Assembly (NCBI RefSeq): GCF_030053345.1
Contig: NZ_JASGBP010000001.1
Coordinates: forward strand, 496,001 to 560,000
Length of the DNA: 64,000 nt
Origin: Flavobacterium sedimenticola
GTDB taxonomy: Bacteria > Bacteroidota > Bacteroidia > Flavobacteriales > Flavobacteriaceae
Reading direction: 5' to 3'
Positions within the stretch are counted from its first letter, which is position 1. Every line of letters begins with the position of its first letter. The notes beneath the pieces were generated by a model, which saw only the letters and a program-made list of their open reading frames with translations, was not told the DNA's origin and did no database searches. Made by a program: the position numbers and the translations under genes. This document shows positions 1 through 64,000 of this stretch, one piece after another.

Positions 1-1
1 A

Positions 2-1171
2 ACCTATTCTTGGACGGTTCAGGTAATAACCCACGAATTAGGACACTCATTAGGGTCGCCTCATACCCACCGTTGCTTTTGGAATGGCGATAATACCGTG
101 ATTGACGGTTGTGGACAACAAGCCGGTTATACAGAAGGAACTTGTGCTCAAGGCCCTATTCCTGCCGCTGCCGAGAAAGGGACAATCATGAGTTACTGTC
201 ACTTAATTTCAGGAGTTGGGATTAGTTTTAACAACGGCTTCGGCCCTCAACCGGGTGAATTGGTGTTAAACAACGTCAACAGTAAAACCTGTTTAAGTTT
301 AGATTGTACTACATCGTGTACGAATACCGTAACCGATATTATGGTGACCAACATCACCGAAAACACAGCAGCTATATCATGGACAGAAACAGGTTCGACA
401 ACTTCTTGGCAGGTTTCCGTAGCGCCTTATGCCAGTACAGCATTAACCTGGGTTACGGTTTCTGAACCTAACTACATCGCCGCCGGATTAAGTGCCAATA
501 CCTATTACAGAGTAAGAGTCAGACCATTGTGTGAAAATGTAGATCCGTTAGTGAGACAAACTATCTTTGCCACTCCGGCCAGTAACTTGTGTGGCTTTAC
601 CTTTACCGATGCTGCCGGTCCCTCTGCGAACTACTCCAACAACGAATCTTGGATAAGAACTTTGATGCCAACCGGAAACGGATTGAAAATCAGAGTAACT
701 TTTACCAGCTTCCGATTGGAAACGGATTACGATTACTTGTATATCTACAACGGGCCCAATGAATATTTCCAGGATTTAACCTTAGGAGGTTTAACCGGAA
801 CAGCACTTCCTAGTCCGTTTAACTCCACACACGCCAGTGGTGCGTTGACCTTTAAATTCTATTCAGACCAAGGAGTAGTCGATCAAGGTTGGGTAGCCAA
901 CATTACCTGTACCGGAACGTTAGGAACCGATGAAAACAATTATTTGGATTACAGCTATTATCCGAATCCAACTAATGGAGTGGTAACCATCAGCTCTAAA
1001 GACATGATTAATGAAGTGACCGTGTACAATGTTCAAGGACAGTTATTGTTCACTAAAAAGATGAATGAGCTAACGACCAACGTCGACATATCGGCCTTTG
1101 CCACCGGAACTTATTTCTTTAAGTTGAAAATTAACGACAGCCAAGCCAACTTTAAGATATTGAAAATGTAA
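2..1171 (+). CDS. Secreted reprolysin-like zinc metalloprotease with FnIII, CUB and T9SS sorting domain (5' partial)
   Basis: The reading frame is open from base 2, so the N-terminus lies outside the window; 389 residues are visible. The zinc site HELGHSLGSPH (residues 11-21, HExxHxxGxxH) is followed by a Met-turn IMSYC at about residue 62, the hallmark of metzincins of the M12B/reprolysin-like group. After it come a fibronectin type III domain (about 105-190), a CUB-like domain (about 195-310, with LxxDYDYLYIYNG) and a type A Por secretion tail (about 315-389, starting YYPNPTNG and ending in a basic strand). The protein is therefore expected to be exported by Sec and the type IX system and either released or attached at the surface. 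Substrate unknown. A bidirectional terminator follows directly. Confidence 0.88.
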   Translation, partial: TYSWTVQVITHELGHSLGSPHTHRCFWNGDNTVIDGCGQQAGYTEGTCAQGPIPAAAEKGTIMSYCHLISGVGISFNNGFGPQPGELVLNNVNSKTCLSLDCTTSCTNTVTDIMVTNITENTAAISWTETGSTTSWQVSVAPYASTALTWVTVSEPNYIAAGLSANTYYRVRVRPLCENVDPLVRQTIFATPASNLCGFTFTDAAGPSANYSNNESWIRTLMPTGNGLKIRVTFTSFRLETDYDYLYIYNGPNEYFQDLTLGGLTGTALPSPFNSTHASGALTFKFYSDQGVVDQGWVANITCTGTLGTDENNYLDYSYYPNPTNGVVTISSKDMINEVTVYNVQGQLLFTKKMNELTTNVDISAFATGTYFFKLKINDSQANFKILKM

Positions 1172-1191
1172 TTTTCGCAATCGATGCCCAT

Positions 1192-1222
1192 AAAAAAACC
1201 ACTCATTCAGAGTGGTTTTTTT
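1192..1222. terminator. Bidirectional intrinsic terminator
   Basis: Inverted repeat AAAAAACCACTC / GAGTGGTTTTTT with a 5-base loop. It has A and T runs on both sides and sits between the convergent metalloprotease and mfd genes, so it can serve both. Confidence 0.85.
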
Positions 1223-1225
1223 AAT

Positions 1226-4200
1226 TTATGCGGTCATTAATTCCATGTATTCCAAAGCCTTGTTGATGGATTTGACGTTTTCAAAGGTCAGCAACAAACG
1301 CAAACCGTTTTTGGTTTCTTTCTCTTTCATTTTACAGATATTGCCATGTTGTTGTACAAATCGCAACACCTTGCTGAACTGCTTGGAATTGTAATACTCC
1401 GATTGTTGGTCGGATACAAAATACCCAATCAATTTTCCCTGTTTCATTACGATTTTCTCGATGCCCATATGGGTGGCAATCCATTTGATCCGAATACTGT
1501 TTAATAAAGCTTTGGCTGCTGTAGGCAACGGGCCGAAACGGTCGATGAGTTTGGTTTCAAAAACGTGCAGTTCTTCCTCCGTTTTAAGGTTGCCCAATTC
1601 GTTGTACAAATTCAAACGCTCCGAAATATTGTTGATGTACGCATCAGGAAACAACAACTCGAAGTCGGTGTCAATTTGTAATTCTTTGACGTATTCCTTA
1701 GTATCAATGTCGTTTTCGGACTCGTACAATTCCTTGAATTCATTCTCTTTCAACTCTTCAATGGCTTCGTTCATGATTTTTTGGTAGGTTTCGAAACCAA
1801 TTTCATTGATGAACCCACTTTGCTCGCCACCCAGAAGATCTCCGGCGCCGCGTATCTCCAAATCTTTCATCGCAATGTTAAAACCACTGCCCAACTCGCT
1901 GAACTGCTCTAAAGCTTGAATACGCTTGCGGGCATCTTCGGTCATGGCGGAATACGGCGGACAAATAAAATAACAAAACGCTTTTTTATTGCTTCGACCC
2001 ACGCGACCGCGCATCTGATGCAGGTCGGATAGCCCGAAATTATTGGCATTGTTGATGAAAATGGTGTTAGCATTCGGCACATCCAACCCGCTCTCGATAA
2101 TGGTAGTGGCGACCAAAACATCAAAATCACCGTTCATAAAACCGAGCATTAATTCTTCTAACTTCGTGCCTTCCATTTGACCGTGACCGATACCCACGCG
2201 CGCATCAGGCACCAATCGCTGAATCATACCTGCTATTTCTTTGATGTTTTCGATGCGGTTGTTGATGAAAAACACTTGTCCGTTGCGCTGGATTTCATAC
2301 GAAATGGCATCGCGAATCAATTCTTCATTAAAGCCTACCACCTGCGATTCGATAGGGTAGCGATTGGGCGGCGGCGTAGTAATCACCGATAAATCACGAG
2401 CCGCCATTAACGAAAATTGCAGCGTTCTCGGGATAGGCGTGGCCGTTAAGGTCAACGTATCTACGTTGGCCGCGATGGTTTTGAGTTTGTCTTTTACATT
2501 CACGCCGAACTTTTGCTCCTCGTCTACAATCAACAACCCCAAATCTTTGAATTGGACGTTTTTATTCACCAATTGGTGTGTTCCGATGATGATGTCGAGT
2601 TTGCCCGAAGCCAAATCTTCTAAGGTTTGCGCTTTTTGTTTGGCCGTGCGGAATCGGTTGAGGTAACCCACTTTCACCGGCATATCTTTCAAACGTTCGG
2701 AGAATGTACGGTAATGTTGGTAGGCTAAAATAGTGGTTGGCACCAAAACGGCGACTTGCTTGCTGTTGTCCACGGCTTTAAACGCCGCTCGAATGGCGAC
2801 TTCCGTTTTCCCGAAACCTACGTCACCACAAACCAATCGGTCCATCGGACGGTCTTTTTCCATGTCGGCTTTTACGTCCTGCGTGGCTTTGAGTTGGTCG
2901 GGCGTGTCTTCGTAAATAAATGAGCTCTCCAATTCTTTTTGCAAATAACTGTCGGGTGCAAAGGCAAATCCCTTTTCCAAGCGGCGTTTGGCATACAACT
3001 GAATTAAGTTGAACGCGATATGTTTAACACGCGCTTTGGTCTTTTGCTTTAAGGCTTTCCATGCGTTGGAACCGAGCTTGTATATTTTGGGCGGGGTACC
3101 GTCTTTGCCGTTGTATTTTGAAATTTTGTGGAGCGAGTGAATGCTTACGTACACAATATCGTTGTCGGCATACACCAGCTTGATGGCTTCTTGTGTTTTA
3201 CCCTCGACCTGAATTTTTTGTAAACCGCCAAACTTTCCGATACCGTGATCGATGTGCGTGACGTAATCGCCGACGGTTAGGGAGTTGAGTTCTTTTAGCG
3301 TAATGGTTTGCTTTTTCGAATAGCCGTTTTTAATGCTGAATTTGTGGTAGCGTTCAAAAATTTGATGGTCGGTGTAGCAGGCAATTTGGGTTTCTTCGTC
3401 AATGAACCCCTGGTACAGTGAAGCTACTACGGTATGGTATTGCTTGCGAATATTTTCGTGATTCTCCTCATCTAAACTTTCAAAAATATCGTGAAAACGA
3501 TTGGCTTGTGCTTCATTGGCACAGTACAAATAATTGGTGTAGCCGTGGAAATGGTTGTCGCTCAAATTGTTCAGCAACAAATCGAATTGTTTGTTGAACG
3601 AAGGCTGTGGCTGAATGTGAAATTCGTACGTTTTGACTATTTTAAACAGCGGTTTATTCGACAATTCGATGATGGAAAAATCCAAGGCTTTGCGCAAAAA
3701 TCCTTCCTGATTTAAAAACAAATGTTCCGGCGAAGCGTGTTTCACGTCTCCCGAAAGCTTATCAAAGGTCTCAATGGCTTTCCCGAAAAGTTTATCGAGT
3801 TGTGCGGTCAAAAATTCGGTATTTTCAATCCACAACACGGTTTTGTCGCTGATGTATTCGAGGAAACTTTCCCGGTTTTCTTTGATGAATTTGTTTTCCA
3901 GATTCGGAATGATGGTAATCTTGTTTTGTTTTTCTACCGAGAGTTGGGTTTCTACATCAAAGGTTCGGATGCTGTCCACTTCATTGCCGAAAAACTCAAT
4001 GCGATACGGGTTGTCATTCGAAAATGAAAACACATCTAAAATACCGCCACGCACCGAAAATTCACCCGGTTCGGTAATAAAATCCACACGTTTGAATTCG
4101 TATTCAAACAACACTTCGTTGATGAAATCAATCGATACGTTGTCGCCCACCGCTACTTTCAAGGTGTTTTTGTCGAGTTCTTTTCGGGTGACAACTTTTT

Positions 4201-4588
4201 CAAAAAGGGCTTCGGGATAGGTAACAATAACGGCCGGTTTTTTACGCGAGTTGATGCGGTTCAACACTTCGGAACGCAACAATACATTGGCATTGTCGGT
4301 TTCTTCAATTTGATACGGGCGGCGGTACGAGCTTGGGTAAAACAACACATCGTTGGCGCCAATCATTTGCTCTAAATCGTTTAAATAATACGCTGCTTCT
4401 TCTTTTTCGTTGCAAATAAGTAAAAAAGGTTTTTCACTGTGTTTGAAAACCGATTGAAACACAAACGACAACGAGGAACCCAAAAGGCCTTTTAACTGTA
4501 TTTTAGTCAAAGGCTGTTCGAGGCTGTCTGCAATTTGCTTGACTTTCGTGGAATGCAGGTAACTTTGGTATAACGAATTTTGACTCAA
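1226..4588 (-). CDS. mfd: Transcription-repair coupling factor Mfd
   Basis: A 1120-residue superfamily 2 translocase that removes stalled RNA polymerase from lesions and recruits UvrAB. Visible parts in order: the UvrB-like N-terminal module (1-400), the RNA-polymerase-interacting CarD-like domain (about 430-500, DYVTHIDHGIGKFGG), helicase motifs with Walker A GDVGFGKTE (588-596) and DEEQKFG (689-695), motif VI MRGRVGRS, and the C-terminal TRCF domain (last 120 residues). The start codon is TTG (4588-4586): an in-frame TAA lies at 4597-4595 and no ATG occurs near the N-terminus, while the first residues fit the family. It begins 6 bases after the upstream lipoprotein gene ends, so the two are probably co-transcribed. 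Confidence 0.97.
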   Translation of the reverse strand: MSQNSLYQSYLHSTKVKQIADSLEQPLTKIQLKGLLGSSLSFVFQSVFKHSEKPFLLICNEKEEAAYYLNDLEQMIGANDVLFYPSSYRRPYQIEETDNANVLLRSEVLNRINSRKKPAVIVTYPEALFEKVVTRKELDKNTLKVAVGDNVSIDFINEVLFEYEFKRVDFITEPGEFSVRGGILDVFSFSNDNPYRIEFFGNEVDSIRTFDVETQLSVEKQNKITIIPNLENKFIKENRESFLEYISDKTVLWIENTEFLTAQLDKLFGKAIETFDKLSGDVKHASPEHLFLNQEGFLRKALDFSIIELSNKPLFKIVKTYEFHIQPQPSFNKQFDLLLNNLSDNHFHGYTNYLYCANEAQANRFHDIFESLDEENHENIRKQYHTVVASLYQGFIDEETQIACYTDHQIFERYHKFSIKNGYSKKQTITLKELNSLTVGDYVTHIDHGIGKFGGLQKIQVEGKTQEAIKLVYADNDIVYVSIHSLHKISKYNGKDGTPPKIYKLGSNAWKALKQKTKARVKHIAFNLIQLYAKRRLEKGFAFAPDSYLQKELESSFIYEDTPDQLKATQDVKADMEKDRPMDRLVCGDVGFGKTEVAIRAAFKAVDNSKQVAVLVPTTILAYQHYRTFSERLKDMPVKVGYLNRFRTAKQKAQTLEDLASGKLDIIIGTHQLVNKNVQFKDLGLLIVDEEQKFGVNVKDKLKTIAANVDTLTLTATPIPRTLQFSLMAARDLSVITTPPPNRYPIESQVVGFNEELIRDAISYEIQRNGQVFFINNRIENIKEIAGMIQRLVPDARVGIGHGQMEGTKLEELMLGFMNGDFDVLVATTIIESGLDVPNANTIFINNANNFGLSDLHQMRGRVGRSNKKAFCYFICPPYSAMTEDARKRIQALEQFSELGSGFNIAMKDLEIRGAGDLLGGEQSGFINEIGFETYQKIMNEAIEELKENEFKELYESENDIDTKEYVKELQIDTDFELLFPDAYINNISERLNLYNELGNLKTEEELHVFETKLIDRFGPLPTAAKALLNSIRIKWIATHMGIEKIVMKQGKLIGYFVSDQQSEYYNSKQFSKVLRFVQQHGNICKMKEKETKNGLRLLLTFENVKSINKALEYMELMTA

Positions 4589-4594
4589 AACGAA

Positions 4595-5188
4595 TTATTG
4601 ACGCGGTTGTACAACAGGGGTCGTCGGAATGGCTCGGGTTGTGTCTAACATGCGAAGCATATCCGATTCGCCTTCTTCCATTTTAATTTGTCTTTTACGG
4701 GTGATTTCCTCGAGTTGAAATTGCAAAGAAGCCACTTCAGTATTGATTTCCTGTATCAGTTTCACAATCTCTTTATCGGGAACTTGCTGCAAATTGATAT
4801 ACAAATTAATCGCATTAATTTTGGTGTTTACCGCAGCAATCCGACTTTTAATTTCCGGTAAATTAAATTCGGCAGGTACCGAATTATTCAATTCTTCCCC
4901 TCTTTTTGAAAGTGCTTTCGCTTTAATTTTAAAGGCACCCAGACTGCTTTTGGGTTTTTGCCCTAATTCGTTTAAAAACATACGCCATTCTGCCCAAGAA
5001 CCCGTTAACGAACTCGAGGTAAGATTCATCGGTTTGGCGTTAAAATTCCAACCGTTGCTAATGGTTTTAAAAACCGCTTCCTGTTTTTGAGCTTCTTTTT
5101 GCTGCTCTAATAGACGTTGCTTTGGGTCTTCCTGACAGGAAACCCAACTCAAAGCCACCAAAAGCAGGACGGGGAAAAGCGTTTTCAT
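4595..5188 (-). CDS. Putative lipoprotein, coiled-coil, function unknown
   Basis: 197 residues. A short hydrophobic N-terminus ends in WVSC (Cys19), a lipobox, so the product is likely a lipoprotein. The rest is charged and helical (QQKEAQKQEAVF; a heptad-like stretch around residues 110-165) with no recognisable domain. The C-terminus is Pro/Thr-rich and probably disordered. It directly precedes mfd (6-base gap), but nothing in the sequence ties it to repair; the linkage is probably only transcriptional. Not recognised as a named family. Confidence 0.75.
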   Translation of the reverse strand: MKTLFPVLLLVALSWVSCQEDPKQRLLEQQKEAQKQEAVFKTISNGWNFNAKPMNLTSSSLTGSWAEWRMFLNELGQKPKSSLGAFKIKAKALSKRGEELNNSVPAEFNLPEIKSRIAAVNTKINAINLYINLQQVPDKEIVKLIQEINTEVASLQFQLEEITRKRQIKMEEGESDMLRMLDTTRAIPTTPVVQPRQ

Positions 5189-5315
5189 GTATTGATGAGG
5201 ATTAAGTTACAAAAGTACAAAGGTAAAAGGAAACTTCAGTATGCTGCGGCTAAACGAATTATAATTTTGTTAAAAAAAGAAGCTATTCGTTTCCTCGAAT
5301 TAGCGATGGGAAAAG

Positions 5316-5323
5316 TATCTTTG
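5316..5323 (+). promoter_or_regulatory. Probable -7 promoter element TATCTTTG
   Basis: Exact match to the Bacteroidota -7 consensus TAnnTTTG, 20 bases before the ATG of the threonine dehydrogenase gene. No convincing -33 TTG was found at the usual spacing. Confidence 0.5.
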
Positions 5324-5343
5324 TGGTATAAACAAACAACTAA

Positions 5344-6282
5344 ATGAATACAAAAATCTTGATTATTGGCGCTTGCGGACAAATCGGAACGGAGCTGACC
5401 AAAAAACTGAGAAGCATCTACGGCTTGGAAAACGTGATTGCGTCGGATATTCGCAAACTCAATATTGATATTGTTAATGAAGGTATTTTTGAAGTAGTCA
5501 ATGCCCTCGATTTCAACCAAATCGAACATCTGGTAGAACACTACAAAATCACCGACATTTATTTGATGGCCGCTTTGCTTTCGGCCACGGCCGAAAAAAA
5601 CCCGGCTTTTGCCTGGGATTTGAACATGAATTCGTTGTTTCACGTGTTGAATTTGGCGAAAGCCGGAAAAGTGAAAAAGATATTTTGGCCTTCGAGTATT
5701 GCGGTTTTCGGACCTACAACGCCTCGGATTAATACGCCGCAATTTACCATTATGGAGCCGACAACGGTTTACGGCATCAGCAAGCAAACCGGCGAGCGTT
5801 GGTGCGAGTATTATCATAACATTTACGGCGTTGATGTGCGTAGTATACGCTATCCGGGCTTGATTAGTTGGTCTACGGAACCCGGCGGCGGCACTACCGA
5901 TTATGCCGTGGATATTTACCACAAAGCGTTGAAAGAGGGAACATATGAATGTTTCCTTTCGGAAGGTACGGCGCTGCCGATGATGTATATGGACGATGCC
6001 ATTCGTGCTACGGTAGAAATTATGCAGGCTCCCGCCGAAAACATCAAGATACGGTCTTCTTATAATTTGGCCGGTGTGAGTTTCACGCCCAAGGAAATTG
6101 CCGCGGAAATTAAAAACCACATTCCCGAGTTCACCATTACCTACAAACCCGATTTTCGTCAAAAAATTGCCGACAGCTGGCCGGCTTCCATAGACGACAG
6201 TTGTGCACAGCGTGATTGGCACTGGCAACATCAGTTTGATTTGGCTTCGATGACTGTGGAAATGCTCGAAAATTTAAAATAA
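5344..6282 (+). CDS. tdh: L-threonine 3-dehydrogenase, short-chain (epimerase-like) type
   Basis: 312 residues of the extended SDR family. The nucleotide-binding motif GACGQIG lies at residues 8-14 and the catalytic YGISK at about 142-146. The segment RYPGLISWSTEPGGGTTDYA and the DDAIRATVEIM region are typical of the UDP-galactose-epimerase-like threonine dehydrogenases described in Flavobacterium and Cytophaga, rather than of sugar epimerases. The enzyme oxidises L-threonine to 2-amino-3-ketobutyrate with NAD+. Single gene with its own promoter and a terminator immediately downstream; the 3-ketobutyrate CoA ligase partner is not in the window. Confidence 0.88.
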   Translation: MNTKILIIGACGQIGTELTKKLRSIYGLENVIASDIRKLNIDIVNEGIFEVVNALDFNQIEHLVEHYKITDIYLMAALLSATAEKNPAFAWDLNMNSLFHVLNLAKAGKVKKIFWPSSIAVFGPTTPRINTPQFTIMEPTTVYGISKQTGERWCEYYHNIYGVDVRSIRYPGLISWSTEPGGGTTDYAVDIYHKALKEGTYECFLSEGTALPMMYMDDAIRATVEIMQAPAENIKIRSSYNLAGVSFTPKEIAAEIKNHIPEFTITYKPDFRQKIADSWPASIDDSCAQRDWHWQHQFDLASMTVEMLENLK

Positions 6283-6312
6283 AAAAACGCTACTCTTTCG
6301 GGTAGCGTTTTT
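6283..6312. terminator. Bidirectional intrinsic terminator
   Basis: AAAAACGCTAC / GTAGCGTTTTT with an 8-base loop, between the convergent tdh and globin-lipoprotein genes. Confidence 0.85.
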
Positions 6313-6333
6313 CGTAGTTTTTCGTAGTGGTAT

Positions 6334-6915
6334 TTATTGCACAATGGGATCGCGTAACGATTCTAAAACCGCTACAATATCGGCATACAATTCGGTATTG
6401 GCAGCTACTCCGTTTTGCTGAGCCGCCGCACCCACGTAGCCTACGAATTTAGTGTAATTCGCATCGGTAGAAGTGGTTCCCATTCTCGGATTCAACGACG
6501 GATTGTGCGCCGTAACCATATCCAAACCGGTGTACGTGTTTACCGCATTGGTTCCGCCGGTATTAAACGAGAAGAAATCGGTTAGATTGTCTACCAAAAT
6601 AGCCAAGTTAGTGGTGTTTCCGGCACCCACTTCGCCTAAAATCGGCGCAAAATGCGCCCCTAAATTACCCGAGGCATTGGCTTGTACATCGGCTACAATT
6701 AGACCTACTGTGGTGTTTACCACTTTGCGATAGCTCAAACGCCCTTGCTCAATCATTTGACCGGGATTGTCCGGATCGGCTACCATCGTGGTGCCGCCTA
6801 ATCGTTCGTAAATAGAAGGAGTGGGAGCGGGTGAATCATCATCACTGCTGCATCCTGTAAAAGCGATGGCTCCGAGCGCTAAGGCCAATAGGCCCCAATT
6901 TGAAAACTTTTTCAT
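6334..6915 (-). CDS. Exported truncated-haemoglobin-like lipoprotein
   Basis: 193 residues. The signal peptide ends in FTGC (Cys21) followed by SSDDD, a lipoprotein with an acidic post-Cys region typical of surface lipoproteins in Bacteroidota. The body resembles a group I truncated globin: SIYERLGG at the start of helix A/B, GG in the E-F region, then YTGLDMVTAH with the candidate proximal haem His, and a C-terminal YADIVAVLESLRDPIV helix. The sequence between helices B and E is longer than in cytosolic globins. It is probably a haem-binding globin outside the cytoplasm; NO or O2 chemistry is inference only. It lies 18 bases downstream of the membrane-anchored gene at 6934-7362, probably as an operon. 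Confidence 0.7.
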   Translation of the reverse strand: MKKFSNWGLLALALGAIAFTGCSSDDDSPAPTPSIYERLGGTTMVADPDNPGQMIEQGRLSYRKVVNTTVGLIVADVQANASGNLGAHFAPILGEVGAGNTTNLAILVDNLTDFFSFNTGGTNAVNTYTGLDMVTAHNPSLNPRMGTTSTDANYTKFVGYVGAAAQQNGVAANTELYADIVAVLESLRDPIVQ

Positions 6916-6933
6916 AACGTTATATTTAGAGGA

Positions 6934-7362
6934 TTAATTAAAAATTCCTTGGATAAACTTGCTGAATTTGTATTTGAAGCTGTCTTTTTTCATCACCGGA
7001 CAAGCTTGCTGCATGGCTATATTGGCCGGAAGTACAAAACGTTCGGCTTTGTAGTTTCCTTTAGTCATTAGTTCGTCGTATACTTTTTTAGAATCGGCTA
7101 CCGTGTTGTCATGGAAATAGACGACTACATTTTTCTTGACAATGATTTCACTTTTTACGCCCGGAATGCGGTGTAATTTTTGCTTGATATCAATGGTGCC
7201 GAGCGAGTCAAACGGGCGATCAAAGTCGATGCGGCTCACTTGTATCGTTGCATTTTCAATAGGACGGGCATTGGCAATGTGATAGACTAAAATGCCAAAC
7301 AGGAGTAGGGTAATAGCTAAAATACTCCAAACTATTTTTTTAAGAATGTTTTTGCGGTTCAT
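6934..7362 (-). CDS. Membrane-anchored small protein with HMA-like fold, function unknown
   Basis: 142 residues. One N-terminal transmembrane segment (about 11-30) is followed by a soluble domain. The stretch around IKQKLHRIPGVKSEIIVKKN then VVVYFHDN and VYDELMTKG has the strand-helix-strand rhythm of heavy-metal-associated (ferredoxin-like) domains, but the metal-binding CxxC is absent. A single Cys in QQACPVMKK lies near the C-terminus. It is first in a two-gene unit with the globin lipoprotein. The function is not recognised; metal or haem handling for the globin is only a guess from context. Confidence 0.6.
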   Translation of the reverse strand: MNRKNILKKIVWSILAITLLLFGILVYHIANARPIENATIQVSRIDFDRPFDSLGTIDIKQKLHRIPGVKSEIIVKKNVVVYFHDNTVADSKKVYDELMTKGNYKAERFVLPANIAMQQACPVMKKDSFKYKFSKFIQGIFN

Positions 7363-7439
7363 GGTCTGTTGTTTTCGCGTTTGGAGTCATGTACGAAAGA
7401 AGTTCCGATTTGGTTTTCTGAGCGCACAAAAAATGGAAA

Positions 7440-7463
7440 AGCGCCACTGAAATCAGTAGCGCT
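7440..7463 (-). terminator. Probable terminator for the micro-ORF transcript
   Basis: Interrupted palindrome AGCGC-ACTGA / TCAGT-GCGCT. On the minus strand it is followed by a T-rich tract (ATTTTTT). It lies between the 34-codon gene and the 6934-7362 gene and shares their orientation. Confidence 0.5.
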
Positions 7464-7531
7464 CTTCTCTCAAACAAAAACAAAACTAACCTTTAGGATG
7501 TAGCCGTAATTCGTTTTTCCGCAGTGGGAAG

Positions 7532-7636
7532 TTAGGGAGCAAACAGGGCAAAATACCAAACCGAAAGCACCAAAGCCACAATCACAATTACCGTGATGGC
7601 TTGATAGAGTACGTTAATTTTTTTATTGATATCCAT
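7532..7636 (-). CDS. Predicted 34-residue single-pass membrane microprotein
   Basis: Complete ATG-to-TAA frame of 34 codons. It begins MDINKKINVLYQ, followed by one uninterrupted hydrophobic helix (ITVIVIVALVLSVWYFALF). This is a plausible N-in single-pass membrane protein. It fills most of an otherwise empty 344-base gap (7363-7706) and has a hairpin terminator downstream. No homologue is recalled. Small membrane subunits of this kind often accompany oxidases or transporters, but no such partner lies adjacent. It could be a chance frame. Confidence 0.45.
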   Translation of the reverse strand: MDINKKINVLYQAITVIVIVALVLSVWYFALFAP

Positions 7637-7706
7637 AATCCGTAAATTGGGGTTCTTTACCCAATTACGAGAAAAGCGCGATTATGGTTTTATAAAAGAA
7701 AGAGGA

Positions 7707-8204
7707 TTATTTTTTTTCTTTTAAAGTACGGATGAGTGGGTCTTCCAGAGCCGATTTAATGTCGACTACTTTATCCACATTGTCATTCGGCACCGTCATG
7801 GAAAGCACGTAGTGTTTGATTTTCCATTGGCCGTTTACCCAAACCAAAACCCCAGAGCCGCGGCAAATTTTCATTTGCGTATCCAGCAATTCATCGAACC
7901 AAGCCGTTTTTTTATCGGGGCTAAAGTAAACGTGTCGTTCTAAAGCGGTAAAATACCATGCTTTACCTTTGTCGAAATACGGTTTGGCAAAAGCTTGAAA
8001 AGCTTTCTTGTCCCAGTTTTCGGTGGCATCGGTACCGATAAAAATCGATTCTTCGGCCATGGCTTCAAAATACGTGTCAAATTGGGCTTCGGCGGCTGCT
8101 TTATGCCAACGATTTAAAAAATCGTTTACCGATGCGGTATCTTGGGCGTTGATAAGCCCGGCAGAAAAAAAGAAAATCGAAAGCAGTACGTATTTTTTCA
8201 TCAT
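7707..8204 (-). CDS. Secreted SnoaL/NTF2-like protein
   Basis: About 165 residues. The ATG at 8204 is preferred because it gives a clean signal peptide (MMKKYVLLSIFF...INAQ); the upstream frame to 8252 adds 16 residues without signal character. The mature part has the order of the SnoaL_3/NTF2-like cone fold: DFLNRWHKAAAEAQFDTYF, then EESIFIGTDATENW, AWYFTALERHVYFS, SGVLVWVNGQWKIKHYVLS. Such domains bind small ligands or act as stand-alone lyases; no specific activity can be assigned. Its 3' end is about 70 bases from the micro-ORF start, with no obvious terminator between them. Confidence 0.75.
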   Translation of the reverse strand: MMKKYVLLSIFFFSAGLINAQDTASVNDFLNRWHKAAAEAQFDTYFEAMAEESIFIGTDATENWDKKAFQAFAKPYFDKGKAWYFTALERHVYFSPDKKTAWFDELLDTQMKICRGSGVLVWVNGQWKIKHYVLSMTVPNDNVDKVVDIKSALEDPLIRTLKEKK

Positions 8205-8300
8205 GTATGGGTTTAGCCGAATAAAACTGTGAAGTAAATATACAACATCCAATTTTAGGAAGCCGATTTCTTTTTTGTATTTTTATGTGGTAAATTAAAA

Positions 8301-9899
8301 ATGACTATGAAAAACAAGCAGTGGATAAGCGCCGGACTCCTATTGTTGGTCTTGGGATTTTCGCTCACCAGTTGGTTTTGCGCCAATAAAGAAAGTAAGA
8401 TTTCCAAGAAAGTCAACGTGTCCAGCCGATTCCATCCCGAAGAGGTGTCATTGTCCTTTGACAGCACTTTAGTCACTTCTTTTTATGCCAAATATCCCAA
8501 ACTAGTGTTGTACCAAAAACAAGCTGTTGATTTATATCGAAAAAACCAATACACCTATTTGTGGTATGATAAAAAAGGACGTAAAGAAACGGCAGAAGTC
8601 ATCTACAACAAGATGAACAATTTGTTTGAAGATGGTGTGTCGGCCAAAGTGCCTTACAAAGAAATAGTAGACGGGTTGTTTTCCAAAACCGGCACCAAGC
8701 CCAACGTTGAAGTCGAATTATTCTTGACGAACTATTATTTTTACTACACCAATAAAGTACTGCGGGGCATCGACAGTACTAAGGTTGAAGAGTTGGGATG
8801 GTACTTGCCGCGAAAAAAAATGGCTTACAGTCAGTATCTTGATTCCATTTTGGTGGACCCGAAACTGATGGACAACAAAGCCCAATTGATAGGGCAGTAT
8901 TACAAACTCAAAACCGTTTTACAACGTTACCGAACAATTGAAAAAAACGGCGGTTGGGAAACCATTGCGGTGCCTACTGATTTTAAACAACTGAAACCCG
9001 GCGACAGTTCGGATTTGGTGGTTCAGATCAGAAAGCGATTGTTCTTGACGAATGATATTGCCACCGATTCCAAAAGCAAGGTGTATGACGAAGCGTTACA
9101 ACAAGCCGTTTTGACCTACAAGAAGCGCAACGGTTTTTCGGAAGACACTATCATTTTGCCCAAACATATCGATGAAATGAATGTGCCGATTAGCGACCGA
9201 ATTAAAACCATCATGGTCAATATGGAGCGCTGCCGTTGGATTTCGACTGATTTAACCAAGGCCAAAGAATTTATTGTGGTCAATATTCCGTCGTATCGTT
9301 TAACCTATTTTAAAGAAGGGAAAGTGGCTCTGGTTTCTAATGTAGTGGTGGGAACGGCACTTAATGAAACAGTCATCTTTAGTGGAATGATGAGCTATAT
9401 CGTGTTCAGTCCGTATTGGAATGTGCCCAAAAGCATTCGCGATAAAGAAATCCTTCCGGCCATCAAAAAGAACAAAAACTATTTGGCCCAGCACAACATG
9501 GAGTGGAACGGCAGCAACATTCGTCAGAAACCCGGACCGAACAATTCGCTGGGTTTGGTGAAGTTTTTATTTCCGAATTCCAACAACATTTACCTGCATG
9601 ATACGCCGGCAAAGAACTTGTTCAGTCAGGAAAAAAGAGCCTTTAGTCACGGGTGTATCCGCGTGCAAAAGCCCAAGGAATTGGCTAATTTGATTTTACA
9701 AGACGACCCGAATTGGACCCCTGAAAAAATAGAGGCTGCTATGAATGCCGGTAAAGAAAAGTGGTACACTTTGAAAAACAAAATCCCGGTGTACATTGGT
9801 TATTTTACCGCTTGGGTGGATGATGACGGTTTGGTGAACTTCCACAAAGACATTTACGGCCGCGATAATGCGTTGGCGAATTTGTTGTTGGAGGAGTGA
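8301..9899 (+). CDS. Murein L,D-transpeptidase (YkuD domain)
   Basis: 532 residues. An N-terminal hydrophobic segment (about 8-24) anchors or exports the protein. A scaffold domain (about 60-230) and a peptidoglycan-binding-like repeat (KPGDSSDLVVQIRKRLF, about 230-290) precede the YkuD catalytic domain. That domain carries HDTP and the active-site motif SHGCIRVQKP at about 450, with catalytic Cys. It is expected to make 3-3 crosslinks in peptidoglycan or attach proteins to it in the periplasm. The start could equally be the second ATG at 8307. Monocistronic; a REP-like repeat follows immediately. Confidence 0.9.
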   Translation: MTMKNKQWISAGLLLLVLGFSLTSWFCANKESKISKKVNVSSRFHPEEVSLSFDSTLVTSFYAKYPKLVLYQKQAVDLYRKNQYTYLWYDKKGRKETAEVIYNKMNNLFEDGVSAKVPYKEIVDGLFSKTGTKPNVEVELFLTNYYFYYTNKVLRGIDSTKVEELGWYLPRKKMAYSQYLDSILVDPKLMDNKAQLIGQYYKLKTVLQRYRTIEKNGGWETIAVPTDFKQLKPGDSSDLVVQIRKRLFLTNDIATDSKSKVYDEALQQAVLTYKKRNGFSEDTIILPKHIDEMNVPISDRIKTIMVNMERCRWISTDLTKAKEFIVVNIPSYRLTYFKEGKVALVSNVVVGTALNETVIFSGMMSYIVFSPYWNVPKSIRDKEILPAIKKNKNYLAQHNMEWNGSNIRQKPGPNNSLGLVKFLFPNSNNIYLHDTPAKNLFSQEKRAFSHGCIRVQKPKELANLILQDDPNWTPEKIEAAMNAGKEKWYTLKNKIPVYIGYFTAWVDDDGLVNFHKDIYGRDNALANLLLEE

Positions 9900-9900
9900 G

Positions 9901-9954
9901 TTCTCGATACGATTTCAACTCCTGTGCCATGAGCTGAAATCACTCGAACTGACG
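9901..9954 (+). repeat. REP-like element, copy A
   Basis: Conserved ends TTCTCGATAC and ACTCGAACTGACGG flank an 11-base imperfect stem, GATTTCAACTC / GAGCTGAAATC (one G-T type mismatch), with a 9-base loop. The same ends recur, with different stems, at 11563-11600 (inverted) and 11618-11660. It lies between the transpeptidase and the 3' end of amtB. Confidence 0.65.
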
Positions 9955-9962
9955 GCAGTTGC

Positions 9963-11300
9963 TTAGAACTTCTCTCCGTGTTGTGATATGTCTAGTCCCA
10001 TGTTTTCTGATTCCTCTGAAACTCGGATTGGGATCATGAGGTTGGTTAATCGGAATAACAAATACGCGCCGCCGAACGTAAACACGGAAACTAAAACCAA
10101 GGCCAGCATGTGGTGGCCGAAAACGCTCCAGCCGCCATGCAACAAACTCGCGTTTTCTCCTTTGGCAAACACGGCGGTGAGTATCATGCCCATAATACCG
10201 CCTACGCCGTGACAAGCGAATACGTCGAGGGTGTCGTCAATTTGTTTTAGGGTTTTCCAATACACCATTTTGTTGGAAACCATAGCGCCGATAAATCCGA
10301 AGAAAATACTTTGCGGAATGCTCACATAACCGGCCGATGGGGTAATGACTACCAAGCCTACTACGGCTCCGATACAAGCGCCTAAAGCCGATACTTTTCG
10401 ACCGTTTATGCGGTCGAAAAACACCCAAGTCAACATGGCGGAGGCCGAACAAATCGTGGTAGTGGCAAAGGCCATGGCGGCAGTCGCATTAGCGGCTAAA
10501 GCCGAACCGGCATTAAAGCCAAACCAACCAAACCACAACATGCCCGTGCCCAACAACACAAACGGAATATTGGTAGGAATGTGTTCGCTGTTTTTTCTTT
10601 TCCCTAAGACTAAAACACCGGCCAAGGCTGCAAAACCGGCACTCATGTGAACGACCGTTCCACCGGCAAAATCCTTTACGCCGAAATAGCTGCCCAACAA
10701 GCCGTTGGGGTGCCAAATCATATGGCATAAAGGCGCGTAAATGCAAACGGTAAACAAACAAATAAAGAGCAAAAAGGAGATAAAGCGGATGCGTTCGGCT
10801 AAGGCGCCGGTAATGATGGCCGGGGTAATCACGGCAAACTTCATTTGGAACAAAGCAAACAAAATGAAGGGAATGGAGGAAGCCATGGTTTTGTGCGGAT
10901 GCATCTCGACATAACTAAAGAAAGCAAAGTCAAACGGGTTGCCGATGATGCCGTAATGCGTACCGTTAAGAGTTATGCCGATTGGTGTCCCGAAAGACAG
11001 GGAAAACCCAACCACAACCCAAAGCAAGCTCACCACACCCAAGCAAATAAAGCTTTTCAGCATGGTGGAAATGACATTCTTTTTACCCACCATGCCTCCA
11101 TAAAAGAACGACAAGCCGGGCGTCATGAGCAACACCAAACACGAAGCAGTTAAGAGCCAAGCCACATCAGCATAGTTAATCGTATCGATGGCGTTAAAGG
11201 CTTGGTGTTCCTCGGCGGTTTTTTCGGGCCAAAACAGTCCGGTGACAGCCACTATGGTAATGATAAGAAAAGAAACAATCCAGCGTTTTTCGATTTTCAT
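9963..11300 (-). CDS. amtB: Ammonium channel/transporter Amt
   Basis: 445 residues and about 11-12 membrane segments. Family landmarks: the SFFYGGMVGKKN motif after TM1/2, ALAERIRF, the first pore histidine in TVVHMSAGFAAL and the second in VFACHGVGGIMG, and FGWFGFNAGSALA. It conducts NH4+/NH3 across the inner membrane. An additional N-terminal hydrophobic segment (residues 8-23) probably acts as a signal sequence. No GlnK/PII gene is adjacent, which is unusual compared with proteobacterial amtB-glnK pairs. The 5' leader contains a small hairpin (11325-11341). Confidence 0.95.
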   Translation of the reverse strand: MKIEKRWIVSFLIITIVAVTGLFWPEKTAEEHQAFNAIDTINYADVAWLLTASCLVLLMTPGLSFFYGGMVGKKNVISTMLKSFICLGVVSLLWVVVGFSLSFGTPIGITLNGTHYGIIGNPFDFAFFSYVEMHPHKTMASSIPFILFALFQMKFAVITPAIITGALAERIRFISFLLFICLFTVCIYAPLCHMIWHPNGLLGSYFGVKDFAGGTVVHMSAGFAALAGVLVLGKRKNSEHIPTNIPFVLLGTGMLWFGWFGFNAGSALAANATAAMAFATTTICSASAMLTWVFFDRINGRKVSALGACIGAVVGLVVITPSAGYVSIPQSIFFGFIGAMVSNKMVYWKTLKQIDDTLDVFACHGVGGIMGMILTAVFAKGENASLLHGGWSVFGHHMLALVLVSVFTFGGAYLLFRLTNLMIPIRVSEESENMGLDISQHGEKF

Positions 11301-11324
11301 AAAAACTCACTTTTTTACAAACAC

Positions 11325-11341
11325 CCCTATTTTTGATAGGG
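11325..11341. promoter_or_regulatory. Small palindrome in the amtB leader
   Basis: CCCTAT-TTTTG-ATAGGG, 25 bases upstream of the amtB start. A TATTTTG-like -7 element on the minus strand lies at 11350-11356. It could be an operator or leader hairpin; the role is unknown. Confidence 0.35.
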
Positions 11342-11562
11342 TAAATTTACAAAATAGTATAGATTATGAATTTTAAACGCTAAATTATTTAGGGAAACAA
11401 TTCATTTTTGTGTAAAATATAATCAAAAGAAATTATTTTTACAGATTTCGAAATTAAGGGTTCTGTTTTTAGGAAAAGTAAATTTTGGCCGCCCATCGCA
11501 AACACATCAATTCGCCTCTTTGATATATTTTGGCAGTCGGTTTGCCCTTCGATATACGTTGG

Positions 11563-11660
11563 CGTCAGTTCGAGTTCGTCTGAAAGGCGCGTATCGAGAA
11601 CCGTTGTTACTTGTAAAGGTTCTCGATACATCCCGATTGCATCGGGACACTCGAAGGGAC
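11563..11660. repeat. REP-like elements, copies B (inverted) and C
   Basis: Copy B (11563-11600, minus orientation) has ends CGTCAGTTCGAGT and GTATCGAGAA around a short stem CGTC/GGCG. Copy C (11618-11660, plus) has TTCTCGATAC, then TCCCGAT-TGC-ATCGGGA, then CACTCGAAGGGACGG. B and C face each other, giving the 12-base inverted repeat GTATCGAGAACC / GGTTCTCGATAC. The rest of the 365-base gap (11301-11665) holds the amtB leader and AT-rich DNA with no gene that I can support. Confidence 0.65.
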
Positions 11661-11665
11661 GGTTC

Positions 11666-12601
11666 TTACTTCTTTTGTGCCGCTTTTTGCAGCTCTTTGA
11701 GATCGCCGTTTTTGAAATTCGCTGCCGAACCGCTATAGGCCAAATAGATAATCTCACCCGTTTGCGATTGGGTTACCGTGACAAACTTCTCGGTGGGCGT
11801 TTTAATAAACAACAAATAGTAAAACGGTGTCGTTTGGTTTATAATTTTGTTGTTAAGTTCGGCTGCGGACAATACTTTATAGGCTAGGGTAATGCCGTCG
11901 AAGATTTCTTTTTCAGTGTATTTTTTGCTCTCGTCGTCGGAGTTTTTATTGAATTTCGTCAGTACATAATCGGGGACAAACAAGGTGCTTCCTGCCATTT
12001 TTTGGAGTTCGTTGGTGTTGGCTATTTCGGTTTTGGCAATGCATTCATTGCCTTTTTCCAGTAAAGTGCAAAGTTGTTGCAGGTAATTGCTCAGTATACC
12101 GGCGCCCCAGTTTTTAAAATGGCCTGCGGCATCATAATCGGTTTTATACATCGCACTCGGATTGTTTTGCGCATAGTAATCGGCAAAGAGTTCTATAGTG
12201 GCCACCACGATTTTATCGGCTTGGTTAAAGTGGCGGCGTTTTTTAGGGTCGTAGGTATATTTGCCGTTGGTGGTCCACAGTTCCAAATACATGCGGGTTT
12301 CGGTAGCAGCCAAGGTGCTGTTGGAGGTAGTCATATTAGCGCCCAAGGTAACAAAGCTGTTGTTGGGCGCGATGTTTTTTTCTACCTCCGTATATTTAAT
12401 ACATTCTACTTTACTGAGTGACCACGCTTTTTTAATAGCCGCTACATACCCCGCTGCCGCAGGCGAAGCCGGATCTTTCATGGCAAAATACGTGGTGCCT
12501 TGTTTGATTTTAGTGACTTCGGCGGTGTTGGTGAGGGTGATTTGGGAGAGGCTGGCCAACGGCAGCCCTAACACTAGTAAAAGCAGGATTGACTTTTTCA
12601 T
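11666..12601 (-). CDS. Secreted protein of unknown function
   Basis: 311 residues with a clear Sec signal peptide (to about residue 19, ASLSQ). The mature protein is mixed alpha/beta with no domain I recognise. Noticeable features are AMKDPASPAAAGYVAAIKKA near the N-terminus, a segment with a KKRRHFNQADK stretch, and a C-terminal TPFYYLLFIKTPTEKF region. There are no catalytic signatures. No sorting domain is present, so it probably stays in the periplasm. Single gene; 5' neighbour across the gap is amtB. Possibly a family restricted to Bacteroidota. Confidence 0.65.
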   Translation of the reverse strand: MKKSILLLLVLGLPLASLSQITLTNTAEVTKIKQGTTYFAMKDPASPAAAGYVAAIKKAWSLSKVECIKYTEVEKNIAPNNSFVTLGANMTTSNSTLAATETRMYLELWTTNGKYTYDPKKRRHFNQADKIVVATIELFADYYAQNNPSAMYKTDYDAAGHFKNWGAGILSNYLQQLCTLLEKGNECIAKTEIANTNELQKMAGSTLFVPDYVLTKFNKNSDDESKKYTEKEIFDGITLAYKVLSAAELNNKIINQTTPFYYLLFIKTPTEKFVTVTQSQTGEIIYLAYSGSAANFKNGDLKELQKAAQKK

Positions 12602-12804
12602 GATAAGCGTCTTAGGTAACCAAATGTAATAAAATTTATAGTTATCTTATGCTATTTGACATAATGTATGGTTTGATATAGTACTCATATAGTAAGTAGG
12701 GCGCAGGTAGGGGCAGGTAGGGAGGAGATGAGAAGGAGGGGATTGTTTTGTTTATTGTCGATCCGATGGAGGAGGAGTCACATTTCTTCAAATTCATTAG
12801 AGAA
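12602..12804. other. Gene-poor boundary with G-rich direct repeat
   Basis: No convincing gene. It contains a perfect tandem 10-mer GCAGGTAGGG at 12703-12712 and 12713-12722, and four runs of three or more G on the plus strand (starting 12699, 12710, 12720, 12738). This is unusual for flavobacterial intergenic DNA and marks the left edge of the AT-rich restriction island. Confidence 0.4.
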
Positions 12805-13260
12805 TTATTCGGGGTTGGGATAAATTTGATTAAAATAGTTTTCAAAAGCTTTTCCCAAAAGTTCTTTGTTAAGTTCCATTAGTTCTTTTCTAAAATCCCA
12901 GTCTTTAATGTACTCTTCATCTTTTTCGCAGATTTCCTCACCATCTAGTTTTCTTGTTATGATATCGCTTAGTAATACATTATTACAATGATCATAATTG
13001 GGATAATATTTTTCAATGAACCTCCAATAGTTAAACTCTTCTTCTTTAGGTGTTTCTTTAGTTTGAATCTCTTTAATAATTTCGAATTCTACCCATCCAT
13101 TAGATTCTGACAACCCTTTGTAGAATGCATTTCTTTCAGCTAAGGTTTCAAATTCAAATCTCTTCTTATGGATTAAATTTTCATAGTCAGTAAATTTTTC
13201 ACCACGATGGTGTTTTTTTACCTCGTCCTTTCCAAAGATAATTTCAACTATAAAGCCCAT
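12805..13260 (-). CDS. Small acidic protein divergent from mcrBC, function unknown
   Basis: 151 residues from the ATG at 13260; the frame extends to 13332 but the extra 24 residues are less natural. A TATTTTTG promoter element on the minus strand lies at 13278-13285, just upstream of 13260. The protein is rich in Glu/Lys/Tyr/Trp (ERNAFYKGLSESNGWVEFEI; YWRFIEKYYPNYDH) and has no known motif. Codon use is AT-rich, like the adjacent mcrBC genes and unlike the flanking genes, so it probably arrived with them. It could be an accessory or immunity component, but this is inferred from position only. Confidence 0.6.
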   Translation of the reverse strand: MGFIVEIIFGKDEVKKHHRGEKFTDYENLIHKKRFEFETLAERNAFYKGLSESNGWVEFEIIKEIQTKETPKEEEFNYWRFIEKYYPNYDHCNNVLLSDIITRKLDGEEICEKDEEYIKDWDFRKELMELNKELLGKAFENYFNQIYPNPE

Positions 13261-13343
13261 ATAAAGAAAAATATTACCAAAAATAAAAAAAACCGGACTG
13301 TACTCCGTTGTTTTAAAGTCTACATTTTTCAAATTTTGTTAAC

Positions 13344-13550
13344 ATGGATATTAAACAACGATTTGGAATAAAAATTAAAGAATTGCGAAAACAAAAAGGA
13401 TTATCGCAAGAGAAGTTAGCCAATTTGGCCGAAATTGATAGAACCTATTTGCCGACAATTGAAAAAGGAGAGCGTAATGTTTCTATTGAAGTGGTTGAAA
13501 AATTAGCAAAAGCACTAGATGTTAAAGTAAAAGATTTATTTGATGAGTAG
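13344..13550 (+). CDS. XRE-family HTH regulator (controller-type)
   Basis: 68 residues forming a single lambda-repressor-like helix-turn-helix (GLSQEKLANLAEIDRTYLPTIE spans helices 2-3, about 20-41). Size and position match C-proteins and small regulators that control restriction-modification operons. It overlaps the following mcrB gene by 8 bases, so the two are translationally coupled. It probably binds the short divergent promoter region 13261-13343 and controls both directions; this is inference. Confidence 0.88.
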   Translation: MDIKQRFGIKIKELRKQKGLSQEKLANLAEIDRTYLPTIEKGERNVSIEVVEKLAKALDVKVKDLFDE

Positions 13551-14934
13551 TATAGAAAATATTCGAAGTTTTATCAAAGAAAAAGCAGAGCAATACGGGG
13601 CCAAAACAGAAAACGAGTTCAACAAACCCTATATTGAAAGAAACAATACAGGACAAGAAGCATTAAAAGATAATGGGGCTTATTTTGGGTTTATCCATCC
13701 AGAAGAAGAAGTTTCAGGTCCTTTTCATGATTTTTCATTAACAATATTTCCTAATGTTGAAAATAAACCGTGGCTTATTTGTTTGGGAGTTGGTTCAAGT
13801 GGATTCAAAAATGATTATGAATTAGCAACCTATCCTGGACTTAGAAGGTTGTTTTCAAAACTCACAAATGAAAGAGGTTTTTGTAAGTCAGACTTTGCAG
13901 ATATTGAAACAAGTTTACCTAAGACTATCACTGGGAATGATGCTTTGCAACATATAAAAAATACAATCAAGACTTATACTAAAGTTTTACCTGCTTGTAG
14001 GATAGTTGATAATCCCGAAAGTGAAGAAGGGAAAAAAATTATATCTGCTTTCGTTGCAGGTTATGCTAAACTGAGAGATTGGCCATCTAACAAAGACCAT
14101 AGAAAAGCAATTTCTGATGCTTTGGAACCATTTCTAAAGAACGAAATAATTGATGAAGCGGGAGAAATTAAAAATCTTTTAATTGAAAGAAAATACATAG
14201 TTCTTCAAGGACCACCAGGAACTGGGAAAACTAGAACGGCTAAGGAAGTTGCAGAGAAATTATTAGCAAAAACATTTTTTACCCAATTTCATGCCGAAAC
14301 AACCTTTTCTGATTTCATATTTGGAATAAGACCAGACACAAATAACACAGGACTCATTTATAAAGAAAGTTTAGGATGCTTTACTGAAGCTGTAAAATAC
14401 GCCAAAGAAAATAAAGGAGAAAAGGTGATATTAATTATTGATGAAATTAATAGAGCAAATCTTTCAAATGTTTTAGGACCAATATTCTATTTGTTTGAAC
14501 ATAAAATGGATAAATCAAATGTAGAAATTGAAATTTCTCCAGGTTTTAAAATTAATAAACTACCTGAAAACTTTTCTGTAATTGCAACAATGAATACAGC
14601 TGATAGAAGTTTAGCGGTTGTTGATTTTGCTTTAAGAAGAAGATTTGCTTGGTATTCTCTTAGACCTAAAAAAATTACATCAAAAGAGTTTTTCAAAGAA
14701 GATTTTTCAATTGTCCAAGAAATATTTGATTGGTATGCAACAAGCAATGAATTATCTCTTCAACCAGGTCAGGGTTATTTTATTGCTAACAATGAAGAGG
14801 AAATGAAAAATCGTATTAGATACGAAATATTCCCATTAATAAAAGAGTATTTACAAGAGGGATTGATTAGAAATGCGAAAGAGGAGTTCAATAATTATTT
14901 TGCAACTAGAATAAATCAATCTCTTTTCGAATAA
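13543..14934 (+). CDS. mcrB: McrB-like AAA+ restriction subunit
   Basis: 463 residues from the ATG at 13543 (a TTG three bases earlier is possible). An N-terminal DNA-recognition-like domain (about 1-190, with FHDFSLTIFP and CLGVGSSGF) is followed by an AAA+ NTPase. Its motifs are Walker A GPPGTGKT (223-230), Walker B LIIDEINRAN (about 297-306) and the McrB signature MNTADRS (350-356) with arginines RRRFAW after it. In this family the hexamer hydrolyses GTP and drives the McrC nuclease on modified DNA. The N-terminal domain decides which modification is recognised and cannot be read from sequence. It overlaps mcrC by one base. Confidence 0.92.
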   Translation: MSSIENIRSFIKEKAEQYGAKTENEFNKPYIERNNTGQEALKDNGAYFGFIHPEEEVSGPFHDFSLTIFPNVENKPWLICLGVGSSGFKNDYELATYPGLRRLFSKLTNERGFCKSDFADIETSLPKTITGNDALQHIKNTIKTYTKVLPACRIVDNPESEEGKKIISAFVAGYAKLRDWPSNKDHRKAISDALEPFLKNEIIDEAGEIKNLLIERKYIVLQGPPGTGKTRTAKEVAEKLLAKTFFTQFHAETTFSDFIFGIRPDTNNTGLIYKESLGCFTEAVKYAKENKGEKVILIIDEINRANLSNVLGPIFYLFEHKMDKSNVEIEISPGFKINKLPENFSVIATMNTADRSLAVVDFALRRRFAWYSLRPKKITSKEFFKEDFSIVQEIFDWYATSNELSLQPGQGYFIANNEEEMKNRIRYEIFPLIKEYLQEGLIRNAKEEFNNYFATRINQSLFE

Positions 14935-16292
14935 TGAAAACATTAGATGTTTTTTGTGAGATACCTTGTTTGACTGAAAGATCAAAACAGTTGACAGGTG
15001 TTGCTTTGCAAAAGAAATGGTTTAAATCTGCTGATAAAAGAGTCATTGGTCAATATCTTCAAAAGTTTATTGATTATAATTCTAAAGAGCTCAAATTCCT
15101 TGATATCCATCCAATCATTATTGGTTCAGACCAAAATATTGCTTTGGCTTTTAGGTCATCCAGTTACATAGGAACAATCCCTTTAAGAGCTTCTGATACA
15201 GGAAAACAAATAGGAGATTTTGTTGTTACCCCTCGTTTTGTTGGATGTGACCGTTTTGAAGATTATATTGAAATTCTCAATTTACTTGGTACAGAAATAA
15301 GTCCAGAAGTTATAGATAGTTTACCTTTAGTATCAGGGAAAAATTTTAGACCACCATTGTATTTGGAGGCTGTAAAATTTATAACATCTTTAGAGGATTT
15401 GATACAAAAGCATTGGCGTAAGTTTGATAATATTGAAATGATTTCCAGTCAGCCGTTTGGTCAAATTAATTGGAGTAAATATATCTCTGAAGGGTACAAA
15501 GTTGAAAATCGATTAAGATTTCCAGTTAGAAAAAATATTCTTAGTGAATTCCATAATGAATACTCAGAAATTAGATATGTGTTTGATATTTGTAGAAAAG
15601 AATTAATATCCCCTAACACACCTCAAAGAGTAAAAAGTAGTATAAGAACTCGTTTAACTTTTTTGGAAGAGAAACTATATTCTCACAAACCTAAACAAAC
15701 AAAAAATATTCTGATAAAGTCATCAGATAGTTTAGTTGTAAGTAATTGCAAAGAACAAGCAAATAAAATTTTAAACTTTAACTTAGTAGATAGTACTGCT
15801 TGGAGAGTTGATTTTTCAGATGTATTTGAAAAATTTATTCAGTATATCTTCAAAGAAATTGCTAAAGAATCAGGAGCTAAATTATTTTCAAATTTCAAAT
15901 TTCAATCAAAAGCCTCAAAGCGATACTCCTGGGAATTAAAACATATTGAACCAGATGTGGTTTATCAAAAAGATAGTTTTTTAGTCTTTATTGATGCTAA
16001 ATATAAATCCCATTTATACAACAAGTATGATAAAAGTGAATTGTTGAAAGAAGATCATAGGCATGATTTACATCAAATAATGGCTTATTCATCTTTCAGT
16101 AAAACAGTTTTAAAATATGGTGTTTTGTGTTATCCATCAGATAGAGTTGAAATAGAAAGAATAGAATATAAAAACTCAATTAATGAAGTTGTTAATACTG
16201 TTTTAATTGTTGGAATACCTTTGAAAAAAGATGCAGTTAAAGAAGCTAAAGCGCAATTGGCAAAAACATTGACAGATATATTAGACACATAA
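14934..16292 (+). CDS. mcrC: McrC-like nuclease subunit
   Basis: 452 residues. The N-terminal half matches the McrC scaffold that docks on McrB. The C-terminal PD-(D/E)xK nuclease shows E339-P-D341, then IDAKYK (Asp354, Lys356 region) and the QxxxY motif QIMAY (381-385). It cuts DNA when bound to the McrB ring (type IV restriction). It starts at the TAATG junction with mcrB. The gene is strongly AT-rich compared with DNA beyond 16.3 kb. A terminator closes the operon. Confidence 0.92.
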   Translation: MKTLDVFCEIPCLTERSKQLTGVALQKKWFKSADKRVIGQYLQKFIDYNSKELKFLDIHPIIIGSDQNIALAFRSSSYIGTIPLRASDTGKQIGDFVVTPRFVGCDRFEDYIEILNLLGTEISPEVIDSLPLVSGKNFRPPLYLEAVKFITSLEDLIQKHWRKFDNIEMISSQPFGQINWSKYISEGYKVENRLRFPVRKNILSEFHNEYSEIRYVFDICRKELISPNTPQRVKSSIRTRLTFLEEKLYSHKPKQTKNILIKSSDSLVVSNCKEQANKILNFNLVDSTAWRVDFSDVFEKFIQYIFKEIAKESGAKLFSNFKFQSKASKRYSWELKHIEPDVVYQKDSFLVFIDAKYKSHLYNKYDKSELLKEDHRHDLHQIMAYSSFSKTVLKYGVLCYPSDRVEIERIEYKNSINEVVNTVLIVGIPLKKDAVKEAKAQLAKTLTDILDT

Positions 16293-16304
16293 TTTCCCAC
16301 CAAA

Positions 16305-16330
16305 AAACCCCAACGTTTCCGCTGGGGTTT
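16305..16330. terminator. Bidirectional intrinsic terminator
   Basis: AAACCCCA-A-CG / CG-C-TGGGGTTT with loop TTTC and flanking A/T runs, between the convergent mcrC and the T9SS protein gene. Confidence 0.85.
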
Positions 16331-16358
16331 AAAAAACTACTTATTCAACTAACCCAAT

Positions 16359-19300
16359 TTATTTTATCAGTAATTTTTTGGTGATACCCTCGGCTGTTTT
16401 GACCAAGTAGAGGCCTGCCGCCCAGTTGTGGGTGTTGAGGGTTTGTGCTGCTTTTTGCGACAGTAGTAGTTTGCCGCTTAGGTCGTACACTTCGATATCG
16501 GCGGCGCGGTTAAAATACACCAGACCGTTGTTTTCGCTCGGGTTCGGGAACATAGCAAAGGTATTCGCAGGTTGGTTAACCTCCGGTGTGGAAAGGTTGG
16601 TGGTGTTCACTTCAAAAATAGTAATAGTCCCGCTGATTTCGTTGGCTACTAAAATATAGGGCAAACCGGTTGGACTGTTTTCAGGGGCTACATAGGTAAT
16701 GCCTTCCGGACCGTGGTCTCCGCTGTAGGCCGAAGTACTGCGACTGTTTTTATAATCGGTAAAAGTCGGATTATTGGGGTCGGTTATATTGTACACCATC
16801 ACACCACCTATGCGTTCTAAGGAAATAAACGCAAAGGTTTGTCCGCCTATAGTGGCTAAGGTTACGCCTTCGGCTTCCGGTCCTTTGGCACGGCTTCTGC
16901 CTTTTGGGGTATTGTTTTCGTGGTCGGCATTAAAAAGGGTTGGGTAATTGGCGGCGGTGTACCTTTCAAAATCGTCGCCACTGTCGTACACCAACTGTTG
17001 GGTATTGGCATTGAAAATAGAGAAGGAACGCGAACCCACGGCATGGATGGCTTCAAACTCACTGTCGACATCTGTATTGCCGTTAAGGTTGGTTACGCGG
17101 TAACGCCCCATATTGTAGGATTGTTTTAACACGGCAGCATTAGGGAATATGGCAGGGTCTAACACATAACCGGCTGCGCCTACGGTAGTTCTTTCGTTTA
17201 AACCGTCGTATTCTTTTTCGTCGCCTTCGTTAGCGGTTACCAAATAGGTGTTGCCGCCTACAGTATAGTTCGCAATGGCATCCGGAATGTAGTAGGCATT
17301 GATAGGCCAGTTGGCAATAAGCACTTGACCGTTGTTATCGGAGATGTCAAAACCGTTGCCCGGGATGCTGACGTCTTTGGTGCCTAAAGCCCAAACACCG
17401 GTAATCGTATTGTTGCTGAGGTTGATTTCGGCTACCGCGTTGTTTTCTTGTAGGGTTATCCAAGCTTTTTGGGAATCCGAACTGATGGTGATGTATTCCG
17501 GCTCGAAGTCTTGCGACAAAGTACTCGTGGCTTTTAATTTTCTAACACCCGAAGCGATTAAAGCGGTTTCCTGTGCGTTGAAAGCCGTAAACAACAAAGT
17601 AGTCACATTGGCTTGACTCAAAGAAGCGATACCGCCCGAAATATCAATGATGCTTACCGAACCTTCCGGGTCAACGGTATAAGCGGTGTTCGGTTGGCCT
17701 TCATTGGCGGTTAAGACTTTAGTGCCATCGGGAGAAAAGGTAATCATATCGGGCAAGGCGCCTACGGTAACTTGGTTTAAGAAAGTACCGTTGGTATCGA
17801 AAAACACTACGGAACCGTTTAAGGTTTCATCGGCATTGGGCGAGGCTACGGCTACTACGCCATTTTTTACCGCTACACTGGTTACACCGCCGTAAACATT
17901 CATATTGATCGAGTTGACTACGGAAGGCGCTGTAGGGTCGGCAAAGTTGATGATGTCTAAAAATCCGGCTACGGCACTCGTGGTAAATAACCGTTGGGAA
18001 GCGGCATCGTGTACTACAATTTCGCAAGTACTGCTATTGCTACCCGAAGGATCAAAACTACCGATGTAATTTAACTCGATTTCTTCGCTGGCCACAGGCG
18101 CCAAACGGTCGTTATCGATAATGTAAATCGTAGCCATAGTGTTTCCGATAAGTGTTAACCCAACAGGATTTTCTAAGCTCACCACAAAATATTCGGCTTG
18201 TTGTTCTTCAACTGTATCGTCAACAATAGGAATATTGAGGGTTTGGGTTAAAGCACTGCCGCTATTGAAGTTGAGTGTTTGCGTAGTCAATGTAAAATCG
18301 GCTGCATTGGCAGTACTAAACGGGGCTGTTTTAACCACCACATCTACCGAACCGGTTTGCGGATTGGACAAGGTTAGGGTTAAAGCCACAGAGCCGGCAT
18401 TTTCGTTTACGGTGATAAAATTGGAGGCTAAAGCAGCGGTAGCACTGCCCGTAGTAAAATTAACCGCAGTTGTAGCGGTAATGGCATTGTTGTTTACATC
18501 TTCAATAGTGTTAGGCAACAACGCCAAGTAATAGGTTTGGCTGTTGTTTAAAGCAGTAGTTGGAACTACAGTTATAGTGTTGCCGTTTACGGTAGTGGTA
18601 AAAGGCACATCGCTGCCCGAGGCATTGCCGAGTTTGAAAGCGATTAAGGCAGCGGCATTACTGTTGTTTAGGGCTGAGTCGTCAACCAATCGAACGGCTT
18701 CGTTAAAGGTGAGGGTTGGGTTTACGGTGGCCGCTACATTTATTGCGCCATCGGCCGGAACAAAAAGCGTTACAGGAGCCGTTGTATCGGGCGCTCCGGA
18801 AGGATTGCCTTCCAAGGTAAAATTGTCAAAGCGATTGTTGCCTACAGTGCCGCCTGAACCTTGTAAAAACTCCACTTTCAGTTTAAAGTTCGGATTGTTA
18901 TCGGTAGTAGGAATAGCGGTGAAGTCGAGTGTCGCTAAGGCAGGATCACCGTTGTTGGGAATGATGTTGGTTAAGAAAGTATAAGTACTGCCATCGGTAC
19001 TGTAAGACCATACTTGAGTTCCTGCTCCTGAACCGGAACGGCGGGTAGCAAATTTTACAATCACGTCTTCAAAACCTGTGGTGGGCAAGGCAAATTCTAA
19101 CGCACCGCCAATGGGGTCGTTGAAGCGCAAGTGCGTACCCGAAGCATCGCCGTTACGGGCATTGAGGTTTTGTACGTTAAAGTTTTGTCCGGTTCCGCCG
19201 GCAAAATCAATAGTGCTGATGCCTCCCGGAATGGCCGTTAAGGTTGCGCCACCAAGGGTTTGGGAGGGCGTAGTAATGGCAGTTACAGAGCTGTTGTTGT

Positions 19301-19400
19301 TGAAATTCCAATAGTGTACCAAGGTTTGACCGAAGGAAAAGTTGGTCACTAAAAACAGTATGGTAAAAATCAACATTCTTTGGGCGTAATGGTGTGTCAT
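16359..19400 (-). CDS. Large secreted choice-of-anchor I protein with T9SS sorting domain
   Basis: 1013 residues. Signal peptide (to FSFGQ; ATG 19376 is an alternative start eight codons later). Order of modules: a jelly-roll-like N-terminal domain (about 25-205); an Ig-like Big_5 domain (about 208-318, VPADGAINVAATVNPTLTF); a Calx-beta domain (about 320-432, ITVNENAGSVALTLTLSNP); a beta-propeller-like choice-of-anchor I region (about 440-930, with ITFSPDGTKVLTANEGQPN and AKGPEAEGVTLA); and a Por sorting tail (MFPNPSENNG to the end). Such proteins resemble alkaline-phosphatase/esterase-like secreted propellers, but no catalytic residues are evident. Likely surface-exposed or released. Monocistronic. 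Confidence 0.87.
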   Translation of the reverse strand: MTHHYAQRMLIFTILFLVTNFSFGQTLVHYWNFNNNSSVTAITTPSQTLGGATLTAIPGGISTIDFAGGTGQNFNVQNLNARNGDASGTHLRFNDPIGGALEFALPTTGFEDVIVKFATRRSGSGAGTQVWSYSTDGSTYTFLTNIIPNNGDPALATLDFTAIPTTDNNPNFKLKVEFLQGSGGTVGNNRFDNFTLEGNPSGAPDTTAPVTLFVPADGAINVAATVNPTLTFNEAVRLVDDSALNNSNAAALIAFKLGNASGSDVPFTTTVNGNTITVVPTTALNNSQTYYLALLPNTIEDVNNNAITATTAVNFTTGSATAALASNFITVNENAGSVALTLTLSNPQTGSVDVVVKTAPFSTANAADFTLTTQTLNFNSGSALTQTLNIPIVDDTVEEQQAEYFVVSLENPVGLTLIGNTMATIYIIDNDRLAPVASEEIELNYIGSFDPSGSNSSTCEIVVHDAASQRLFTTSAVAGFLDIINFADPTAPSVVNSINMNVYGGVTSVAVKNGVVAVASPNADETLNGSVVFFDTNGTFLNQVTVGALPDMITFSPDGTKVLTANEGQPNTAYTVDPEGSVSIIDISGGIASLSQANVTTLLFTAFNAQETALIASGVRKLKATSTLSQDFEPEYITISSDSQKAWITLQENNAVAEINLSNNTITGVWALGTKDVSIPGNGFDISDNNGQVLIANWPINAYYIPDAIANYTVGGNTYLVTANEGDEKEYDGLNERTTVGAAGYVLDPAIFPNAAVLKQSYNMGRYRVTNLNGNTDVDSEFEAIHAVGSRSFSIFNANTQQLVYDSGDDFERYTAANYPTLFNADHENNTPKGRSRAKGPEAEGVTLATIGGQTFAFISLERIGGVMVYNITDPNNPTFTDYKNSRSTSAYSGDHGPEGITYVAPENSPTGLPYILVANEISGTITIFEVNTTNLSTPEVNQPANTFAMFPNPSENNGLVYFNRAADIEVYDLSGKLLLSQKAAQTLNTHNWAAGLYLVKTAEGITKKLLIK

Positions 19401-19548
19401 AGTTGTATTGTTTTTGATTGTTGCAAAGTTCTTCTTACGGTGTTAATTGGTGATTAAGTCAACGACATTGGTTTATTAAGAAGTGGTGGCGGAAGTTTTA
19501 TTTTTGGTTACCAAAGCGGTTTGGTGTTTTCAATTTCTTAATGTTCCG

Positions 19549-19568
19549 ATTCCCGCCTGCGCGGGAAT
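19549..19568. repeat. Palindromic repeat ATTCCCGC-CTGC-GCGGGAAT
   Basis: Perfect 8-base stem followed by GACAAA. This matches the widespread bacterial intergenic palindrome type ending GGGAATGAC. It lies in the 237-base gap 19401-19637, which otherwise holds promoter-like AT-rich DNA and a terminator. Confidence 0.7.
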
Positions 19569-19588
19569 GACAAATGAAGAAAAACAAA

Positions 19589-19614
19589 AAACCCCAACGT
19601 TTCCGTTAGGGTTT
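19589..19614 (-). terminator. Intrinsic terminator of the M13 peptidase gene
   Basis: AAACCC-C-AACG / CGTT-A-GGGTTT with loop TTTC. On the minus strand it is followed by a T run. Its sequence is close to the mcrC-side terminator at 16305-16330. Confidence 0.8.
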
Positions 19615-19637
19615 CTAATCAAATTAAGTGGTAACGA

Positions 19638-21650
19638 CTACCAAATCTTCACACGCTTTTCCGGTGCTAAGTATAAGGAGTCGGTAGGTTTAATATTAAA
19701 TGCTTCGTAGAATTCCGGGATGTTGCGCACCGTTCCGTTCACACGGAATAAGGCCGGCGAATGCGGGTCGCCCGCAATTTGACTGCGCAAGGCTTCCTCG
19801 CGGATTTTCTCGGCCCATACTTGTCCCCAACCCAAGAATACGCGTTGCATACCTGTAAAGCCGTCCATTACCGGTGCTTCTTTACCGTTTAGGGTAGCTT
19901 TGTAGGCTTTGATGGCAATGCTTAGTCCGCCCAAGTCACCAATGTTTTCGCCAAGGGTAAAGTCGCCGTTCACATTTAAATCCGGGAAGGCTTTAAAGCT
20001 GTTGTATTGTGCTACCAAAGCCGAGGTTCTCTTTTTAAAGGCGGCTAAGTCTTGCGGGGTCCACCAGTTTTTCATCGTTCCGGTGCCGTCAAATGCGCTG
20101 CCCTGGTCGTCAAAACCGTGACCAATTTCGTGTCCGATAACCGCTCCGATACCACCGTAGTTTACCGCATCGTCGGCATTCAAATCAAAGAAAGGCGGTT
20201 TTAAAATGGCAGCCGGGAATACAATTTCGTTCAACGACGGATTGTAATAAGCGTTTACGGTTTGCGGGTTCATGCCCCATTCGGCTCTGTCTACCGGTTT
20301 GCCCAGTTTGGCCAAGTTGCGGTTGTATTCAAATTCGGTCGCACGGGCCGCGTTGCCGTACAAATCGCTTTTGTCAATTTTCAGGGCCGAGTAGTCGCGC
20401 CATTTGTCGGGGTAGCCAATTTTAATCATAAAATTATCCACCTTTTTCAAGGCTTCTTTTTTAGTAGCAGGGCTCATCCAGTCTAAGGTCTTGATGCTTT
20501 CGGCGTAGGCTTTCAACAGGTTTTTCACCATTTGCGTCATGCGCTCTTTGGCTTCGGGCGAGAAGTGTTTTTTCACGTACACTTTCCCAACCACTTCGCC
20601 CAAACCGCCGTTTACCATCTCTACGGCGCGCTTCCAATCTTCTTGTTGGCTTTCGGTACCGTATAAGTTTTTACCGTAGAATTCGAAGTTTTGTTTGTCG
20701 AGTGCGGTAGTCAACAAACCGGCCGCTTTGTTAATCACGCCCCATTTTAAATAGGTTTTCCAGGTGTCGATAGGCGTGTTTTTGATGAGGTTGTTCAGAC
20801 TTTTGGTGTATGCCACCTGAGTCACCACTAACTTTTTCTCTTTATCCACCCCGGCATTTTTCAGCATGGCGGTCCAATTGAAGTCGGGCATCAACGTTTT
20901 TAAATCGGCCACCGCATATGCATTGTACAATTTGACAATGTCGCGGGTGTCTTCTTTTTTCATGTGTTGCGTCGCCAAAGCGGTTTCCAAGGCCATAATT
21001 TTCGCCGCACTTTCGGCAGCATTCGGCATGTTGGTGAGTTGGAACATCTTTTCGATATGGGCAACATATTTGTTGCGGATATCGGTCATTTTCGCATCGT
21101 TGCTCAAGTAGTACTCGCGCTCCGGTAAGCCTAAGCCACCTTGCCAAGTGATGAGCGTATATTTTGTCGGATCTTTAAAATCGGCCAATACCGAAACCGA
21201 AAACGGAATGTCTACACCGGCGCGGTTGGCTTTCCCGAAGTAGGCCGCTAAATCATCATAGGAAGCAATGGCATCGATGGCTTTTAATTCCGGTTGGATA
21301 GGCGCAATACCTTTGGCGTCACGGCCTTTGCGATCCATGAAGGAAGCGTAGTAATCGCCTATTTTTTGTTCGTCGGAACCTTCGGCATTGTTGCCTTTGG
21401 CGGCTTCTTCAATAATGGCTTTGACATCTTTTTGCGATTGGTCGTACAGCATGTCGAAGGCACCGTAAGAGGCTTTGTCGGCCGGAATTTTAGTGTTTTT
21501 CATCCAGGTACCGTTTACGTACATGGCAAAGTTATCTCCGGGCTTCACCAACGTATCCATGTTTTTTTTGGTAATACCTGAAGTGAGCTCTTTTTGGCTG
21601 CAGGAAGCTAAAAATAAGGCTGCCAGCAAGGTAAGGGTTGCATTTCTCAT
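19638..21650 (-). CDS. pepO: M13 family metallopeptidase, lipoprotein (PepO/neprilysin-like)
   Basis: 670 residues. The lipoprotein signal ends LASC (Cys17). The N-terminal M13 domain begins KPGDNFAMYVNGTWMKN. The catalytic C-terminal domain contains the substrate-binding VNAYYNPSLNEIVFPAAIL, the zinc motif GHEIGHGFDDQG and the third ligand in GENIGDLGG. The C-terminus RVKIW is the characteristic end of the family (CxxW-like). A peptide-degrading zinc endopeptidase anchored in the periplasm or outer membrane. Single gene with its own terminator. Confidence 0.94.
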   Translation of the reverse strand: MRNATLTLLAALFLASCSQKELTSGITKKNMDTLVKPGDNFAMYVNGTWMKNTKIPADKASYGAFDMLYDQSQKDVKAIIEEAAKGNNAEGSDEQKIGDYYASFMDRKGRDAKGIAPIQPELKAIDAIASYDDLAAYFGKANRAGVDIPFSVSVLADFKDPTKYTLITWQGGLGLPEREYYLSNDAKMTDIRNKYVAHIEKMFQLTNMPNAAESAAKIMALETALATQHMKKEDTRDIVKLYNAYAVADLKTLMPDFNWTAMLKNAGVDKEKKLVVTQVAYTKSLNNLIKNTPIDTWKTYLKWGVINKAAGLLTTALDKQNFEFYGKNLYGTESQQEDWKRAVEMVNGGLGEVVGKVYVKKHFSPEAKERMTQMVKNLLKAYAESIKTLDWMSPATKKEALKKVDNFMIKIGYPDKWRDYSALKIDKSDLYGNAARATEFEYNRNLAKLGKPVDRAEWGMNPQTVNAYYNPSLNEIVFPAAILKPPFFDLNADDAVNYGGIGAVIGHEIGHGFDDQGSAFDGTGTMKNWWTPQDLAAFKKRTSALVAQYNSFKAFPDLNVNGDFTLGENIGDLGGLSIAIKAYKATLNGKEAPVMDGFTGMQRVFLGWGQVWAEKIREEALRSQIAGDPHSPALFRVNGTVRNIPEFYEAFNIKPTDSLYLAPEKRVKIW

Positions 21651-21712
21651 GTATAGTTTTGATTGAATTGAAAAGCTAAGGTAATGAAAAATGCGATTGT
21701 GTCACATGGCGA

Positions 21713-23698
21713 CTAAAGATTGTAATTTAAGTTCACAAAAATATTGCGACCCATTCGCGGCACTTTATTCCAGTCGGAGTACGTGGTGTAAAACGCATCG
21801 AGTAGGTTTTCGACCCCAATTTTACAGTTCAAGCGGCTTCCGGAAAACACAAACTTATATCCGAAACTTGCATTAAGCAGTGCGAAATCGGCGGTATTGG
21901 TTTCGCCGTACACGGAACCGAATTGGGTTTGAGCCGTGTTTCCGATGCACTCTGCCATGGCATTGAATCTTGCCTTAGTGTATGTCAAAGCTGTTTTATA
22001 ACTCAACGGATTAATCAAAGGCAGGTTGTTACCGTTGCTGTCTTTGCCCCAACTGTACAACAAGCCGATATTCCATTTTAAGGTTTTGCTGAGGGTGAAT
22101 TCCGAATTCCAATCGATATTAAAAATGGCAGCATACGACAAAGCGGTGTACAATTTTACGCCACTTGCCCCTATGGTCATTGGGACTAAAGTAGCGTCGG
22201 GCATTCCGATAATATAATCCGAAATTCGGAAAAAGGAACTGCTGATTTTGGTGCTGATTTTATCTTTTTTACAGCTGATGAACGCCTGGGTTTCAATGGA
22301 TTTTTCGTTGCTTAAGTTTGGATTCCCTACATAGTCAAAACGGTCGGAACTGTTGAACAGGTAAAAGCCATAGCCTTCGGAAACCGACGGTGCTCTTTCG
22401 CCATAACCCAAACCGAAACCGTATTCCCATTCGCTTTTGTGGTAGTTGTAATGGGCGGCGATGCTTTTTAGGAAACGCGTTTTTTGACGCGGCATCTCCG
22501 GGTAAAAAATTTGCAGACTTTGCAAACCGAAATCACTCGCCACATCGTTCGTATGACTTCCGGCTGAAACCGACAATTTCAGTCCGGAGTGGCAGTTAAA
22601 AACCCATTGGTCTTCGGCAAACAAACCGGTGTATAAGGTGCGCACATCGGGCCAAGTGTACATGAACATTGGGTTTTCATCGGGATTTTCAGGATACATG
22701 GTCATTTCGGCTACCGATTGGTTGTAAAACGCATTGAAGTTGGCTAAAAAGTGGTGGTGATTTTTTACGGCCGTCGCTTTAGAATACATCCCAAAAGTTT
22801 TGCTCCAGCCTGGCATGTCCATATGAATGGGTACAGACGGCCGCGTGGTATCGTCCATGCGATGGGTGATGGTGTTGAAATACACTTTGGTTTCCCAATC
22901 TTTGAGCAAGGATGATTTCGGAACTACTACATATTTTAATGAGGTAATCAATGCTTCCGCCAAAGACACGTCCATAGGCAAGGCCGGATAACCCACATCG
23001 GTCGCTTTGTCGTAAATGACGGAAGCTTCCAGTAGTTTGTTGCTGAAGAATTTGAACCCTGCGGTACCGGAGAAATTCAGTTTTCGGAATTGAGAATACA
23101 AAATTTCGCGCTCGTTTCCTGCCGAATAGTTATCCGCTTCGCGAAACATCACATCGGTATCCACGTAATAGGTGCTGTCGGCATAATTGACGGAGGAACC
23201 GATAATTTTTTGGCGGTTATTGGTTTCGAAACCAGTATTGACGGCGAAGTCCCATTTTTGACTTCCGAAACGGTTTTGGCTTCGTTTTAAATCAATGGCA
23301 CCGCCAATGGTTGAACCAAAACACGACCCTTGTTGTCCGGATTTCACGGTGGCTTCGGATAAATTAGAGACTTCCACATAAGAAGTAATCGGATCCATTT
23401 TGTCGGTACAGGCGCCAAAAATGCGCATGCCGTCGATGGTGATTAACGTGCGTTCGGTGGCCATGCTGTTGATGAGGGGTTCCCAGGCATAAGCTCCGCG
23501 TTTGACTAAATCGACTTTGCTTCCTTTGTCGAGAAACTCATCGATGGAAGCGAGCGATTTGCTTTGTTTTTCGTGGATTTGGGTTTTTTTGCTGATGACA
23601 ATGACTTCTTTTAAATCTTTGGGCACTAAAGAATCTTTGGCTTCTTGGGCATACGAAACGAAGCCACTGCACAAGAGCAATAGGAATAAATTTTTCAT
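21713..23698 (-). CDS. TonB-dependent copper receptor (OprC/NosA type)
   Basis: 661 residues from ATG 23698, where the signal peptide begins; the frame upstream to 23839 is not signal-like. A plug domain (about 30-145, VIVISKKTQ TonB-box region, GGAIDLKR) precedes a 22-strand-type barrel with an aromatic C-terminal end. Two short motifs identify the substrate: CTDKM (Cys97, Met101, CxxxM) in the plug and HRM (His279, Met281, HxM) in the barrel. Together they are the CxxxM-HxM copper site described for Pseudomonas OprC. NosA-type receptors of this family supply copper for nitrous oxide reductase. It lies last in an operon with the Met/His-rich lipoprotein, controlled from the palindrome at 25119. 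Confidence 0.85.
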   Translation of the reverse strand: MKNLFLLLLCSGFVSYAQEAKDSLVPKDLKEVIVISKKTQIHEKQSKSLASIDEFLDKGSKVDLVKRGAYAWEPLINSMATERTLITIDGMRIFGACTDKMDPITSYVEVSNLSEATVKSGQQGSCFGSTIGGAIDLKRSQNRFGSQKWDFAVNTGFETNNRQKIIGSSVNYADSTYYVDTDVMFREADNYSAGNEREILYSQFRKLNFSGTAGFKFFSNKLLEASVIYDKATDVGYPALPMDVSLAEALITSLKYVVVPKSSLLKDWETKVYFNTITHRMDDTTRPSVPIHMDMPGWSKTFGMYSKATAVKNHHHFLANFNAFYNQSVAEMTMYPENPDENPMFMYTWPDVRTLYTGLFAEDQWVFNCHSGLKLSVSAGSHTNDVASDFGLQSLQIFYPEMPRQKTRFLKSIAAHYNYHKSEWEYGFGLGYGERAPSVSEGYGFYLFNSSDRFDYVGNPNLSNEKSIETQAFISCKKDKISTKISSSFFRISDYIIGMPDATLVPMTIGASGVKLYTALSYAAIFNIDWNSEFTLSKTLKWNIGLLYSWGKDSNGNNLPLINPLSYKTALTYTKARFNAMAECIGNTAQTQFGSVYGETNTADFALLNASFGYKFVFSGSRLNCKIGVENLLDAFYTTYSDWNKVPRMGRNIFVNLNYNL

Positions 23699-23756
23699 AC
23701 AATGAGGTTTAAAAGGCCTCACTCCTTTAAAAGCAAGACCTTTTTGGGTGGATTTT

Positions 23757-24605
23757 TTAGAATTCGAGTTCGAAAAAAATGCTGCTTTCCAAAACAGTAT
23801 CGGAAATAGTTTCCCCTTTGAGAACAGTGCCTTCGGCATTCAACAATTGCAAGTTGATTTTCCAGTAACCGGTCATGGTTAAGGATAGTTTGCCTTCGTA
23901 CAAACCACCGACCGTTTTTTGCGTAGCATCCACATTATTCGGGGAACCATGGTTCCCCATACTCGGCATTCTCGGGTCGATTTTTACGGTGTAACCGTCT
24001 ACTACCGGGAAGTTCATCATGTCTTGCATTTTCCATACGCCGAAAACCACATTGTTAACGGCTACTTTCGGGTGGTGTGGCTCGGCATAGGCCAGGATGT
24101 ATTTGGTGCCGTCGGTTCCGGTAAAGGTATTCACACGTCGCTCCACAGATGCCGGGACATCAACGACTGATGTGGCAGAATACGCTGTCCCGTTAATGGT
24201 ATAATCTACTTTTAAGTCCCAATATTCTGTAGCATTTTGGGCCATTTGGAATACAATGTAGCCTTCGTACAAAGTGCCGTTTGGGGTTACTTTTTCTACC
24301 GCCGATTTAGGACAAGAGTGATTCATCATGCTCATGTGCATCACCGGCATCCAACTGATTTCTGCATTTTTTACATAATCGCCGGTGGTGTTGTCTTTGA
24401 TGCGAAGGACAATTTCGTTGTACCCTTGCTCCAAGCGGCCTTTATGCGAGTATAATTCGATGGTATGGGTTTGGTTAGTGAATTCTTTGAATTGGGTTAG
24501 GTTGGCTAATTCATCAGAAGAAGTAGTATTGTCGTCAGAAGAACATGAAATAAGTGTAGTGGCCAATAAAAATAAGGCGAGTGTGTATTTTAAAAGTGTT
24601 TTCAT
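23757..24605 (-). CDS. Met/His-rich lipoprotein, putative copper-binding
   Basis: 282 residues from ATG 24605; the lipobox ends LISC, followed by SSDD. The mature protein seems to be two beta-sandwich (YtkA/FixH-like) repeats. The first has PVMHMSMMNHSCPKS and the second PRMPSMGNHGSPNN, both clusters of Met and His typical of Cu(I)/Cu(II) binding in oxidising compartments. Its position immediately upstream of the copper-type TonB receptor, with a 58-base gap, suggests it captures or hands over copper at the outer membrane. No enzyme motif. The copper role is inferred from residues and context. Confidence 0.75.
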   Translation of the reverse strand: MKTLLKYTLALFLLATTLISCSSDDNTTSSDELANLTQFKEFTNQTHTIELYSHKGRLEQGYNEIVLRIKDNTTGDYVKNAEISWMPVMHMSMMNHSCPKSAVEKVTPNGTLYEGYIVFQMAQNATEYWDLKVDYTINGTAYSATSVVDVPASVERRVNTFTGTDGTKYILAYAEPHHPKVAVNNVVFGVWKMQDMMNFPVVDGYTVKIDPRMPSMGNHGSPNNVDATQKTVGGLYEGKLSLTMTGYWKINLQLLNAEGTVLKGETISDTVLESSIFFELEF

Positions 24606-24709
24606 TTGATGTAAATTTAAGATGTGAAGATTGGATTGGAAGTTTTTCCAATAGGTTTGGACATGCATCGTCCGGTCAACCTCAGAGAGATTGATTGAAA
24701 AGAAAAATT

Positions 24710-25084
24710 TTAAGCCGAGAAAGTGGGCGGATGGAAAACAGAACCACACGCTAAGTGAAAGTAAAGATTGGCGTAGTGGTTGCTTATACCATTTTTAGGC
24801 TGAAAAAAAGTCTGCACGGAAAGCAGCAGTTGGACTTCCTGAAAAAACAATAGCTCTGTCTCATGAAGTGGTGTTTTCTTGGTTGGAGTAACCGGTTTTT
24901 CCTGCTCGGCTGCTTTGGCCAATTCTTTCATCAATTGACATTTTCCGTTACAATGTAATTCGGGTTTGGTTTTGTTTTCACAGAGTACTTTAGAGATGTA
25001 ATCATAGTTGATTATGTAATCGGCCACCGGAAGTATCGGTTTGAGGAACATTAACAGGGCTACTATGATTACTAGCTTTTTCAT
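24710..25084 (-). CDS. Small exported/membrane protein with HCNGKC motif
   Basis: 124 residues. A hydrophobic N-terminus (1-24) is followed by VLCENKTKPELHCNGKCQLMKEL. The Cys-x9-Cys-x3-Cys pattern with adjacent His suggests metal or disulfide chemistry. The C-terminus has more His (HLACGSVFHPP). First gene of the copper-receptor operon. Its ATG is only about 5 bases from a perfect -7 element (TATCTTTG on the minus strand, 25096-25089), so the mRNA may be leaderless. A recognised recurrent flavobacterial family near copper receptors, but without assigned function. Confidence 0.65.
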   Translation of the reverse strand: MKKLVIIVALLMFLKPILPVADYIINYDYISKVLCENKTKPELHCNGKCQLMKELAKAAEQEKPVTPTKKTPLHETELLFFQEVQLLLSVQTFFQPKNGISNHYANLYFHLACGSVFHPPTFSA

Positions 25085-25118
25085 GAGACAAAGATAGCTG
25101 TTAAAAAGAGGGCTTTTG

Positions 25119-25134
25119 TATGATTTCGGTCATA
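25119..25134. promoter_or_regulatory. Crp/Fnr-type operator, site A (divergent)
   Basis: TATGA-TTTCGG-TCATA, perfect half-sites. To the right, TAAATTTG (25157-25164) fits a -7 element for crp. To the left, TATCTTTG on the minus strand (25096-25089) fits one for the copper-receptor operon. Both end exactly 37.5 bp from the operator centre. Confidence 0.8.
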
Positions 25135-25193
25135 TTTTTAGTATTTTTATGCAAACTAAATTTGTAACCATTAGTCGAAAAGCACAACAAAAT

Positions 25194-25217
25194 GTGCGTT
25201 TTTGACGTAAAACACAC
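25194..25217. promoter_or_regulatory. Inverted repeat just upstream of the crp start
   Basis: GTGCGTTTT-TGACGT-AAAACACAC: 9-base arms with one mismatch and a palindromic-like spacer, 10 bases before ATG 25228. It could be a second operator (autoregulation) or an mRNA hairpin. Confidence 0.4.
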
Positions 25218-25227
25218 AAAATCAAAT

Positions 25228-25818
25228 ATGCAAATAGACTTAGATTTACTCTTCACTTGGGGTGCCATTGCTAAGGAATATAAAAAAGGCGAAATGATTT
25301 TTTGTGAAGATGAGACAGCCAACTTTTATTACCAAATTATGGAAGGCAGTATCCGAATGTACAATTCGAATGATGACGGTAAAGAATTTACCCAAGGGTA
25401 TTTTCATGAGGGACAAAGTTTTGGGGAACCGCCTTTGTTTATAAATGAATGTTATCCTTCTACGGCAGAAGCTTTCCAGGACAGTGTGATTGTAAAGCTG
25501 TCGAAAGAGAAATTCCTCAAAATATTAGAGGAATATCCGGCCATACAAAAGCAGTTTTTAACATTGATGTCAAGACGTATTCACTCCAAGGCAATGACCT
25601 CCAAAGACATCATTAACCAAAAACCGGAGTTTCGCATCATTGCTTTTCTGAATGCGCATAAAAAAGGAAGAAGCGGATGTGAGAAAGAACAGGTTCCGTT
25701 TACCCGACAAGAGATAGCCAACTTTACCGGATTGCGTGTTGAAACCGTTATTCGCGCCTTGTCAAAAATGGCTAAGGAAAGAAAAGTAGATATCGTTAAC
25801 CATAAAATATATTTCTAA
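25228..25818 (+). CDS. Crp/Fnr-family transcription regulator (nitrogen-oxide/anaerobic)
   Basis: 196 residues from ATG 25228; the frame from 25192 adds 12 residues overlapping an inverted repeat. A cyclic-nucleotide-binding-type beta barrel (about 10-110, with GQSFGEPPLF) is followed by a long dimer helix and a Crp-type HTH (TRQEIANFTGLRVETVIRALS). The recognition helix keeps the Glu-x3-Arg (E..R in VETVIR) of CRP/FNR, but has Val where CRP has Arg180. That fits a TATGA rather than TGTGA half-site. It lacks the N-terminal cysteine cluster of FNR, so it is more likely an NnrR/DNR-like sensor of NO or an unknown ligand. It overlaps the next gene by one base. Confidence 0.88.
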   Translation: MQIDLDLLFTWGAIAKEYKKGEMIFCEDETANFYYQIMEGSIRMYNSNDDGKEFTQGYFHEGQSFGEPPLFINECYPSTAEAFQDSVIVKLSKEKFLKILEEYPAIQKQFLTLMSRRIHSKAMTSKDIINQKPEFRIIAFLNAHKKGRSGCEKEQVPFTRQEIANFTGLRVETVIRALSKMAKERKVDIVNHKIYF

Positions 25819-27095
25819 TGCACTTTAAAGCGAAGTTCTGGTTGCAATTTTCATTACTTAATTTACTCATCGTAGCTTTATTAGGTTTGTTAATGCGCTA
25901 CAAAATCGGTTTTGAGTTTCCGTTTCTGAACCAAAAGAACTTACAACATTCGCATTCTCATTTTGCTTTTGCCGGTTGGATTAGTCATACTTTAATGGTG
26001 TTAATGGTTGGGTTTTTGGAAAAAAGAGGCCCTTCTCCCGAAGCTTCGGGAGCGCTCGGGGTGACAAAAAAAGGACAAGGGTTAAGAATAGCTTTGTATA
26101 ATAAGATGCTAACTGCCAATCTGATTTGCGCCTACGGGATGTTGGTGTTCTTTATCATTCAAGGGTATGCGGCTTTATCGATTGCTTTTTCCACCGCTTC
26201 TATTTTTGTAGCGTATCTTTTTGGTTACCAATTTTGGAACGATTTGAAACAGGTTAGCTCGGAATGGCTTTCGGTGAATTGGTTTAAAGCCGCCATTTTT
26301 TTTAATGTGATTTCTTCCTTAGGCACTTTTTTTTTAGCCTTTATGATGATCACTAAAAATATTCACCAAAACGAATATTTGGCTTCCATTTATTACTACC
26401 TGCATTTCCAATACAACGGTTGGTTTTTCTTTGCGTGTATGGGATTGCTCTTCCATTTTTTTGACCTGAAAGCCACAGCGCATCCTTACTTAAAAAAAGC
26501 ATTTTGGCAGTTTTTTATTGCTTGTATCCCGGCGTATTTTTTATCGACCTTGTGGCTCAATTTACCGGTTTGGATTTATGTCCTGACGGTTTTGGCGGCA
26601 TTATTTCAAAGCTATGCCTGGTTTAAATTGTTGGTGGTTTTGGCTAAAATCAAAAAGGGTTATATTGATAATTATCCGTTCTTTTTGCGTTACATTATTT
26701 TGTTTGTCGCCATAGCCTGCAGCCTTAAATTGTTGTTGCAACTGGGTTCCACCATTCCGGCTTTGAGTCAGTTAGCCTTCGGATTCCGACCAATAGTGAT
26801 TGCCTATTTGCACTTGGTGTTGTTGGCGGTAATTAGTTTGTTTTTGCTGTTTTACATGTATGTGAACCATTACTTTTACATCAGCAAACCGATTAGGTTT
26901 GGTATTATTTTGTTCTCCGTTGGGGTGTTTTTAAACGAATTGGTCCTCGCCGTCCAAGGGATTGCATCATTTAGTTACACCATAATTCCGAGGGTTAATG
27001 AGCTGCTTTTCGGAGTTGCCGTACTACTGGTTTCGGGGATTGCTATTACGACATATCACTCCATAAAAAAAGTTAAAATTCCCCCTGTTTTATGA
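25818..27095 (+). CDS. Heme-copper-oxidase/NnrS-like multipass membrane protein
   Basis: 425 residues and about 12 membrane helices. Histidines sit in helices in a haem-protein pattern: HSHSHFAFAGW (helix 2), YYLHFQYNGWFFF and YLHLVLLAVISLF. They resemble subunit I of heme-copper oxidases and NnrS-type proteins, though a full Cu-B site is not evident. Co-transcribed with the Crp/Fnr gene (one-base overlap), so probably linked to NO response or respiration. Residues about 72-90 (GPSPEASGALGVTKKGQ) are encoded by a REP-like palindrome and look like an insertion in a loop. Its stop codon is part of operator B. Confidence 0.7.
   Translation: MHFKAKFWLQFSLLNLLIVALLGLLMRYKIGFEFPFLNQKNLQHSHSHFAFAGWISHTLMVLMVGFLEKRGPSPEASGALGVTKKGQGLRIALYNKMLTANLICAYGMLVFFIIQGYAALSIAFSTASIFVAYLFGYQFWNDLKQVSSEWLSVNWFKAAIFFNVISSLGTFFLAFMMITKNIHQNEYLASIYYYLHFQYNGWFFFACMGLLFHFFDLKATAHPYLKKAFWQFFIACIPAYFLSTLWLNLPVWIYVLTVLAALFQSYAWFKLLVVLAKIKKGYIDNYPFFLRYIILFVAIACSLKLLLQLGSTIPALSQLAFGFRPIVIAYLHLVLLAVISLFLLFYMYVNHYFYISKPIRFGIILFSVGVFLNELVLAVQGIASFSYTIIPRVNELLFGVAVLLVSGIAITTYHSIKKVKIPPVL
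26035..26066 (+). repeat. REP-like palindrome inside a coding region
   Basis: CTCCCGAAGCTTCGGGAG is a perfect 18-base palindrome (26035-26052), followed by CGCTCGGGGTGACA. The tail resembles the CTCG..TGAC tails of the intergenic repeats at 9901 and 11563. It is translated in frame within the membrane protein gene 25818-27095. Confidence 0.7.
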
Positions 27096-27106
27096 GTGCA
27101 ATCATA
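27091..27106. promoter_or_regulatory. Crp/Fnr-type operator, site B
   Basis: TATGA-GTGCAA-TCATA, extendable to TTTATGA/TCATAAA (27089-27108). It contains the TGA stop codon of the upstream gene. TACTTTG (27129-27135) is the -7 candidate for the fasciclin gene, 36.5 bp from the centre. Confidence 0.8.
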
Positions 27107-27161
27107 AAATAACTATTTCATAGTTAGGTACTTTGTGTATATAAACCAAGTATTTAGTATT

Positions 27162-27713
27162 ATGAAAAATTCCATTAAAATTCTGCTCTTCGCTTGCTTT
27201 TTGGCTGCGGTAGGATGCAAACAAAGCAGCGAAACCCCAACCGAAACCCCCGAAAGTACCCCAACTCAAAACGTAGGTCAAGAAGGTGTAAAAGACGAAA
27301 CGTCTAACCCGAATATTGTTCAGGTAGCTTCCGGCAGTAAAGACCACACGACTTTAGTAGCTGCTGTAAAAGCAGCCGATTTAGTGACTTCATTGAGTAA
27401 TGCCGGACCGTTTACGGTGTTTGCGCCAACTAATGCCGCTTTTGATAAATTGCCTGCCGGAACCGTGGAAGGCTTGTTAAAACCGGAGAAAAAAACCGAC
27501 CTCCAAAACATCCTAGGGTATCATACCTATGTAGGGGTTTTGAAACCCGAGTACATGCAGGATGGTCAAGAGTTTGACATGGTATACGGTGGTAAGGTAA
27601 AAATTACCAAGCAAGGCGAAAAAACTTTTGTCAACGGTTCCGAAATAGTGACTTCTATTGAAACTTCTAACGGTATCATCCACGTGATTGGTGATGTGTT
27701 GCTTCCGAAATAG
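27162..27713 (+). CDS. Fasciclin-domain lipoprotein
   Basis: 183 residues from ATG 27162. The lipobox ends AVGC, followed by a Thr/Glu/Pro-rich linker (PTETPESTPTQ). A single fasciclin (FAS1) domain occupies about residues 55-183: H1 region TTLVAAVKAADLVTSL, GPFTVFAPTNAAFDKLP, and H2 IIHVIGDVLLPK. FAS1 domains mediate adhesion or extracellular binding. Here the gene sits between a Crp/Fnr operator and norCB, and single-FAS1 lipoproteins may have a periplasmic redox or metal-binding role, but this is unproven. A terminator follows. Confidence 0.9.
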   Translation: MKNSIKILLFACFLAAVGCKQSSETPTETPESTPTQNVGQEGVKDETSNPNIVQVASGSKDHTTLVAAVKAADLVTSLSNAGPFTVFAPTNAAFDKLPAGTVEGLLKPEKKTDLQNILGYHTYVGVLKPEYMQDGQEFDMVYGGKVKITKQGEKTFVNGSEIVTSIETSNGIIHVIGDVLLPK

Positions 27714-27753
27714 GATAATTATTAATTCAAAATTTTGTTTTTCTTAGGAAGGG

Positions 27754-27787
27754 AAAAGGCGTGGAAGTTATCATTCACGCCTTTTTT
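27754..27787 (+). terminator. Intrinsic terminator after the fasciclin gene
   Basis: AAAAGGCGTG / CACGCCTTTT with a 12-base loop and a T6 run. Its last T is the first base of operator C. Confidence 0.85.
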
Positions 27788-27802
27788 GTGATTAAAATCA
27801 TA
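27787..27802. promoter_or_regulatory. Crp/Fnr-type operator, site C
   Basis: TGTGA-TTAAAA-TCATA: one half-site has the classic CRP TGTGA form. CTCTTTG (27825-27831) occupies the -7 position for norC, 36.5 bp from the centre. Confidence 0.7.
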
Positions 27803-27855
27803 AATGAAGCCACTTTCTTTACGTCTCTTTGTACTTCCATTTCAATGCCCATACT

Positions 27856-28293
27856 ATGTTTTCTCCCCGAAAATACCTGCCGGTTTTGCTGCTGTTATTA
27901 CTCTTATTTACAGCCTACAATTATACCCTTTATACCAACCAATCGGATTACGGGAGAATCCGACTTTCCGAAAAAGCGCTGCAAGGCGAAAAACATTGGC
28001 GGGAAAACAATTGCAATGCTTGTCACCAATTGTACGGATTGGGCGGTTATCTCGGCCCCGATTTGACCAATGTGTATTCTTTTAGAAAAAAAGACGGCAA
28101 CTATTTGAAAGCGATGTTCAACAGCGGGGTCAAAGCCATGCCGCGATTTGATTTTAACGAAACCGAAAAGGAAGAATTGCTGCAGTTTTTTATAGAAGTG
28201 GATCAAACCGGAACCTACCCCAACACCAAAGCCACGATTAACCCAGATGGTTGGGTAAAAATCCAATATAAAAAGGAAATCTATGAACACTAA
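27856..28293 (+). CDS. norC: Nitric oxide reductase cytochrome c subunit NorC
   Basis: 145 residues from ATG 27856 (earlier frame positions are not natural starts). One N-terminal membrane anchor (about 6-23). The haem site NCNACHQLYGLGGYLGPDL has CxxCH followed by the NorC-type G-Y-x-x-P-D/E segment, and the distal haem ligand is in the KAMPRFDF region. It passes electrons to NorB in the periplasm. The gene overlaps norB by 11 bases, so translation is coupled, and operator C lies upstream. Confidence 0.88.
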   Translation: MFSPRKYLPVLLLLLLLFTAYNYTLYTNQSDYGRIRLSEKALQGEKHWRENNCNACHQLYGLGGYLGPDLTNVYSFRKKDGNYLKAMFNSGVKAMPRFDFNETEKEELLQFFIEVDQTGTYPNTKATINPDGWVKIQYKKEIYEH

Positions 28294-29602
28294 TCGCTAC
28301 CCGTTTTACTTTATAACCGCCGGATTAGTATCGTTGTTGTTGGGTTTGCTTTGCGGCTTACTCGCCGGTTTTCAGTATGTAGTCCCCGATTTTATCAAAG
28401 AAACGTTACCATTTACCGCGCTGCGACCGTTGCACACCCTTTTTGTGGTGTCCTGGGTTTTGCTCACGGCTACCGGCGGTATTTATTATTATTTGAGTCA
28501 GAATCACAACGAGAGATTATCGAATTCCTTTTTAGTCCAAATTCATTTTTGGATTTTTATCCTAACGGGATTTGGCATTGCTGTATCCTATTTGTTTCGA
28601 AATTTTGCCGGGAAAGAATATTTAGAATTCCCAAGTTATTACTATTTCCCGATAGTTTTGGGCTGGTTGCTATTCGGCATTACTTACTTCAAAACATTGG
28701 CCGCTACTTTCAAGAGTTGGCCGGTGTATTATTGGATGTGGGCCACCGGAATTGGGATGATGATGTACCATTTCACCGAAGCGCATTTGTGGTTGTTGCC
28801 CTATTTTAAATCGCATTTCATACAAAACACGGCCCTGCAATGGAAAGCCGGCGGTTCCTATGTGGGTTCGTGGAATATGTTGGTGTACGGTACTGCTGTT
28901 TATATCATGGCTAAAATGAGTGGCGATGACGGTTACGCCAAATCGGGCAAAGCGTTTTTCTTTTACTTTTTGGGATTAACCAACCTTATGTTTGGCTGGG
29001 CACATCATGTGTATATCGTGCCGACAGCGCCTTGGATTCGTTATTTAGCCTACGGCATCAGCATGACCGAATGGATTATTTTAGCGTCTATGATTTATGA
29101 TTGGAAAAACAATTTGACCCAAGACCAAAAAACCGCTTTTCCCATCGCGCACCAATTCATGCGATTGGCCGATTTTTGGGTTTTTCTCAATATTATTTTG
29201 GCGTTGTTGATATCCATTCCGGCGATTAATTTGTTTACCCACGGAACGCATATTACCGTAGCCCATTCTATGGGAACTACCATCGGTATCAACACCATGA
29301 TATTACTGTCCTCCGTAACGTATATTATAGAATCGAATCAGTGTTCGTTTTCGGGGTCTAAAATCCGATTCGGTATGCGCCTGTTCCAAACTTCCTTTGT
29401 GCTGTTTTGGTGCTGTTTGTTGTTGATGGGTGTCCAAAAAGTACACTGGACTTTCTTCGACAAAACCTTGTCTTTTAGTCAATTCCAGGAGGCGATGCAT
29501 GGGTTTTATTTGGTTTTTGTGCTTTTCGGATTGAGGATTTTTATCGGTCTCTATCGCATCGTATTCGAATTGCTAAACGGTTTGCGCCTATCCCTCAAAT
29601 AA
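28283..29602 (+). CDS. norB: Nitric oxide reductase catalytic subunit NorB
   Basis: 439 residues, 12 membrane helices. Heme-copper-oxidase-like histidines: LRPLHTLF (helix 2), MYHFTEAHLW (helix 6 region), GWAHHVYIVP (two metal-site His) and THGTHITVAHSMGTTIG (haem ligands). The glutamate in FTEAH corresponds to the acidic residue typical of NO reductases. With NorC it reduces 2 NO to N2O at the inner membrane, taking electrons from cytochrome c. Length and helix count fit cNOR. It could formally be a divergent cbb3-like subunit, but the NorC-type partner argues for NOR. Confidence 0.85.
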   Translation: MNTNRYPFYFITAGLVSLLLGLLCGLLAGFQYVVPDFIKETLPFTALRPLHTLFVVSWVLLTATGGIYYYLSQNHNERLSNSFLVQIHFWIFILTGFGIAVSYLFRNFAGKEYLEFPSYYYFPIVLGWLLFGITYFKTLAATFKSWPVYYWMWATGIGMMMYHFTEAHLWLLPYFKSHFIQNTALQWKAGGSYVGSWNMLVYGTAVYIMAKMSGDDGYAKSGKAFFFYFLGLTNLMFGWAHHVYIVPTAPWIRYLAYGISMTEWIILASMIYDWKNNLTQDQKTAFPIAHQFMRLADFWVFLNIILALLISIPAINLFTHGTHITVAHSMGTTIGINTMILLSSVTYIIESNQCSFSGSKIRFGMRLFQTSFVLFWCCLLLMGVQKVHWTFFDKTLSFSQFQEAMHGFYLVFVLFGLRIFIGLYRIVFELLNGLRLSLK

Positions 29603-29610
29603 TTATTGTA

Positions 29611-29626
29611 AATGACATATATCATG
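29611..29626. promoter_or_regulatory. Crp/Fnr-type operator, site D (weaker)
   Basis: AATGA-CATATA-TCATG: the inner ATGA/TCAT is perfect, the outer bases differ. A poor -7 match (AAAATTCG, 29648-29655) is at the same 36.5 bp distance, upstream of the flavoprotein gene. Confidence 0.55.
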
Positions 29627-29676
29627 CTTTTCTCCGAATGTTTTCACAAAATTCGCCCCTTATTAAAACATACTAC

Positions 29677-31488
29677 ATGACCACTAAAAACGTCCATACT
29701 TTCCACATACCCGTTATGGGATTGGCCTATACCATCGACAGCCCGATTCGCGTAGCACATTACGGCATTTCCTCCGTAATTTCTATTACCGATGACGAAC
29801 TGATTGAAAAAATGCGTGCCTTTTACAGCCGGAAATTCAGTTTGCCTTACCAAGAGATTACCCAAAAATGCCACGATTACCGCGCAGAACGCATCAAACA
29901 TTATTTGAATTTGGTGGATACGATTGTCAAAGACAAGTTTGAACGATTTAAAAACGAATTGGCCGAAAGTAAAATCGCTTTGGAAAACTACATCAGCTTG
30001 TTACCCAATACATCAGAGTTTAAAAACAGCTTGCAAAAATTCATAGACGAAGGTTTGGCTATCAAAGAAAACGTAAAAAGCTATTTGGCCGAACATTTTG
30101 TTCCGGGCAGTATTGATGTGAATATCATGACCAAAGTCGATAAAGAAAATTACGATAAAAATGAACCTTTGCCCGTAGAGTTCAACGATGCGCACGCCTC
30201 TTTGCGCGGTTTTGCCCAAAGCAACCTCACGTCTTCGGTCGTACTTTCGGCCGGAATGAATCCGCGATTATACAGCTATTTCGAGCAGTTTCCGGTGTTT
30301 TATCCGGATGCCGACGGACAATTGCAAAAGAAAATTATACTGAAGGTGAGCGATTTTCGTTCGGCTATGATTCAAGGGAATTTCTTGGCCAAAAAAGGCC
30401 TTTGGGTGTCGGAATACCGTATCGAATCGGGTTTGAATTGCGGCGGACATGCCTTTGCCACCGACGGTTTTTTAATGGGCCCGATTTTGGAAGAATTCAA
30501 AGCCAAAAAAGAGCAACTCATCCAATCGGCGCACGAGCTGATGGTAAAAGCGTTGCAAGCGAAAGATTTGCCCGTTCCGACGAAGCCATTCGACTTAAAA
30601 ATCACGGCCCAAGGCGGTGTGGGAACGGCAGAAGAACACGAGTTTTTATTGCAACACTATGACATGGACGCCGTAGGCTGGGGTTCGCCTTTTTTGTTGG
30701 TTCCGGAGGCGACATCGGTAGATGAAGCAACCCGAACGCTTTTGGCAAAAGCCCAAGAAAAAGATTTTTATTTAAGTGATATTTCGCCCCTCGGCGTATT
30801 GTTCAATACCGTAAAAGGCATGAGCAACGACATTTGGAAGCAAAAGCGCATCGACGAGAACAAAGCCGGAAGCGCGTGTCCGAAAAAGTTTTTGGCACTC
30901 AACAAAGAATACGATCCGCAAGGGATGTGCACGGCTTCTAAAAAATACCAAGATATCAAGTTAGCCCAATTGGAAGCACAAAAAGACCAATTATCAGAGT
31001 CAGAAATTCAGCAAAAACAAGCCAAAATCTTCGAGAAATCGTGTTTGTGCGTTGGTTTGGCGAATGCGTCTTATTTAGAAAACGAGATGGAAGTCAAAGG
31101 GCAGCAACAAGGCGTGGTGATTTGTCCGGGACCGAATTTGGCTTATTTTGACCGCGTGGTTTCTTTGGCCGATATGGTGAAACACATTTATGGCAATGCG
31201 AACGTGTTGGCCGATAATAACCGTCCGCATATGTTTATCAAAGAGTTGAAAATGTATGTGGATTACCTCAAAAACGAATTAGATACGTTTACCGATGACT
31301 TTACGCCGGCCCAACTCAAAAAATGGAATGCCTTTAAAAGCAATTTGCTTTCGGGCATAGCGTATTACTTGGATTTGTTTGCGCAGCGTGATTTTTTTAC
31401 CCAAGAAAAGAAGCGCATTCAGCAGCAATTAGGGTGGTATAAAGCTGAAGTAAACCGGATTGAAATTCCGGTTTTAGAACAGGTTTAA
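29677..31488 (+). CDS. Nitronate-monooxygenase-like FMN TIM-barrel protein with cysteine-rich C-terminus
   Basis: 603 residues from ATG 29677. The N-terminal part (IPVMGLAYTIDSPIRVAHYG) opens a barrel. NCGGHAF (Cys255) aligns with the EAGGH loop of nitronate monooxygenases, and KITAQGGVGTAEEHEFL (311-317 region) with VGWGSPFLLVPEA matches the FMN phosphate-binding end. A helical insertion occupies about 60-170. The C-terminal 200 residues are not NMO-like and contain Cys401, Cys418, Cys456, Cys458 and Cys483, which could hold an Fe-S cluster. Preceded by a Crp/Fnr operator and placed between norB and anaerobic RNR. Not a named family to my knowledge; the substrate is unknown. Confidence 0.7.
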   Translation: MTTKNVHTFHIPVMGLAYTIDSPIRVAHYGISSVISITDDELIEKMRAFYSRKFSLPYQEITQKCHDYRAERIKHYLNLVDTIVKDKFERFKNELAESKIALENYISLLPNTSEFKNSLQKFIDEGLAIKENVKSYLAEHFVPGSIDVNIMTKVDKENYDKNEPLPVEFNDAHASLRGFAQSNLTSSVVLSAGMNPRLYSYFEQFPVFYPDADGQLQKKIILKVSDFRSAMIQGNFLAKKGLWVSEYRIESGLNCGGHAFATDGFLMGPILEEFKAKKEQLIQSAHELMVKALQAKDLPVPTKPFDLKITAQGGVGTAEEHEFLLQHYDMDAVGWGSPFLLVPEATSVDEATRTLLAKAQEKDFYLSDISPLGVLFNTVKGMSNDIWKQKRIDENKAGSACPKKFLALNKEYDPQGMCTASKKYQDIKLAQLEAQKDQLSESEIQQKQAKIFEKSCLCVGLANASYLENEMEVKGQQQGVVICPGPNLAYFDRVVSLADMVKHIYGNANVLADNNRPHMFIKELKMYVDYLKNELDTFTDDFTPAQLKKWNAFKSNLLSGIAYYLDLFAQRDFFTQEKKRIQQQLGWYKAEVNRIEIPVLEQV

Positions 31489-31489
31489 T

Positions 31490-32164
31490 TTACCGAAACA
31501 TAATTTTCAGATTCGGATTTTCGGGGAGTTGGTGTTCCAAACGATTTCGGGAGTCCGGTAGTTGACCTATGGTTTCGACGTTATTTCGGAAATGCTGAAT
31601 GTAATACGTTCCGGTGTATTCGTTGTATTTGAGGTAGTCAATCATGTCATGGAGTTCTTCTTTCGCCAGTAATTCCGAATGATACGTGGTGCGTACTTCA
31701 AAAGGAATATTGGCGTTCAGTAACAATTGCAGCGATTTTTCAAATTGGTCGAACAAATCCGATTGGGTAATGGTGGAAAATGACTCTCGGTTCGATTTAA
31801 AATCGAGTGCGACATAATTGAGTAAATCCTGCTCAATTAAAGTTTTCAGCACTTCGGGTTTGGAACCATTGGTGTCTACTTTGACTAAAAAGCCCATGGT
31901 TTTCACCGTTTGAATTTGCTCGACGATGTCTTTGTGGAGCAAACATTCGCCACCGCTGAATACTACGGCATCGAGCAAGCCTTTCCGACTTTCCAAAAAA
32001 GAAATCATTTCGGGAAAGGAAAATTTTCCTTTCCCGAAAACAATCTCCGGATTGTAGCAATACAAACACCGCATATTACAACCGGCATACCACAAGATAC
32101 AGGCAGTCTTATTCGGATAGTCCAGCAGTGTGAACGGTGTTATATTGCTGACCGATTTAACCAT
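31490..32164 (-). CDS. nrdG: Anaerobic RNR activating protein NrdG (radical SAM)
   Basis: 224 residues. The radical SAM cluster motif is CNMRCLYC (CxxxCxxC), with GGECLLH in the SAM-binding GGE position. It uses a 4Fe-4S cluster and S-adenosylmethionine to install the glycyl radical on the anaerobic reductase. It starts 3 bases after the stop of the 52-residue glycyl-radical gene, so it is in the same operon. It is longer than minimal NrdG proteins (about 155) and resembles the longer TIGR02495-type activases. Confidence 0.9.
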   Translation of the reverse strand: MVKSVSNITPFTLLDYPNKTACILWYAGCNMRCLYCYNPEIVFGKGKFSFPEMISFLESRKGLLDAVVFSGGECLLHKDIVEQIQTVKTMGFLVKVDTNGSKPEVLKTLIEQDLLNYVALDFKSNRESFSTITQSDLFDQFEKSLQLLLNANIPFEVRTTYHSELLAKEELHDMIDYLKYNEYTGTYYIQHFRNNVETIGQLPDSRNRLEHQLPENPNLKIMFR

Positions 32165-32166
32165 TT

Positions 32167-32325
32167 TTAACTTTCTTTAAAATGGAGGCGTTGTTTGTGT
32201 TCGCCTTTTTTACCGATGTTGAAACTTTCTACCGGACGATGGTAACCCATTACTCGGGTGTACACCAGGCATTTGGTGCGCAGTTCTTGGTGTTGCTCCA
32301 GCACCGTGTTAGTTTTGGTTTTCAT
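32167..32325 (-). CDS. Separately encoded glycyl-radical tail of anaerobic ribonucleotide reductase
   Basis: 52 residues, ATG to TAA. The segment TRVMGYHRPVESFN then IGKKGEHKQR matches the extreme C-terminus of classic NrdD (E. coli RRVCGYLGSPDARPFN then AGKQEEVKRR), with the radical glycine in MGY. The upstream NrdD lacks this part. It overlaps the end of nrdD by 17 bases in the +1 frame and ends 3 bases before nrdG. I therefore read it as the radical-bearing domain of a split class III reductase. Confidence 0.82.
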   Translation of the reverse strand: MKTKTNTVLEQHQELRTKCLVYTRVMGYHRPVESFNIGKKGEHKQRLHFKES

Positions 32326-34423
32326 ATTTATTTTGGTTTAGTTTATCTAATAAAGCATCGTCACATTTCGGGCAAAATTCGTGTTCGCCGTTGAGGTAAC
32401 CGTGCACCGGACAAATACTAAATACCGGCGTTACGGTGATGTAAGGCAATTTGAATTTCGATAGCACGGTTTTGACAAAGTTTTTGCAAGCTTCGGGCGT
32501 GCTGATTCTTTCGTTCATGTACAAATGCAGCACGGTTCCGCCGGTGTATTGACACTGCAATTCGTCTTGCATCAATAAAGCTTCAAACGGATCTTGGGTA
32601 AAATCTACCGGAATTTGCGAGCTATTGGTGTAGTAAATATTCTCGTCGCCACCCGCTTGTAAAATGTTCGGATAGCGTTTTTTGTCTTCTTTCGCAAAGC
32701 GATAGGTAGTACCTTCTGCCGGTGTGGCTTCGAGGTTGTATAAGTTTCCGGTCGCTTCCTGGAATGCTCTCATGCGATTGCGGATGTGGTGTAAGATTTC
32801 CATCGAAAAGTCATGGCCGAATTGTGAGGTAATGTCTTCTTGGTCATTGGTAAAATTGCGAATCATTTCGTTCATGCCGTTCACCCCAATGGTGGAAAAG
32901 TGATTGCGGAAATGTGGCAAATACCTTTTGGTATAGGGATACAAACCTCTATCGTACATTTCCTGAATGAATTGTCTTTTTTTCTCTAATGTCGATTTGG
33001 CCAACACCATCAATTCGTCCAATCGGGTGAAAAGCGCTTCTTTATCGCCTTCATATAAGTAGCCCAAACGGGCCATATTGATAGTGACTACGCCAATGCT
33101 TCCGGTCATTTCGGCACTACCAAACAAACCGTTCCCGCGTTTGAGCAATTCGCGCAAATCGAGTTGCAGGCGACAGCACATACTGCGTACCGCATTGGGT
33201 TTGTAGGCATTTGGGTTTTCCATTTTATTGCCGTTTTCGTCTGTAGTATATTGACTTCCGATAAAATTCTGGAAATACGACGAACCGATTTTAGCCGTGT
33301 TTTCAAACAGCAATTCGGTGTTTTCGCCGTTCCAATCAAAATCTTCGGTGATGTTTACAGTCGGAATCGGGAAGGTGAACGGTTGGCCGTTGGCATCGCC
33401 TTCGGTCATTACGGTATAATAGGCTTTGTTAATCAGATTCATTTCGGTCTGAAAATGCTCGTAACGCAGCTCGGTTAAGCTTTCCACACCGCGTTCTTGG
33501 GCACGAGCCAAAATCGTTTCATCGGTTATTTTTTCAAATAAATGCCGGTCATTTTTGGTCGGAATTTGTGCTGCCAAATCGGCCGGGACTACCCAATCTA
33601 AGGTAATGTTGGTAAAAGGCGATTGGCCCCAGCGTGCCGGAACATTAAGGTTGTACACAAAACTGCGAACGGCTTTAAGTACGTCTTCAAATGACAAATT
33701 ATCTTTAAAAACGTAAGGCGCTAAATAGGTGTCAAACGAACTGAACGCTTGGGCACCGGCCCATTCGCTTTGCAAGATTCCGAGAAAGTTGGCCATTTGT
33801 CCTAAGGCTTCTCTGAAATGCGATGGTGCTTTGCTTTCTACCCGACCGCGAACACCGTTGAAACCGTCATTAAGCAAAACCCTCAAACTCCAACCTGCGC
33901 AATAACCGGTTAAACAATCCAAATCGTGGATGTGGATGTCACCGTTACGGTGGGCATACCCTTCTTCTTTGGAATACACTTTATCCAGCCAATAATTGGC
34001 AATGATTTTTCCGGCCACATTGTTCACCAAACCCGCATTGGAATACGAGGTATTGGCATTGGCATTGATACGCCAATCGGTTTGGGCAATGTATTCTTCG
34101 ATGGTTTGGGTGCTGTCGACATAAGTGGTATCGTCGTTCAATCCTTGTACGTGTTCGCGTTGCAGTTTTCGCGTATGGCGGTACAACATAAACGAACGCA
34201 TTACCGTGAAATAGTGATTGTTAAAAAGCACTTTCTCGATAATGTCCTGAATTTCTTCGACGGCCCAAGTATCCCTGGTGTTTATGTCGGCAATGACTTT
34301 TTCAAAAACACGCTCATCAAACGGAAGTGAAACGCTGGTAAAGCTCTTGACTATCGCATCCTTTATTTTAAAAGGTTCAAAAGGTTTATAATCTCCGTTT
34401 CTTTTGATGACATATTTTTCCAT
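32309..34423 (-). CDS. nrdD: Anaerobic ribonucleoside-triphosphate reductase NrdD, catalytic part lacking the glycyl-radical end
   Basis: 704 residues from ATG 34423. An N-terminal ATP cone (about 1-95, YVIKRNGDYKPFEPFKI) precedes the ten-stranded barrel (NLNVPARWGQSPFTNITLD, GVVTINMARLGYL). The C-terminal zinc-type finger is CPVH then CPKC. In other NrdD proteins the glycyl-radical strand follows about 10-20 residues after the last CxxC; here the protein stops at NQNKYENQN. The radical segment is in the overlapping downstream gene. It makes dNTPs without oxygen. Operon ric-nrdD-tail-nrdG, controlled by operator E. Confidence 0.93.
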   Translation of the reverse strand: MEKYVIKRNGDYKPFEPFKIKDAIVKSFTSVSLPFDERVFEKVIADINTRDTWAVEEIQDIIEKVLFNNHYFTVMRSFMLYRHTRKLQREHVQGLNDDTTYVDSTQTIEEYIAQTDWRINANANTSYSNAGLVNNVAGKIIANYWLDKVYSKEEGYAHRNGDIHIHDLDCLTGYCAGWSLRVLLNDGFNGVRGRVESKAPSHFREALGQMANFLGILQSEWAGAQAFSSFDTYLAPYVFKDNLSFEDVLKAVRSFVYNLNVPARWGQSPFTNITLDWVVPADLAAQIPTKNDRHLFEKITDETILARAQERGVESLTELRYEHFQTEMNLINKAYYTVMTEGDANGQPFTFPIPTVNITEDFDWNGENTELLFENTAKIGSSYFQNFIGSQYTTDENGNKMENPNAYKPNAVRSMCCRLQLDLRELLKRGNGLFGSAEMTGSIGVVTINMARLGYLYEGDKEALFTRLDELMVLAKSTLEKKRQFIQEMYDRGLYPYTKRYLPHFRNHFSTIGVNGMNEMIRNFTNDQEDITSQFGHDFSMEILHHIRNRMRAFQEATGNLYNLEATPAEGTTYRFAKEDKKRYPNILQAGGDENIYYTNSSQIPVDFTQDPFEALLMQDELQCQYTGGTVLHLYMNERISTPEACKNFVKTVLSKFKLPYITVTPVFSICPVHGYLNGEHEFCPKCDDALLDKLNQNKYENQN

Positions 34424-34457
34424 GATGAGCGTGGTTTTTAGGTTAGATTGAATTTGA

Positions 34458-35186
34458 TTAAGCAATATTGAATTTGGCTTCCATAGCCTGCGCTTTAGGG
34501 AACACAATATTGTTTTCCAAGTGGATGTGCTTGTGTAAATCCTGTTCGAATTCTTTCAGCATGGCAAAAGTCACGCGGTAGGTTTCACAAGCATCGGCCG
34601 GCGGGTTGTAGTCGTCGGTTAATTTAGCAATCAAGCGGAAGCGTTCGCCTTCGTTTTCGTGCTCGCTTTGCATCATGGCAATCGGATTGTCAACGGTACC
34701 GAAGTGGGGTTGCTCAATAGCCGTGTTTTCTGTTAAAGCGTAATACATTTTTTTGACAAACGGGAACAAAATCAGCTCTTCTTTTTTCATGTGTTGGGCC
34801 AATTCTCCGGCGCAAATTTTGAAGTGCAAGGCAATTTCAAACAGTTCCGGATGGCGCTGTCCATGGACTTTGCAGAGCTTGTCAAGGTAGAATAGTAAGG
34901 CGGTTGATTTTTCTTCTACATAACGATGGTGCGTTTTTTCGATGTAATCGATTAATAAGTCGATGGGCCAAGATTTAAAATCGATGTTGTTATCCGATTT
35001 CGATTCTAAAACAGCCATCAATTCATCTTGTATGGTATGGACATTAAGTCCTTTTTTTTCGCAAACTTCGTCTAAAGTCCGGTTGCCTTTGCAGCAAAAA
35101 TCGATACCATATTTAGAGAAAACCGCAGCTGTTCTGAAATCACCCGCTACAAATTCTCCTACGGTTATTTGATCTAAAGCATTCAT
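34458..35186 (-). CDS. ric: Iron-sulfur cluster repair di-iron protein Ric (ScdA/YtfE)
   Basis: 242 residues. The N-terminal ScdA_N domain (VGEFVAGDFRTAAVFSKYG, IDFCCKGNRTL) is followed by a hemerythrin-like four-helix bundle. Its di-iron ligands are visible as KTHHRYVEE, QRHPELFE, HMKKEELILFP, SEHENEGER and HKHIHLENNIVFP. It repairs Fe-S clusters damaged by NO or oxidative stress in the cytoplasm. First gene of the nrd operon, with a perfect TAATTTTG -7 element (35224-35217, minus) set 37.5 bp from operator E. Confidence 0.93.
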   Translation of the reverse strand: MNALDQITVGEFVAGDFRTAAVFSKYGIDFCCKGNRTLDEVCEKKGLNVHTIQDELMAVLESKSDNNIDFKSWPIDLLIDYIEKTHHRYVEEKSTALLFYLDKLCKVHGQRHPELFEIALHFKICAGELAQHMKKEELILFPFVKKMYYALTENTAIEQPHFGTVDNPIAMMQSEHENEGERFRLIAKLTDDYNPPADACETYRVTFAMLKEFEQDLHKHIHLENNIVFPKAQAMEAKFNIA

Positions 35187-35246
35187 AATTAATAAAGTTT
35201 AAATTTTAATGTTTTCCAAAATTAAGACCTCAAAGCCGTTGCGATA

Positions 35247-35262
35247 TATGATTAAAGTCATA
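35247..35262. promoter_or_regulatory. Crp/Fnr-type operator, site E (divergent)
   Basis: TATGA-TTAAAG-TCATA. Leftward: TAATTTTG (minus strand, 35224-35217) for ric-nrdD, 37.5 bp away. Rightward: TATTTTG (35285-35291) for nadAB, 36.5 bp away. Confidence 0.82.
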
Positions 35263-35305
35263 GAAAATCGACTTTTTCAGTCCTTATTTTGTAGCTTCTT
35301 AAAGT

Positions 35306-36241
35306 ATGCCCATGGAAAATTTAAAAGCGCAAATTCTTCGATTGAAGAAGGAGAAAAATGCCGTGATTTTAGCCCATTATTACCAGCAACCCGACATCCA
35401 GGAAGTAGCCGATTATGTGGGCGACAGTTTGGGATTATCGCAGGAAGCCGAAAAAGTACATGCCGATATTATAGTGTTTGCCGGTGTACATTTTATGGCT
35501 GAAACCGCCAAATTATTGAATCCGAAAAAGAAGGTTTTGCTGCCCGACTTGAAGGCCGGTTGTTCGTTGGCCGATTCGTGTCCGCCCGATATTTTTAAAA
35601 AGTTTGTGGAAGCGCATCCCAATCATGTCGTGATTACGTATGTGAATTGCTCGGCCGAAATCAAAGCACTGAGTCATTTGGTTTGTACTTCTTCCAATGC
35701 CGAAAAAATTGTCAATTCGGTACCCGAAAACATCCCGATTATTTTTGCGCCCGATAAAAATTTAGGGAATTACATCAACCAAAAAACCGGGCGACAAATG
35801 CTCCTTTGGGACGGCAGTTGCGTGGTTCACGAAGCATTTTCTTTGGACAAACTTATTGCGCTTCATAAAGAACATCCGAATGCCGCCATCATTGCACATC
35901 CCGAATCGGAACCCCATATTTTGGAAACGGCGCGTTATATTGGCTCGACTTCCGGGATGATTGACTACGTGAAGCAAAGTCCGAGAACCGAATTTATTGT
36001 CGCCACGGAGGCCGGCATTTTATACAAGATGCAGGAAGAAGTGCCCGATAAAATCTTAATTCCCGCGCCGGCTATGGAAGACAATACGTGTGCGTGCAGC
36101 GAATGTGCGTATATGAAACTCAACACGCTCCGCAAATTATATGACTGTTTGGTTAATGAAACGCCCGAAATAACCGTTCCGAAAGCGGTGGCCGAAAAAG
36201 CCATTGTACCTATCCAACGCATGCTTGAATTGTCGAAATGA
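35306..36241 (+). CDS. nadA: Quinolinate synthase NadA
   Basis: 311 residues. The family pattern [18 protein letters not shown] is near the N-terminus, the three cluster cysteines lie in [19 protein letters not shown] and the C-terminal [13 protein letters not shown], and HPESEPH is present. It condenses iminoaspartate with dihydroxyacetone phosphate to quinolinate using a labile 4Fe-4S cluster. The start MPMENL is used; the second Met, two codons on, is possible. It overlaps nadB by 4 bases. Confidence 0.96.
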
Positions 36242-37788
36242 TGAAGATAGAAACCGATTATTTGGTCTTAGGTTCAGGGATAGCCGGACTGACAGTTGCT
36301 ATCAAATTGGCGCAACAATTTCCGGAGCGAAAGGTATTGATTGTCACCAAATCCAACGAAGACGAGTCGAATACCAAATATGCCCAAGGCGGCATTGCTG
36401 TGGTGACGGATGGGGTGAGCGACGATTTTGAAAAGCACATCGACGATACTTTGGTGTGCGGTGATGGGTTGTGCCATCGAGCAGTAGTGGAAATGGTGGT
36501 GAAAGAAGGGCCGAAACGCTTGGCCGAACTCATTCAATGGGGGACGCAATTCGATGTAAACGACACGGGAAATCTCGATTTAGCCAAAGAAGGAGGTCAT
36601 TCCAATTCTCGAGTCGTACATTATAAAGACCAAACCGGGCGTGAAATTGAGCGCGCTATTTTGGCCAAAGTCCATCAGCAACCCAATATTGAAATCCTCG
36701 ATTTTCATTTTGCCACTGATTTGATTACGGACCAAAATGCGTGTCACGGCGTTTGGGTTTTGGATGAAAAAACCAATAAAATTTTCCCGATTTTCTCTCG
36801 TTTTACCATTTTGGCTACCGGTGGCATCGGGCAAGTGTATCAGCAAACGACCAATGCTACAATAGCTACCGGCGATGGGATTGCGATGGCGATTCGGGCC
36901 AAAGCCAAGATTCGCGATATGGAGTTTATCCAATTTCACCCAACGGCATTGCATGCGCCCAATTCAGCTTCGACTTTTTTGATTTCGGAAGCAGTTCGCG
37001 GTTTTGGGGCGTATTTGAGAACCAAAAACGGTCGTCGGTTTATGTTGGATTACGATGTTCGCGGCGAATTGGCGTCGCGTGATATCGTGTCGAGAAGCAT
37101 AGCAACCGAACTCAAAAAATCGGGTGACGACTGCGTGTATTTAGATTGTACGCATTTGGATCAAGTTGAATTTCAAAAGCATTTCCCGACGATTTATCAG
37201 AATTGTTTGTTGGAAGGCGTTGATGTCGCCACAACATGGATTCCGGTGCTACCGACCCAGCATTATTTGTGTGGCGGTGTGGATGTGGATTGGAACGGAT
37301 TAACTTCTATTAACCGACTATTCGCTTGCGGCGAATGTTCCCGAACCGGTTTGCATGGGGCGAACCGCTTGGCGTCGAATTCGCTTTTGGAAGCTTTAGT
37401 GTATGCGCATCGGATTTATACCTATCTCAGCGAAACGGATTCGGAACACACATTGATTTCGAAAACTATTCCAAGTCATTACCCTCAAAAAGCCAAAAGT
37501 GTTTCCTCCGCATGGGTATCGAAGCATCGGGAAGCACTGCAAAACCTTATGCAGCAAAATGCCGGGATTGTTCGGCACGATATCAATTTGAAAAACACCT
37601 TAAAGCAATTGCAACTTTGGAAAAACGAGTGTCGGGAAAAGGAACGGGAATTCGCCGTGACCAAAGATTTTTTGGAATTGAAAAACAGTATTGAGGTTAG
37701 TATTCCGATTGTTGCTTTTTCCTTAAAACGCCACGAAAACAAAGGCAGTTTTTATAAAGAAGGCCAAACTATAAACCTCCAATTCTAA
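36238..37788 (+). CDS. nadB: L-aspartate oxidase NadB
   Basis: 516 residues. The FAD-binding dinucleotide motif [14 protein letters not shown] lies at about 13-26, with [28 protein letters not shown] and [15 protein letters not shown], all typical of the NadB/SdhA flavoprotein family. It oxidises aspartate to iminoaspartate for NadA, using O2 or fumarate as acceptor. The ATG at 36238 overlaps nadA; an adjacent ATG at 36241 is equally possible. Its last 20 bases overlap the convergent CopD-like gene. Confidence 0.96.
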
Positions 37789-38212
37789 CCCAACTGCCTA
37801 AGATTAGCATCGCTACGCCAATCACCGTAATGGCGATAATTTGAAAAGCCACCGGACGTAGCTTATCGGATTTGATTTTAGGGAAGACAAACAATTGCGC
37901 ATTAATAGCCATACCAACAGTAAGGAAAAGCAGTAGCAATTTGGCAGAAACCACTTTTTCGATACCATTGGAAAACGAAAACCAATGGGTAAAAGTGACG
38001 CCGTAATGATACGCCATCAGTATGCCGGTGACTAATAAAGTCAGTAACGACGGTAAGCCTACCGGTTCGAATTTGTTTTTAAAATTGACCAAAACTGAGG
38101 CATCTTTCTTTTTCAAGGCTTCGGGTAAATAGCGAATGGCCAAAAAAAGATGACCGCCTACCCAAACGGTCGCGGCCAGTAAATGAAAGACTAAAATAAT
38201 TTGGTGTGTCAT
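37769..38212 (-). CDS. CopD-like four-helix membrane protein
   Basis: 147 residues, four membrane helices. The first helix carries FHLLAATVWVGGHLFLAIRYLP, with His in the pattern of CopD/PcoD (copper) or haem-binding membrane proteins, and YHYGVTFTHW in the second loop. Last gene of the nosZ-led operon, overlapping the truncated globin gene by 4 bases. Copper import or a membrane haem role in N2O reductase assembly is an inference from operon position. Confidence 0.8.
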   Translation of the reverse strand: MTHQIILVFHLLAATVWVGGHLFLAIRYLPEALKKKDASVLVNFKNKFEPVGLPSLLTLLVTGILMAYHYGVTFTHWFSFSNGIEKVVSAKLLLLFLTVGMAINAQLFVFPKIKSDKLRPVAFQIIAITVIGVAMLILGSWVRIGGL

Positions 38213-38583
38213 GTGCTTAAGGTTTTGTACATCATGGCGGCGGAAATATTCAGCGCGCGGTTTTTGATTTCCTCGGCTTTCGGACCTTCAAACAGCTTGT
38301 CTACGGTTTCGGTGAATAATTTATTCCAATGTCCGAAATGCGTCGGGTTCATCGGGCTTTTTTCGTGTAACTCTTTGTGACGGGCCATTGGATTGCCTTC
38401 GTAATTTCCGGTAAAGAAAAGAATGTTTTCCCAAAAATTGTACATTTTGGGCAGATGGTTTTCCCAATTGACCTGAGCCACATCGTTGAATAAATAACCG
38501 ATAACCTCGTCGGTTTTTACTTTGTCGTAAAAGGCGTTGACCAATTTCTCGATGTCTTTGCGGTTTCGGATATCGGTTTTCAT
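38209..38583 (-). CDS. Group III truncated haemoglobin
   Basis: 124 residues. Group III pattern: DIEKLVNAFYDKVKTDEVIGYLF, then NFWENILFFTGNYEGNPMARH with the proximal His, and HFGHWNKLFTETVDKLF. A cytoplasmic haem protein; members are suspected of handling NO, cyanide or sulfide. It sits tightly between nosY (one-base gap) and the CopD-like gene (4-base overlap), which supports a link with nitrogen-oxide metabolism. Confidence 0.92.
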   Translation of the reverse strand: MKTDIRNRKDIEKLVNAFYDKVKTDEVIGYLFNDVAQVNWENHLPKMYNFWENILFFTGNYEGNPMARHKELHEKSPMNPTHFGHWNKLFTETVDKLFEGPKAEEIKNRALNISAAMMYKTLST

Positions 38584-38584
38584 G

Positions 38585-39352
38585 TTACAAATCTTTTTGG
38601 TTGAATTTTTTCAGTGAGATAAAAAACGGAATAATGGCCCACAAGCACAGTAGTAAAAATGAGATGACTAAACCGACTGCGGTTCCGAAGAAATCCTGAA
38701 AAATGGCTCCCGTGTAACCCATCATGGCCGAAACATCCAAGTGCATCAAAATTTGAATGCGGGCCAAATCAATAGGGCTCAAAGCGGTCATGGCCACCAT
38801 GGCGTGTTCGATAGGATAATCGGCCAATTGGAACAATAAGAATAACACGATACCGTCGAACAATAAGGCAAAGAACAACCAAGTCATGATAGCAATTCCG
38901 ATACCTTTGGCTTTGTCGCGCGTTAGGATGGAACTCAAAAAAGCTAAGGCAACAAAAATGACTGAGATTAAACAACCCACGATAATCATCATGAATCCGA
39001 CACTGTCGGGGGCATTAATCAGCAACGGTATTCCGGCACCGATACCAAAAGCCAACACCATAGAAAGAGATAATCCCAAGAACAAACCGGTCCAAATTTT
39101 TCGGCGTTTGATGGGTTGGCTGAGCAGCAGTTCAATGAATTCCGTACTGTTGTATAAGTAAATAGTGGCGAACAAGATGGAAACCAAGGGTACGGTGAAC
39201 AGAATTACGTTGAGGATGGTGAGCAATCCTTTGGCCGAATTGTCTTCTAAAACAAAAGAACTCCATGACAGTGCGGCTAAAATCAAGGTATAGGCCAACA
39301 CGATTTTGTTTTTGAGGATGTCGAGTAAGATGATTTTAATGATGCGGTTCAT
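38585..39352 (-). CDS. nosY: Nos ABC transporter permease NosY
   Basis: 255 residues, six membrane helices with an ABC2-type permease pattern. Typical segments include LYNSTEFIELLLSQPIKRRKIW and LTRDKAKGIG, and the C-terminus ends ISLKKFNQKDL. With NosF and NosD it forms the complex that supplies sulfur or helps build the Cu-Z centre of N2O reductase. It overlaps the 3' end of nosF by 17 bases, an overlap created by the repeat-derived NosF tail. Confidence 0.88.
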   Translation of the reverse strand: MNRIIKIILLDILKNKIVLAYTLILAALSWSSFVLEDNSAKGLLTILNVILFTVPLVSILFATIYLYNSTEFIELLLSQPIKRRKIWTGLFLGLSLSMVLAFGIGAGIPLLINAPDSVGFMMIIVGCLISVIFVALAFLSSILTRDKAKGIGIAIMTWLFFALLFDGIVLFLLFQLADYPIEHAMVAMTALSPIDLARIQILMHLDVSAMMGYTGAIFQDFFGTAVGLVISFLLLCLWAIIPFFISLKKFNQKDL

Positions 39353-40091
39353 GGTGAGTTTCGGGTTTCGGGTTTCGGGTTTCGGGTTGTTTGGCTTTTA
39401 GGATGCTGGCAATGGCTTTGGAGATTCTGGTTTCGTTGGTTTCGGCTTTGATAACCATTACATTTTTATGGAAATGCACTTGGCCTTCCTGCATAAAAAT
39501 AATCTCGGTAATTAAGTCGTCGAGTTCGCTGAGCAAGTGCGAGGTAATGAGAATGAGTTTGCCTTTTTCTTTTTCGCGTATGATTTTTTCTTTTAAAATT
39601 TCGGACGCCAGCGGATCTAAACCGGCGGTAGGTTCGTCTAAGATTAAGACATCGGGATTGAATAAAAAGGCCAAAACCGCACTGACTTTTTGGGTCGTTC
39701 CGCCCGAAAGGGTTCGCATTTGTTTGTCAAACATTTTTTCGAGTTCAAAAGCGCGGATGAGTTCTTCGTCTAATTCGGGGGCTGTAGGACGTACTTTTTT
39801 GATCATTTCTATAATTTGACCAATGGTCATATTGTCGGGATAACGCCCAATTTGCGGCATATAGCCTATGTTATTTCGGTACAAATAATCACCGAGTATA
39901 GATTTTCCATTGAACATAATCGAACCGCTGTTGGGAATCACCATGCCTAAAATCGATTTGATTAAAGTGGTTTTCCCGCAACCGTTAGGTCCGATGAGGG
40001 CAATGCATTGGCCTTTTTGGAACGAAAGGGTAATGTCTTGTAATACGGCTAATTTGCCGAACTTTTTGTTTATATTTTGTATGGTTATCAT
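39336..40091 (-). CDS. nosF: Nos ABC transporter ATPase NosF
   Basis: 251 residues from ATG 40091. A frame 26 codons longer exists but encodes repeat DNA. Walker A GPNGCGKTT, Q-loop YMPQIG, signature LSGGTTQK, Walker B VLILDEPTAG, and switch His in LITSHL. It powers the NosDFY complex. The last 16 residues (PETRNPKPETHHEPHH) are encoded by a TTTCGGG heptamer array and are not part of the ABC fold. Confidence 0.92.
   Translation of the reverse strand: MITIQNINKKFGKLAVLQDITLSFQKGQCIALIGPNGCGKTTLIKSILGMVIPNSGSIMFNGKSILGDYLYRNNIGYMPQIGRYPDNMTIGQIIEMIKKVRPTAPELDEELIRAFELEKMFDKQMRTLSGGTTQKVSAVLAFLFNPDVLILDEPTAGLDPLASEILKEKIIREKEKGKLILITSHLLSELDDLITEIIFMQEGQVHFHKNVMVIKAETNETRISKAIASILKAKQPETRNPKPETHHEPHH
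39359..39386. repeat. Heptamer array (TTTCGGG)x4
   Basis: Four perfect tandem copies on the plus strand (AAACCCG direction on the coding strand), entirely inside the 3' end of nosF. The same heptamer family appears around 40099-40160. Confidence 0.9.
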
Positions 40092-40094
40092 AGT

Positions 40095-40166
40095 TTGTTG
40101 CGGGTTTAAAGTTGCGAGTTTCGGGTTTAAGGTTTCGAGTTTTCTAACCCGTAATTCGTAACTTTC
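40095..40166. repeat. Degenerate heptamer repeats left of the four-helix-bundle gene
   Basis: Units such as GCGGGTTT, GCGAGTTT, TCGGGTTT and TCGAGTTT (40100-40140) run into the opposite-sense units AACCCGT-AATTCGT-AACTTT (40147-40165), giving a diffuse inverted arrangement between nosF and the four-helix-bundle gene. Confidence 0.7.
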
Positions 40167-40170
40167 CAAC

Positions 40171-40563
40171 TTATTTATCGAACTTACTTCCTTTATGGTC
40201 TGACTTTATCAGATAGGACATGAATGAACCTATTTTTTTACTTGCTGTTATTGTTTTTTCTTTTAAAAATTCAAACTCTTCTTTACTGATGTGTTTTCTA
40301 TCAAATGCTCTGTGTAATTGAGATCGTAATTCGCCGCAAGAGCCTTTTGAGTAGCTTAAAAAATTAATAAATTCTCTTCTACCGTTTCTTTCAAATCCTT
40401 CCGCAATATTGTCCATTATCGAACCTGAAGATCTGTTCATTTGATTTCTTAATTCGAAATCTTTTCCTAATGCTGTTTTTTCAAATAAATCCCATATGTG
40501 ATTACAAATTTCTCTGCTTAATTGCCAGATTTCCAATTCTTCAAAAGTATTTATAGTAGCCAT
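40171..40563 (-). CDS. Four-helix-bundle protein (S23 / 23S rRNA intervening-sequence / Avd-like family)
   Basis: 130 residues. Family signature: FEELEIWQLSREICNHIWDL, then NQMNRSSGSIMDNIAEGFERNGRREFINFLSYSKGS, and ELRSQLHRA. The fold is a pentameric helical barrel in the S23 and Avd families, with a positively charged nucleic-acid-binding face. It is inserted between nosD and nosF (gaps of 99 and 79 bases), whereas most other neighbours in the nos operon overlap. Members are found in rRNA intervening sequences, diversity-generating retroelements and scattered chromosomal sites; no reverse transcriptase is nearby here. Probably a mobile passenger unrelated to N2O reduction. Confidence 0.9.
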   Translation of the reverse strand: MATINTFEELEIWQLSREICNHIWDLFEKTALGKDFELRNQMNRSSGSIMDNIAEGFERNGRREFINFLSYSKGSCGELRSQLHRAFDRKHISKEEFEFLKEKTITASKKIGSFMSYLIKSDHKGSKFDK

Positions 40564-40640
40564 AGAAAGTAAATTATAGTTTATTTCTACAATTTTAGTA
40601 TATTTTTCTTACAATATGAAATTAATCATTTCTACTCCAC

Positions 40641-40663
40641 CTATAACTCGCAACCCGTAACTT
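40641..40663. repeat. AACYCG-type repeat right of the four-helix-bundle gene
   Basis: AACTCGC-AACCCGT-AACTTT, nearly identical to AACCCGT-AATTCGT-AACTTT at 40147-40165. The two lie in direct orientation on either side of the gene. Confidence 0.65.
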
Positions 40664-41892
40664 TATAACCTTAACTGCTTCATTAAGGGCGTATTGTCTA
40701 CAAAATTATCAGGTGTGATACTGGGTAATACTTTTTCGGATTTGTCCAAAAGGGTAATCATAAAGCTGCGGTACAATAGCATCGACGACGGATTGCTTTC
40801 GGTGAGCACCGCAAACAAACTGAGCGGATGATAAGGGACATCGCCAATGCCGTCTTTGTTTAAATCGTAGCCCTCGTATTTGTCCCAATAATTGCTGTTG
40901 AAGGTATTGAGAACCAAACTTCCGTTGGTGCTGATGTCGAACGTGTTACCGATGTAGTTGTTATGCACCACTTCGTTTTCCATGCAGCTGGCTTGGATTT
41001 TCATGCCCCAGCCGTTGGCTTCAAAAACGTTTTTTTCGACTTTAATTCGGGACGTACCTTCCATATATATCCCCGAGGTGTTTCGTTTGAAATGGTTGTT
41101 GAAGATGTAACTGTCGGCTATTTCTTTGAGTAATAAGCCATAAGCCGAATCGCCCCAGTTTTCTTCGAAATAATTATTGAACATTTTGACGTTTTTGGTA
41201 AACATTACGGCGACTCCGGCTCCGTTTCCTTTGAAAACATTGGTGATATAGGAATCGTCGTTAGAAAACATAAAATGCAAACCGTAACGAATATTATAGT
41301 TGGAAATGTTGCGCCAAATCACCGATTGCGTTACAAATTCGAAATAAATCCCGTCGCGGTGTCCCGAAATTTTGTTGCCGATGATTTGCAGGTTATCACT
41401 TTTCCAACAGTGAATCCCGTTTCCGATAAGTTGTTCTTGTTTGCCGTAAGCTTTTATAGTATTGTTTTTGACCACCCCGTTTTTGGAATTCTGTAAGTAA
41501 ATGCCAAAAAAATTATTGTCGAGGATGTTGTTTTCAATGCGCACAAAACTGCGGTCATATACTTTAATGCCACAGGGATCATCTAGTGCGGCGTGACCCG
41601 AATTGATGATTTTGAAGCCTTTGATTACAACACTGTCAGCAGCTACGGACAACACCTCGAATTTATTTTGACCGTCAAGCGTTGGGAAGTTTTTACCCAG
41701 AAAAGCAATTTTTTTGTGGATAAGAATATTCCCTTCTTTATAAATGCCTGTAGTAACCAAAACCGTATCGCCATCGTTTGCCAAAGTCAAGGCCTGTTTG
41801 ATGGTTTTGACCGGATAGGATTTCCCTACGGTAATGGTTTTGGCATTACTGATGAGGCAAATAAAATAAAGAATGTACACTAAATTTTTCAT
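40663..41892 (-). CDS. nosD: Copper-site assembly protein NosD (periplasmic beta-helix)
   Basis: 409 residues. Signal peptide (1-17), then parallel beta-helix (CASH/NosD) repeats marked by regularly spaced NN/N ladders (IENNILDNNFFGIYLQNS, VVKNNTIKAYG, IFNNHFKRNTSGIYMEG). The C-terminal part YDLNKDGIGDVPYHP is characteristic of NosD. It works in the periplasm with NosFY in Cu-Z assembly. It overlaps nosL by 4 bases upstream; downstream its link to nosF is broken by the inserted gene. Confidence 0.94.
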   Translation of the reverse strand: MKNLVYILYFICLISNAKTITVGKSYPVKTIKQALTLANDGDTVLVTTGIYKEGNILIHKKIAFLGKNFPTLDGQNKFEVLSVAADSVVIKGFKIINSGHAALDDPCGIKVYDRSFVRIENNILDNNFFGIYLQNSKNGVVKNNTIKAYGKQEQLIGNGIHCWKSDNLQIIGNKISGHRDGIYFEFVTQSVIWRNISNYNIRYGLHFMFSNDDSYITNVFKGNGAGVAVMFTKNVKMFNNYFEENWGDSAYGLLLKEIADSYIFNNHFKRNTSGIYMEGTSRIKVEKNVFEANGWGMKIQASCMENEVVHNNYIGNTFDISTNGSLVLNTFNSNYWDKYEGYDLNKDGIGDVPYHPLSLFAVLTESNPSSMLLYRSFMITLLDKSEKVLPSITPDNFVDNTPLMKQLRL

Positions 41893-42320
41893 GGATAGGT
41901 ATTGTAAACTTCAGACCAAGTTAGGGTTTGAGCCCCCAGTTTTTTGGCGTATTCGCCTTGTTGTGCAGCGGTAGAAAACGCCGCCATATTGCCTCTCATG
42001 GGCGAATTAATTTTATCGCTTTTGATAAAAAAGGCAGATTCGACTGAAATCAGGGTATTGTCTTTTAAATAATCGTTTACAAAAAAGGATTGATAAGGCA
42101 CCACCGTATTCGATTTGGCAAATTGTACCATACAAGCCAGGTCATCAAACTTATAATAGCGTCCTTTTTGAGTAATTAGTTCGGCTCCGAATTTCCCATT
42201 GGCAATGGTCATCTTGCAAAAATCACAAGAATCAATATTTAATTTAATGGGTTTGGGTTCATTGGAACCGCAAGAGATTAAGGTTAGTAATGTGATTAAT
42301 GATAAAGCAAAAGTTCTCAT
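41889..42320 (-). CDS. nosL: Copper chaperone lipoprotein NosL
   Basis: 143 residues. The lipobox ends LISC. The hallmark CDFCKMTI is present (CxxC plus Met ligand of the NosL Cu(I) site), followed by FGAELITQKGRYYKFDDLACM. NosL delivers Cu(I) for the N2O reductase centres. Four-base overlaps with both neighbours show tight coupling. Confidence 0.95.
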   Translation of the reverse strand: MRTFALSLITLLTLISCGSNEPKPIKLNIDSCDFCKMTIANGKFGAELITQKGRYYKFDDLACMVQFAKSNTVVPYQSFFVNDYLKDNTLISVESAFFIKSDKINSPMRGNMAAFSTAAQQGEYAKKLGAQTLTWSEVYNTYP

Positions 42321-42907
42321 GATTGTGGGTTTTTAGTAAACTTATATTCTTTGAGTACCACTAAAAATAGTAAAATTCCGGCTGCAGTTAATAGCCAACC
42401 GCCGGTATCAGGAATGGAGTAGGCACCAAAATTGAGCAGTTGTTTGTAACCTATGAGTGGCGGTTGGTATGCCATTCCGGGTACTCTGATGGCGGCATTC
42501 GGGTCGAGGTTGTGACCGTATTCATAATTCCATCGGTAGAAATCTACAGCTGCTAAAACCACAAAAACCACATAACTAATGAGAAATAGTAAAACGGCTT
42601 TTCTTTTGGCGACGAAAATCAGCAAAAGCGAAATTAGTCCGAACGTTCCGAAAATATAGGGCAAAACGGTAAACTCAAAAAAGTTCTCTGTATGTAAAGT
42701 CGCCATACCGATGTAATGGTTCAATCCGTTGATAATTTCCACATCGCCACCTATTTTGTTGGCATACAATTGCAATACAAGACCCTCGGGGTATTGTGGT
42801 GCTTCGAGTTGGATTTGCCACATCGGTACAAACAGTGCTCCTGCAAACAGTGCTCCGGTTACCAAAAGCAGTATTTTGGATAATCCTGAAATTGTTAGAT
42901 TTTTCAT
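42317..42907 (-). CDS. Nos-cluster multipass membrane protein (NosB-like position)
   Basis: 196 residues from ATG 42907; the frame further upstream overlaps the terminator and nosZ. Four to five membrane helices. After the first helix there is a periplasmic loop with GLNHYIGMATLHTENFFEF; the last loop has YRWNYEYGHNLDPNAAIRVPGMAYQPPL. The conserved His/Met residues face the periplasm. Bacteroidota and other clade II nosZ clusters carry membrane genes at this place (NosB-type), but sequence alone does not prove equivalence. It may move electrons or copper for NosZ. Confidence 0.65.
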   Translation of the reverse strand: MKNLTISGLSKILLLVTGALFAGALFVPMWQIQLEAPQYPEGLVLQLYANKIGGDVEIINGLNHYIGMATLHTENFFEFTVLPYIFGTFGLISLLLIFVAKRKAVLLFLISYVVFVVLAAVDFYRWNYEYGHNLDPNAAIRVPGMAYQPPLIGYKQLLNFGAYSIPDTGGWLLTAAGILLFLVVLKEYKFTKNPQS

Positions 42908-42917
42908 TGCATTAGGA

Positions 42918-42951
42918 GAAAAAAAGGGAACAAATAAAATCTGTTCCCTTT
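42918..42951 (-). terminator. Terminator/attenuator downstream of nosZ
   Basis: AAAGGGAACA / TGTTCCCTTT with a 9-base loop, followed on the minus strand by T6. It lies between nosZ and the rest of the nos genes, so distal genes may be transcribed at a lower level than nosZ. Confidence 0.75.
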
Positions 42952-42959
42952 GGTTAATT

Positions 42960-44939
42960 TTATTTGGTTGCTTTCGGTAAGTTGGTTCCCACACTCCACG
43001 TGAGCGGGACACTGCTTCCGGCAGGCGAAACCCTTACATAGCCTTGCATTTCCTGGTGTAGCGCACTACAGAAATCAGTACAGTACATTGGGTACATACC
43101 CACTTTTTTCGGAACCCATTTCAGGGTAGTGGTTTCGCCCGGCATAATCAATAACTCTCCGTTATCGGCACCTTTGATGGCAAATCCGTGCGGTACATCC
43201 CAGTCTTGTTCCAAATTGGTGACGTGGAAGTATACTTCGTCGCCCAATTTGATACCTTCAATATTATCCGGTGCAAAGTGAGAACGAATAGAAGTCATAT
43301 ACACATGGACTTGGTTGCCTTGACGAGTCACTTTGGCCTCTTTTTCCCCTTTGGTTACAAACGGGTGATTATTGTCGGCAATTTTATAGAATTTCAACTG
43401 ACCGTTGTTTCGAATCAAATCGGCCGGTGCAGCTTGGGCGTAGTGTGGTTCACCGATGGTCGGGAAGTCGAGTATGAGTTGCATTTTATCGCCGCTGATG
43501 TCAAAGATCTGAGCCGATTGGGCTAACTCCGGACCGGTTGGCAAATAGCGGTCTTTGGTAATTTTGTTATACGCGATTAAGTATTTACCGAATGGTTTTT
43601 TACTGTCGCCGCCCGGGATACACAAGTGACCTACAGAGTAGTAAGTAGGTACTCTATCCAATACTTTCAAGGATTTGATATCCCATTTTACCACTTCAGA
43701 AGACACAAAGAAAGTGGTGTAGGCATTTCCTCTTCCGTCAAACTCAGTGTGTAACGGACCTAAGCCCGGTTTTTGAACTTCTCCATGCAAAGCAGCTTCA
43801 TATTTTACTACAGGGATTCCGCCATATTCGCCTTCGAATTTTTTATCTTTGATAGCGCCCATCAACTTATCAAAACTGAATACCGGAATCAGAGCAGCCA
43901 ATTTACCGGAACCTACAATGTACTCTCCTGTTGGATCTACGTCACAACCGTGTGGAGATTTCGGACACGGAATCATATAACAGATATCTTTTAAAGCCGC
44001 GGCATCCAATACTAGAACTTCATTTTTGATTTCAGAAGTGGCCGTATGTGTTTTCTCATTCCATTTGTTATGCGCATATTTTACCGCTTGTTTTTTGCCT
44101 TTTCCGGCTTTGATGTATTCTTCGGCTTTTTTCCAGTTTACCGCCATGATAAAGTCTTTGTCGCGTTGAGAGGCGTTTACTTCCAACAACGTATTGGCTT
44201 GCTCAGTGTTGTAGCAAGAGAAGAAGAACCAACCGTGCGACTTGCCTTTACCGGCATGCGATAAGTCGAAGTTAACCCCAGGTGTTACAATTTGGAACGC
44301 TAAGTCCATTTCACCTTCTTTACCCACTTTCACAAAACTGATGTGGCCTTTGAAGTTTTCTTTATAGGTATTGATAGCTACATCACCATTGTCATAATCG
44401 GCCGGTACGCTGAAACGGGTTCCCGCTACTACGTATTCGGTATTCTCGGTAATAAACGGAGAAGAGTGATTTCCGCCACTGTTTGGCAGCTCAATAATTT
44501 CGGCTGTTTTGAATGTTTTCAGGTCGATGCGAGCGATACGCGGGGTGTTGTTGGCGTTACCAAAAACCCAACGGCCGTCTACCTCTCCATTGGTTTGCGA
44601 CAATTCGGTGTGGTGCAAATCATCCCAAGGGACAAATCCGTTGGAGGTGTTAAGCATCGGTTTGGTTTCTTCGCTGTAACCCCAACCTTTTTCAGGGTCA
44701 ACCGAAAATACCGGGATTACTCGGAATAATCTTCCGCTTGGGAGACCATACACACTTAACTGTCCGCTGAAACCACCGGACACGAAGTTGTAAAATTCAT
44801 CATATTTACCCGGGGCAACATAGGCCTTCTGAGCCGCGTCGCCACTCACGGCATCGCTCGAGTTTTTTGGCTTACAAGAAGTGAGCAAAGCACTTCCCAG
44901 AGCAATTGTAAAAATTGCTTTCACAAACTTATTTTTCAT
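42960..44939 (-). CDS. nosZ: Nitrous oxide reductase NosZ, clade II (Sec/lipoprotein type)
   Basis: 659 residues. The signal has the lipobox-like LLTSC and no twin-arginine motif, which marks clade II enzymes. The beta-propeller carries Cu-Z histidines in DDLHHTELS, SGGNHSSPF, LSHAGKGKSHGWF, SPHGCDVDP and PLHTEFD. The C-terminal cupredoxin has the Cu-A set: His in DWDVPHGF, then Cys620-x3-Cys624-x3-His628-x2-Met631. It reduces N2O to N2 in the periplasm. Preceded by its likely electron donor cytochrome; transcribed from operator F. Confidence 0.97.
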   Translation of the reverse strand: MKNKFVKAIFTIALGSALLTSCKPKNSSDAVSGDAAQKAYVAPGKYDEFYNFVSGGFSGQLSVYGLPSGRLFRVIPVFSVDPEKGWGYSEETKPMLNTSNGFVPWDDLHHTELSQTNGEVDGRWVFGNANNTPRIARIDLKTFKTAEIIELPNSGGNHSSPFITENTEYVVAGTRFSVPADYDNGDVAINTYKENFKGHISFVKVGKEGEMDLAFQIVTPGVNFDLSHAGKGKSHGWFFFSCYNTEQANTLLEVNASQRDKDFIMAVNWKKAEEYIKAGKGKKQAVKYAHNKWNEKTHTATSEIKNEVLVLDAAALKDICYMIPCPKSPHGCDVDPTGEYIVGSGKLAALIPVFSFDKLMGAIKDKKFEGEYGGIPVVKYEAALHGEVQKPGLGPLHTEFDGRGNAYTTFFVSSEVVKWDIKSLKVLDRVPTYYSVGHLCIPGGDSKKPFGKYLIAYNKITKDRYLPTGPELAQSAQIFDISGDKMQLILDFPTIGEPHYAQAAPADLIRNNGQLKFYKIADNNHPFVTKGEKEAKVTRQGNQVHVYMTSIRSHFAPDNIEGIKLGDEVYFHVTNLEQDWDVPHGFAIKGADNGELLIMPGETTTLKWVPKKVGMYPMYCTDFCSALHQEMQGYVRVSPAGSSVPLTWSVGTNLPKATK

Positions 44940-44962
44940 TGTAATTGATTTTAAATAAGATT

Positions 44963-44994
44963 GGTCAGCACTTTCACGGGATAACCAATCTCTG
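44963..44994 (-). other. Intergenic stem-loop between cytochrome c and nosZ
   Basis: GATTGGT / ACCAATC arms about 18 bases apart, in the 63-base gap. There is no strong T run, so RNA processing or differential stability is more likely than termination. Confidence 0.45.
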
Positions 44995-45002
44995 GTTTTG
45001 GT

Positions 45003-45485
45003 TTATTTTACACCGTCATTTTTACGCATGTATTCTAAAATATGACGCGCATCATCATCGCTTAGTCCTTGGTTTGGCATACGAACCAAACAAATTTCCA
45101 ATTGGGCTTGTACTTCAGGATCTTTGTCAATCATGGGGTCAGGATTGGTGATAAAGTTCATAATCCACTCCGGTCTCCTTCTTTCGGTTACGCCTTTCCA
45201 GCCCGGACCTACTAATTTTTCATCGGTCATTTTGTGACAAGAAGTACATTTTACAGCGGCTACTTCCTCACCTTTGGAGGCCATAGCCTGATCAAGAGTA
45301 GCTCCTAATTCAACAGTTGTAAATTTACCTTCACCTCTTTTCGGATCATAAGAAGAAGGATCTTTTGCGGTGGTCTCGGTTGCAGTTGGGTCTGCGGCCG
45401 GATTGTACTCTTCGGCTTCTTTTTCTTTTTTACCACAGGCAGTCATAAGAGAAAGGGCCAGAACGGTTAACAATAATTTTTTCAT
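45003..45485 (-). CDS. Periplasmic monohaem cytochrome c lipoprotein of the nos operon
   Basis: 160 residues. The lipobox ends MTAC. An acidic Thr/Pro linker (about 20-60) precedes a class I cytochrome c domain with CTSCH, then KLVGPGWKGV and the distal Met in RMPNQGLSDDDARHIL. A probable electron donor to NosZ. First gene of the operon, with operator F and a GAAATTTG -7 element (45519-45512, minus) at the common 37.5 bp spacing. Confidence 0.9.
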   Translation of the reverse strand: MKKLLLTVLALSLMTACGKKEKEAEEYNPAADPTATETTAKDPSSYDPKRGEGKFTTVELGATLDQAMASKGEEVAAVKCTSCHKMTDEKLVGPGWKGVTERRRPEWIMNFITNPDPMIDKDPEVQAQLEICLVRMPNQGLSDDDARHILEYMRKNDGVK

Positions 45486-45541
45486 GATGGGATATGTTTA
45501 AATTTCTTATACAAATTTCAGCATTAAACAAGTGTTAATTT

Positions 45542-45557
45542 TATGACTGTAATCATA
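45542..45557. promoter_or_regulatory. Crp/Fnr-type operator, site F
   Basis: TATGA-CTGTAA-TCATA, extendable to TTATGA/TCATAA. It is positioned for the nos cytochrome/nosZ promoter on the minus strand. Confidence 0.8.
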
Positions 45558-45675
45558 ATCGGTAATAAATGGGTCAGAAATGTGAACATAGACTCCCTTT
45601 TATGGGATTAGAATAGCTCTAACTTTACTTTTTGTATCTGTAATAAATAGTATCTTTACTTCTCAATTTGTAATC

Positions 45676-46632
45676 ATGCCGAATCAAAATATTAGAATAT
45701 TACATCTCGATACCAATCATCCGTTGCTATGGGAGCAATTGGAACAAGCCGGATTTCAGAATGAAGCCGATTATACTTCTTCTAAAGCCGAAATTGAAAC
45801 AAAAATTCAGCACTATCAAGGCGTTGTCATTCGCAGTCGGTTTAAAATCGATAAAGTATTTATGGATAAAGCGATAAATTTACAATTCATTGCGCGTGTG
45901 GGCGCCGGATTGGAGAGTATCGACTGTGAGTATGCCGCCGTCAAAAACATTCATCTGATTGCAGCACCTGAAGGAAACAGTAATGCTGTGGGAGAACATG
46001 CTTTAGGCATGTTATTGTCGTTAATGAATAAATTGAACAGGGCCGACCGGTTGGTTCGCAAAGGACTTTGGATCCGCGAAGGCAATCGAGGCTATGAATT
46101 AGAAGGAAAAACAATCGGGATTATCGGGTACGGCAATATGGGAAAATCGTTTGCCAAAAAATTAAGAGGTTTCGAAGTGAACGTTTTGTGTTATGACATC
46201 TTACCTAATGTTGGCGATGCCCATGCAAAGCAAGTAGCTTTATCAGAGTTACAAGAAAAGGCCGATGTATTGAGTTTACACATTCCCTGGACTCCGGAAA
46301 CCGATAAAATGGTGAATGCCGAATTTATCAACGCGTTTGCCAAACCGTTTTGGCTCATTAATACGTCACGGGGCAAAAATGCAATTACCGATGATTTGGT
46401 AGCGGGGCTAGAATCGGGTAAAATTCTCGGTGCCGGATTGGATGTGTTGGAATACGAAAAGGTATCTTTTGAAAATTTATTTTTGGATGCCGAAAAGCCA
46501 GCGGCATTTGAATACTTATTGCAAGCCGAAAATGTTTTACTAACGCCGCATATTGCAGGATGGACCTATGAAAGCCATCAAAAGCTGGCACAAACTATAG
46601 TGGATAAAATCAAACAAAAATATGAGCGATAA
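45676..46632 (+). CDS. D-2-hydroxyacid dehydrogenase (SerA-like)
   Basis: 318 residues. The NAD-binding motif is GIIGYGNMGKSFAKKL (about 149-164), with the catalytic set Arg in NTSRGKN (about 231), Glu in LDVLEYE, and His in TPHIAGWT. It lacks the ACT domain of many SerA enzymes. It oxidises or reduces a 2-hydroxy acid with NAD(H); whether the substrate is 3-phosphoglycerate cannot be told. A TATCTTTA promoter-like element lies just upstream. It overlaps the VOC gene by 11 bases. Confidence 0.88.
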   Translation: MPNQNIRILHLDTNHPLLWEQLEQAGFQNEADYTSSKAEIETKIQHYQGVVIRSRFKIDKVFMDKAINLQFIARVGAGLESIDCEYAAVKNIHLIAAPEGNSNAVGEHALGMLLSLMNKLNRADRLVRKGLWIREGNRGYELEGKTIGIIGYGNMGKSFAKKLRGFEVNVLCYDILPNVGDAHAKQVALSELQEKADVLSLHIPWTPETDKMVNAEFINAFAKPFWLINTSRGKNAITDDLVAGLESGKILGAGLDVLEYEKVSFENLFLDAEKPAAFEYLLQAENVLLTPHIAGWTYESHQKLAQTIVDKIKQKYER

Positions 46633-47020
46633 ACCTATAAAAAGAGTGACCGGTTTAGGGGGCTTTTTCTTTAAATGCGAAGACCCGAATGCGGTTAAAG
46701 AATGGTATAAAAATCATTTGGGAATACCCACCGATCAATACGGTTGGACGTTTTGGTGGAAAGATGCCGACGGTAATGATTGCTCCACACAATGGTCGCC
46801 CTTTGAAACCAAAACAAACTATTTTGCACCCAGCGAAAAACCCTTTATGATGAATTTCAGAGTTCATGATTTGGAAGCTTTGTTAGAGGTTTTGCGTGCT
46901 GAAGGCGTTACGATTGTTGGCGAAATGGAACGTTATGATTACGGCAAGTTTGGTTGGATATTGGATCCCGAAGGAAATAAAATTGAGCTTTGGGAGCCTA
47001 GTGATAGTAGTTTCTTATAA
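46622..47020 (+). CDS. VOC (glyoxalase/bleomycin-resistance fold) protein
   Basis: 132 residues and one VOC module pair: GLGGFFFKCEDPNAVKEWYKNHLGI starts repeat 1, and MNFRVHDLEALLEVL with GWILDPEGNKIELWEP forms repeat 2. Metal ligands are possible at the repeat ends (Glu in IELWEP). It could be a lyase or dioxygenase-like enzyme; the substrate is unknown. Translationally coupled to the dehydrogenase. Confidence 0.88.
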   Translation: MSDKPIKRVTGLGGFFFKCEDPNAVKEWYKNHLGIPTDQYGWTFWWKDADGNDCSTQWSPFETKTNYFAPSEKPFMMNFRVHDLEALLEVLRAEGVTIVGEMERYDYGKFGWILDPEGNKIELWEPSDSSFL

Positions 47021-47060
47021 AATTTTATATTTTAGCACTACCTAACCAATTTAAAACATC

Positions 47061-47447
47061 ATGGAAGTTATCAACCATCCTAATGAAGACTGGAATACCC
47101 CTAAAAACATTCCGGTGTTTAAAACCGATCCGATTTTGGTATTGCTTTTCAGCTTTTTAACCTGCGGATTGTATCTGATTTATTGGAATATTAAAGTAGC
47201 CGAGGTATTGAATGCGGTAGCCGAAAGAGAAATCATATCCACGCCTTTGGCCGTTTTTTCAGGATGTTGTTTGCCGATTCACGTGTATTTCTACTATATC
47301 GTAGGCAAAGAAGGTTTGCCGAAGGTGTATAAAATCACCGGAGAACTTCAAAAAGACCAATCCACTTTGTTAATCATTTTAGGCTTGTTTTTCCCCATTG
47401 CTGCCGCGATGATTGTACAAGGTGATATTAACAGATTGTACCGATAG
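47061..47447 (+). CDS. DUF4234-like small membrane protein
   Basis: 128 residues. Three hydrophobic segments; TCGLYLIYWNIKVAEVLN and the C-terminal GDINRLYR match the DUF4234 pattern. It precedes a DUF2752 protein with no usable gap. These two families are often encoded together in Bacteroidota; no biochemical function is established. Confidence 0.75.
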   Translation: MEVINHPNEDWNTPKNIPVFKTDPILVLLFSFLTCGLYLIYWNIKVAEVLNAVAEREIISTPLAVFSGCCLPIHVYFYYIVGKEGLPKVYKITGELQKDQSTLLIILGLFFPIAAAMIVQGDINRLYR

Positions 47448-47518
47448 AAAACAGCATAAAATATAAAGTTTACGGTATTATTGGTGCCTCGATTACACTG
47501 ATAGTACCGTTTTTTTTA

Positions 47519-47887
47519 ATGCTCAATAACGGCGACAATCACCTCAAAGACGATCAGTCGTTATGCCCGATTAAAGTGGTCACGGGATTTCCTTGTCCGT
47601 CGTGCGGGATTACCAAATCCATAGTCAGTTTTTATGAAGGGAATATAGCCGAAAGCATTACCTACCACATTCTGGGACCGGTCGTGGTGTTTTTCTGTTT
47701 GTTTACCATCGTTTTATTAGCGGTTGAAATTAAAACCCGAAAGGACTATTTTAACCAATACTTGTATCATCGTAAAACGGCCTACGGATTGGCGATTTTT
47801 TTAGGAGTATACCATGCCATCAGGCTTTTTCTTTTTGTACAGCAGCACTCTTTTCAAGAAATCCTCAAGGAATCCATTTGGAAGTAG
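47519..47887 (+). CDS. DUF2752 membrane protein
   Basis: 122 residues from the first ATG. The family signature CPIKVVTGFPCPSCGITKS (about 16-34) has two Cys pairs, followed by two membrane helices. The expected first helix lies upstream of this ATG: the frame stays open through 47435-47518 and encodes KVYGIIGASITLIVPFFL, so the true start may be a rare non-AUG codon overlapping the DUF4234 gene. Function unknown. Confidence 0.75.
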   Translation: MLNNGDNHLKDDQSLCPIKVVTGFPCPSCGITKSIVSFYEGNIAESITYHILGPVVVFFCLFTIVLLAVEIKTRKDYFNQYLYHRKTAYGLAIFLGVYHAIRLFLFVQQHSFQEILKESIWK

Positions 47888-47990
47888 TAAGGATTTTTCG
47901 GTAAAATGTTTTTCCTTACAGATTTTTTTTATTTTTGGAATAACTAACCATGCCGATTCGATACGATGAGGCCTAAAAAACTTTATAATT

Positions 47991-48392
47991 ATGATTAAAT
48001 GGTACAAAAAAGTAGTATTTGAAAATTATGCGAATTTCAATGGACGCGCCCGTCGTTCGGAGTATTGGTATTTCGTACTGATGAACCTGATTGTGTTAAT
48101 TGTTGCTACCGTGTTGGATGGCGCATTAGGGCTTAATTTTTCACCACTGCCTTACGGATACTTGTATGCCGCGGTTGCCTTAGCGACATTTATTCCGGGT
48201 TTGGCAGTAGCCGTAAGACGATTACACGATGTGGGTAAAAGCGGATGGTTTTATTTCATCGTTTTAATTCCGTTAGTTGGTGCGATTTGGTTGTTGGTTC
48301 TTTTCTTTACCGAAGGACAACAAGGTGAAAACCAATACGGTCCGGATCCGAAAGCGGAAGGCGCTGAGATTAACGAAATCGGTAATGAATAA
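47991..48392 (+). CDS. DUF805 membrane protein
   Basis: 133 residues. Signature NFNGRARRSEYWYFVLMN at the N-terminus and AVRRLHDVGKSGWFYFIVLIPLVG, with about four helices and an acidic tail. A widely distributed inner-membrane family without known activity. It is followed by a strong terminator. Confidence 0.88.
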   Translation: MIKWYKKVVFENYANFNGRARRSEYWYFVLMNLIVLIVATVLDGALGLNFSPLPYGYLYAAVALATFIPGLAVAVRRLHDVGKSGWFYFIVLIPLVGAIWLLVLFFTEGQQGENQYGPDPKAEGAEINEIGNE

Positions 48393-48410
48393 TTACTTTT
48401 CACTATACCA

Positions 48411-48436
48411 AAAAGCCTGCTGAAAAGCAGGCTTTT
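48411..48436. terminator. Bidirectional intrinsic terminator
   Basis: AAAAGCCTGCT-GAAA-AGCAGGCTTTT with T7 following, between the convergent DUF805 and acyltransferase genes. Confidence 0.9.
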
Positions 48437-48437
48437 T

Positions 48438-50249
48438 TTATTTGTAATTTTTTTCTTTTCGCTCCAGCTCGGCCTGAAACTCTTCCATGACCGGTTTTAC
48501 GGTACTCTCGGGTAAGTCGGCAATACGAATGTACATTAACCCGTCCACCGCGTTATTAAACAGCGGATCGACATTAAAAGCAACCACGCGGGCATTTTGT
48601 TTGATGTATTTTTTAATCAATACCGGTAAGCGTAAGGTGCCCGGCTCGACTTCGTCTATGATTTTATCAAACTTATTCAAATCGGCCTCCGTTTCGTTGA
48701 ATACAAAATCCTTATCGGCGTCTTTGAGTTTTACTTTAAATTCTTTTTTCGGATGAATGTATTGCGCCACATACGGGTCGTAATAATGCGACTTCATAAA
48801 CTCAATCATCAACGACTTCGAAAACTCGGTAAATTGATTGCTGATACTTACGCCGCCAATCAAATATTTGTGCTCCGGATAACGCAAGGTGGTATGCACA
48901 ATCCCTTTCCACAACAAAAACAAAGGCATGGGTTTTTGCTGGTATTCGTTGACAATAAAGGCGCGTCCCATTTCGATAGATTTTGACATCATATCGTACA
49001 ATTCGGGTTCAAAGCGGAATAAATCGTGTAGGTAAAAACCATCAATGCCGAATTTGGCAAAAATTTCAGAACCCAATCCCATACGGTAAGCACCGGCAAT
49101 TTGCTGGCTCTCATCGTCCCACAAAAACATGTGATGGTAATAGTTGTCGTATTGGTCCAGGTCGATGGATTCATTAGTGCCTTCACCAACCGCACGGAAA
49201 GTGATTTCGCGCAGGCGACCGATTTCGTGGAGTATGTTCGGAATTTTATCGGCAGTCACCAAAAAAACACTGTAATTTTTGCTTTGCAATAATCGGTAGT
49301 CGCCTTCCTGTAATACTTCAATTTCTTCTAAAATTTTATCGTGGTTGGCCGGTTTTACAATTTGTTTCGGACTCTTTGGGGTTTTTAAATTCAGATTCAA
49401 ATTTTGAGAACTCAGCAATTTCGATTCTTCATTGAAGGAATTGGCCAACATATAGGTTTTGCGACGTAAAAATTCGGAGTATTCTTCGATGGTTTTGTGT
49501 TCGTTTTGCTCGGCTACCGAAATGGGTTTTCCGATACGCACTTTAATCACGCGATCTTTTTGCGTTAAGAGTTCCGACGGTAATTTGGCGGTGCGTAAGG
49601 TAGGGTTGATTTTGGATAAAAAGTAAAAGAAACGACTGTTTTTAGCATGAAAATAAATCGGAACCACCGGCACCTGCGCTTTTCGAATAACCTTAATAGC
49701 GCCTTCTTCCCAATCTTTATCAACGACCAATTGACCGTCTTTGTAGGTCGACACTTCTCCGGCAGGAAACATGCCCAAGGGCTTACCGTCGCTCAAATGA
49801 CGTAAGGTTTCTTTAATTCCGATGACACTCGATTTGGCATCTTTGTGATTCTCAAAAGGGTTTACCGGCATAATGTAGGGTTTCATCGGTTCGATGCGAT
49901 GCAACAAAAAATTGGCGATGATTTTAAAATTTGGCTCGCGCTCTAACATTAACTTTAATAGTAAGATGCCGTCAATGCCGCCCAGCGGATGATTGGATAT
50001 GGTGATGTAGGGTCCTTCTTTGGGTAAACGTTTTAAATCTTCTTCGGGAATTTCAAACTTAATTTGAAATTCGTCTAAGATGGCGTTCAAAAATTCTACT
50101 TCGCTCAAATGTTTGTTGCGGTCGTATATTTTGTTTAAGGTCGAAATCTTTAAAGCTTTCATTAGTAACCAGCCGCAAAAAGTTCCGAAAACCCCGTATT
50201 TATCAGCTTTGATTGCCTTTGCAACTTCTTTAGCAGTAACTAAACCCAT
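48438..50249 (-). CDS. olsF: Bifunctional acyltransferase, OlsF-like (ornithine lipid synthesis)
   Basis: 603 residues from ATG 50249; 23 extra codons upstream are unlikely. The N-terminal PlsC-type acyltransferase has SNHPLGGIDG (HxxxxD) and FPAGEVS. The C-terminal GNAT/hemolysin-like domain (about 330-600) has FLVTADKIP, LREITFRAVGEGTNES and AGAYRMGLGSEIF. This order matches OlsF, the fused enzyme making ornithine lipids, with homologues in Flavobacterium. Acts at the cytoplasmic membrane. The aminolipid substrate may differ. Confidence 0.85.
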   Translation of the reverse strand: MGLVTAKEVAKAIKADKYGVFGTFCGWLLMKALKISTLNKIYDRNKHLSEVEFLNAILDEFQIKFEIPEEDLKRLPKEGPYITISNHPLGGIDGILLLKLMLEREPNFKIIANFLLHRIEPMKPYIMPVNPFENHKDAKSSVIGIKETLRHLSDGKPLGMFPAGEVSTYKDGQLVVDKDWEEGAIKVIRKAQVPVVPIYFHAKNSRFFYFLSKINPTLRTAKLPSELLTQKDRVIKVRIGKPISVAEQNEHKTIEEYSEFLRRKTYMLANSFNEESKLLSSQNLNLNLKTPKSPKQIVKPANHDKILEEIEVLQEGDYRLLQSKNYSVFLVTADKIPNILHEIGRLREITFRAVGEGTNESIDLDQYDNYYHHMFLWDDESQQIAGAYRMGLGSEIFAKFGIDGFYLHDLFRFEPELYDMMSKSIEMGRAFIVNEYQQKPMPLFLLWKGIVHTTLRYPEHKYLIGGVSISNQFTEFSKSLMIEFMKSHYYDPYVAQYIHPKKEFKVKLKDADKDFVFNETEADLNKFDKIIDEVEPGTLRLPVLIKKYIKQNARVVAFNVDPLFNNAVDGLMYIRIADLPESTVKPVMEEFQAELERKEKNYK

Positions 50250-50383
50250 GTATGCCGTTCGTTTTTGAGTAAGAAACAAAGATAACAATTCTGATGAAAT
50301 AGCTCGAGTAAAAAGCACAAATTGCCCGTGAAACTTTAATTTTTTATTATGGTTTTTTAGGTTTCAAATAGTTCCGATTTTAT

Positions 50384-50391
50384 TACTTTTG
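50384..50391 (+). promoter_or_regulatory. Probable -7 promoter element TACTTTTG
   Basis: TAnnTTTG match 21 bases before the exonuclease III start. The identical octamer precedes the genes at 52313 and 62217. Confidence 0.5.
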
Positions 50392-50412
50392 AAAAAACTA
50401 AGACCTAATAGA

Positions 50413-51174
50413 ATGCGAATCATTTCTTATAATGTTAACGGCATCAGAGCAGCTATCGCCAAAGGTTTTTTGAGTTGGTTGCAACAAGCCAATCCCGATA
50501 TCATTTGCCTGCAGGAAATTAAAGCTACCGAAGATCAAATTCCGCTCCTTGATGTGGAGCTTTCCGGCTATCCCTATCATTACTGGTTTCCGGCTCAAAA
50601 AAAAGGATACAGCGGTGTGGCGGTTTTGTCTAAAGTGAAACCCAATCAGGTGGTTTTCGGCACCGGCATTGACTATATGGATTTTGAAGGCCGAAACCTG
50701 CGTTTGGATTTTGACAACTTTTCGGTGATGAGTTTGTACTTGCCTTCGGGAACTAATATCGACCGGTTAGACCATAAATTTCAGTACATGGATGATTTTT
50801 ATACCTATGTAAATCACTTAAAGAAAGAAATTCCGAATCTGATTATTTGTGGTGATTACAATATTTGTCACGAAGCTATCGATATTCATGATCCGGTAAG
50901 AAATAAAACGGTATCAGGGTTTTTACCCGAAGAACGTGCTTGGTTGGATAAATTTATCAAAAACGGATTTATCGATACCTTCCGCTTTTTTAACAAAGAA
51001 CCGCATCATTACAGTTGGTGGAGTTACCGCGCCAATGCCCGCGCCAATAATAAAGGGTGGCGTATTGATTATTGCTTGGCCACGGAAACCCTAAAAGACC
51101 GACTAACTCGAGCGGTAATTTTACCCGAAGCCAAACATTCGGACCATTGTCCGGTTTTGGTAGAAATTGATTAA
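50413..51174 (+). CDS. xth: Exodeoxyribonuclease III
   Basis: 253 residues from ATG 50413. Motifs of the ExoIII/AP endonuclease family: SYNVNGIRAA, CLQEIKATE (catalytic Glu), GYSGVAVLSK, CGDYNICH, WSYRANARANNKGWRIDY and the C-terminal SDHCPV (catalytic Asp-His). It removes 3' blocks and cuts abasic sites in base excision repair. Starts with its own promoter and may continue into the OmpA lipoprotein gene 26 bases later. Confidence 0.95.
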   Translation: MRIISYNVNGIRAAIAKGFLSWLQQANPDIICLQEIKATEDQIPLLDVELSGYPYHYWFPAQKKGYSGVAVLSKVKPNQVVFGTGIDYMDFEGRNLRLDFDNFSVMSLYLPSGTNIDRLDHKFQYMDDFYTYVNHLKKEIPNLIICGDYNICHEAIDIHDPVRNKTVSGFLPEERAWLDKFIKNGFIDTFRFFNKEPHHYSWWSYRANARANNKGWRIDYCLATETLKDRLTRAVILPEAKHSDHCPVLVEID

Positions 51175-51200
51175 AAAATAACCCCATAATAACAAACAGC

Positions 51201-52166
51201 ATGATAAAAAGAATAGTGTTAGGCTTAGCCGTTTTAGGATTGATGACCTCTTGTGTTTCCAAAAAGATTTATAACGATTTGGAAAATAAGTACACCGATT
51301 TAAAAAAGGAAAATCGCTCCTTAGCCGATGAGGTAGAGGAATTACACAAAGCCAACGCCGAATTCGATTCGGTAAACAAATCCCTAACGGCCGAATTAAC
51401 CAAACTCAAAGCCGATCGCGATAAATTACAAGCCGATTGTACCGCAACAGCCAACAATTTAAAAGCCTTGCAAGAGTCGTATGCCGCTTTAGAGAAAAAC
51501 AGCAACGAGGCGCTGCAAACCAATATGACCAAGAACAGAGAGTTGTTGGCACAATTGGAAGCCAAAGAAAAAGCGATGGCGGCCGAGCAAGACCGACTCA
51601 ATAAGTTGCGCGATGAGCTTGCAGCCAGTACCAAACGCTTGAACGAGCTGGAATCGATGATTGCGGCCAAAGACGCCAGTATGAAAAAGCTCAAAGAAAC
51701 GTTGTCTAAAGCGCTTAACGCCTTTGAAGGAAAAGGGTTAACCATTGAGCAAAAGAACGGGAAGGTTTATGTTTCCATGGAAAACAAATTGTTGTTCCAA
51801 ACCGGTAGTTGGGCGGTAGGGACCGAAGGACGTAAAGCGGTAGTAGAAGTTGGGAAAGTGCTGGCTCAGAATCCTGATATCACTGTGTTGATTGAAGGCC
51901 ATACCGACAATGATAAAATTTACGGAGCAATAGGCGGCGGCATAGAAAACAACTGGGATTTATCGACTAAAAGAGCTACAGCCATAGTGAATATTTTGAG
52001 CGAAAATGCCGGTATTCAAAAGAAAAATTTAACTGCAGCGGGTAGAGGAGAATATGCTCCTTTGATGAGTAATGATACACCGGAAGGCAAAGCCAAAAAC
52101 CGAAGAATCGAAATTATTTTAACACCAAAACTCGATGAGATTACTAAAATGTTGAATGAGTTTTAA
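51201..52166 (+). CDS. OmpA-family lipoprotein with long coiled coil
   Basis: 321 residues. The lipobox ends MTSC. A long coiled coil (about 25-175, with heptads such as LEAKEKAMAAEQDRLNKL) is followed by an OmpA peptidoglycan-binding domain (about 195-315): LFQTGSWAVGTEG, IEGHTDNDK, NWDLSTKRATAIVNIL and GRGEYAPLMSNDTPEGKAKN. It tethers the outer membrane to the cell wall, with the coiled coil acting as spacer. Confidence 0.92.
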   Translation: MIKRIVLGLAVLGLMTSCVSKKIYNDLENKYTDLKKENRSLADEVEELHKANAEFDSVNKSLTAELTKLKADRDKLQADCTATANNLKALQESYAALEKNSNEALQTNMTKNRELLAQLEAKEKAMAAEQDRLNKLRDELAASTKRLNELESMIAAKDASMKKLKETLSKALNAFEGKGLTIEQKNGKVYVSMENKLLFQTGSWAVGTEGRKAVVEVGKVLAQNPDITVLIEGHTDNDKIYGAIGGGIENNWDLSTKRATAIVNILSENAGIQKKNLTAAGRGEYAPLMSNDTPEGKAKNRRIEIILTPKLDEITKMLNEF

Positions 52167-52194
52167 GACAAAGGCACTAAGGTGCTATGTGACT

Positions 52195-52227
52195 AAGGTT
52201 CTAAGTTTCGGCTTAGAACCTTTTTTT
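52195..52227 (+). terminator. Intrinsic terminator after the OmpA gene
   Basis: AAGGTTCTAAG-TTTCGG-CTTAGAACCTT plus T run. It is preceded by a related degenerate repeat (CACTAAGGTGC, GACTAAGGTTC). Confidence 0.88.
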
Positions 52228-52283
52228 CTGTCAACGACTCCAAAAAATGTGTTAACCAATCCCCATAAATAATAGGATTATTT

Positions 52284-52291
52284 TACTTTTG
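52284..52291 (+). promoter_or_regulatory. Probable -7 promoter element TACTTTTG
   Basis: TAnnTTTG match 21 bases before ATG 52313 of the aldo/keto reductase gene. Confidence 0.5.
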
Positions 52292-52312
52292 CGCAGCAAA
52301 AAAGCAGTACCA

Positions 52313-53347
52313 ATGAATTACACTACGATACCCAATACCGACATCAAAATCAGTAAAGTATGTTTAGGCACCATGACTTTCGGAGAACAAAATTCGGAGA
52401 AGGATGCCCACGACCAACTGGATGTAGCCATCGCCAAAGGCATTAATTTTATTGATACTGCGGAAATGTATCCGGTGGCGGCACGCGAAGCCACGGTAGG
52501 ACTAACCGAAAAATACATCGGAACCTGGTTGAAAAAATCGGGTAAGCGAGATACATTGGTGATTGCTACCAAAATAGCCGGACCGAATCGCGGTTTGGGG
52601 TATATCAGACAACCGCTTGATTTTTCCAAAAAAAGTATCGGGCAGGCAGTGGACAATAGTTTGAAAAATCTGCAAACAGACTATATCGATTTATATCAAA
52701 TGCACTGGCCTGAGCGCGTGATGAATATGTTCGGTCAACGTGGCGTAGCGCATTTGGATACCCAATGGCAGGATAACTTTTTTGAAGTACTCACGACATT
52801 TGACAGTTTAATTAAAGAAGGTAAAATCAAACACATCGGGGTTTCGAACGAAAACCCGTATGGCGTAATGAAATTTTTACTTGAAAGTGAAAAACACGGT
52901 TTGCCCCGTATTGTAACCATTCAAAATCCCTACTCATTGTTAAATCGATTGTTTGAAGTAGGCTTGTCGGAAATGTGTATGCGCGAAAATGTTGGGCTGA
53001 TGGCCTATTCACCGTTAGCTTTCAGTTATCTGACCGGAAAGCATTTAAACGGTATTTTACCCGATTCTCGCCTAGGCTTATTTCCGCAGTTTAAGCGCTA
53101 CAGCAATGAAAACTGCCATCAAGCCACCAAATTGTATCAGGAATTGGCCTTGGCTAACGGACTAACCTTAACGCAAATGGCGTTGGCTTTTATCCACCAA
53201 CAAGAGTTTGTGATGTCGACCATCATCGGAGCCACAACGATTCCGCAATTGGAAGAAAACATAGCGGCTTTTGACGTAACATTATCGCCTGAAATTATTG
53301 CCGAAATCAACCGAATCCAATCGATTTACCCTGATCCGGCCCCATAA
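52313..53347 (+). CDS. Aldo/keto reductase, Tas-like
   Basis: 344 residues from ATG 52313. Family landmarks: CLGTMTFGEQNSE, FIDTAEMY with catalytic Tyr, VIATKIAG (Lys), and YQMHWPER (His). The C-terminal STIIGATTIPQLEENIAAFD is the NADP-binding loop. It closely resembles the NADP(H)-dependent Tas/YgdS subgroup. Reduces carbonyls; the substrate is unknown. It ends one base before the convergent sugar dehydrogenase gene, leaving no room for a terminator. Confidence 0.92.
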   Translation: MNYTTIPNTDIKISKVCLGTMTFGEQNSEKDAHDQLDVAIAKGINFIDTAEMYPVAAREATVGLTEKYIGTWLKKSGKRDTLVIATKIAGPNRGLGYIRQPLDFSKKSIGQAVDNSLKNLQTDYIDLYQMHWPERVMNMFGQRGVAHLDTQWQDNFFEVLTTFDSLIKEGKIKHIGVSNENPYGVMKFLLESEKHGLPRIVTIQNPYSLLNRLFEVGLSEMCMRENVGLMAYSPLAFSYLTGKHLNGILPDSRLGLFPQFKRYSNENCHQATKLYQELALANGLTLTQMALAFIHQQEFVMSTIIGATTIPQLEENIAAFDVTLSPEIIAEINRIQSIYPDPAP

Positions 53348-53348
53348 T

Positions 53349-54725
53349 TTATTCAATAGCCACTTTAGTAGTCAGGCGTTCCCCGCTTTGTGTTTCAACC
53401 ACGGCCAAATACAATCCTTTGGTGATAGCAGCGACGTTAATTGTGTATATCGGCATGGTTGACAACGTTTGTTGCAGTACCACCTTTCCGCTGAGGTCGG
53501 TAATGGTAAACGATTTTAAGTCGAGGTTGTTATTGTTGGTCATCGATAATTCGGTTTTAGCCGGGTTCGGATACAAACGGATACCGTTTTGCTCAAAGTC
53601 GGTTGCCGCCAATGATGTGTCAGTCAATTTGTAAATTACATTACCCATCGCCACATACAACTCGCCGTCTTTGTCTTCTCCGAAAGTGGTAATCAATCCC
53701 GGGCCATCGTAATTCCAGGTAATCGTGCCGCTATTGTCAACCCAACCAATTTCTCCGGTACAGTAATCGGCAAAAAAGTATTTCCCTGAAAAATTAGGAT
53801 AGGTCGAGCCGGTGTAAAAATAGCCTCCGGTTACCGAACATCTGCTGGTGGAACCATGAAGATAAACAGCTACAGGTGCAACTGTATTGGCATAGGTTGG
53901 GCAACTTCCGGTATTGTTGTAGGCTACATTGCCTTCGTAACAACGCCAGCCAAAGTTCAAGCCGGTATTCGGTAACGGACTGGTGATTTTATTAATTTCT
54001 TCAATGGCATTCTGGCCGACATCGGCAATCCACAAATCACCATTCAATCGGTTAAACGAAAATTTCCACGGGTTACGCATCCCGATAGCCCAAATTTCGT
54101 CATTTCCGGTAACCCCAACATAAGGATTGGCAGGCGGAATACCATAAGGGGAAGCCGAGTCGACATCGATGCGTAGCATCTTCCCCAAATTCTCGGTAAT
54201 GTTTTGGGCTCTGTTGCCCGGGTCGCCACCACTGCCGCCATCTCCCATACCGATATACAAATAACCATCGGGGCCAAACTTGATGGAGCCGCCGTTATGA
54301 TTGCTAAAAGGTTGTGAAACCGTCAATAAAACCGTGCCGCTCGAAGCATTGGCTACATTAGGGTCAGCCGAAACCGAGTAGCGGGCAATCACTGTCGCCC
54401 CGTCGCCCGCTCGGGTATAATTGACATAAAAATACCCATTTGTAGCATAGTTAGGGTGAAAAGCCAATCCCAACAAACCTCTTTCACCTCCGGATACGAT
54501 TACACTGGTTCCCAAACTTAAAAAAGGCGTGGCGTTTACTGTTCCGTTAGGGTTTACAATTCGGATAAGACCACCTTGTTGTACTACAAACAACCGACTG
54601 TCGTTTACCGGGTGTGTAATTTCAATCGGAGCCGTAAAACCCGTGGCGAAACTTTGCAAGGCTATAGATTGACTCCATCCGAAAACGGATAACAAAAGGT
54701 TGATGAAGAGTATTGTTTTTTTCAT
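53349..54725 (-). CDS. PQQ-type sugar dehydrogenase (GSDH) with T9SS sorting domain
   Basis: 458 residues. Signal peptide to about residue 18. A six-bladed soluble glucose/aldose dehydrogenase propeller (about 25-370): GGERGLLGLAFHPNY, SNHNGGSIKFGPDGYLYIGMGDGGSGGDPGN (several blades), IWAIGMRNPWKFSF, and CYEGNVAYNN. His in FHPNY and Arg in GMRNPW are in the positions expected to contact PQQ. The C-terminal Por tail begins RLYPNPAKTE. Likely surface-located oxidation of sugars; PQQ genes are not in the window. Confidence 0.9.
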   Translation of the reverse strand: MKKTILFINLLLSVFGWSQSIALQSFATGFTAPIEITHPVNDSRLFVVQQGGLIRIVNPNGTVNATPFLSLGTSVIVSGGERGLLGLAFHPNYATNGYFYVNYTRAGDGATVIARYSVSADPNVANASSGTVLLTVSQPFSNHNGGSIKFGPDGYLYIGMGDGGSGGDPGNRAQNITENLGKMLRIDVDSASPYGIPPANPYVGVTGNDEIWAIGMRNPWKFSFNRLNGDLWIADVGQNAIEEINKITSPLPNTGLNFGWRCYEGNVAYNNTGSCPTYANTVAPVAVYLHGSTSRCSVTGGYFYTGSTYPNFSGKYFFADYCTGEIGWVDNSGTITWNYDGPGLITTFGEDKDGELYVAMGNVIYKLTDTSLAATDFEQNGIRLYPNPAKTELSMTNNNNLDLKSFTITDLSGKVVLQQTLSTMPIYTINVAAITKGLYLAVVETQSGERLTTKVAIE

Positions 54726-54778
54726 ACGAATCGATTTTTCGTAAAGTTATAAAATTCAATCAATTAAATTTAAAAAAT

Positions 54779-56731
54779 TTAAAAATCAAACTCCTCCAAA
54801 CTCAAACTATCATTTGCCGTATTGTTGATTGGCTTTTGTTTAAGGTACATTTTGGCCGGTCCGGAAATATCCAAAGCAAAGTTGCCCACCGTGTCGTTAG
54901 CAGTAATAAGATTTCTTTTAAACATCAGTCGCATCAAGAAATCATTGTGTTGTTGGGCATAAGGTTTGAATGTTTCACTGTTTTCCAAACGCGACATAAA
55001 GCCTTTAGGTTTCGGGATAATACCCGCTAAAAACAAACATTGATTTACGTTTAAATCTTGCGGAAGTTTGTTGAAATAAAAACGAGAGGCTTCGCCAATC
55101 CCATAAATATCGGGTCCCCATTCGATAATGTTAAAATACACTTCGAGCATCCGCTCTTTGCTGACAATTCGATTATTTTCCAAAATATAAACCAACAATA
55201 TTTCTTCAAGCTTGCGCGAGAGGGTTTTCTCTCGGGTCAGAAAGACATTTTTAACCAATTGCATGCTGATGGTACTGGCGCCGCGAGCAAATTTTTTGGT
55301 ACGAATGTTTTTGGCGATTGATTGTTTGAAGGCTTCATTGATAAACCCACGATGGCTGAAAAAAGAGGGGTCTTCACTCGTCAACACACATTTCTGCAAA
55401 TAAGGAGAAATTTGATCTAGCGGCGTGTAGTTCGGATTAGAGGTGCCCACGATAATCGGTCTTTGTGGCACACCTTTATCGATGGCGCGGTAGGTAAACT
55501 CATGGTTAATTTTATTCAAATCGGCTTCGCCGTATTTAGTGATTTTAAGCCCTTCGGGTTGTAGTTTGCTGTCAAAAATGATAGCGTTCGGCTTGTGGTT
55601 GTTGTATTCAAAATGAAGCGCATAACTAAAATTTCCGCTGGCTTCCATTCCCTGAAAATGGCGGAATAACCCATTGGGTAACGATTCGATAAAGTCCTGA
55701 GCTTTCATTTTCGGAATTTTCAGTTTTAGGGCATACACTTTATCGGTTTCATTCGTGTAAGCGATATAGGGATGGCATGCAATCCGGTTCAACTGCATGG
55801 TTGAGGTACTGTCCAAAGCCAAAAATCGGGAGCCGATTAAAAAACGATAGTCAAAACGGGCTTTTTGAATAATCACATCTTTCTTAGCCACTTTAGGATG
55901 ATTTATTCGCAAGCCTTGAATGGAAGAATAGCCGTCGATGTGCAGTTCACCGCTTTCCATCGCTACCTTTTCTACATTAAAACGGATGGATGTAAACCCG
56001 GTTTTGAGATGGAATTTTTTATCCAAATACGGGAGTTGTATGGTGTCGTTTTTAGGGTTGAAAAATTGCAAATCGGCTTTGCGGTCCCGAGGGTCGGCAA
56101 ATCCGGTTACGGCCCATTCTTGCGAAAAATCATTTGATGATACTTGTATTAACGTGTTGAGTTTTTTGTCCGCTAAAGCCAATTCGCTAAAATCAAAAAC
56201 CACTTTATTCCCGTTATCATTCAGCTTACAGGCAAAACCGGTCACACGCATGTCGGTCGGAACTAAATCGAACAATTTGGAGGTAATTTTGTGTAAAAGT
56301 TTGGCATAGTTGACCTCAGTGTTTTCTTTTTTTTCTTTTTTGGAACGTAGGAAAGCCTCATAGTTGCTGCCGTTTTTGGTTTTAACCAATTGGATGTAGC
56401 CCTTGTTGATTTCGAGTTGCCCCAATTGAATATCACCCACGAGTAGCTTCCAAAAGTTGACACTGGTTTTTAATTCATTGATTCGAACAAGGGTGTCTGC
56501 CTCTTTCGGAACCAAGGAAAGTTGATGGAACTCCAATTGTGTCAACCCTTTAAATTCGGCTTTGGCTATTTTGAAACGGCATTGGTACTCGCGTTCCATT
56601 TTAGTGTCTATTCGGTGAATGACTTGCTCTAAAAGGGTATCTCGAAACACAAAAAGCAACACCACGCCCAGCAGTACCAACGCTCCGAGGATACTCAAAA
56701 ACAGTTTTACTTTTTGTCTTTTGATTTTCAT
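54779..56731 (-). CDS. Membrane-anchored peptidoglycan transglycosylase (GT51)
   Basis: 650 residues. One N-terminal membrane anchor (about 9-29), then a long unassigned region (about 30-440) with AsmA-like beta character. The glycosyltransferase family 51 domain is at about 455-600: SEDPSFFSHRGF (catalytic Glu, EDxxFxxHxG), ARGASTISMQLVKN, KLEEILLVYILE and EVYFNIIEWGPDIYGIG. It polymerises lipid II glycan strands. No transpeptidase domain, so it is monofunctional, but much larger than MtgA. It overlaps gldH by 4 bases. Confidence 0.88.
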   Translation of the reverse strand: MKIKRQKVKLFLSILGALVLLGVVLLFVFRDTLLEQVIHRIDTKMEREYQCRFKIAKAEFKGLTQLEFHQLSLVPKEADTLVRINELKTSVNFWKLLVGDIQLGQLEINKGYIQLVKTKNGSNYEAFLRSKKEKKENTEVNYAKLLHKITSKLFDLVPTDMRVTGFACKLNDNGNKVVFDFSELALADKKLNTLIQVSSNDFSQEWAVTGFADPRDRKADLQFFNPKNDTIQLPYLDKKFHLKTGFTSIRFNVEKVAMESGELHIDGYSSIQGLRINHPKVAKKDVIIQKARFDYRFLIGSRFLALDSTSTMQLNRIACHPYIAYTNETDKVYALKLKIPKMKAQDFIESLPNGLFRHFQGMEASGNFSYALHFEYNNHKPNAIIFDSKLQPEGLKITKYGEADLNKINHEFTYRAIDKGVPQRPIIVGTSNPNYTPLDQISPYLQKCVLTSEDPSFFSHRGFINEAFKQSIAKNIRTKKFARGASTISMQLVKNVFLTREKTLSRKLEEILLVYILENNRIVSKERMLEVYFNIIEWGPDIYGIGEASRFYFNKLPQDLNVNQCLFLAGIIPKPKGFMSRLENSETFKPYAQQHNDFLMRLMFKRNLITANDTVGNFALDISGPAKMYLKQKPINNTANDSLSLEEFDF

Positions 56732-57195
56732 GGCTCCGATTTTGTGATTTCCAATCCGACACCCAGTATATTAGGCAAATACGGTCCATCATAGCGATGC
56801 GAAACCGTCACTGTGTATTTGCCTTTGGAGAGTTTTAGGTTCTCTTTAACCATCGAATCCAAATCGCAAATGTCGCCAACACAGTCGCCTAACTCTTGGC
56901 CTTCCGAATCTTTCAACACCAAATCAAAAGTGAAATCTTCCGTCTTTCCGTCGGGTTTTTTGAAGCTGAAATGAAGCGGAACGGATGTCATGGGATAGCC
57001 GTATACATGACTGAATTTAAAAAGCACATTGTAGTGTGCCGCTTCGTCATCAATGGTAAAATCATATGATTTTGTATTGGTTTGTGCCCATTGATGGCTT
57101 TCGTCTAAGGTGTCAAACCGACTGTAAACCGTGTTTTGTGAACACGAGGTTATCAAAAAAAGAAAACAGAGGATAAGTAGATTTTGGATTTTCAT
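56728..57195 (-). CDS. gldH: Gliding motility lipoprotein GldH
   Basis: 155 residues from ATG 57195; a TTG two codons upstream is possible. The lipobox ends ITSC. The family pattern continues with SRFDTLDESHQW, the central VPLHFSFKKPDGKTEDF, and GDICDLD then GKYTVTVSHRYDGPYLPNILGVGLEI. GldH is required for gliding and is associated with the GldG/T9SS machinery in Flavobacterium. Coupled to the downstream transglycosylase. Confidence 0.93.
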   Translation of the reverse strand: MKIQNLLILCFLFLITSCSQNTVYSRFDTLDESHQWAQTNTKSYDFTIDDEAAHYNVLFKFSHVYGYPMTSVPLHFSFKKPDGKTEDFTFDLVLKDSEGQELGDCVGDICDLDSMVKENLKLSKGKYTVTVSHRYDGPYLPNILGVGLEITKSEP

Positions 57196-57258
57196 ACGCA
57201 AAAGGGTTAACAGTAAAAACGGTTTTAAGCAAACTTTATTGTGCTGATTGACTATAAT

Positions 57259-58620
57259 TTAGCCAAACAACTGCTCGACCACTTCTTCAATCTTAGACAC
57301 TAAAACAATTTTAATCAAAGGATTTTTAATTGCTATTTTGTTGTATTTGGAAACAAATATGGTAGAAAAACCTAGTTTTTCGGCCTCTTGAATTCGCTGC
57401 TCTACCCGATTCACGGGGCGAATTTCACCCGACAAACCGACTTCGCCCGCAAAGCAAACATCTTTGCCTACAGCGATATCTTCGTTAGACGATAAAATGG
57501 CAGCTACCACGGCTAAATCAATCGCCGGATCATCAACTGAAATTCCGCCCGTGACATTCAGGAAAACATCTTTGGTGCCCAATCGGAAACCGGCGCGTTT
57601 TTCCAAAACGGCTAAAATCATGTTCAATCTTTTGGCATTATAACCTGTTGTACTTCTTTGTGGTGTACCATAAACGGCGGTTGAAACCAAGGCTTGGATT
57701 TCAATCATGAGTGGGCGCATGCCTTCGAGCGTTGAGGCAATGGCCGTGCCCGATAATTCTTCTTCGCGGTGTGAAATTAGTATTTCCGAAGGATTGGAAA
57801 CTTCTCGTAAACCCGAACCCTGCATTTCGTAGATGCCCAATTCGGCGGTAGAGCCAAATCGGTTTTTGAGCGAGCGCAAAATGCGGTACACATGATTTCG
57901 ATCGCCTTCGAATTGTAGAACGGTATCCACCATGTGCTCTAAAATTTTGGGTCCGGCGATGTTGCCGTCTTTGGTAATGTGACCAATCAGAATCACCGGA
58001 ATATTGGTTTCTTTGGCAAACTTAATCAGCTCGGCCGTGGTTTCCCGAATTTGAGAAATACTGCCGGCGGTGGATTCGATAGAATCGGTATGTAAGGTTT
58101 GAATCGAATCGATAATGACAATATCGGGTTCGGTTTCAACGATGTGCCGAAAGATGTTTTGGGTCTTGGTTTCGGTTAAAATCAAGCAATTTTCACTGTT
58201 GGGATTGATGCGTTCTGCACGCATTTTGATTTGTTTCTGACTTTCCTCACCCGAAACATAGAGTGTTTTGTAAGGAAGCTTTAAAGAAATTTGTAACAGC
58301 AACGTGCTCTTGCCAATACCGGGTTCGCCGCCCAATAATATTAAGGAACCGGGTACAATGCCACCGCCCAATACGCGGTTTAATTCGCCATCGGTAGTGT
58401 CCATGCGGACTTCCTGTGTCGAATCGATTTCCTTAATTTTTAGAGGCTTCGAAACGCGCTTGATTTCGGTACTCGCTGGTTTCCAACTCGATTTTTCTTC
58501 TTTCTGAATAATTTCTTCGGCTATGGTATTCCATTCTTTACAGGCATTGCATTGCCCTTGCCATTTGGCGTATTGGGTTCCGCAATTTTGGCAAAAAAAG
58601 GTGGTTTTGAGTTTGGACAT
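57259..58620 (-). CDS. radA: DNA repair protein RadA (Sms)
   Basis: 453 residues from ATG 58620. The N-terminal zinc finger is CQNCG then CNAC. The RecA-like core has Walker A GGEPGIGKST, Walker B IVIIDSIQT and the RadA-specific KNRFGS motif. The C-terminal Lon-protease-like domain carries VGLSGEIRPV. It drives branch migration in recombination. Starts 7 bases after the end of the upstream esterase-like gene. Confidence 0.96.
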   Translation of the reverse strand: MSKLKTTFFCQNCGTQYAKWQGQCNACKEWNTIAEEIIQKEEKSSWKPASTEIKRVSKPLKIKEIDSTQEVRMDTTDGELNRVLGGGIVPGSLILLGGEPGIGKSTLLLQISLKLPYKTLYVSGEESQKQIKMRAERINPNSENCLILTETKTQNIFRHIVETEPDIVIIDSIQTLHTDSIESTAGSISQIRETTAELIKFAKETNIPVILIGHITKDGNIAGPKILEHMVDTVLQFEGDRNHVYRILRSLKNRFGSTAELGIYEMQGSGLREVSNPSEILISHREEELSGTAIASTLEGMRPLMIEIQALVSTAVYGTPQRSTTGYNAKRLNMILAVLEKRAGFRLGTKDVFLNVTGGISVDDPAIDLAVVAAILSSNEDIAVGKDVCFAGEVGLSGEIRPVNRVEQRIQEAEKLGFSTIFVSKYNKIAIKNPLIKIVLVSKIEEVVEQLFG

Positions 58621-58627
58621 TTTACTA

Positions 58628-59872
58628 TTATTCTGATTTTTTCTCTTCAACAGGAGTTTCTGTTGGTGTTTCTGCCGGCGCATCGGTTGCCGGTACTTCT
58701 TCTACAGGTTCTTCCGCTTTGGCTTTAGCGGCTCCTTTGAGCGCATCGGCTCTTTCGAGCATCATGTCTTTGGTTAAATCGCCGATTTCCTCTTTTTGAA
58801 AGGCCGTTTGGTAACTTTTGATGGCTCTTTTTAAGTCTCCTGTTTTTTCATACAGCTGCGCTAAATGATAATCGGCCAACATCGATTTCGGATAATTTTT
58901 CCGAGCTAATTGTGACAGTTGGTCAAATTCCGGATAGGCTTTGTTTTTCAAAATAGCGGCTTCAATGGCTTTGAAATCGTTGATTCTGATTTGCAATTTT
59001 AAGCCCAATACTTTTTCAAGCATATCGTATTTATCAGTTAAATACTTGACATAACCTGAAGGCAATACGGCAATTTTTTCTTGGAACTCGGCCGTTGAAA
59101 TCGGTTGGTACACTGAAAAAATCTGATACAAAGCACTCGGAATGGCATGTAGTACTAACGAATAATGCGAAGCGCCTTTGAATTCTTCGTATACATAATT
59201 GAGCTTCGGATTATTGATTTTTTTAATCTCCGCGTCCATTGCCTGGATACGGGTTCTCATTTTTTTCATATCGCCGTCGGCGGTGCAATGGTAGTAAAAA
59301 GTAGTTTGTTGCACGGCTGCCAAGCGTTCCGGAATTTGCTCTTCCATGCCGGTCGGGAGTTCCGGACTCATCGAAATAAAGGCATTGAAAATGGGCTGGT
59401 CTTTATACAAATAGCAGTTCAAAAAACCGGCAGTGGTATCTAAACCGGCCGCTATTCGAAATGGTGCTGCGCGGAAATTTTTCTGGATACTCGGAATCAA
59501 TTCCATGCCGATAAATTCAAAAAAATCGGCTCCTTTTTCCGAGGGTAAACCGGTGGTTTCATCAACGGTACAATCGGTTTCGCGTTCGTTGTTTTTGTTT
59601 TGACTGATGCCTACAATTATCACCTCCGGTAAATCATCCCAATAATAACCATAACTCAGTGCGCCCTGAAAGGCATCAAAAAGAAAGTCGCCGTCAAAAA
59701 GGATAAGCAGCGGGTATTTTTGGGATTTGTTTTTATCATAGGAGGGCGGCAACCCGATTTTGATTTCGCGGTCTTCATTGAGTTTTTGAGACGTTATGGT
59801 GTCGGTGATTGTTCGTTGAGCCAGTAGTGAGCCCGAACCAACAAGCAGCAAAAAAAGTATCAATTTTTTCAT
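58628..59872 (-). CDS. Secreted esterase-D-like alpha/beta hydrolase with altered nucleophile
   Basis: 414 residues with a signal peptide (to LLAQ). The alpha/beta hydrolase (PF00756-like) domain spans about 25-265: YPLLILFDGDFLF, VIIVGISQ, then RIAAGLDTTAGFLN where active esterases have AGHSxGG. The His in KGASHYSLV is kept. The normal Ser nucleophile position reads Asp/Thr, so it may be inactive or use another residue. A TPR-like segment (about 330-375, YHLAQLYEKTGDLKRAIKSY) and a Glu/Thr/Pro-rich disordered tail follow. Confidence 0.78.
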   Translation of the reverse strand: MKKLILFLLLVGSGSLLAQRTITDTITSQKLNEDREIKIGLPPSYDKNKSQKYPLLILFDGDFLFDAFQGALSYGYYWDDLPEVIIVGISQNKNNERETDCTVDETTGLPSEKGADFFEFIGMELIPSIQKNFRAAPFRIAAGLDTTAGFLNCYLYKDQPIFNAFISMSPELPTGMEEQIPERLAAVQQTTFYYHCTADGDMKKMRTRIQAMDAEIKKINNPKLNYVYEEFKGASHYSLVLHAIPSALYQIFSVYQPISTAEFQEKIAVLPSGYVKYLTDKYDMLEKVLGLKLQIRINDFKAIEAAILKNKAYPEFDQLSQLARKNYPKSMLADYHLAQLYEKTGDLKRAIKSYQTAFQKEEIGDLTKDMMLERADALKGAAKAKAEEPVEEVPATDAPAETPTETPVEEKKSE

Positions 59873-59928
59873 TGGATTTCGTTTTGGTTAACAGTAAGGG
59901 TTGCTTTAACAAGCAGCAATATAGTAAA

Positions 59929-60894
59929 TTATTTTTTGCTGTTGAAAACCGGCAGTAAAACATAAGAAATCAGTCCCAAAACGATGGTAAGTATTGTTTG
60001 AGAGGTCCAAACCAACCAGCCGAAAGCCGTGCCTACATCATTGGAAATACCGTAAAGCGAGAAAATTAAAGCAATGGAAAATGGATAAGCACCCAAACCG
60101 CCATTCGAAAAACCTACCGCCAAGCTCCCGAATATAAAGCCCATAATAACGATGTCAAAACTAATGGTGGCGGTTTCGGGTAACGCAAAAACGGCCACAT
60201 AAAACATACTTAAGTAGCTCATCCAAATAAAAAAGGAATGGAAAAGATATTTCCATTTATTTTTCATCCTGAAAATGGTGGCCATCCCTTCGGTTAAACC
60301 CGAAAGCTTTTTTTTGAGTTTGACTAAAACAGGCCATTCCGCATAGATCCAAATCAGTAAAAAAATCAAACCAAGTATTACGGCTGCTACTCCGTAGTAA
60401 ATCATAACTTGCAGGGACACATTGCGGCTTAACAGAAACTGATAAATCTTATCAAATTGCGAAATAAAGCCGAGACACACAAACAGAAAGAAAATGGCTA
60501 AATCGACCATACGTTCGGCCACTATAGTCCCGAAAGCTTTGTCAAACGGCACATCTTCATACTTTTTGAGCAAGGCGGCTCGTGAAATTTCGCCCGAACG
60601 CGGCACGGTAAGATTGACCAAGTAAGACACACTTACCGTAAAAAAATTATTGTGAAAATGGGTTTGGTATCCCATGTGATTCAGTGCAAATTTCCAACGA
60701 TAAGCCCGTGACCAATACCCGACACAGGCAATAGCCAGCGACAACAAGATATACGAATAGTCGGCCTTTTGAAGGCTTTGTTTGATGTTGTCAATTTCGT
60801 GTGGTTTTAGCGTGGTATATTGATAATATATGATTCCGATTCCTATCAAAAGAGGAATAAAAATCGCCAGCCATTTACCAATTTGTTTTTTCAA
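59929..60894 (-). CDS. UPF0104/LPG-synthase-type membrane flippase-like protein
   Basis: 321 residues, about eight membrane helices. The AglD/MprF N-terminal family pattern includes RAYRWKFALNHMGY, SYLVNLTVPRSGEISRAALLKKYE, AERMVDLAIFF and NGGLGAYPFSIALIF. Probably moves or modifies lipid-linked molecules. The start codon is TTG (60894-60892), three bases after the panD stop, with no ATG near. Coupled to panC-panD. Confidence 0.85.
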   Translation of the reverse strand: MKKQIGKWLAIFIPLLIGIGIIYYQYTTLKPHEIDNIKQSLQKADYSYILLSLAIACVGYWSRAYRWKFALNHMGYQTHFHNNFFTVSVSYLVNLTVPRSGEISRAALLKKYEDVPFDKAFGTIVAERMVDLAIFFLFVCLGFISQFDKIYQFLLSRNVSLQVMIYYGVAAVILGLIFLLIWIYAEWPVLVKLKKKLSGLTEGMATIFRMKNKWKYLFHSFFIWMSYLSMFYVAVFALPETATISFDIVIMGFIFGSLAVGFSNGGLGAYPFSIALIFSLYGISNDVGTAFGWLVWTSQTILTIVLGLISYVLLPVFNSKK

Positions 60895-60897
60895 GGA

Positions 60898-61248
60898 TTA
60901 GGTGAGTGAATTATCGAGTTCATTCGGGAAGACCAACCAAGGTTTGAAGGTTTTGGCTTTTTCAAAATCCATCAAAGCATACGACATAATGATAATAATG
61001 TCGCCTTTTTGTACTCTTCGGGCCGCCGGACCGTTTAAGGTAATATCCCCGGAATTTTTAATTCCTTTGATGACATAAGTATCAAAACGCTCGCCGTTGT
61101 TGATGTTTACAATAGATACTTTCTCGCCTTCAATAAGATTAGCGGCATCCATCAAGGTTTCGTCAATAGTAATGCTGCCGATATAATTTAAATCGGCTCC
61201 CGTAACTTTAACGCGATGAATTTTCGATTTTACAATTTCAATTTGCAT
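60898..61248 (-). CDS. panD: Aspartate 1-decarboxylase PanD (proenzyme)
   Basis: 116 residues. The self-cleavage site YIGSITID has Gly24-Ser25, where Ser25 becomes the pyruvoyl group. The C-terminal [19 protein letters not shown] is diagnostic. It makes beta-alanine from aspartate for pantothenate. Directly downstream of panC. Confidence 0.97.
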
Positions 61249-61262
61249 GGGGCAAAGGTAAA

Positions 61263-62111
61263 TTAATTTAGTGAAATGGTGTCAATCAATCGGACGTTGT
61301 TGACAAAAACCGCAATAAAGGCGCGGTATTTTTTAGTTTTATTTTTTCGAATACAGGGCAACAAGGCTGCTTCATCCGCTATTTGAAAATACTCGAGAGT
61401 GAATTTCGGGTGTTTGGCAAATACTTTTTTTACCCATTGGGTAACTGCTACGGCCGATTGGGTGGCAAACCTTTTTTTGGCTTCTGTCATCGTTTTGTAG
61501 ATGATGGCAGCTTCGGCTCTTTCGGCTTCGGTCAGTCTTTCATTGCGAGAGCTCATGGCCAATCCGTTGGGTTCCCTGAAAATCGGGCAGCCAATAATGG
61601 TAACCGGCAGCTTTTCTTTTTCGGTCATCTTTCTAACAATTTGTAATTGCTGAAAATCTTTTTCGCCAAAATACGCAAAGTTGGGTTTCACAATTTCAAA
61701 AAGGCGTTTTACGATGGTGCCGACACCGTCAAAATGGCCGGGGCGAAATTGCCCTTCCATTTGGTGTTCCAAACCGTCAAAATCAAAATGCTCCGAAAAA
61801 GGATGTCCTTTATAGATGTCGTCCACACTGGGGGCATAAACAATAATAGCATCGGAAACGGTTTTGATTTTGGCAATATCAGCCTCTAAAGTACGCGGGT
61901 ATTTGGCCAAGTCATCCGGGTTGTTAAACTGGGTAGGATTGACAAAAATGCTGATTACAGTAATAGGATTCCGGGCAACAGATTCCTGCAACAAAGACAA
62001 GTGCCCTTGATGCAAAGCACCCATGGTAGGCACAAAACCAACGGTAGCTTTATTTTGAGAAACAGAAGCTAAATACGCTGTTAATTCTCTTTGATTGTTA
62101 AAAATGAGCAT
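61263..62111 (-). CDS. panC: Pantothenate synthetase PanC
   Basis: 282 residues. [16 protein letters not shown] contains the HxGH nucleotide motif; [32 protein letters not shown] and AMSSRNERL (KMSKS-equivalent) follow. It joins pantoate and beta-alanine with ATP. First gene of panC-panD-flippase; divergent from the GlgA-like gene. Confidence 0.97.
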
Positions 62112-62170
62112 TGGCTTTGGTAAATGAGTTGCAAACTTACTATTTTCATAAATAACTGCATAAATTTTTG

Positions 62171-62178
62171 TACTTTTG
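62171..62178 (+). promoter_or_regulatory. Probable -7 promoter element TACTTTTG
   Basis: TAnnTTTG match 39 bases before the GlgA-like gene, in the 105-base divergent region. Confidence 0.45.
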
Positions 62179-62216
62179 CCTGTTTTTTATTGCCAATACA
62201 AAAAGTAAAATAAATT

Positions 62217-63023
62217 ATGGAAGATAAGAGGATATTGTATGTATCATCTGAAGTGGTGCCTTATTTGGCCGAAAATGAGGTTTCTTTAATGTCGTATGAT
62301 GTTCCGAAAATGGTGAATGACCAAGGAGGACAGATTCGAATTTTTATGCCGCGATACGGAAATATCAATGAGAGAAGACATCAATTGCACGAGGTAATAC
62401 GATTGTCCGGGATGAATTTGGTGGTAAATGATTTAGATATGCCGCTGATTATCAAAGTAGCTTCCATTCCGAAAGAAAGAATACAGGTTTATTTTATTGA
62501 TAACGATGAGTATTTTAAAAGAAAAGCCACGTTTAGTGATGAAGACGGCATTTTGTACCCGGATAACGACGAAAGAGCTATTTTCTTTGCCAAAGGCGTG
62601 GTGGAAACCGTGAAAAAATTAAATTGGGTTCCCGATATCATTCACGTACACGGCTGGATGGCGGGATTACTCCCGGTATATATGAAACATTATTACAAGC
62701 ATGAGGCCTTGTTTTCGGATACTAAAATTGTGACTTCGGTTTACAGTCAGTCTTTCGACGGTACACTTGACCCCGAAATGATTAATAAAGTGAAGTTTGA
62801 TAACATCCCGGAAGAGGCCGTACAAGATTTACAAGTACCTAACTATGAGAATCTGATTAAATCCGCCGTGATGCACTCTGATGCGGTCATCATTGCCTCC
62901 AATCAGGTCTCTTCAAGTTTAACAAAATTTATAGAATCTTCAGGAAAACCTTTTTTACCTTTCACCCCGAAAGAGAAATTTGCCGAAGCATACACTGCCT
63001 TTTACAAAGAGATGCTTCCTTAA
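62217..63023 (+). CDS. Glycogen/starch-synthase-like protein, GT5 N-terminal domain only
   Basis: 268 residues. It corresponds only to the N-terminal Rossmann domain of GT5 glycogen synthases: [48 protein letters not shown], and [17 protein letters not shown]. The usual KTGGL loop near the N-terminus reads YLAEN, so the ADP-glucose-binding Lys is missing. The C-terminal catalytic domain is also absent. Catalytic activity is unlikely; a regulatory or structural role is possible. This short form next to panC and DUF4270 seems conserved in flavobacteria. Followed 20 bases later by the DUF4270 gene. Confidence 0.8.
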
Positions 63024-63043
63024 AAAAAATTATTATCAGATTT

Positions 63044-64000
63044 ATGTTTAAAAAATCATATTTACTTCAAGGTTTTTTCGGGCTTACGGCCGTTATATTG
63101 TTGGCTTCATGCGACAAAGATTTTAATGAATTAGGTACCGATATTGTAGGGGATGATCATTTCGGATTTGTCAAATATACCGATATCGGAATTCAATCTT
63201 ACAATCAGAAATTAGGGCCGATAGCGTCCAACAATTTACCGATAAACCCGTTAGGATTTTACGACAATCCGGTCTACGGAACCACTCAGGCTAATTTTGT
63301 GACACAAGTGGAGTTGCCAACCTCAGTTCCGACGTTTAACAATACCGATCCGGATGAATACGATACGGAGCCGACCAAAATTGACAGTGTTATTCTCAAC
63401 ATTCCCTATTTCAGCACTTTACAGTCCGATTTAGATGAGAATGACAACAAAGTGTATAAATTGGATTCTATCTACGGGATTAGCGAGTCCAAATTCAAAT
63501 TAAGTATTTATCAATCCAATTTCTACTTACGAGATTTGGATCCGGACCAATCATTTACAGGGCAACAGCTTTTTTACACTGATAAAGATGCTGAAATCGA
63601 CAGTTATAAAGTTCCTGTTTTGTTGAACGATGCCCCTTTAACCGGGAATAATGCAGACGGTCATGAAAATACGGCTTTCTTTTTTGATAAAAGAGAACAC
63701 AAAACCACGGCTCTTAACGAAGATGGTGAGGAAGTAGAAACCCGTTCGGTTCCGTCCATGCGTTTGCATTTGAACAAGCAAGTTTTTACCGATTTAATTT
63801 TGAATGCCCCAAGCGGACAATTGGCCAACAACAGCGTATTTAAAAATTATTTCAGAGGGTTGTATTTCAAAACAGAAAGTCTCGGGAACCCGGGAAATAT
63901 GGCTATGATTAATTTCAAAGGGGGTTCCATAACCATTTACTACAATGAAGATAAAGCCACCACCACCAATGGGACAACGACTTATCAGAGGGTAAACAAA
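63044..64000 (+). CDS. DUF4270 lipoprotein (3' partial)
   Basis: The frame starts at ATG 63044 and is open to the window end (319 residues visible). The lipobox ends LASC at Cys23, followed by [17 protein letters not shown], typical of DUF4270. Beta-rich, with [15 protein letters not shown] and [13 protein letters not shown]. An outer-membrane-associated family of unknown function in Bacteroidota. Probably co-transcribed with the GlgA-like gene. Confidence 0.88.

Follow-up and report, generated by a model that had tools for sequence, protein, structure and literature searches.

A conserved, unnamed family of FabX-like candidate flavo/iron-sulfur proteins in Bacteroidota, preceded by a Crp/Fnr-type operator in close relatives

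By its description, NGO1024 (UfaA) of Neisseria gonorrhoeae is a system close to the protein family considered here, and N. gonorrhoeae is a bacterium that denitrifies. A FabX homolog has been described in this species (PMC11300592), and FabX itself (HP0773), an acyl-ACP dehydrogenase/isomerase of Helicobacter pylori with decanoyl-ACP as a substrate and a role in unsaturated fatty acid synthesis, belongs to the nitronate monooxygenase (NMO) family and carries a C-terminal [4Fe-4S] subdomain with four cysteine ligands, C300-x3-C304-x3-C308-x11-C320 (PMC8626469). According to PMC8626469, FabX is the only characterized NMO-family enzyme with such a cluster, its iron-sulfur subdomain is suggested to replace the NAD(P)H-binding motif of FabK, and O2 is the required electron acceptor in H. 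pylori, no other acceptor having been found.

The gene described here lies in a stretch of 64,000 nucleotides of the Flavobacterium sedimenticola genome (contig NZ_JASGBP010000001.1, positions 496,001 to 560,000), referred to below as the window and numbered from its first letter. The features around it are as follows.

25192-25818 (+), Crp/Fnr-family regulator
27829-28293 (+), norC-type cytochrome c gene (named by eye; cytochrome matches weak)
28283-29602 (+), norB-type gene with a COX1 domain, 439 aa, 74 bp upstream of the family gene
29613-29624 (no strand assigned), Crp/Fnr-type operator TGACATATATCA with core TGAYNNNNRTCA, kept in close upstream regions
29677-31488 (+), FabX-like putative flavo/iron-sulfur protein, 603 aa; 112 of the 296 Bacteroidota genomes searched have a homolog
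31490-32164 (-), NrdG-type radical SAM activase (TIGR02495 over its cut-off)
32309-34507 (-), anaerobic ribonucleotide reductase NrdD (model match over cut-off)
34458-35186 (-), RIC/ScdA iron-sulfur repair protein (TIGR03652 over its cut-off)
42960-44939, NosZ (TIGR04246, 930.6 bits against a cut-off of 625)

The family gene converges with the genes for NrdG, NrdD, and RIC on the opposite strand. The original prediction had placed it between norB and anaerobic ribonucleotide reductase; nrdG and nrdD do follow downstream, whereas the name norB is confirmed by no model. The names norB and norC were given by eye, then and in the present analysis; the Pfam match of the norB-type product is COX1, and in NCBIfam it has only a ccoN match, whose 40 bits fall far short of the cut-off of 583. 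Genes resembling nosL, nosD, nosF, and nosY (again named by eye) adjoin nosZ, and the segment from 38209 to 45555 holds a globin gene and the nosZ cluster, where a TGAYNNNNRTCA site at 45544 precedes the genes for cytochrome c/nosZ. The globin gene, the nosZ cluster, RIC, and nrdD/nrdG, taken together, give the window the look of a compact denitrification island. The Crp/Fnr gene is followed immediately by a gene at 25818-27095 (+) for a 425-aa membrane protein that matches no Pfam or NCBIfam model.

Homologs of the protein occur across the phylum: 112 of 296 genomes of Bacteroidota have one, as do 36 of 60 relatives, the genome of origin being counted in both cases; that genome has a single copy. 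In the 112 positive genomes, the best match covered most of the query at 44 to 73% identity, a range that leaves out the gene itself and a 41% fragment at a contig end in genome G346. Asn149, Arg228, Cys255, His258, Ser370, Cys401, Cys418, Cys456, Cys458, and Cys483 were invariant in all 165 distinct members, which were drawn from 175 rows longer than 550 aa with the window gene included and the truncated rows L110 and L158 dropped. L110 (genome G053, contig 1, 4371164-4372913) is a broken second copy in a genome that also has an intact one. Bacteroidota names were carried by the best 80 of 179 database relatives, and searches of viral contigs, plasmids, and phages returned no relatives.

The window protein stayed below the cut-off of every Pfam and NCBIfam model, in keeping with the original description of the family as undescribed, and 48 diverse members gave only scattered weak matches. 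The best of these in NCBIfam, NF001645 ("hypothetical protein"), was matched by 17 of the 48 members (best E value, 1.6e-5) and by the window protein at 14.1 bits against a cut-off of 162. The window protein did not match the nitronate monooxygenase model PF03060, TIGR02814 (pfaD), or TIGR03151 (FabK) at E values up to 10. With the 48 members at E values up to 1, the two TIGR models were absent from all 16 NCBIfam families matched, and PF03060 did not appear among the weak Pfam families listed, the top 25 of 48 when ranked by number of members. CagZ, IL3, and apolipoprotein, which appeared as weak Pfam or PDB names, were dismissed, since helical segments can give such matches by chance. Our literature search turned up no paper describing a family of this kind in Flavobacteria or in other facultative Bacteroidota, which is a weak statement, since subscription literature was mostly outside the search. 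Judged from sequence, these proteins are an unnamed and very conserved family of Bacteroidota enzymes that resemble FabX.

The reading frame of the window gene is open from 29638, and the ATG at 29677 is the start that agrees with relatives. The GGH loop and the AQGGVGT and GWGSPFLLVPEA segments on which the original prediction was built are all present in the translation, and the C-terminal cysteines lie exactly at the residues it gave (401, 418, 456, 458, and 483); Cys255 in the NCGGH loop brings the conserved cysteines to six. Counterparts in FabX are given below after PMC8626469.

29794-30096 (+), residues 40-140 approximately, a predicted helical insertion that separates barrel strand 2 from strand 3 (secondary structure of the AF2 model)
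30121-30123 (+), Asn149, invariant, counterpart of FabX Asn99 (FMN contact)
30358-30360 (+), Arg228, invariant, standing where FabX has Lys152 on its ACP-facing helix
30424-30450 (+), loop E250-S-G-L-N-C255-G-G-H258, invariant His258 corresponding to the catalytic FabX His182
30784-30795 (+), S370-P-L-G motif, Ser370 corresponding to FabX Ser273, which hydrogen bonds to the catalytic His
30877-31125 (+), C-terminal cysteine region (C401, C418, C456, C458, C483), putative Fe-S ligands, with the CLC motif aligned with that of FabX-type proteins

The AF2 model, made with 67 close sequences including the window protein, had a pTM of 0.81 and eight barrel strands. The large helical insertion described originally was seen in it as helices at residues 68-140, between strands 2 and 3, and at 267-295, before strand 7. 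The model was poor in much of 366-482, with pLDDT below 50 at 366-392, 395-410, 415-422, 453-463, and 473-482, and the C-terminal part predicted alone was also poor (mean pLDDT, 58.9; pTM, 0.44). The first Foldseek matches were PfaD (7.1e-8), FabK (5.8e-5), and NMO (8.7e-4), while the top row of VIA-align 2 was FabX (7e1q; Z score, 20.9; 280 residues aligned; rmsd, 3.2); 4yx6, a trans-acting enoyl reductase (Z score, 20.8), PfaD (4z9r; 20.6), and FabK (19.9) came almost level with it, and 2-nitropropane dioxygenase (2gjl) scored 19.6. Because these scores are near ties, the fold alone does not choose among the relatives. The model and the structure comparison thus agree with the original suggestion of an NMO-type TIM barrel, as a predicted fold of the NMO superfamily that would bind FMN.

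The relatives were told apart by comparing the profile of the family with those of 18 FabX-type proteins (set A4), the same set without L252 and L253 (A5), and 18 NMO/FabK proteins (A3). The comparison with A4 gave a score of 54.3 (E value, 4.3e-6; probability, 86.8) over 270 columns that begin ahead of strand 3 and end at the CLC motif, whereas 100 column shuffles of A4 scored at most 28.8 and the reversed A4 scored 19.2. The barrel part alone scored 53.5 against A4; the C-terminal part alone scored 27.4 over 15 columns, a borderline value that was exceeded in 1 of 50 shuffles. Against A5, from which L252 and L253, the nearest relatives of H. pylori FabX in the set, had been removed, the E value was 0.0016 and the probability was 15.7, and this counts against the FabX reading. 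Against A3, the score of 21.7 (E value, 0.094; probability, 0.6) was within the null (50 shuffles reached up to 23.9), and the alignment of close relatives, A1, gave an E value of 0.33 with NMO/FabK. In pairwise comparison with the PDB, the window protein had no match to FabX at E values up to 10. Among the FabX-type proteins, L252 matched FabX at 3.1e-71 in an alignment that takes in the cysteines and almost all of its length, and L209 matched FabX at 8.6e-27 and FabK at 2.6e-11. The profile comparison therefore points to the FabX-type proteins and not to NMO/FabK, and it does not support the nitronate monooxygenase relationship of the original prediction. We are highly confident that the barrel, as predicted, is an FMN barrel of the FabX type.

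The FabX-type proteins of other Bacteroidota used for this link, 419 to 426 aa long, include the following.

L209:1456-2712, FabX-type protein
L210:1147-2424, FabX-type protein
L254:805-2082, FabX-type protein

They share the barrel profile match with the family and are shorter, and none of the 112 genomes that have the family also has one of them. They match TIGR03151 (FabK) below its cut-off. Six C-terminal cysteines (C319, C332, C358, C360, C368, and C371) are present in 16 of 16 sequences of A5, occurring in N-C, G-K-C (G-H-C in L254), and C-L-C motifs, the last in the form K-T-C-L-C; the corresponding motif of the family is K-S-C-L-C. The cysteine spacing of these proteins, too, is unlike that of H. 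pylori FabX. C401, C418, C456, and C458 of the family lie opposite or beside C319, C332, C358, and C360 of L209, with a firm alignment only for the CLC pair.

Mapped through L209, the FabX residues H182, S273, N99, and K152 correspond to the invariant H258, S370, N149, and R228, within an NMO-type TIM barrel (predicted for the family) that is followed in both proteins by a C-terminal cysteine region. Of the FMN contacts of FabX, T243 is aligned with S/T337, whereas E175 and Q240 fall on S251 (with the invariant E250 one place off) and G334, and the family has GWGS where FabX has QMAT. The ACP-binding alpha-7 helix of FabX (K152, I156, K159, R160, and R164) keeps four of five residue classes in the family majority if it is read ungapped, a reading that the correspondence needs because the profile alignment puts gaps inside the helix; R228 (78 of 78 rows), I232 (73), K235 (50; Asn in the window protein), and K240 (75) then stand at the positions of K152, I156, K159, and R164. 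The family is considerably longer (603 aa against 363 aa), with the insertion at residues 40-140 and a C-terminal helical extension. The original prediction had regarded the C-terminal cysteines as foreign to known NMOs. They have a precedent in the C-terminal [4Fe-4S] subdomain of FabX, and it is their spacing that is new (x16, x37, x1, and x24, against x3, x3, and x11 in the described FabX). With five invariant C-terminal cysteines in this other spacing, the family was filed as a FabX-like variant rather than as FabX. PfaD and the trans-acting enoyl reductases are alike in fold (Z scores, 20.6 to 20.8), but the family lacks a TIGR02814 match. Nitronate monooxygenase and FabK share the fold and the GGH motif with the family, but profile similarity to them is within the null, and the FabK/NMO set A3, unlike the family, has no cysteine among its invariant columns.

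A palindrome, ATGACATATATCAT, lies upstream of the family gene and ends 51 bp before its start. Its core, TGAYNNNNRTCA, also precedes the genes for the Crp/Fnr regulator (25121), the norC-type cytochrome (27789), RIC (35249), and cytochrome c/nosZ (45544), and it occurs at three further places in the window (345, 16064, and 45043). Enrichment within the window alone is weak (8 sites against 3.26 expected, with 8 reached in 1 of 100 shuffles). Conservation was examined in distinct 150-bp upstream regions of members with at least 60% identity, that of the window gene included, and the core was present in 108 of 113 (mean of 20 shuffles, 1.0; largest, 3); in 104 of the 108 it was at -85 to -60. 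Among distant upstream regions, the core was found in 11 of 52 (shuffle mean, 0.35; largest, 2), with 5 at -85 to -60, so most distant members, 41 of 52, are without it. In 250-bp regions that were not deduplicated, the counts were 114 of 120 close and 11 of 54 distant. The original prediction of a Crp/Fnr-set operator before this gene, held in common with nitrogen-oxide genes, was thus borne out. Close relatives are very probably under Crp/Fnr control that responds to low oxygen or NO, the signal being suggested by the regulator family and the co-controlled genes.

Neighbor genes were clustered for 127 loci and the window. A respiratory or stress cluster lay no more than five genes away in 33 of 79 near loci and 12 of 48 distant loci, and none did in 36 of the 48 distant loci. 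These counts are without a shuffled control, and the set (Crp/Fnr, RIC, Rrf2-type, NrdD, NrdG, norC/norB-type, NosZ-type, FixI/CcoNO-type, HemN-type, cytochrome c peroxidase-type, and a few more) was chosen after looking, with names given mostly by eye. In locus L204, from genome G249 of another family of the phylum, a relative of the norB-type gene precedes the family gene in the same order with a 66-bp gap; in G346, contig ends truncate the two genes in a manner compatible with the same order, without proving it. No fatty-acid genes were recognized by eye in the first 60 to 70 residues of genes up to three places away, among the neighbors listed. The 425-aa membrane protein was clustered near the family gene in 17 loci (16 and the window) from two taxonomic families. 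A nadA-type cluster was near it in 28 loci, the window included, and also in L204; nadA and nadB are at 35306-37788 in the window and at L204:4718-7289.

Across the 296 genomes, the family goes with RIC and not with the norB-type gene or NrdD. RIC was over its cut-off in 75 of the 112 genomes with the family and in 33 of the 184 without it (odds ratio, 9.3), and the link persisted within taxonomic families (Mantel-Haenszel odds ratio, 6.2; P = 1.7e-5; 14 families, restricted to tabulated families and genomes, two families without positive genomes having no weight and being left out); the other co-occurrence counts ignore phylogeny. A norB-type gene like that of the window (E value up to 1e-20) was present in 5 genomes, 3 of the 112 with the family and 2 of the 184 without, so a function tied to it was rejected, and the original expectation that the distribution would follow nor was not borne out: the family spreads far beyond the norB-type gene, and a nor-specific role fails on that prediction's own test. 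A function tied to NrdD (E value up to 1e-30) was likewise rejected, with 9 of 112 positive and 10 of 184 negative genomes and no overall association. A post hoc look at NrdD scores showed the family in all eight genomes at 532 to 548 bits (like the window) and in G255 (358 bits), and in none of the 10 genomes at 633 to 675 bits. The link to low-oxygen or NO physiology holds from the operator and RIC.

Desaturases (E value up to 1e-15) were found in 83 of 112 family-positive and 82 of 184 family-negative genomes. FabX-type genes (query L209, E value up to 1e-15, a search that also recovers L252 and L253) were found in none of the 112 positive and in 64 of the 184 negative genomes; 63 of these 64 had no desaturase match and 8 had NrdD. 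Since 60 of the 64 belong to one taxonomic family, the mutual exclusion may reflect phylogeny. Neither a FabX-type gene nor a desaturase was found in 39 family-negative genomes.

We tentatively propose that the protein is a FabX-related FMN/[4Fe-4S] oxidoreductase that serves when oxygen is low or NO is present and probably acts on acyl-ACP to yield unsaturated fatty acids, a reading to which we give close to an even chance. Its resemblance to FabX, with a control site in common with denitrification and iron-sulfur repair genes, suggests that it may serve in making membrane lipids at low oxygen. It would be produced at low oxygen or under NO through the Crp/Fnr operator. An iron-sulfur cluster is likely to be present, with four of C401, C418, C456, C458, and C483 as its ligands in the C-terminal iron-sulfur region. 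His258, held by Ser370, would be the base beside FMN; hydride would pass from the substrate to FMN, and the cluster would relay electrons to an acceptor other than NAD(P)H. In H. pylori FabX that acceptor is O2, so an anoxic role would need another one. The most likely substrate would be a medium-chain acyl-ACP, whose dehydrogenation (and isomerization) would introduce the cis double bond found in unsaturated fatty acids, and for this substrate and product the chance is somewhat short of even. Bacteroidota that use desaturases would thereby make unsaturated lipids when O2 is short and the O2-dependent desaturases stall. Since 29 of the 112 positive genomes have no desaturase match, backup of desaturases would not be the whole story.

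A FabX-related FMN/[4Fe-4S] oxidoreductase with a substrate other than acyl-ACP, for instance one that replaces another O2-dependent biosynthetic step or deals with a redox by-product under NO stress, is less probable, but several observations fit it. The helical insertions and the different loop (NCGGH with the invariant C255, and GWGS for QMAT) suggest a different pocket, the recurrent neighbors, where present, are mainly respiratory or stress genes, and RIC is the associated gene. Against this, the profile link is to FabX-type enzymes, and the ACP-facing helix positions keep their class in the ungapped reading. The main idea of the original prediction, a nitronate monooxygenase or an enzyme that detoxifies a nitro compound or NO-derived product, would account for the NMO-superfamily fold (NMO and nitroalkane-oxidizing structures have Z scores of 16.7 to 19.6) and for the norB-type gene that precedes the family gene in two distant lineages. 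It is nevertheless quite improbable and was rejected, given the missing PF03060 match of the window protein and a profile score against NMO/FabK within the null; the norB-type gene is also far rarer than the family, and the same genome also codes for a 345-aa protein whose match to a nitronate monooxygenase structure has an E value of 6e-59.

An enoyl reductase of the PfaD or FabK kind, with NAD(P)H driving the reductive direction, is very improbable. PfaD is the best Foldseek match and ties with FabX by Z score, but PfaD identity was rejected for want of a TIGR02814 match, TIGR03151 matched none of the 48 members either, and no polyketide or polyunsaturated fatty acid synthase genes were recognized by eye beside the family gene among the neighbors listed. 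Moreover, the invariant C-terminal cysteines stand where FabX has the iron-sulfur subdomain that replaces the NAD(P)H motif of FabK (PMC8626469).

Beyond the FabX-related oxidoreductase proposed for this locus, it is possible, as a tentative extension, that the family represents a phylum-wide class of FabX-like FMN/[4Fe-4S] enzymes providing facultative members of the phylum with an oxygen-sparing route to unsaturated fatty acids, switched on by Crp/Fnr regulators along with genes for denitrification and Fe-S repair and passing electrons to a non-O2 acceptor through a cluster with a new ligand pattern. As it stands, a protein with six invariant cysteines, present in 112 of 296 Bacteroidota genomes, is without an adequate Pfam or NCBIfam model. 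Should the protein prove analogous to FabX, a further Fe-S ligand pattern would join the one described for that enzyme (PMC8626469), the way in which bacteria with O2-dependent desaturases keep their membranes fluid while denitrifying or at low oxygen would be explained, and the electron acceptor of anaerobic FabX homologs would become testable in harmless bacteria of soil and water.
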